Both the position numbers and the translations under genes were made by a program. DNA of 20,151 bases from Eubacteriales bacterium (GTDB lineage Bacteria > Bacillota_A > Clostridia > Lachnospirales > Lachnospiraceae): the NCBI GenBank assembly GCA_030533315.1, contig JAUNJL010000045.1, positions 1 through 20,151 of the forward strand. Reading direction: 5' to 3'. Positions 1 to 20,151 of this stretch are shown here, piece by piece (the stretch's first letter is position 1; every line of letters begins with the position of its first letter). Under the pieces are notes generated by a model that ran no database searches, was not told the DNA's origin, and saw nothing but the letters and a program-made list of their open reading frames with translations.

Positions 1-7
1 AGTAATC

Positions 8-1252
8 ATGAAAAGAAGAGTTGTGGTGACAGGACTTGGGGCGGTGACGCCCATCGGAAATAATGTGAAGGATTTCTGGGCCGGTATCAAGGCCGGGAAG
101 GTGGGGATCGGTGAGATCACCAGGTTTGATACCCGGGAATACAAGGTAAAGCTGGCGGCAGAGGTAAAGGATTTTTCAGCTAAGGAGCATATGGATCCCA
201 AGGCTGCAAGGCGGATGGAGCTGTTTTCCCAGTATGCGGTGGCGGCGGCGAAGGAGGCTGTGGCGGAAGGAAGGCTTGACATGGAAAAGGAGGATCCCTT
301 CCGGGTGGGGGTGATCATCGGCTCCGGGATTGGAAGCCTTCCGGCCATGGAAAATGCGGAAAAGAAGCTGCTGGAAAAGGGCCCTTCCAGGGTGGAGCCT
401 CTTCTGATCCCGAAAATGATCTCCAACATGGCTGCGGGGAACGTTTCCATCGCCGTGGGAGCCAGAGGAAAATGTACCAATGTGGTGACGGCCTGCGCAT
501 CCGGCACCCACTGTATCGGGGATGCCTTTCGGGCGATCCAGTACGGAGATGCGGACGTGATGCTGGCCGGAGGTGCGGAGGGCTGTGTCAGTCCCGTGGG
601 GATCGCCGGGTTTACCAGCCTGACGGCTCTGAGTACCTCCTCAGATCCCATGCGGGCATCCATTCCCTTTGACAAGGACAGGGACGGCTTTGTTCTGGGA
701 GAGGGCGCCGGGGTGGTACTCCTGGAGGAGCTGGATCATGCGAGGGCGAGAGGGGCGAGAATCCTTGCCGAGGTGGCAGGCTATGGCGCCACGGCTGACG
801 CATATCACATCACCTCTCCTGTGGAGGACGGAAGCGGGGCTGCAAGAGCCATGGAGGACGCCATGAGGGAAGCCGGGGTTTCCCCGGAGGAGATCGATTA
901 CATCAACGCTCATGGGACATCCACCCATCACAATGACCTTTTTGAGACGAGGGCCATCAAGGCCGCCTTTGGGGAGGCGGCGAAAAAGGTGAAGATCAAT
1001 TCCACGAAGTCCATGATTGGCCATCTTCTGGGGGCCGCCGGGGGAGTGGAGCTTGTGGTCTGCGTCAAGGCCGTAGAGGAGGGCTATATCCACCAGACGG
1101 TGGGAACCAGGGAGCCGGAGGAGGAGCTGGATCTGGACTACTGCATCGGTGGTCCCACAAAGAGGGAGGTAAGGTATGCCATGAGCAACTCCCTGGGCTT
1201 TGGGGGTCACAATGCCACTTTGCTGATCAAAAAATATGAGGAGGCGGTTTAA
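8..1252 (+). CDS. fabF: Beta-ketoacyl-ACP synthase II (FabF)
   Basis: This condensing enzyme of type II fatty-acid synthesis elongates acyl-ACP with malonyl-ACP in the cytoplasm. The 414-residue protein has normal family length. The thiolase-fold catalytic triad is visible: Cys163 in the TACASGTH motif, His302 in NAHGTSTH and His339 in the KSMIGHLLGAAG segment. The C-terminal SNSLGFGGHN motif is also present. His-His follows the HGTST motif where Pro-Tyr is usual, a minor variation. The gene opens the window only seven bases in, so its ribosome site and the upstream fab genes are outside. Its stop codon directly abuts the accB start, showing an operon. FabF rather than FabB is chosen from length, motif wording and linkage to accB-fabZ-accC. 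Confidence 0.97.
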   Translation: MKRRVVVTGLGAVTPIGNNVKDFWAGIKAGKVGIGEITRFDTREYKVKLAAEVKDFSAKEHMDPKAARRMELFSQYAVAAAKEAVAEGRLDMEKEDPFRVGVIIGSGIGSLPAMENAEKKLLEKGPSRVEPLLIPKMISNMAAGNVSIAVGARGKCTNVVTACASGTHCIGDAFRAIQYGDADVMLAGGAEGCVSPVGIAGFTSLTALSTSSDPMRASIPFDKDRDGFVLGEGAGVVLLEELDHARARGARILAEVAGYGATADAYHITSPVEDGSGAARAMEDAMREAGVSPEEIDYINAHGTSTHHNDLFETRAIKAAFGEAAKKVKINSTKSMIGHLLGAAGGVELVVCVKAVEEGYIHQTVGTREPEEELDLDYCIGGPTKREVRYAMSNSLGFGGHNATLLIKKYEEAV

Positions 1253-1702
1253 ATGGAGCTGGAGAAGATATTGACATTGATCGACAAGGTTTCCCAGTCA
1301 AAGCTGACTTCTTTTCAGTTGGAGGGAGAGGGCTTTCGCTTATCCATGGAGAGGGGACAGGTACAGGCGGTGACGGCGGGGACGCTGGAAGCGGCGGAGG
1401 CCGTCAGGGACGATGTCTCCGCCGCCTCTGCCATCGAGGGAGAAGGGGGAGAAAGCGCTTCCTGCAAAGGAAAGATCGTGAGGTCGCCTCTGGTGGGAAC
1501 CTTTTATGCGGCTCCTGCCCAGGACGGGGATCCCTTCGTCCAGGTGGGGGATCAGGTAAAAAAGGGCCAGGTGCTGGCCATCGTGGAGGCCATGAAGCTG
1601 ATGAACGACATTGAAAGTGATTTTGACGGGGAGATCGCAGAAATCTACGTGGAAAACGGACAGCCGGTGGAGTATGGGATGCCCTTGTTCCGTATCGCAT
1701 AA
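1253..1702 (+). CDS. accB: Biotin carboxyl carrier protein of acetyl-CoA carboxylase (AccB)
   Basis: AccB carries the biotin that shuttles carboxyl groups between biotin carboxylase and carboxyltransferase. The 149-residue protein has the usual three parts: an N-terminal helix-rich segment (about 1-35), an Ala/Glu-rich linker (about 36-72) and a C-terminal biotinyl domain (about 73-149). The biotinylation motif EAMKLMN places the acceptor lysine at residue 115. The biotinyl domain starts with the typical [10 protein letters not shown] wording. The ATG lies immediately after the fabF stop, so the two are almost certainly translationally coupled. It lies two genes ahead of accC, as in streptococcal fab operons. 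Confidence 0.96.
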
Positions 1703-1716
1703 AGGAGGAGCTGAAC

Positions 1717-2145
1717 ATGAACCATTTAAGCGTAAAGGAAATCCAGGAGATCCTTCCGCACCGACATCCCTTTTTGCTGGTGGACTTTGTTGAGGACTAT
1801 GAGCCGGGAAGCTTTGCCGTGGGTTACAAATGCGTGACCTACCGGGAGGATTTTTTCCAGGGCCATTTCCCTGGGGAGCCGGTGATGCCGGGGGTTTTGA
1901 TTGTGGAGGCTCTGGCTCAGACCGGGGCTGTGGCCATCCTCTCCAAGCCGGAGAACCGCGGCAAGATCGCATATTTCGGTGGGATCGATAAGTGCCGCTT
2001 CAAGCGGAAGGTATGTCCCGGAGACCGGCTGCGGCTGGAGACGAGGATCATCAAGGAGAAGGGGCCCTTAGGCATCGGAGAGGCTGTGGCCACCGTTGAC
2101 GGGAAGGTGGCCGTAAAAGGGGAACTGACGTTTATGGTAGGATAA
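1717..2145 (+). CDS. fabZ: 3-hydroxyacyl-ACP dehydratase (FabZ)
   Basis: FabZ dehydrates beta-hydroxyacyl-ACP to trans-2-enoyl-ACP in each elongation cycle. The 142-residue hot-dog-fold protein has the N-terminal [10 protein letters not shown] motif (about 14-23). Its active-site segment [17 protein letters not shown] holds catalytic His50 and Glu64. Length is typical of the family. A good ribosome site (AAAGGAGGAG) lies just upstream, inside the 14-base gap after accB. Its position between accB and accC is the order seen in Streptococcus and many Clostridia. No FabA-type isomerase features are visible. Confidence 0.96.
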
Positions 2146-2156
2146 AGGATGAGGAT

Positions 2157-3521
2157 ATGATTCGGAAATTGTTGATTGCCAATCGAGGAGAGATTGCGGT
2201 GCGGATCATCCGCGCCTGCAGGGAAATGGGGATCGCCACGGTGGCTGTCTACTCTGAGGCAGACAGGGACAGCCTTCACACCCAGCTGGCGGATGAGGCC
2301 GTCTGTATCGGCCCGGGACCGTCGGCGGAAAGCTATCTGAATATGGAGAGGATCATGAGCGCCACCATGGTTTCCGGAGCGGACGCCATCCATCCGGGCT
2401 TTGGCTTTCTCTCGGAGAATGCCCGGTTTGCAGAAATCTGCCAAAAGTGCAACGTGACCTTTGTGGGGCCGTCCTGCCAGGTGATCCGAAGTCTGGGCAA
2501 CAAGCAGGCCGCCCGAAACACCATGGCGGCGGCCGGAGTGCCTGTGATCCCGGGAACGGAGGGGCCGGTGCCTGACCTGGAGACAGGAAAAAGGGAGGCC
2601 CAAAGGATCGGCTATCCCGTGATCATCAAGGCGGCTCTGGGAGGAGGGGGAAAGGGGATGCGCACCGCCTTTTCTCCCCAGGAGTTTCCCCTTGCTTTTC
2701 AGACGGCCCAGAAGGAGGCTCAGATCGCCTTTGGGGACGGCACCATGTACATGGAGCGTTTTATCCAGAAGCCCAGACATATTGAGTTCCAGATCCTTGC
2801 GGACAGTCAGGGAAATGTGGTACACTTGGGGGAAAGAGACTGCTCCATTCAGAGAAATCATCAGAAGATGATCGAGGAATCCCCTTCCCCGGCCGTCCCT
2901 TTGGAGCTTCGCAGGCGGATGGGGGAGGCGGCGGTGATGGCGGCGAAGGCCGCTCACTATGAAAATGCCGGGACCATCGAGTTTCTTCTGGAGGAAAACG
3001 GCGATTTTTATTTTATGGAGATGAATACCCGCATTCAGGTGGAGCACCCCGTCACCGAGTGGGTGACCGGGCTGGATCTGGTGAAGGAGCAGCTGAGGAT
3101 CGCTTCGGGAGAGCCGCTCTCCTTTACCCAGGAAGAGGTGCGGCTCCAGGGCCATGCCATCGAGTGCAGGATCAATGCGGAGAATCCTCTGAAAAATTTC
3201 CGGCCCTCCCCGGGGACTATTACCCTCCTGCATCTGCCGGGAGGGAAGGGGGTGCGGGTGGACACCGGCGCCTACACGGGATATGAGATCCCGCCTTATT
3301 ATGATTCCATGCTGGCGAAGCTCATCGTCCACGGAAAGGATCGGGAGGAGGCCATCGCCAAGATGAAAAGCGCCCTCGGCGAAATGATCGTTGACGGCGT
3401 GGATACCAATCTGGACTATCAGTTTGAGATCCTGAGCAATGAGGATTATCAGGCAGGTATTTTTGACATCGGGTTTTTAAGTACCCATGAGATCGGAGGT
3501 GTGAAGCTTCATGAGGCTTGA
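2157..3521 (+). CDS. accC: Biotin carboxylase subunit of acetyl-CoA carboxylase (AccC)
   Basis: AccC carboxylates the biotin of AccB with ATP and bicarbonate, the first half-reaction of acetyl-CoA carboxylase. The 454-residue protein has the biotin-carboxylase N-domain ([14 protein letters not shown] near residue 7), the ATP-grasp glycine-rich loop GGGGKG at 162-167 and the RDCS motif at 227-230. The catalytic stretch [14 protein letters not shown] at 288-301 contains Glu288, Arg292 and Glu296, numbered as in the E. coli enzyme. A C-terminal biotin-carboxylase domain follows. Length is normal, with no fused biotinyl domain. The start is eleven bases after the fabZ stop, and the 3' end overlaps accDA by eleven bases, consistent with coupled translation. 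Confidence 0.97.
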
Positions 3522-5202
3522 CCATGCCTTTAAGCGGACGGTAAGGCAGCCGCTGACAACGGAGACAAGGAGGGACGGCGGGGAAGGTCCGGAGGTGCCG
3601 GACGGCCTTCTGAAAAAATGCAACGTCTGTAAATCAGCGGTGTTTGTGGAGGACGTGAAGGAGAATGACTACATCTGTCCCCATTGCCGCAATTATTTCC
3701 GGGTTCACGCCTATCGCCGGATCCAGAGGGTGGCGGATTCAGGCAGCTTCGAGGAGTGGGACATGGGTCTTCCCGTCTCGAATCCCCTCCATTACAAGGG
3801 CTACAGGGAAAAGGTGGAGGGGCTGAGGGAAAAGACCGGGCTGGATGAGGCCGTGGTGACGGGCAAGGCCATGATCCAGGGAAGCCCGGCTGTTCTAGGA
3901 GTCTGTGACAGCCGTTTTATGATGGCCAGCATGGGCCAGGTGGTCGGTGAAAAGATCACCAGGGCCGTGGAGCGGGCCACAAGAGAGCGGCTGCCGGTCA
4001 TCCTCTTTGCCTGCTCCGGGGGAGCCAGGATGCAGGAGGGAATCGTTTCCCTGATGCAGATGGCGAAGACGGCGGCGGCCCTAAAGCGCCACAGTGATGC
4101 GGGCCTTCTCTACGTGAGTGTCCTTACGAACCCCACCACCGGCGGAGTCACGGCCAGCTTTGCCATGCTGGGAGACATCATCCTGGCGGAGCCGGGGGCC
4201 CTGATCGGCTTTGCCGGGCCGAGAGTCATTGAACAGACCATCGGCCAGAAGCTGCCCAAGGGCTTCCAGAGATCCGAGTTCCTTTTGGAGCACGGCTTTA
4301 TTGACGGTATTGTGAAAAGGGAGGAGCTAAGGGATACCCTGTCCTTGCTCCTGCGGTTTCATGGGCCATATAAGGCCAGTCTTCCGGAGGGGGAGCCTGT
4401 GAGGGAAGAGGAGCTCAAAAGGATGGATGCCTGGGAGCGGGTCTGTCTTGCCAGGGATAAGGAGCGGCCGACGGGGAAAGATTATGTGGAGCTTCTTTTT
4501 CAGGACTTTACGGAGATGCATGGAGACCGCTGCTTTGGGGACGATCCTGCGGTGATGGGAGGGATCGCCTGGTTTCACGGTGTTCCCGTGACGGTTCTTG
4601 TCCAGGAAAAGGGGCAGGGAACGAAGGGGAGCATCGCCCATAACTTTGGCATGGTTTCCCCCGAAGGCTATCGAAAATCCCTGCGTCTGATGAAGCAGGC
4701 GGAAAAATTCGGCAGGCCTGTGCTCTGCTTTGTGGACACGCCAGGCGCCTTCTGCGGCTTGGAGGCGGAGGAGCGGGGACAGGGCGAGGCCATTGCCCGA
4801 AATCTGTACGAGCTGTCCGCTCTGAAGGTGCCGGTGCTCTCCCTGGTGATTGGGGAGGGCGGCAGCGGCGGCGCCCTGGCATTTGCCGTGGCGGACCAGG
4901 TTTGGATGATGGAGAATGCCATTTATTCCATCCTCTCCCCGGAGGGATTTGCCACCATCCTCTGGAAGGACAGCAAGCGGGCAAAGGAGGCGGCGGGAGT
5001 GATGAGACTCACCGCCAGAGACCTGAAAAGCCTGGGGATCGTGGAGAAGGTCATTGGGGAGGAGGAGCCTTTGACAAGAGAGAACATACAGGACAAAAGG
5101 GAAGTGCTGGATGGCGCCATTTCCGCCTTTTTGAGGGAGCATATGGGGCTGCCCGTCCAGGAGCTTCTGGAAAAACGATATGAGAGATTCCGGCGGATGT
5201 AA
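3511..5202 (+). CDS. accDA: Fused acetyl-CoA carboxylase carboxyltransferase beta-alpha subunit (AccD-AccA)
   Basis: This single 563-residue chain carries both carboxyltransferase halves, which move the carboxyl group from biotin to acetyl-CoA to give malonyl-CoA. Residues about 30-290 are AccD-like: a zinc ribbon with Cys37, Cys40, Cys56 and Cys59, then the crotonase-fold core with the SGGARMQEG motif. Residues about 300-563 are AccA-like, with the [10 protein letters not shown] region, the QEKG.GTK segment, VDTPGAFCG and [11 protein letters not shown]. coli makes these as two separate proteins; fused forms are known from clostridia. No frameshift or stop divides the halves, so the fusion is real. 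A GGAGG ribosome site at 3495-3499 lies eleven bases ahead of the ATG, inside the end of accC. Confidence 0.95.
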
Positions 5203-5207
5203 AGGGA

Positions 5208-5232
5208 TGGGCGCCAGGGCCGGAGGCGCCCA
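5208..5232 (+). promoter_or_regulatory. Hairpin immediately upstream of the fabT ribosome site
   Basis: The 42-base gap between accDA and the regulator gene holds a perfect 8-bp inverted repeat, TGGGCGCC at 5208-5215 and GGCGCCCA at 5225-5232, separated by nine bases. It ends exactly where the AGGGAGAGG ribosome site begins (5232-5240). There is no following T-run, so it is not a classic terminator. It could stabilise the mRNA end, reduce read-through or affect translation of the GTG-initiated gene. It does not resemble the AT-rich palindrome described for FabT operators. Confidence 0.45.
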
Positions 5233-5244
5233 GGGAGAGGGAAC

Positions 5245-5679
5245 GTGGAGAATAAGGAAATCATCAATGACATGCTGGTAAACCTTTTCAACGATATTAT
5301 GGAGCTGGAGGGGAAGGCCATCATCACGGAGGAATATAAGGATATCACCAACAACGATATGCACATCATTGAGGCCGTGGGCCTGGGGGGTAAAAGGATG
5401 TCCGACATTGCCGCAGATCTGAATATCACCGTGGGCTCCCTGACCACGTCCATGAACAGTCTGGTAAAGAAGGGGTATGCCCAGAGGGAGAGGAGTGAGA
5501 CGGACCGAAGGGTGGTCTTTATCCGCCTTACGGTGAAGGGCCGCAGGGCCTATCACCATCATGCGGAGTTCCACCGCAGAATGACGGAGGAGGTCTTGGA
5601 GACGCTTACGGAGGAAGAGATCCCGGTCCTGATGAAATGCCTGCAAAACCTGACCGTTTTTTTTCGGCGTGAAAAATGA
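5245..5679 (+). CDS. fabT: FabT-like MarR-family repressor of fatty-acid synthesis
   Basis: This predicted winged-helix DNA-binding dimer has 144 residues, typical MarR length. The helix-turn-helix covers about residues 48-75 (MSDIAADLNITVGSLTTSMN), followed by the wing with the conserved SETDRRVV wording. The spacing and phrases NDMHIIEAVG, TVGSLTTS and LTEEEIPVLMKCL resemble streptococcal FabT, which represses fab genes with acyl-ACP as co-repressor. Linkage to the fab-acc row supports that job. Start choice is GTG at 5245, because AGGGAGAGG lies five bases upstream. In streptococci fabT is usually at the front of the cluster; here it is the last gene. The target operator is not visible and may lie upstream of the window. 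Confidence 0.85.
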   Translation: MENKEIINDMLVNLFNDIMELEGKAIITEEYKDITNNDMHIIEAVGLGGKRMSDIAADLNITVGSLTTSMNSLVKKGYAQRERSETDRRVVFIRLTVKGRRAYHHHAEFHRRMTEEVLETLTEEEIPVLMKCLQNLTVFFRREK

Positions 5680-5698
5680 TTTTGCCAGGTGATTATGG

Positions 5699-5727
5699 TT
5701 GCTATTCGCCGTGTTTTTTGATATATT
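5699..5727 (+). promoter_or_regulatory. Predicted sigma-A promoter for the Hpt / HD-GYP pair
   Basis: TTGCTA at 5699-5704 and TATATT at 5722-5727 are separated by exactly 17 bases and match the vegetative consensus well. The site lies in the AT-rich gap between fabT and the Hpt gene. Transcription would begin near 5734, leaving about 50 bases of leader. This indicates that the signalling pair is transcribed separately from the fab operon. Confidence 0.6.
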
Positions 5728-5784
5728 AAAATGTGGAGTGAGTGTGTCGGAAAAGTCAAAAGACGCTGGAAAGGAATGATCGTA

Positions 5785-6153
5785 ATGACAGTAAAAGAGT
5801 GTTATCAAATCATAGGCAACTATGCAGAAGCCTCGGCACGACTTGGGAATGATGACAGGATCCGGAAATATTTGGATAAATTCCGTAAAGACCAGAGCCT
5901 TAACCATATGTTTGAGGCGCTGGAGCAGCAGGACTATCGACAAGCCTTTGTGTGTATCCACAATCTGAAGGGCCTCTACCTCAATCTGGCCCTGTCCAGG
6001 GTGGGAGCCTCTGCGTCCGAGCTTTGTGAGGCTTTGCGAAATGGGAAGCCGGAGGTGGACATTACCCAGATGGTCGCCGCGGTAAAAAGAGACCATGAGC
6101 AGGCGGTGGAAGCCGTGGGACAACTGATGGAGGCGCAGCCGGGAGGGGTGTAA
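5785..6153 (+). CDS. Hpt (histidine phosphotransfer) domain protein
   Basis: This small stand-alone phosphotransfer protein of 122 residues is essentially one Hpt four-helix domain. The phosphorylatable histidine is His59 in the HNLKGLYLNL motif, matching the family pattern H-x-L-K-G. Hpt proteins relay phosphoryl groups between hybrid kinases and response regulators. The ATG at 5785 is preferred over the in-frame ATGs at 5731 and 5776 because AAAGGA at 5770-5775 is nine bases away, and because the sequence MTVKECY begins the conserved part. The gene ends five bases before the receiver/HD-GYP gene, which is the likely phosphorylation partner. No sensor kinase is nearby, so the input is unknown. 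Confidence 0.82.
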   Translation: MTVKECYQIIGNYAEASARLGNDDRIRKYLDKFRKDQSLNHMFEALEQQDYRQAFVCIHNLKGLYLNLALSRVGASASELCEALRNGKPEVDITQMVAAVKRDHEQAVEAVGQLMEAQPGGV

Positions 6154-6158
6154 TCTGC

Positions 6159-7244
6159 ATGAAGATACTGATCGTGGATGACATTGAATTAAACCGGGAT
6201 ATCCTTCGGGATATGCTGGAAGAGGAGGGCTGGGAGACCGTGGCGGCCTCGGACGGTGTACAGGCCCTGGAGATCCTGGATGGTCAGCATGATGCCCTCC
6301 AGGCTGTTTTGCTGGATCTGGTCATGCCCCGCATGGACGGTTTCCAGCTTTTGGAAGAAATGAAAAAGAGGAGCTGGTTCCCCAGTATCCCGGTGATCGT
6401 GATCAGCGGAGAAAATGAGCTTTCCACGGAGATACGATCCCTGGAGCTGGGGGCCCATGACTTTATCCATAAGCCGTTTGTGAGGAGCCTTGTGGTGCAG
6501 CGGGTAAAAAATGCCGTGCAGCTTTTTCTCCACAAAAATTCCCTTGAGCAGCTGGTCAGCCAGCAGACACAGGCCCTTCGTGAGCAGGCGGAGCAGATCA
6601 AGAGGAACAATGCCAAGATCATCGATATCCTGGGAACGGTGGTGGAGTACCGTAATCTGGAGAGCGGAGAGCACATCTCCCGGGTGAAGGGCTTTACCCA
6701 CATCATGGCGGAGAGCATGATGGAGCTTTTTCCAGAATACGGACTGACGGAGCAGATGGCCCAGCTGATCGCAGACGCCAGTCCCCTCCATGATCTGGGG
6801 AAGATCACCATACCGGACAACATCCTGTTGAAGCCGGGCAGGCTGACGCCGGAGGAGTTTGAGCTGATGAAGGCTCACACCTCCAACGGAGCCGAGATGA
6901 TCCAGCGCATTGAGGGAGCCTGGGACACAGAGTATGCGCGGATCTGCCAGGAGATCTGCCGCTATCATCATGAGAGAGACGACGGGCGGGGATATCCCGA
7001 TGGCTTGAAGGGAGAGGAGATCCCTGTTTCCGCCCAGCTGGTATCCGTGGCCGACGTGTATGACGCCCTGGTGAATAAACGGGTGTACAAGGAGGCGTAT
7101 GCGCTGGATGCCGCCTATGAGATGATCATCACCGGGCAGTGCGGAAATTTCTCGCCCAAGCTTCTGAAATGCTTTGAACACGCAAGGAAGCGGTTTGAGG
7201 AGCTGGCTTGTGAGAAGGTGCCCATGCTGAAAAAGATTTCCTGA
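6159..7244 (+). CDS. Response regulator with HD-GYP domain, predicted cyclic di-GMP phosphodiesterase
   Basis: The protein has 361 residues. Residues 1-120 form a receiver domain with the acidic pair Asp7/Asp8, phospho-acceptor Asp53, Ser83 and Lys105. A helical coiled linker (about 125-160) leads to an HD-GYP domain (about 160-355). The metal and signature residues are intact: His172 in GEHISRV, His211-Asp212 in HDLGK, His270-His271 and the DDGRGYPDGLKG signature at 274-285. RpfG-type proteins of this layout hydrolyse cyclic di-GMP, so an active phosphodiesterase is expected, controlled by phosphorylation. The gene follows the Hpt gene by five bases and converges on the MOSC gene. No DNA-binding output domain is present. 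Exact substrate and pathway are inferred. Confidence 0.92.
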   Translation: MKILIVDDIELNRDILRDMLEEEGWETVAASDGVQALEILDGQHDALQAVLLDLVMPRMDGFQLLEEMKKRSWFPSIPVIVISGENELSTEIRSLELGAHDFIHKPFVRSLVVQRVKNAVQLFLHKNSLEQLVSQQTQALREQAEQIKRNNAKIIDILGTVVEYRNLESGEHISRVKGFTHIMAESMMELFPEYGLTEQMAQLIADASPLHDLGKITIPDNILLKPGRLTPEEFELMKAHTSNGAEMIQRIEGAWDTEYARICQEICRYHHERDDGRGYPDGLKGEEIPVSAQLVSVADVYDALVNKRVYKEAYALDAAYEMIITGQCGNFSPKLLKCFEHARKRFEELACEKVPMLKKIS

Positions 7245-7259
7245 CAGAAGGGATGAGCG

Positions 7260-7278
7260 GCGGCAGGGTGGCTGCCGC
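7260..7278. repeat. Short inverted repeat between convergent genes
   Basis: GCGGCAG at 7260-7266 and CTGCCGC at 7272-7278 form a perfect 7-bp stem with a 5-base loop in the 79-base gap between the convergent HD-GYP and MOSC genes. There is no T-run on either side, so a Rho-independent terminator is doubtful. It could still pause polymerase or protect 3' ends of both converging transcripts. Confidence 0.35.
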
Positions 7279-7323
7279 ATCTGAAGGGGGCCGGAGGATG
7301 GTGAGAGAGGAAAGATCAGGGCT

Positions 7324-7776
7324 TTATGATACCCGGATCTTTTCGCCCAGCCGGATGGTTCCTCCTTCCAAAACCCTGACAAAGATCCCCTGTTCTCTCA
7401 GTCTGCACTCCTTCCCCTCTGCCGCCAGGGTGCAGACGTCGGGATGGCATTTTTTGAAGATTCCCGTGACCTCCAGGCGTATTTCTTCTGCCTGGAGGAT
7501 CTCTCCTTTTTTCATGTTTCGGAAATCCAGTCCCTCTATGCGGAAGTTTTCCTTGAATTTCTCAAAGCAGAGTCCTTTTTCTTCCTGCTCTTCCATCCAG
7601 GTACGGGCCTCCTGGGGCAAAAGGGAGAGCTGTCTCATTTCGTCCCCTCCGTGGAAGTCTCCTTCCATTCCGGTTTCCCTTGTGATCCGCACCTCTTTCC
7701 ATGTCTTTGGCATACTGCCCTTTTCTTTGTAGGAAAACAGGCCGGTAATCCGACCTGTTCTTGTTTTCTGATCCAT
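7324..7776 (-). CDS. MOSC-domain protein, pterin-cofactor associated
   Basis: This 150-residue protein is a single MOSC domain. The family includes the C-terminal part of molybdenum-cofactor sulfurases and small proteins that bind or modify the pterin cofactor. Visible features are the RITRETGMEGDFHGG segment (about 30-44), the KKCHPDVCTLA region with Cys110 and Cys115, and the closing GIFVRVLEGGTIRLGE (about 130-145). The ATG at 7776 follows AAAGGAG by five bases. It is the last gene of the tungsten-cofactor row, 69 bases after the moeA fusion gene. No partner enzyme of the xanthine-oxidase type is in the window, so a role with the AOR cofactor (storage, delivery or ligand exchange) is inference. 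Confidence 0.82.
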   Translation of the reverse strand: MDQKTRTGRITGLFSYKEKGSMPKTWKEVRITRETGMEGDFHGGDEMRQLSLLPQEARTWMEEQEEKGLCFEKFKENFRIEGLDFRNMKKGEILQAEEIRLEVTGIFKKCHPDVCTLAAEGKECRLREQGIFVRVLEGGTIRLGEKIRVS

Positions 7777-7845
7777 TGTTTCTCCTTTGACTGATGTGAA
7801 TAGCTGTTGGTTTCGCAGGTGAAGGTCTGTCCACGAGGCCGGTGG

Positions 7846-9759
7846 TCAGGTGTTGATCTCCACCAGTTCTCCCGTATGCTCCCAGGTGTAGCCGCCCAGC
7901 TCCCTCAGCTTCTCATGGAACGCTTCAGACTGCAAAAGCTTTAAGAACGCCTGCACGTGGGGCAGCTCCAGGCTCTCCTTGTAAAGGGCGAAATCGTATT
8001 CTTCCTTTCCAACGGGGATGAAATCCAGATCCATGGCTTTTGCGGCCGAGGCGATCCCCATGCCCACGTCGGCTCCTTCTCCTGCGACCTGGGCGGCCAC
8101 GGCCATGTGGGTGGCCGCTTCACAGCCGTATCCCTGGATCTCCTCCGGCAGGATGCCCTCCTTTTTCAGAAGGTAGTCCAGCAGAATCCTGGTTCCGGCT
8201 CCTCTCTGGCGGTTGACGAAACGGCCCTTTTTCAGGTCTGCGATTCCATGGATGTCCAGCGGATTTCCTTTTTTTACCATCAGTCCCTGGATCCGGCCCA
8301 CACCCTTTATGAGGACCACCGGCTCCCGGAACATTTTTTTCAGGTAGGTCTGGTTGTACACGCCGGATTCCTCGTCCAGGAGATGGATGGGCGCAATGTG
8401 GGTTTCCTTACGCTTCAGGGCCATCAGGCCGCCCATGCTTCCCACATGGGTGCTGGAGAGGTAGGCGCCTGGAAAGTGCTCGGTCATCAAATCTGACGCC
8501 ACGTCCAGGATCAGATCGTGGCTTCCCGTGATCATCACCGTGCTCTGCACCTCCTCCAGGGAGCGGTACAATTCCACATCCACCGTGTCGCCGGCTTCGG
8601 CCCCCTCGCTGTTCTGAGGAATGATGCAGAAGCCGTCTGCCCGGACCAGGGACATGGCGGCTCCGGCTCCCCTTGCAAGGGGGGCGGCAACCATTTTTTC
8701 TCCGACCTGTCCCACCTTTACCCGGACGTATTCTCTGTGCTTCAGGCTGGAGACGAGACGCCTGGAGATCACAGCCGGAACCATGGCGTTTTTGGAAACA
8801 GGGGCGCCTGTCAGCATGGCGAGCACCGGGGCTGCGAAGTTCTCAAAGGCGATATAGGCGCTGACCGGGTAGCCGGGAAGACCGATCACCGGCCGATTGT
8901 TGACCACGGCCAGGATCACCGGTTTTCCAGGCTTGATGGAAACGCCGTGGACGATCACCTCCCCCAGCTCCCGGAGGACGTGCACCGTATAATCCTCCGT
9001 CCCTGCGCTGGAGCCGGCATTGATGATCACCATGTCAAATTCTTCAGACGCTTTTCGGATGCTTTCCCGGATCTTTTCATAATCATCGGGGATGACGGGG
9101 AAACGGAGGGCCTGGCCGCCCTGTTCCTTCACAAGGCCTTCAAACATTCTGGAGTTGGATTCGATGATGCTGCCTTCCTGAGGCGTCTCTCCCGGCTCGA
9201 TGATCTCCGTGCCTGTGGGGAAGATTGCTACCCTGGGCTTTGCGGCCACCGAAATCTGGGTGATGCCGCCGGAGAGGAGAACTCCCACGTCTATGGGCCG
9301 GATCCGGTGGTGTCCTGGAAGGATCATCTCTCCTGCCACAATGTCCTCTCCCACCGGACGTACATGCTGCCAGGGTGCCGCCGCCTCCACGATCCGCACA
9401 CAGTCCTCATGCTCCGTCTCCAGGAGATCCTCTGCCATGATGACCGCGTCGTATGGAGGGTGCACGGGATCCCCCGTATCCACCACCAGATAATCCTCCC
9501 CTGCCTTCAGCTCCACGGGAGCCGTTTCCAGGGCACCTTCCGTCTTTTTGGAATCAACGGCGATCCCGTCCATGGCGGCCGCATTAAAAAGGGGAGAGCA
9601 GTATTTGGCATAAACGGCGGCCTTTGTCACCCTTCCCAGGGACTCTGCCACAGGTATGTCCTCCCACTTTTTTTCCAGAACAGGCAGAAGAGCCTTCTTG
9701 TAGCGGTCGAGGGCTTCCTCCACGGAGATCGTCTTCAGATACAGATTTCTTTTCCCCAT
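7846..9759 (-). CDS. moeA: MoeA fused to a periplasmic-binding-protein-like domain
   Basis: The 637-residue protein has two parts. Residues about 1-403 are a MoeA molybdotransferase: NAAAMDGIAV (59-68), PTGTEI (181-186), NAGSSAG (247-253), KPGKP (276-280) and GLPGYPVSA (293-301). Residues about 404-637 resemble the substrate-binding fold of LysR-type regulators and ModA-like proteins, without any helix-turn-helix and without a signal peptide. Such fusions are known in bacteria and archaea. MoeA inserts metal into adenylylated pterin; the extra domain may bind oxyanion or cofactor inside the cell. The ribosome site AAGGAGA precedes the ATG at 9759. A second MoeA is encoded just upstream, so the pair may divide metal specificity or steps. 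Confidence 0.93.
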   Translation of the reverse strand: MGKRNLYLKTISVEEALDRYKKALLPVLEKKWEDIPVAESLGRVTKAAVYAKYCSPLFNAAAMDGIAVDSKKTEGALETAPVELKAGEDYLVVDTGDPVHPPYDAVIMAEDLLETEHEDCVRIVEAAAPWQHVRPVGEDIVAGEMILPGHHRIRPIDVGVLLSGGITQISVAAKPRVAIFPTGTEIIEPGETPQEGSIIESNSRMFEGLVKEQGGQALRFPVIPDDYEKIRESIRKASEEFDMVIINAGSSAGTEDYTVHVLRELGEVIVHGVSIKPGKPVILAVVNNRPVIGLPGYPVSAYIAFENFAAPVLAMLTGAPVSKNAMVPAVISRRLVSSLKHREYVRVKVGQVGEKMVAAPLARGAGAAMSLVRADGFCIIPQNSEGAEAGDTVDVELYRSLEEVQSTVMITGSHDLILDVASDLMTEHFPGAYLSSTHVGSMGGLMALKRKETHIAPIHLLDEESGVYNQTYLKKMFREPVVLIKGVGRIQGLMVKKGNPLDIHGIADLKKGRFVNRQRGAGTRILLDYLLKKEGILPEEIQGYGCEAATHMAVAAQVAGEGADVGMGIASAAKAMDLDFIPVGKEEYDFALYKESLELPHVQAFLKLLQSEAFHEKLRELGGYTWEHTGELVEINT

Positions 9760-9799
9760 ATGATTTCTCCTTCTCGTCTTTTTGTTTTTGCTTGAGCCT

Positions 9800-9822
9800 G
9801 CACCCGTCCGTTTGCGGGGTGC
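9800..9822. repeat. Inverted repeat between the two moeA genes
   Basis: GCACCC at 9800-9805 and GGGTGC at 9817-9822 form a 6-bp stem in the 79-base gap between moeA and the moeA fusion gene. On the transcribed (minus) strand no T-run follows, so read-through is expected. A T-run exists only on the plus-strand side, where no gene is read. Function unknown. Confidence 0.3.
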
Positions 9823-9838
9823 GGCGGTTTTTCGGAGG

Positions 9839-11068
9839 CTAAAAAAGCTTTACGATCACAGGATCGCCCTTCTTTAAGCCCTCGCTGTCCAGCGGGATTT
9901 TCACATAGCCCTCGGACCCGGTCAGGGTACGCATCAGGCCAGACTTGCCCAGGACGGGCCTGGCCAGGAAACCCTCTTGGGCTTCGATCAGCTTTACCAT
10001 CAGGTAGGTTTCCTTTCCGGGGGCCGCCGGCACGTTGCTTTCCATGAGGGCGGGGATCCCCGGCCTCTCCTTTTGGCCGGTGCGGACTCTCTCCAGCCAT
10101 CCTCCCAAAAGGGAAAAGACTGTCAGGGCAGCTCCGGGATGGCCTGGAAGACCCAGGAGTACGGTTTCGGAAGCCTTGTCCACGGCTGCGATGGTGGGCT
10201 TTCCGGGCTTTATGGCCAATCCATGGGTGAGGACTCCAGGGGAGGAAAGCTCCGAAAACAGTCTTGCCGTCATGTCCTTTTTTCCCTGGGAGCTGCCTCC
10301 GGAGATGGCTACCAGGTCGCTTTGGGCCATAGCCTCCTTGATGGCCGTTCGCAGCTCCTCCTCCCGGTCAGGCAGGACGCGGGAGGCTATGGGAAGAAAT
10401 CCCAGCTCTTGGGCCATGGCCGTCAGGGAATAGGTGTTGATGTCAAAAATCTGTCCCGGTCCGGGAACTTCCTCCAAAGACCTCAGTTCATCCCCCGTGG
10501 ACAGAATGGTGATCCGCAGGGGGGCGTAAACCAGGACGGACGAGATCCCGTTCCCGGCAAGGGCGCCGATCTGAGCGGCCTGAAGAAGAGTTCCCGCTTC
10601 CAGGATCGTCTCACCGGCCTGCACATCCTCGCCGATCTGGACCACGTTTTTCCCTGGAGAGACGGACTGGTACACTGCAGCATCCTCTTCACCGAAGAGC
10701 TCGCAGTACTCCACCATGGCCATGGCGTCCGCCCCGGGGGGAAGCATTCCTCCTGTGGGGACATAGGCGCAGGTGCCGCTTTGGATTACGTGCTTTGCCT
10801 CCTGCCCCATCTCCACATCGCCCAGGATGCGGAGGAACACCGGAAGGCTCTCGCTGGCTCCCTGTGTGTCGGAGGCCTTCACCGCATATCCGTCCACCGT
10901 GGAGCGTACAAATCCAGGAAGGGGTTCCTTTGCCAGGATATCCTCCCCCAGGATCCTTCCTCTGGCCTCGGTCAGGGGGATCCTTTCTTTTTTTCCAAAA
11001 TCCCAGGTTATCTCTCTTAAAAGCTTTTCTCTGGCCTGGTCCAGGCTGTCTACCTTCAGCAGCTTCAT
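9839..11068 (-). CDS. moeA: Molybdopterin molybdotransferase / tungstotransferase MoeA
   Basis: MoeA uses adenylylated pterin and molybdate or tungstate to form the metal cofactor. The 409-residue protein has normal family length. Motifs in order are STVDGYAV (56-63), the PTGGMLPPGAD region (104-114), STGDEL (190-195), SGGSSQGKKD (256-265), KPGKPT (287-292) and GLPGHPGAA (306-314), then a C-terminal beta-barrel ending in DPVIVKLF. The frame is open further upstream, but ATG 11068 is chosen because AGGAGAG lies about eight bases away and the upstream residues do not look conserved. Given its position after tupABC and upstream of a second moeA in an AOR locus, it may act with tungsten; this is inference. 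Confidence 0.93.
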   Translation of the reverse strand: MKLLKVDSLDQAREKLLREITWDFGKKERIPLTEARGRILGEDILAKEPLPGFVRSTVDGYAVKASDTQGASESLPVFLRILGDVEMGQEAKHVIQSGTCAYVPTGGMLPPGADAMAMVEYCELFGEEDAAVYQSVSPGKNVVQIGEDVQAGETILEAGTLLQAAQIGALAGNGISSVLVYAPLRITILSTGDELRSLEEVPGPGQIFDINTYSLTAMAQELGFLPIASRVLPDREEELRTAIKEAMAQSDLVAISGGSSQGKKDMTARLFSELSSPGVLTHGLAIKPGKPTIAAVDKASETVLLGLPGHPGAALTVFSLLGGWLERVRTGQKERPGIPALMESNVPAAPGKETYLMVKLIEAQEGFLARPVLGKSGLMRTLTGSEGYVKIPLDSEGLKKGDPVIVKLF

Positions 11069-11208
11069 AATATATTCTCTCCTGTTTCTTTTTTGATGAT
11101 CCCCAACAGCGGGGCCTTTCTTTGGGCCCATGCACATGGGAAAAAGGCTCCCGGTACAGGGCGGAGGGATCGTGCACGGCCGTTTCCTTCCGGCAGGTGC
11201 GGGCCGGC
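11069..11208 (-). other. Gap between tupC and moeA with two short palindromes
   Basis: This 140-base non-coding stretch separates the transporter genes from moeA. It contains CCCATG/CATGGG (11127-11132 and 11135-11140) and GGGCC/GGCCC (11112-11116 and 11125-11129), which overlap and cannot both form. The moeA ribosome site is at 11077-11083. I see no convincing promoter or terminator, so co-transcription with tupC is likely. Confidence 0.3.
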
Positions 11209-11913
11209 TTACGGACGTCCGCTGCTGGGATCCTTCAGGACCATCTCACCTGCCAGGAAATCCCGCACCTCCGGCACCGAAGAGTGAAATAGAACCTCCC
11301 TGGTTTCGCCGCTTTCCAGAAGCCGTCCTTTCTGAAAAACGTGGACCCTCTGGCATATCCGGAGGATCAGGGACATTCTGTGGCTGATGAGGATCCAGGT
11401 GTTTTTTTCTTTGTGCCACATGTCCAGGATCCGCTCCTCAAAAAATTTCATGCTGTCGGGATCCAGGTTGGACAGGGTTTCATCCACCATGATCAGCTTT
11501 GGGTGAAAGCACATGGCCCGAAGCATGGACAGCTTCTGTCTCTCTCCGCTGGAAAGGCCTCTGGCGTACTGATCCGCCTTATTCTCCAGGCCGCAGGAGG
11601 CCAGAAGCCGGTACATTTCTTCACGGTTCGGTTTTTGCTTTCGGAGCTTTAGGGGATAGATCAGGTTTTGGTATACGGTATCATGGAGCAGATAGGGCCT
11701 TTGGGGGGCCAGGGTAATGTCCTCCGGCTTCAGGCCTCCATAATCGATGGTTCCCTGATCCGGTTTTTGGATTCCCATGATCAGCTTGGCCAAGGTGGTC
11801 TTTCCGCTTCCATTGCTGCCGATAAAGCCATGGATGCAGCCCTCTTCCAATTCCAGGTCTTTGATCCTCAGGGTAAAATTCCCTACCTTTTTTTCCAAAT
11901 CAGTAATTCTCAT
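11209..11913 (-). CDS. tupC: Tungstate ABC transporter ATP-binding protein (TupC)
   Basis: This is the ATPase subunit that powers oxyanion import. The 234-residue protein has Walker A GSNGSGKT (32-39), a Q-loop at Gln71 (APQRPYLL), signature LSSGE (120-124), Walker B IMVDE ending at Glu145, a D-loop (SNLD) and switch His178. It lacks the C-terminal molybdate-binding (TOBE/MOP) domain of ModC, which fits TupC. ATG 11913 is selected over an upstream ATG at 11946 because AAAGGA lies in front of it and the conserved sequence starts there. The start overlaps the tupB end by fourteen bases, indicating coupled translation with its permease. Confidence 0.9.
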   Translation of the reverse strand: MRITDLEKKVGNFTLRIKDLELEEGCIHGFIGSNGSGKTTLAKLIMGIQKPDQGTIDYGGLKPEDITLAPQRPYLLHDTVYQNLIYPLKLRKQKPNREEMYRLLASCGLENKADQYARGLSSGERQKLSMLRAMCFHPKLIMVDETLSNLDPDSMKFFEERILDMWHKEKNTWILISHRMSLILRICQRVHVFQKGRLLESGETREVLFHSSVPEVRDFLAGEMVLKDPSSGRP

Positions 11914-12586
11914 CGGCACCGGATTCCTTTCTGAAAAAGTCGGCAAGGCACTGCAGAATAAAGGCCATGGCCAGAAGGAGGAGGCCCAGGGTCATACCCT
12001 CCGTGAAGATCCCCTGGCTTTTCAGCAGGGAGATGGCCGTGGTCATGGTCCTGGTGTGCCCTTTGATATTGCCGCCCACCAGCATGACGGCGCCCACCTC
12101 GCTGATGGACCGTCCGAATCCCGTCACAACGGCGAAATAGATTTCGTGCTTCATCTCCCGAAGAAGGAGAAGCTGTGTCTGAAGCTGTCCCGCTCCCATG
12201 GTTTTTGCGAACACGCGGATGGCCGGGGCGGCTCCCGAGGCATAGGTATAGATCATGCCACAGATAATGGGGGTAATGATGATGGTTTGTGCCAGGACCA
12301 TTCCCTTCACCGTAAAAAGAAGGTTCAGGGATCCAAGAGGCCCTCTTCTCATGGTCAGCATGTACACAAAAAGTCCCACCACCACCGGAGGGACTCCCAT
12401 GAGCGTTCGGTTTATGCGGACCACGATCCTTTTGCCGGGAAAAGAAAATCGTTCCAGGGCCAGCCCCAGAAGGATCCCCAGCAGAGAGGAGAGCAGCGTG
12501 GAAGTGAACGCCATTCGGATGGTAACCCGAATGGCGTCGCTGACACCCACATCAGAAAATAGTTTGTTAAACAATGTTTCCAGCAT
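11900..12586 (-). CDS. tupB: Tungstate ABC transporter permease (TupB)
   Basis: This inner-membrane permease has 228 residues and about five or six hydrophobic segments. Examples are around 25-45, 60-82 and 93-115, with a last one near 197-218. The cytoplasmic loop carrying GFGRSISEVGAVMLVGGNI (about 156-174) matches the ATPase-contact (EAA) loop of molybdate/tungstate permeases. It sits between the binding protein and ATPase genes, 23 bases after tupA and overlapping tupC. Permease sequences alone do not separate tungstate from molybdate; the assignment rests mainly on the TupA-type binding protein. Confidence 0.91.
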   Translation of the reverse strand: MLETLFNKLFSDVGVSDAIRVTIRMAFTSTLLSSLLGILLGLALERFSFPGKRIVVRINRTLMGVPPVVVGLFVYMLTMRRGPLGSLNLLFTVKGMVLAQTIIITPIICGMIYTYASGAAPAIRVFAKTMGAGQLQTQLLLLREMKHEIYFAVVTGFGRSISEVGAVMLVGGNIKGHTRTMTTAISLLKSQGIFTEGMTLGLLLLAMAFILQCLADFFRKESGADENY

Positions 12587-12609
12587 GGATCCACTCCCGT
12601 CAGCCTGGC

Positions 12610-13467
12610 TTATGCTTCTTTGTCGTCTGCGTTTGGAACAAACAGAGCCTGGCCATAATCCTCCACGCCAAACTCGCCGATCAGCTCCTGCACATCCTCT
12701 GAGCAGATCCAGGTGATGAACTCATTTGCGGCCTCGTTGTTGACCTCTGGATATTTCTCTGGATTCACGGCGATCACACCATACTGGTTCAGCAGGTTCT
12801 TGTCGCCCTCACAAACAACCTCCAGCTCCAGGGCAACGTCGGCGTCCTTTTTCATTTTCAGGAAGGTTCCTCTGTCGGTGAGGCAGTAGGCTTCTTTTTC
12901 GTCTGCCATCGTCAAAGTGGCGCCCATGCCCTGCCCGGATTCCTGGTAATTGGGGTTGGTGGTAGGATCCAGCTCCAGAGCGGCCCAGATCTTCTTTTCC
13001 TTCTTGTCTGTACCGGAGTCGTCTCCTCTGGAGATAAAGGGAAGCTCCTCCTCCAGAATGGTTCCGAATACCTGGTTGATGTCCTCAGAGTGCTGGATGG
13101 GCTCTGCGGGACCTGCCACCACGAAATCATTGTACATTACCGGGAAACGCTCAACGCCGAAGCCATTTTCCACAAACTCCTCTTCGCTGGCCTTTGCGTG
13201 CACCAGGACGATGTCCACGTCTCCGTTTTCGCCCATCTTCAGGGCTTCTCCCGTGCCTACTGCATCCCACAGGAGCTCATATCCGGTATCCTCCAGGAAA
13301 ATGGGGGCCAGATAGTCCAGAAGGCCCGTGTCAGCGGTGCTGGTGGTGGTGGCCATCATCAGGTGTCCCTTACTTTCGGCTTCCTCTGCCATGACTGGAA
13401 TGCAGCTCATCACAAGGCTTGCGGCCACCGCCGTTCCCAGTCCCAGTCTGATCGTGTTTTTTCTCAT
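12610..13467 (-). CDS. tupA: Tungstate-binding protein of ABC transporter (TupA)
   Basis: This extracytoplasmic binding protein of 285 residues has an N-terminal signal sequence: positive MRKNTIR, then a hydrophobic stretch to about residue 27. Two processing sites are possible: signal peptidase I after VMA (27), or lipoprotein processing at Cys22. The latter would tether it to the membrane as expected in a Gram-positive, though the lipobox VMSC is imperfect. The TupA hallmarks are clear: TTTS at 40-43, VGTGEAL (70-76), SRGDDSGT (146-153) and TDRGT (197-201). TupA proteins bind tungstate with very high selectivity over molybdate. A strong AAGGAGG site precedes the ATG, which itself follows a long structured leader. 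Confidence 0.93.
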   Translation of the reverse strand: MRKNTIRLGLGTAVAASLVMSCIPVMAEEAESKGHLMMATTTSTADTGLLDYLAPIFLEDTGYELLWDAVGTGEALKMGENGDVDIVLVHAKASEEEFVENGFGVERFPVMYNDFVVAGPAEPIQHSEDINQVFGTILEEELPFISRGDDSGTDKKEKKIWAALELDPTTNPNYQESGQGMGATLTMADEKEAYCLTDRGTFLKMKKDADVALELEVVCEGDKNLLNQYGVIAVNPEKYPEVNNEAANEFITWICSEDVQELIGEFGVEDYGQALFVPNADDKEA

Positions 13468-13680
13468 TTTAGTGTCCTCCTTTTTGTGCTTGTGTATTTA
13501 TTCCTGCGGGCGGCGGGCCGGTTGGTCATGCTTGCGCAGATATCAGGCGGCGGCCGCAGGAGTCAAAAACCCCTGGTACGCTTCGGCGCCTGCAGGCTGG
13601 ATATTCCGCTGCCTGCAAAAAGGGGTTTTTGATTGAAACAGGCAGCGGCTCCTTGGAGGGGGGCAGCCCTGTATTCAATC
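13468..13680 (-). promoter_or_regulatory. Structured leader upstream of tupA with alternative hairpins (candidate attenuator or riboswitch)
   Basis: The gap between moaA and tupA is dense in inverted repeats, read on the minus strand. (a) GATTGAA/TTCAATC (13674-13680 with 13631-13637), extended by ACAGG/CCTGT (13668-13672 with 13638-13642). (b) CCGCTGCCTG/CAGGCAGCGG (13639-13648 with 13606-13615), a perfect 10-bp pair that excludes (a). (c) TCAAAAACCCCT/AGGGGTTTTTGA (13621-13632 with 13563-13574), a perfect 12-bp pair ending in a T-run like a terminator. (d) CCTGCGG/CCGCAGG (13554-13560 with 13503-13509), enclosing a GCAA-tetraloop hairpin at 13529-13538. The mutually exclusive pairings and terminator-like arm suggest conditional termination before tupA. 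Ligand and class are unknown. Confidence 0.5.
13563..13632 (-). terminator. Terminator-like inverted repeat in the moaA-tupA gap
   Basis: Perfect 12-bp arms (13563-13574 and 13621-13632) bring together A5-C4 and G4-T5 tracts, so the minus-strand RNA would end its stem in a run of five U. The 46-base interior contains further small hairpins, including one closed by a CGAA/TTCG-type loop. The long interior is unusual for a simple terminator and fits an attenuator. The element is nearly symmetric, so it could also work in the opposite direction. Confidence 0.45.
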
Positions 13681-13739
13681 CTTTGCTTTTACTATTTTGT
13701 CTTCCGTTTTTTCTCTTTCCTATTGCGGCGCACAGGCTG

Positions 13740-14714
13740 TCAGCCGCCGATCTGTGACATGATCTTCTGCTCCACGTTTGTCCCATCCTCCTGGAAGAAG
13801 GCATGGCACTCCGGCTTGTGCGCCAGGGTTTCTTTTATGAGGTCCTTGATGTCTTCCTTGGAGGCTCCCTGCCGCAGCGCACCTCTTAAGTCCTTTCCTG
13901 TTTCGTACTGCAGGCAGGCTTTTAAATATCCCTGAGCCGTCAGACGCACCCGGTTGCAGGAGCTGCAGAATTTATGGCTTACGGCGCTGATAAACCCGAT
14001 TTTTCCCAGAAAGCCTGGGAAAGAGTAGTAATGTGCCGGGCCGTTCCCAAGGAGCTGGGAGCACACCTGCTCCTGTCCATACTTTTCCCTGAGCTGCCTT
14101 AGCAGCTCATCCTCGTTCATACCGGAAAAGGTTTTTCCAAGGCCGATGGGCATCATCTCTATAAAGCGTACATGAACAGGATGCTTCCGGGAGAGCTCTG
14201 CAAGCTGGCAAAGCTCCTGGAGGCTTTGGTCCATGAGCACACAATTCACCTTCAGGGGGATGTCCTTGTATTCCAAGGCCTTCTGGAAGCCTTCATAAGC
14301 CTTCTGAAAGGCATCTCTTCTCGTGATCTGCTGGTACCGCTCTTCATTCAGGGTATCCAGGCTGAGATTGATACCGTTGATCCCGGCCTTTGCCAGATCG
14401 TCCATCTGCTCCCCCAAAAGCACGCCGTTGGTGGTCAGGGTTACCTGACTGATGCCGGGAAGCTCCTTTAATTCCTTTACAAGGGCTGAAAGATTCCTTC
14501 TTACAAGGGGCTCTCCCCCCGTTAGCTTGATCTTCTGGACTCCCAGCTCGGCCATAGCCTCGGCGATCTGCATGATCTCGTGATACCGCAGGATCTCATC
14601 GTGGGCGGCCATGGGGACTCCCTCCTCCGGCATACAGTACCTGCACCGCAGATTGCAGCGGTCCGTCACAGAAATCCGAAGGTAATCGATCTTCCTCCCT
14701 ATTTTGTCAATCAT
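13740..14714 (-). CDS. moaA: GTP 3',8-cyclase (MoaA), radical SAM enzyme of pterin cofactor synthesis
   Basis: MoaA starts molybdenum/tungsten cofactor synthesis by converting GTP to 3',8-cyclo-7,8-dihydro-GTP. The 324-residue protein has normal length. The radical SAM cluster motif is Cys20, Cys24 and Cys27 (DRCNLRCRYC). The second, substrate-binding cluster uses Cys250, Cys253 and Cys267 (KFCSSCNRVRL and LKACL). The essential C-terminal Gly-Gly is present at 323-324. The GGEP motif is at 66-69. The ATG is preceded by CGGAG nine bases away. Its partner MoaC is not in the window and must be encoded elsewhere if the pathway is complete. Upstream lies a 138-base structured leader. Confidence 0.96.
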   Translation of the reverse strand: MIDKIGRKIDYLRISVTDRCNLRCRYCMPEEGVPMAAHDEILRYHEIMQIAEAMAELGVQKIKLTGGEPLVRRNLSALVKELKELPGISQVTLTTNGVLLGEQMDDLAKAGINGINLSLDTLNEERYQQITRRDAFQKAYEGFQKALEYKDIPLKVNCVLMDQSLQELCQLAELSRKHPVHVRFIEMMPIGLGKTFSGMNEDELLRQLREKYGQEQVCSQLLGNGPAHYYSFPGFLGKIGFISAVSHKFCSSCNRVRLTAQGYLKACLQYETGKDLRGALRQGASKEDIKDLIKETLAHKPECHAFFQEDGTNVEQKIMSQIGG

Positions 14715-14852
14715 AAGTCAACACTCCGTATTTTCAAATTTGTAATCGTCCAGGCACCTGAGCGGGCGCCTGGTCCCCGCAGCCTCATCCGGGGGCGGGA
14801 AAGCATCCCCATCCCCGGACGCCGGAGCCAGGAGGTGTGTCCCACCTTGCTC
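14715..14852 (-). promoter_or_regulatory. Three-hairpin leader upstream of moaA (candidate cis-regulatory RNA)
   Basis: Read on the minus strand, the gap after the moeB-like gene holds three successive hairpins. AGGTG/CACCT is at 14843-14847 with 14833-14837. TCCGGGG/CCCCGGA is at 14813-14819 with 14788-14794, and contains an inner GGGA/TCCC stem. CCAGGC/GCCTGG is at 14768-14773 with 14750-14755. An unpaired AT-rich stretch then leads to the moaA ribosome site. moaA leaders are a known home of the Moco riboswitch family, but I could not align this sequence to that consensus by eye. No promoter is evident, so it would act within the operon mRNA. Confidence 0.42.
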
Positions 14853-15569
14853 TCATGTCCTGGAAAGGCTTCCATGAATGGGGCAGGAAGGGCTTTTTTC
14901 CACTGGCAGGCAGTCGAAGCTTCCGTCCAGTCCGTCGTAGGTAAGCAGCCGTCCGTACAGAGGCTTTCCAGCCCCGGTCAAAAGCTTGATGCATTCCACC
15001 GCCTGGAGGCTGCCGATCACTCCTGCCACGGCGCCTAGGGAGGGGATCGGGGCATCCTTTTCCTCTGCTTGGCTGCCAAGGCATTCCATGCAGGGCGTAT
15101 CCTTCCCGATGGTCATCACATACCCATAAAAGCCATGGATGCCTCCCTCCACCAAAGGAATCCCCAGATCCTGGCAGGCTCTGTTGAGGCACCGCCTGGT
15201 GTGCTGGTTGTCCACGCAGGCGACCACGGCCTGAACGTCTCCGATCAGCTGACGGACACTGTTCTCGTCTATGGTGGCTGTGATCCCTTCTATTTCCTCC
15301 TCAGGGTGGGCGGCGGCCAGGCGCTCCTGGGCGCACAAAGCCTTCGATCTTCCCAGATCTGCCACACCGTAGAGGATCTGTCTGTTTAAATTGGAGGGGG
15401 CTACCGTATCATTGTCGATGATACGGATATGTCCCACTCCTCCGTAGGATAGGTAAAGGGCAGCAGGGCCTCCCAGGCCGCCGGCCCCGATGACGGCGAC
15501 CCTTCCCTTTTTCAGCTTCAGCTGGCCCTCCTCCCCGATCTGGGGAATGAGCTTCTGTCTGCTGTACAT
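14853..15569 (-). CDS. moeB: MoeB/ThiF-family adenylyltransferase activating MoaD
   Basis: This E1-like enzyme adenylates the C-terminal glycine of a ubiquitin-like sulfur carrier. The 238-residue protein has the nucleotide loop GAGGLGG (28-34), NLNRQ with Arg63, and catalytic Asp120 in ACVDN. Zinc ligands Cys160 and Cys163 (CMEC) are present. The second zinc half is CPIH (Cys229, His232) where CxxC is usual, an odd ligand set. The gene starts three bases after moaD, and its ribosome site GGGAGGTGG lies inside the moaD end, so the pair is translationally coupled. MoeB, ThiF and HesA are hard to separate by sequence; the neighbourhood makes MoaD the obvious substrate. Confidence 0.87.
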   Translation of the reverse strand: MYSRQKLIPQIGEEGQLKLKKGRVAVIGAGGLGGPAALYLSYGGVGHIRIIDNDTVAPSNLNRQILYGVADLGRSKALCAQERLAAAHPEEEIEGITATIDENSVRQLIGDVQAVVACVDNQHTRRCLNRACQDLGIPLVEGGIHGFYGYVMTIGKDTPCMECLGSQAEEKDAPIPSLGAVAGVIGSLQAVECIKLLTGAGKPLYGRLLTYDGLDGSFDCLPVEKSPSCPIHGSLSRT

Positions 15570-15572
15570 GTC

Positions 15573-15794
15573 TCACCCACCTCCCACCGGCGGGAACAGG
15601 GCCAGGACGTCCTGATCTTTCAGGGCAGCGTCCAAGGGTGCATGTCTGCCGTTGATCAGGCAGATGGCGACCTCCTCCCGGGGGATCCCGTAAAAATCCA
15701 CCGCCTCACCGGCTGTGGACACCGTTTCCGGTTCTAAGTAGCTGATCTTCTCCCTTCCCTCACGAAAGGTGGCGAACAACCGTATCTCTATCAT
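15573..15794 (-). CDS. moaD: MoaD-type ubiquitin-like sulfur carrier (molybdopterin synthase small subunit)
   Basis: This 73-residue beta-grasp protein ends in FPPVGGG, the Gly-Gly tail that is adenylated and thiocarboxylated. It donates sulfur to form the dithiolene of the pterin. The reading frame extends further upstream, but ATG 15794 is chosen because AGGAGGTG lies seven bases before it and MIEIRLFATFREG is the typical MoaD beginning. ThiS-like carriers look similar; the company of moaA, moeB and moeA favours MoaD. The large synthase subunit MoaE is not in the window. A terminator-like hairpin lies between this gene and the AOR gene upstream. Confidence 0.87.
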   Translation of the reverse strand: MIEIRLFATFREGREKISYLEPETVSTAGEAVDFYGIPREEVAICLINGRHAPLDAALKDQDVLALFPPVGGG

Positions 15795-15838
15795 GGAAGA
15801 CACCTCCTGAAAATGATACCTAAAACAATGTGATATAG

Positions 15839-15866
15839 AAAAGGGGGTCGTTGTACACAGACCCCC
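15839..15866 (-). terminator. Rho-independent terminator candidate after the AOR gene
   Basis: On the minus strand a 7-bp stem, GGGGGTC (15860-15866) with GACCCCC (15843-15849) and a 10-base loop, is followed by TTTT (15839-15842). The T-run is short, so termination is probably partial. That would let a fraction of transcripts continue into moaD and downstream genes while giving more AOR message. I found no strong promoter between it and moaD. Confidence 0.55.
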
Positions 15867-15904
15867 CACATGTCTATAATCTTTTATTTTTTAGAAATGA
15901 ATGG

Positions 15905-17710
15905 TTACTCTTTCTCTTCCAGTCCCAACCTGTCCAAGGTCTCCTTGGTGGGGAAAGCATCGACCCATCCCCGAGCCTCATAATACTGGGGCAGGGTGAT
16001 CTTGATCTGGTTTACCATTCCCTTAGAAGGACCATTCTTGATGGGCTCATCCGTCAGTCTCTTGGGAAGCCTGTCATCCTCCGGCTTCATACCTGCAGCC
16101 TTGTTGAACAGACGCTCAATGTTGTAAATACGCTCGCCCACCTCCAGAAGGCTCTCTGGCGTATGCTCTGTTCCTGTGGCTGCGTTCAAGAGCTTCGCAT
16201 ACTGAGGTGCTCCCAGTGCGAAGGAGGAGAAGAGGCAAAGCCCCATGGAGTCGATCACGGCTGTCAGATCCTGGAAGATCTTGCACCACTGGGCTTTTCC
16301 GTCCGTGACGGTACGATCCAGCTGCTCCGGAAGACCCAAAACCTCCGGTGAGATCAGATAGCCTCTTACGTGGCATCCGCCCCGGTTGCTGGTGGCATAG
16401 GTGATGCCGATACCCTGGATGCCTCTGGCATCATAGGCAGGCATCTCCTGCTTCTTCACACTCATGGAAACCTCTGGATGTCCGTAGTGTTCGCACAGAC
16501 GATAGGAGCCGTCTGCCATCAGCCTTGCAAGAGGACTGCTTCCCTCGCCCATGCGCTTCGTCCACTCCACGATGGCATCCGCATTGCCCCAGGTCAGAGG
16601 CACACCGTCGCACTCCTCCTCCTTGATGGCTCCCAGCTGGTACAGCTCCATGGCAGCCGCAACGGTACAGGGGGTGGAGATGGCATCCAAACCATATTCA
16701 TTGCACAGCATATTTGCTTTGTCAATGGCGTTCAGGTCATTGATCCCGCAGTTTCCGCCGTATGCCCAGAGGGGCTCGTACTCCGGTCCGCCTACAACCT
16801 TCCCGTCGATATCCACCACTCGGCCGCAGCCGATGGGGCATCTGTGGCAGGCTGAATTTTTCACAAGGTATTTGTCCTTCAGGGTCTCGCCGGAGGTATC
16901 GTCTGCCTTCTCATAGTAAGACTCCTGCCAGTTCCTGGTGGGGAAGGAGCCTGTGTTGTTGATGATATTTACCAGGACCGCCGTGCCGTAGGTGGGAAGC
17001 CCTCCTCCTGTGACTCCGTTCTCCCGGATCAGCTTGTTGCACTCCCTTGAGGCCTCCTTCAGTGCGTCGGCATCGAAGGGAGGGATCACCTTCCGGGAGG
17101 CCGTCACGGTGATGGCCTTCAGGTTCTTGGAGCCCATGACGGCTCCGACGCCGCTTCGGCCGGCTGCCCGATCCTTGTCGTTCATGATGGCTGCTAAGAG
17201 GGAGAGATGCTCTCCCGCCGGGCCGATGTTCAGAACGGAGCACTGGGGATGTGCCTTTTTCAGGGCGTCATCCACCTCCTCGCTCTTCATTCCAAGGTAG
17301 GGAGCGGCATCCAAAAGCTGGATCTTCTCGTCCTCCACGTTGATGTACACGGGCTTCTCGGACTTTCCTTCCACGATGAGGGCGTCCCAGCCGGCATACT
17401 TCAGCTTGCCGCCCCATTTGCCGCCGGAGTTGGAGCTGGCGATCATGCCTGTAAGCGGTGATTTTGTCACGACCATGTACCGGCCCGCCGTGGGTGATGC
17501 AGTACCAGTCATGGGTCCCGTAAGGTAGATCAGCTTGTTTTCCGGTGACAGAGGATCCACCTTTGCGATCCCTTCGTCATAAAGCATTTTCGTTCCAAGT
17601 CCCCGCCCGCCGATAAATTTCTTGGCCAGCTCAAAATCCAGATCCTCCACGCGGATCTCACCGGTGGTCAGGTTGATGCGCGCCATTTTTCCATTGTAAG
17701 ATGTCGTCAT
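15905..17710 (-). CDS. aor: Tungsten-dependent aldehyde:ferredoxin oxidoreductase family enzyme
   Basis: AOR-family enzymes oxidise aldehydes to acids (or the reverse) using a tungsten bis-pterin and a 4Fe-4S cluster. The 601-residue protein is full length. Cluster ligands appear as Cys288, Cys291 and Cys295 (ACHRCPIGC) with the fourth at Cys492 in the DSMGLC motif. This matches the Pyrococcus AOR pattern. A pterin-binding segment DRAAGRSGVGAVMGSKNLKA is at 180-199. Likely active-site residues are Glu310/Glu312 in GPEYEP and His447 in RGGCHVRG. ATG 17710 follows GGGAGG by seven bases. No ferredoxin-like partner gene is adjacent, so the electron carrier is unknown. Exact substrate cannot be told; AOR, FOR and WOR subtypes remain open. 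Confidence 0.94.
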   Translation of the reverse strand: MTTSYNGKMARINLTTGEIRVEDLDFELAKKFIGGRGLGTKMLYDEGIAKVDPLSPENKLIYLTGPMTGTASPTAGRYMVVTKSPLTGMIASSNSGGKWGGKLKYAGWDALIVEGKSEKPVYINVEDEKIQLLDAAPYLGMKSEEVDDALKKAHPQCSVLNIGPAGEHLSLLAAIMNDKDRAAGRSGVGAVMGSKNLKAITVTASRKVIPPFDADALKEASRECNKLIRENGVTGGGLPTYGTAVLVNIINNTGSFPTRNWQESYYEKADDTSGETLKDKYLVKNSACHRCPIGCGRVVDIDGKVVGGPEYEPLWAYGGNCGINDLNAIDKANMLCNEYGLDAISTPCTVAAAMELYQLGAIKEEECDGVPLTWGNADAIVEWTKRMGEGSSPLARLMADGSYRLCEHYGHPEVSMSVKKQEMPAYDARGIQGIGITYATSNRGGCHVRGYLISPEVLGLPEQLDRTVTDGKAQWCKIFQDLTAVIDSMGLCLFSSFALGAPQYAKLLNAATGTEHTPESLLEVGERIYNIERLFNKAAGMKPEDDRLPKRLTDEPIKNGPSKGMVNQIKITLPQYYEARGWVDAFPTKETLDRLGLEEKE

Positions 17711-17848
17711 ATAAATACCTCCCTTGCAAAGTACACGATGCTTCTGATGCTAATCCTTTCCAAACACGGGAGGCATTGATTCAAGCGGTCAACACCCTCG
17801 CCGGGGAAACCCCGGCTGGTCCTGCTTCCTCTTTACAGGACTCGGATT
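17711..17848 (-). promoter_or_regulatory. Structured 5' leader of the AOR mRNA (candidate cofactor- or metal-sensing RNA)
   Basis: Between the predicted start of transcription and the AOR ATG lie about 138 bases that fold into a multibranched form on the minus strand. AATCC/GGATT closes it (17844-17848 with 17752-17756). Inside are GTCCTG/CAGGAC (17836-17841 with 17819-17824), GCCGGGG/CCCCGGC with a three-base loop (17810-17816 with 17800-17806), and a GAGG..TTGA/TCAA..CCTC arm (17770-17799). The sequence CCTCCC at 17768-17773 is exactly complementary to the ribosome site GGGAGG at 17718-17723. It also overlaps the last arm, so the two pairings compete. This is a plausible translational switch. 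Assignment to the Moco/Wco riboswitch class is not established. Confidence 0.5.
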
Positions 17849-17854
17849 GTGTAG

Positions 17855-17883
17855 ATTATACAATATTCTTTCTCGTTTTTCAA
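17855..17883 (-). promoter_or_regulatory. Strong sigma-A promoter of the AOR / tungsten locus
   Basis: On the minus strand TTGAAA (17878-17883) and a perfect TATAAT (17855-17860) are separated by exactly 17 bases in a very AT-rich segment. This is the clearest promoter in the window. Transcription should start near 17848-17850. It separates the AOR locus from the nth gene that ends at 17964. Confidence 0.8.
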
Positions 17884-17963
17884 TATCTATTGATGTTTTT
17901 CGTTATAAATCTTAGGGAAGCGCCCCAGGGGAATGGCCTTTTGCACGGGGCGTGAGGCCAGAT

Positions 17964-18599
17964 TTAGATTCCTCTTTGCATGCAGATGTCAAAAAGGCAG
18001 CATTTGTCGCAATGGGGCTTGGTGCGGGCGGTGCAGACTTCCCGGCCATGGTACACGAGGCGGTGGCAGAAATCGTTGCCCTCCTGGGGAGGGATAATCT
18101 TCCAGAGGGCCATTTCCACCTTTTTTGGATCCTTGATGTCGTCCACCAGCCCGATGCGGTTGCAGAGGCGGATGCAGTGGGTGTCGGTGACGATGGCGGG
18201 CTTGCCAAACACGTCTCCCATGATCAGGTTTGCGCTTTTTCGGCCTACGCCGGGGAGCTTCAGGAGGGCGTCAAAGTCCTCAGGTACCTGACCGTCGTAT
18301 TCCTGATGGAGGATGCGCATACAGGCGCTGATGTCCCGGGCCTTGCTTTTTCCCAGGCCGCAGGGCTTTACGATGGCCTCGATCTCCTCTGGGGATGCGG
18401 CGGCCAGAGCGGCTACGCTGGGGTATTTTTCGAACAGCTCCTGTACCACCACGTTGACTCTGGCATCTGTACACTGGGCGGCCAGACGGACGCTCACCAG
18501 CAGCTTCCAGGCATGGTCGTAGTCCAGGGTACAGTCTGCGTCCGGGTATTCCTGGCGCAGACGCTGGATCACCTCAAGGGCAAGTTGTTTTTTTGTCAT
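17964..18599 (-). CDS. nth: Endonuclease III (Nth), DNA base-excision repair glycosylase
   Basis: This bifunctional glycosylase/AP lyase removes oxidised pyrimidines. The 211-residue protein matches family length when started at ATG 18599; the open frame upstream adds 19 non-conserved residues. The helix-hairpin-helix motif LPGVGRKSA (115-123) contains catalytic Lys121, and Asp139 in VTDTH is the second catalytic residue. The C-terminal iron-sulfur loop has Cys189, Cys197, Cys200 and Cys206, that is C-x7-C-x2-C-x5-C, one residue longer than the usual C-x6 first spacing. The ribosome site AAAGGA is rather distant (13 bases). The gene follows the MATE gene by 53 bases and is probably co-transcribed. 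Confidence 0.94.
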   Translation of the reverse strand: MTKKQLALEVIQRLRQEYPDADCTLDYDHAWKLLVSVRLAAQCTDARVNVVVQELFEKYPSVAALAAASPEEIEAIVKPCGLGKSKARDISACMRILHQEYDGQVPEDFDALLKLPGVGRKSANLIMGDVFGKPAIVTDTHCIRLCNRIGLVDDIKDPKKVEMALWKIIPPQEGNDFCHRLVYHGREVCTARTKPHCDKCCLFDICMQRGI

Positions 18600-18652
18600 A
18601 TGAAAACACGTATCCTTTCTCCGGGAAGGGGCCCGGGAGTCGGTGGGCATTG

Positions 18653-20023
18653 TCATTTCCAGGCTCTATCCAGACGGCGGCTTATCCTCTGGAAGGTGAT
18701 GTAAAAGACCACGCCCTTGGCGATGCTGGAGATGGTCAGAGCCCACCATACGCCGGACAGCCCCATGCCGAAATGAGAAAGAAGCAGGGCCAGGGGGATC
18801 CGGGCGCCTGTGAGCAGGATGCTGATCAGGCTGCAGAGCGTCGTTTTTCCCAGCCCGGAAAGGGCGCCCACCGTCATGAGCTCGATGATCATAAAGGCTT
18901 CACCGAAGCCCAGGATGATCAGGTAATTTACCGCGATCTGAATGACATCCTCCTCGTGGAAAAAGAGGCGGGAGATGGGTTCCGGCAAAAGGACGAACAC
19001 TGCGGTGACCAGAACGCCCCACACCGCCATCAGCCGGAATGCGGCCTGATATCCCTTTTGGATGCGGTCGGTCTTTTTTGCCCCATAGTTTTGGCCCATA
19101 AAGGCGTTTAAGGCGGTTCCGAAGCCTTCTGCCGTATTCCAGGAGATGGACTCGATCTGGCCGCCTACCCTCTGGGTGGCGATGGCACCGGGTCCGAAGC
19201 TGGAGACCATCCTGGTCAGCAACATGGAGATCATGCAGTAGAGGCTGTTCTGAAGGGCCGAGGGGGCGCCGATCTGGAAGATTTTCCGGTAAAAGGCGCC
19301 GGGCAGGGGCCGGAACAGCCCCGCCCCCGTGATGACCTTCTTCTCTGCCGGGGTGCGGCGGATGTTCAGCGCCAGGATTAAGAACACTAGAAACTGGGCG
19401 GATACGGTGGCGATGGCGGCGCCCATGACCTCCAGGCGGGGAAGGGGCCCTATGCCCAGGATTAAAAGGGGATCCATCACCATGTTGGTCAGAAGACCGA
19501 AAAGGTTGGCCAGGAGGGGCGTCTTGGAGTCCCCCTGGGCGGTATAAAGACCGGTGAGGGTCAGGGTCAGGTAGGAAAAAATGATGAGCCCGCAGGTGAT
19601 CAGGGTGTAGACCCTGGCATATTCATAGGTTTGGGCGTCCGTCAGATGGAAAAAGCCAAGGAGAGGCTTTGTGAACACCAGGCAGACCGTGGAGAAAAGC
19701 AGGGCAAACAAAATGGTGAGCTGCAGGGCTGCGGTGGAAAAGGAGGACGCCTCTTTTTTGTCTCCCCGCCCCAGGCATTGGGCCACGTTGACCTGCCCGC
19801 CCATGCGGGCAAGGGCGACCAGGCCCTGGGAGAGCCAGACATACATGCCTCCCACGCCGACGCCTGCCACCGCTTTCGATCCCAGAGTGCCGATCCAGAC
19901 CATGTCTGTGATGTTGTAGGCCGTCCCCAAAAAGGAGGAGGCCATAATAGGAAGGGCCAGCCTTGCAAGGGTTTGCAAAATTGGCCCTGATGTTAGATTT
20001 AGTTCTTGTTGTTTTTTCTTCAT
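18653..20023 (-). CDS. MATE-family multidrug/toxin efflux transporter
   Basis: This 456-residue inner-membrane protein has about twelve hydrophobic segments in two similar halves, the MATE layout. Family wording includes the N-terminal LALPIMASSFLGTAYNITDM (about 22-41), then GTLGSKAVAGVGVG, and in the second half RVGGQIESISWNTAEGFGTA followed by NAFMGQNYGAK. MATE proteins export cationic drugs or metabolites using sodium or proton gradients; the substrate is not predictable here. The short basic N-terminus MKKKQQ suits a cytoplasmic start. The ribosome site before the ATG is weak (ACGGGA). It precedes nth in the same direction. No functional tie to the tungsten genes is apparent. Confidence 0.93.
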   Translation of the reverse strand: MKKKQQELNLTSGPILQTLARLALPIMASSFLGTAYNITDMVWIGTLGSKAVAGVGVGGMYVWLSQGLVALARMGGQVNVAQCLGRGDKKEASSFSTAALQLTILFALLFSTVCLVFTKPLLGFFHLTDAQTYEYARVYTLITCGLIIFSYLTLTLTGLYTAQGDSKTPLLANLFGLLTNMVMDPLLILGIGPLPRLEVMGAAIATVSAQFLVFLILALNIRRTPAEKKVITGAGLFRPLPGAFYRKIFQIGAPSALQNSLYCMISMLLTRMVSSFGPGAIATQRVGGQIESISWNTAEGFGTALNAFMGQNYGAKKTDRIQKGYQAAFRLMAVWGVLVTAVFVLLPEPISRLFFHEEDVIQIAVNYLIILGFGEAFMIIELMTVGALSGLGKTTLCSLISILLTGARIPLALLLSHFGMGLSGVWWALTISSIAKGVVFYITFQRISRRLDRAWK

Positions 20024-20053
20024 AATTCCCGTCCATTCTTTATACTAGAGCTC

Positions 20054-20065
20054 CTGCTCGAGCAG
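20054..20065. repeat. Perfect palindrome in the MATE 5' region
   Basis: CTGCTCGAGCAG is a perfect 12-base palindrome lying between the predicted -10 element (20084-20089) and the MATE start codon at 20023. Position and symmetry would suit an operator for a repressor of the transporter, or a small leader hairpin. No regulator gene is visible in the window. Confidence 0.35.
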
Positions 20066-20083
20066 CAGGTCTCCGTCCCCTCT

Positions 20084-20112
20084 ATTGTAAGGCGTTTGGT
20101 CAGGTTTTGCAA
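20084..20112 (-). promoter_or_regulatory. Predicted sigma-A promoter for the MATE-nth unit
   Basis: On the minus strand TTGCAA (20107-20112) and TACAAT (20084-20089) are separated by exactly 17 bases. Transcription would start near 20077, giving a leader of about 55 bases. A caution is that two minus-strand frames stay open across this stretch to the window edge, so the tail of an upstream gene could overlap it. Confidence 0.5.
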
Positions 20113-20151
20113 TAGGCATAAATATTCTGTCGGATTTTGGCTGTCCTCCTG

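Follow-up and report, generated by a model that had tools for sequence, protein, structure and literature searches.

A probable tungsten aldehyde:ferredoxin oxidoreductase cassette with a P3-bearing riboswitch in a Lachnospiraceae-like bacterium

Introduction

Class I WORs are encoded beside worX and thiF, and furfural oxidation is described for one of them, CsWOR87 (PMC13328260). This clade-87 enzyme of Cetobacterium somerae is presented as one large AOR (aldehyde:ferredoxin oxidoreductase) subunit adjoining a ThiS-like worX and thiF, as in the locus studied here; the numbering of this and other WOR clades follows the same report. The C. somerae genome also carries TupABC, with the Tup genes upstream of another WOR operon (PMC13328260). 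In Dielma fastidiosa JC13 and Clostridiales VE202-08, the AOR and MOSC genes are clustered, or in an operon, with nearly all of the Moco genes. MoaA, MoaC, MoeA, MoeB, and MogA were detected there, MoaE is not named in the account of these two genomes, and that account treats the genes as a molybdenum trait, with neither a riboswitch nor a tungsten reading (PMC6147048). Methylorubrum extorquens has a tungsten-maturation cluster, moeA1-mobB-tupBCA, with MoeA near Tup as in our locus; there the client is a formate dehydrogenase, and MobB and FdhD take part (PMC13197769).

The riboswitch family RF01055 has Moco/Tuco genes as its published targets. According to the distribution given by Regulski 2008, P3-bearing RNAs occur exclusively with MPT/Moco genes, and in that account the discrimination between Moco and Tuco by one RNA fold rests on this correlation. 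In the E. coli RNA, a P3 deletion disrupted regulation, and the authors presume no ligand switch (PMC2408646).

Here we describe a locus that is a further case of the published type, as outlined in PMC13328260 and PMC6147048, and that, judging from its sequence, very probably forms a cassette making one tungsten AOR (Class I WOR) in a Lachnospiraceae-like bacterium. Unlike in C. somerae, a single run of genes preceded by a riboswitch contains Tup, MoaA, both MoeA proteins, and MOSC together with the AOR; this comparison, like that with Dielma and VE202-08, is by description.

Gene content and conservation of the locus

The window (the whole stretch of DNA analysed, 20,151 nucleotides) contains ten minus-strand genes in an unbroken series from 7324 to 17710, flanked within it by 7 kb on one side and 2 kb on the other. 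As the preliminary description had claimed, all ten are present and each belongs to the family proposed, with Pfam matches above the gathering score (Table 1). The matches were AFOR_N/AFOR_C (AOR), ThiS (the MoaD-like WorX), ThiF (the ThiF/MoeB-like enzyme), radical-SAM/Mob_synth_C (MoaA), PBP_like_2 (TupA), BPD_transp_1 and ABC_tran (the rest of TupABC), MoeA with three domains, MoeA+PBP_like (MoeA-PBP), and MOSC. For the MoaD-like gene, the most likely start is the ATG at 15794 and not the GTG at 15869, and TupC probably starts at an ATG near 11913. A plasmid origin of the window was set aside after the plasmid collection searched gave no near-identity match.

Table 1. Features of the locus in window coordinates, listed in the direction of transcription
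Feature	Position	Strand	Basis
Promoter-like TTGAAA-17-TATAAT	17855..17883	-	11/12 consensus matches
Moco/Tuco riboswitch aptamer RF01055	17737..17857	-	38.7 bits, gathering 36, full model 1-135
Riboswitch P3 stem GCCGGGG-UUU-CCCCGGC, 7 G-C pairs	17800..17816	-	Folds, alignment
Conserved aptamer GCCUCCC, complementary to AOR Shine-Dalgarno	17768..17774	-	MFE pairs with 17718-17723
AOR Shine-Dalgarno GGGAGG	17718..17723	-	Sequence; aptamer-paired in unconstrained fold
AOR / WorL, 601 aa, aldehyde:ferredoxin oxidoreductase	15905..17710	-	Pfam, residue match to AOR structures
Terminator-like hairpin GGGGGGTC..GACCCCC + TTTT between AOR and WorX	15839..15867	-	Fold
WorX-type MoaD/ThiS-like sulfur carrier, 73 aa, C-terminal GGG	15573..15794	-	Pfam, NCBIfam
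ThiF/MoeB-like adenylyltransferase, 238 aa	14853..15569	-	Pfam, NCBIfam
MoaA, GTP 3',8-cyclase, 324 aa	13740..14714	-	Pfam, TIGR02666
Long inverted repeat between moaA and tupA	13563..13631	-	Fold of 13545-13690, z -2.4
TupA tungstate-binding protein, 285 aa	12610..13467	-	Pfam, NCBIfam, structure-chain matches
TupB permease, 228 aa	11900..12586	-	Pfam, NCBIfam
TupC ATPase, 245-aa frame	11209..11946	-	Pfam, NCBIfam
MoeA1, 432 aa	9839..11137	-	Pfam, metal-site alignment
MoeA fused to PBP_like domain, 637 aa	7846..9759	-	Pfam, NCBIfam
MOSC protein, 150 aa	7324..7776	-	Pfam

The genes are also kept together in relatives, contrary to the synteny outcome that the preliminary description had named as a refutation. 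Four relatives with 79-84% AOR identity have all ten gene types close together (L001, L193, L215, and L216), and two more, at 75% and 80% AOR identity, have most of them (nine in L003, most in L194). At least five of eight partner genes were kept in 11 of the 20 most AOR-identical loci and in 16 of all 80. The cassette is absent as a set from most of these 80 AOR loci, many being distant or truncated by the end of a contig, and we counted this against the proposed cassette. The reading of the locus as a tungsten-AOR biogenesis cassette is supported at the level of sequence by the conserved grouping of the genes and by the PDB matches of the AOR, the closest of which are AOR chains.

The AOR and its direction of catalysis

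AFOR_N (259.8 bits) and AFOR_C (480.5 bits) span the full length of the AOR. Its best PDB matches were AOR chains, the C. autoethanogenum enzyme (9G7J, 725 bits) and 1AOR (667 bits), both of which match over the full length and share the cluster and pterin residues. As a comparison of scores only, PfAOR (667 bits) and AaAOR (585) ranked above WOR83 (426), FOR (316), WOR5 (210), and BamB (181). The earlier claim of intact cluster and pterin motifs held on alignment with 1AOR, which we take to be P. furiosus AOR: C288, C291, C295, and C492 (presumably the cluster cysteines), E312 and H447 (presumably second-shell residues), and D342 and DSMGLC at 487-492 (assumed pterin motifs) all align. In the first pterin motif, Asn337 takes the place of the first Asp, and 9G7J also has Asn there. 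No WorS, WorN, or WorABC subunit gene adjoining the AOR was found among the 20 window proteins scanned. In domains, residues, and this lack of subunit genes, the window AOR fits a Class I WOR, for which tungsten content, aldehyde oxidation, and ferredoxin reduction are predicted. The iron-bridge Glu332 of PfAOR (PMC13328260) corresponds to Lys331. Such an AOR is rare in the Lachnospiraceae-like family, where 9 of the 397 genomes reach E <= 1e-100, and the cassette would be a clear example of tungsten use there.

The AOR would most likely oxidize toxic or dietary aldehydes and pass the electrons to ferredoxin. The reverse, in which it spends reduced ferredoxin turning acids into aldehydes as a redox sink, seems unlikely to us. 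The closest solved relative is 9G7J, and the C. autoethanogenum AOR is tied in a review to reducing acetate with electrons from CO (PMC12096430), but the four characterized Class I enzymes are described in aldehyde oxidation (PMC13328260), and the 20 window proteins scanned include neither an alcohol dehydrogenase nor a CO dehydrogenase. No ferredoxin or other substrate clue was found among them, and we counted this, too, against the proposed cassette.

Cofactor assembly and the question of a single client

In the pathway that we propose, TupABC would import tungstate, and MoaA, with MoaC from elsewhere, would make the pyranopterin precursor. The ThiF/MoeB-like enzyme may then load sulfur on the C-terminal glycine of the WorX/MoaD-like carrier for the dithiolene. 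Tungsten would be inserted by MoeA1, perhaps with MoeA-PBP, and the W-bispterin cofactor delivered to the AOR.

Profile scores differed among the assembly proteins. MoaA (TIGR02666, 352.8 bits, cut-off 284) and MoeA-PBP (PRK14498) were above their NCBIfam cut-offs. The sole NCBIfam match of TupA was the TupA equivalog, at 279 of 400 bits and below the cut-off; TupB (132 of 320 bits) and TupC (92 of 400 bits) were also below theirs, and all three scores weigh against the proposed cassette. TupA matched 3lr1, a named periplasmic tungstate-binding protein, at 190 bits, and scored higher (240 bits) against 5my5, which is named only as an ABC-transporter binding protein. The set is a TupA-type binding protein with a permease and an ATPase, and its tungstate selectivity is putative. 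The enzyme previously called MoeB-like does belong to the ThiF family, but it scored 216.4, 201.3, and 168.7 bits against three MoeB models with cut-offs of 449, 266, and 376.55, and we therefore file it as ThiF/MoeB-like only.

The two MoeA proteins differ at the metal site: at the position of E. coli MoeA Ser303, MoeA1 has Ala and MoeA-PBP has Ser. The tungsten-inserting MoeA1 of M. extorquens likewise has Ala there, which counts for tungsten, but its Arg291 is Lys in the PGKP of the window MoeA1 (PMC13197769), so that the molybdenum-type residue is kept, which counts against it. So does the split among stand-alone MoeA matches at 25 related AOR loci, of which 13 have Ser at the metal-site position and 12 Ala.

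The preliminary description had suggested that all the genes serve this one AOR; a self-contained set with a single client was not supported. MoaC, MoaE, and MogA are missing among the 20 window proteins scanned, and with MoaE a complete MPT synthase (MoaD+MoaE) is missing as well. MoaE had no match above the cut-off in 28 of 41 related AOR-bearing genomes; incompleteness is an unlikely cause, since MoaC was found in 40 of the same 41. Absence of MoaE in acetogens has been published (PMC5039349).

As for a single client, among 15 related genomes with an AOR, ModA is encoded in 13 and an XDH-type molybdoenzyme in 14. Across the 41 AOR-bearing genomes, an XDH-type match was found in 28 and a PF00384 match in 25 (not all PF00384 proteins are molybdoenzymes); exactly one AFOR_C match was found in 14. 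On the AOR contig of G001, ModA lies 4.1 kb, an XDH-type gene about 16 kb, and MoaC about 20 kb upstream of the AOR. Together with the unlike metal-site residues of the two MoeA proteins, the ModA, XDH-type, PF00384, and MoaC findings make it rather likely that MoaA, WorX, ThiF, MoeA, and MOSC form a shared Mo/W cofactor locus that feeds pyranopterin both to molybdenum hydroxylases and to the AOR. Six of the seven genomes searched in the family of G001 with at least 75% AOR identity have both ModA and an XDH-type molybdoenzyme, but in the seventh, G451 (84% AOR identity), which has the cassette, neither was found; that genome may be incomplete. A shared locus fits the tungsten-AOR cassette and conflicts with the single-client claim only; the cofactor genes of the cassette would probably serve molybdenum enzymes too.

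The riboswitch and its P3 stem

A covariance model placed an RF01055 riboswitch, missing from the preliminary description, 26 nt upstream of the AOR. We counted the published targets of the family in favor of the tungsten cassette. GCCUCCC and GGAAAGGA of the Moco and Tuco RNAs (PMC2408646) are kept in the window aptamer. Compared with those RNAs, it lacks the GNRA loop and the long P2, a loss shared by the nearest relatives, and it has a P3 although its first gene is the AOR. Against L001, L003, L193, and L194, this P3 stands out as a clean insertion of 17 nt, at the position of P3 in the E. coli moaA RNA.

Among the relatives, P3 was found in 0/25 RNAs before AOR, 0/20 before tupA, and 15/39 others. 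Two of the 25 AOR RNAs scored below gathering (L194, 35.8 bits; L195, 32.2 bits), the AOR leaders of L004 to L007 gave no RF01055 match at gathering, and that of L201 gave none at E 0.1. P3 was scored by eye from folds, alignments, and sequences, and 17 of the 68 RNAs in the initial set were left out of the folding run. A later automatic rule largely agreed and gave P3 in 14/68. It missed L160, which misfolded and was counted as P3 by eye, and was undecided on L152, L154, L155, and, among added RNAs, L211. In L193 it called a P3 from a misfolded P4 strand; cmscan and the alignment show none.

The window RNA departs from the P3-less Tuco type by its 7-bp P3. The first gene behind this Moco-type feature is the AOR, with MPT-synthesis genes only beyond a terminator-like hairpin. 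The window RNA is an exception to the published correlation between P3 and molybdenum, unless it is counted with the cofactor genes farther downstream. Our literature search found no published P3-bearing RNA before an AOR gene.

Under the published correlation, P3 would predict sensing of Moco over Tuco, and we counted this against the proposed tungsten cassette.

That the riboswitch senses Moco and not Tuco, so that molybdenum status controls a tungsten enzyme or the AOR takes molybdenum, is nevertheless improbable in our view. The 7-bp stem itself, the rule of Regulski 2008, and the distribution of P3 in our set speak for it. The rest of the aptamer, with its short P2 and no GNRA loop on P4, is like the P3-less AOR RNAs of the nearest relatives, and one inserted hairpin therefore need not change the ligand. 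In addition, the published rule allows P3 RNAs before MPT-synthesis genes, which here lie downstream of the AOR, the P3 deletion in E. coli is presumed not to switch the ligand (PMC2408646), and TupABC is in the same cassette. Marginally less probable still is the specific version in which the AOR leader gained P3 in an otherwise Tuco-type aptamer and now senses Moco, or both metals. If Moco sensing were true, molybdenum status would govern a tungsten enzyme in a cell using both metals. At the P3 position, a single 17-nt hairpin sets the window leader apart from its P3-less near-relatives, whose aptamers are otherwise similar, and these natural AOR leaders are a good matched pair on whether P3 decides the metal.

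The P3 hairpin was also considered as a repeat copy. This was rejected: one other near match, at 872-888 with 1 mismatch, falls inside the fabF coding sequence of the window, and no exact copy was found in the 216 loci searched. No virus contig carried the riboswitch by its exact 21-base pattern.

Leader folds and intergenic hairpins

In the tungsten cassette as proposed, a cofactor-sensing riboswitch in the AOR leader would tune AOR translation. The window leader folded at -54.0 kcal/mol with the Shine-Dalgarno paired to GCCUCCC, and at -46.9 when the aptamer was enforced. Over half of the Shine-Dalgarno was paired into the aptamer in 8/12 AOR leaders (window included) and 3/11 tupA leaders, counting leaders of up to 116 nt and leaving the tupA leaders L137, L164, and L167 unscored. 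In L001, L197, and L198, the nearest relatives, the minimum-energy folds lack this pairing, and any Shine-Dalgarno looks like a partner for CCUCC; a conserved ON-switch in AOR leaders was rejected on these grounds. An ON-switch by Shine-Dalgarno sequestration in the AOR leader is thus a weak guess from modeled folds. The promoter-like site is a consensus match only, as 7 such sites were found in comparison to 4.5 +/- 2.0 in shuffles, which is no excess.

The terminator-like hairpin between AOR and WorX folded at -21.2 kcal/mol over a 61-nt stretch (z -3.1); our terminator scan, with a loop limit of 8, did not call it. Similar hairpins downstream of AOR were seen by eye in 3/6 relatives (L194, L215, and L216). 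Since the hairpin lies between the AOR and the cofactor genes, both here and in these relatives, one co-regulated operon is doubtful, and the AOR may be partially uncoupled from the cofactor genes.

A conserved, probable tungsten-AOR cassette

Every family named in the preliminary description for ten consecutive minus-strand genes was confirmed, with Pfam scores above the gathering score. Against AOR chains of known structure, the window AOR (aldehyde:ferredoxin oxidoreductase) aligned from end to end and kept their cluster and pterin residues. The TupA equivalog was the sole NCBIfam match of the window TupA (279 of 400 bits). The protein also scored 190 bits against 3lr1, whose chain name is tungstate-binding protein. 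The cassette is flanked by gene types other than its own.

Features of the window
Feature	Position	Strand	Evidence or remark
RF01055 match	17857-17737		38.7 bits
AOR	17710-15905	minus	Pfam
WorX/MoaD-like	15794-15573	minus	Pfam
ThiF/MoeB-like	15569-14853	minus	Pfam
MoaA	14714-13740	minus	Pfam
Inverted repeat	13545-13690	minus	occupies moaA-tupA gap
TupA	13467-12610	minus	Pfam
TupB	12586-11900	minus	Pfam
TupC	11946-11209	minus	Pfam
MoeA1	11137-9839	minus	Pfam
MoeA-PBP	9759-7846	minus	Pfam
MOSC	7776-7324	minus	Pfam
Hpt-domain protein and adjoining HD-domain response regulator	5731-7244	plus	convergent with MOSC gene
AccDA	3511-5202	plus	fused protein, 563 aa
P3-like sequence	872-888	plus	inside fabF coding sequence
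Fatty-acid synthesis genes		plus	cassette flank
Endonuclease III (nth) and MATE transporter			upstream of cassette

Scattering of these genes in relatives, which would speak against the compact locus described, was not seen among the nearest loci: the genes stay together in L001, L215, L216, L193 and L003. The first three, from one genus (AOR identity 83-84%), keep the window order AOR-WorX-ThiF-TupA-TupB-TupC-MoeA1-MoeA2-MOSC, and have moaA at the far end, encoded on the opposite strand (19049-20020 in L001), instead of between thiF and tupA. L193 (79% AOR identity) has all ten gene types and L003 (80%) all except moaA; in both, the Tup-MoeA-MOSC block comes first and AOR-WorX-ThiF lies behind. 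L194 (75%) is without TupA, TupB and ThiF in the stretch retrieved. Partners in the 20 most AOR-similar loci (L001-L020) were WorX (20), ThiF (16), MoeA1 (14), TupA (9), MoaA (8) and MOSC (8), and at least five of eight partner genes were kept in 11 of these loci and in 16 of 80 overall; such counts are minima since many stretches end at contig ends. Distant AOR loci mostly did not keep the set. The locus is a well-conserved tungsten-AOR cassette, and its closest counterparts in print, as far as the available text of each source describes them, are the Class I WOR with worX and thiF (PMC13328260) and the AOR/MOSC/Moco gene cluster of D. fastidiosa (PMC6147048).

Of 397 genomes sampled from the family of the related genome G001, 9 had homologues of this AOR at E <= 1e-100, as did 5 of 17 from its genus; the flanking nth gene was found at none of 80 AOR loci. 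Such a pattern would suit a cassette that is mobile or frequently lost. MoaA identity to the window is 45-47% in L001, L215 and L216, where TupA reaches 80-81%. The inverted repeat (outer arms CAAAAACCCCU/AGGGGUUUUUG) gave no Rfam match at gathering.

A P3-bearing riboswitch before AOR

The preliminary reading stood for the gene families and the tungsten-AOR cassette, but it did not report a riboswitch of the Moco/Tuco (molybdenum/tungsten cofactor) family RF01055. A TTGAAA-17-TATAAT site ends at the edge of the match, so transcription would start at stem P1; sites of this type show no excess in the region. The 121-nt RNA is predicted to fold into P1, P2, P3, P4 and P5 (z -1.9; 6 of 200 shuffles fold equally well). 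P3 reads GCCGGGG-UUU-CCCCGGC and lies at the same place as P3 of the E. coli moaA RNA scored on the RF01055 model. Alignment with the AOR leaders of L001, L003, L193 and L194 showed one 17-nt insertion in the window, exactly the P3 hairpin; all five have short P2 and P4 and no GNRA loop. The hairpin sequence recurs with one mismatch in fabF, probably by chance.

All 68 RF01055 matches, found in 28 of 41 AOR-bearing genomes (G001-G041), were retrieved and read by eye. P3 was absent from the 29 RNAs at most 700 nt upstream of AOR (11) or tupA (18) and present in 15 of the remaining 39 (L114-L116, L118, L123, L129, L130, L145, L146, L151, L160, L162, L165, L174, L177). With further RNAs added it was found in 0 of 25 before relatives' AOR and 0 of 20 before tupA; these are not independent events, as G041 contributes three of the 20 as one tandem array and several of the loci are closely related. 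An automatic rule agreed with the eye in 64 of 68 cases, missing L160 and leaving L152, L154 and L155 uncalled; of the added RNAs, it left L211 uncalled and wrongly called P3 in L193, against match and alignment evidence. G041 is a Syntrophomonas genome, and its array (G041:C4:183438-183913; L135, L141, L181) places three Moco RNAs without P3 in front of tupA, like the triple published for S. wolfei in 2008 (text available from PMC2408646).

The census agrees with the published association of P3 RNAs with MPT/Moco genes and of P3-less RNAs with Tuco metabolism. In the set examined, no P3 RNA other than that of the window immediately precedes an AOR gene. The published rule also admits P3 RNAs before MPT-synthesis genes, and such genes sit further downstream of AOR here. 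P3 deletion in E. coli disrupted regulation, and its authors presume P3 loss to be insufficient for a ligand switch (these points from sections of PMC2408646). The P3 stem is the point of interest for testing.

No terminator-like site was called between aptamer and AOR, which makes translational control probable. Folded without constraint (-54.0 kcal/mol, against -46.9 with the aptamer enforced), the RNA pairs its Shine-Dalgarno GGGAGG with aptamer GCCUCCC, by which ligand binding would turn AOR on, as would be sensible for a cofactor user. This ON-switch is a guess, since the pairing is not consistent among relatives.

Molybdenum genes and metal choice

AOR had also been proposed as the single client of the locus. 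This was not shown and is unlikely to be general, since 13 of 15 relatives searched for both had ModA and 14 an XDH-type gene; neither was found in G451. On contig C3 of G001, AOR (107864) has ModA (103043) about 4 kb, an XDH-type hydroxylase (91014) about 16 kb and MoaC (87979) about 20 kb upstream; cells such as G001 handle both metals. XDH-type molybdoenzymes scored above cut-off in 28 of the 41 AOR-bearing genomes, PF00384, which also covers proteins binding no Mo, matched in 25, and exactly one AFOR_C match was found in 14. Several PF00384 matches (in G028, G030, G031, G040 and others) carry one in-frame TGA, consistent with putative selenocysteine formate dehydrogenases. A terminator-like hairpin lies between AOR and WorX in the window, and inspection of six relatives by eye showed hairpins of different sequence there in three, L194, L215 and L216. 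This suggests that AOR may mostly have its own transcript.

MoaC, MoaE and MogA were absent from the 20 window proteins scanned. MoaC occurred in 40 of the 41 genomes; MoaE was above cut-off in 13, and the other 28 had no match over it. Acetogens without MoaE are already in print (PMC5039349, in the part available). WorX and ThiF may belong to another dithiolene-forming route.

At the position of E. coli MoeA Ser303 (GNPVS), Ala stands in the window's stand-alone MoeA1 (GHPGA) and, according to the text available from PMC13197769, in the MoeA1 that inserts W in M. extorquens; the window MoeA-PBP has Ser (GYPVS). The window MoeA1 retains the Mo-type Lys of PGKP. A stand-alone MoeA match was present in 25 related loci (L010, listed twice, counted once), 12 of them with Ala and 13 with Ser; six of seven MoeA-PBP matches had Ser. 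These residues are only suggestive of the metal. In L015 (Erysipelotrichaceae) the two are swapped (stand-alone GNPVS, MoeA-PBP GYPVA).

The AccDA protein joins the beta and alpha subunits of acetyl-CoA carboxylase. Among the 120 matches listed, all of similar length with both domains, the best named relative was from Blautia glucerasea (76%), and further Lachnospiraceae were among those named.
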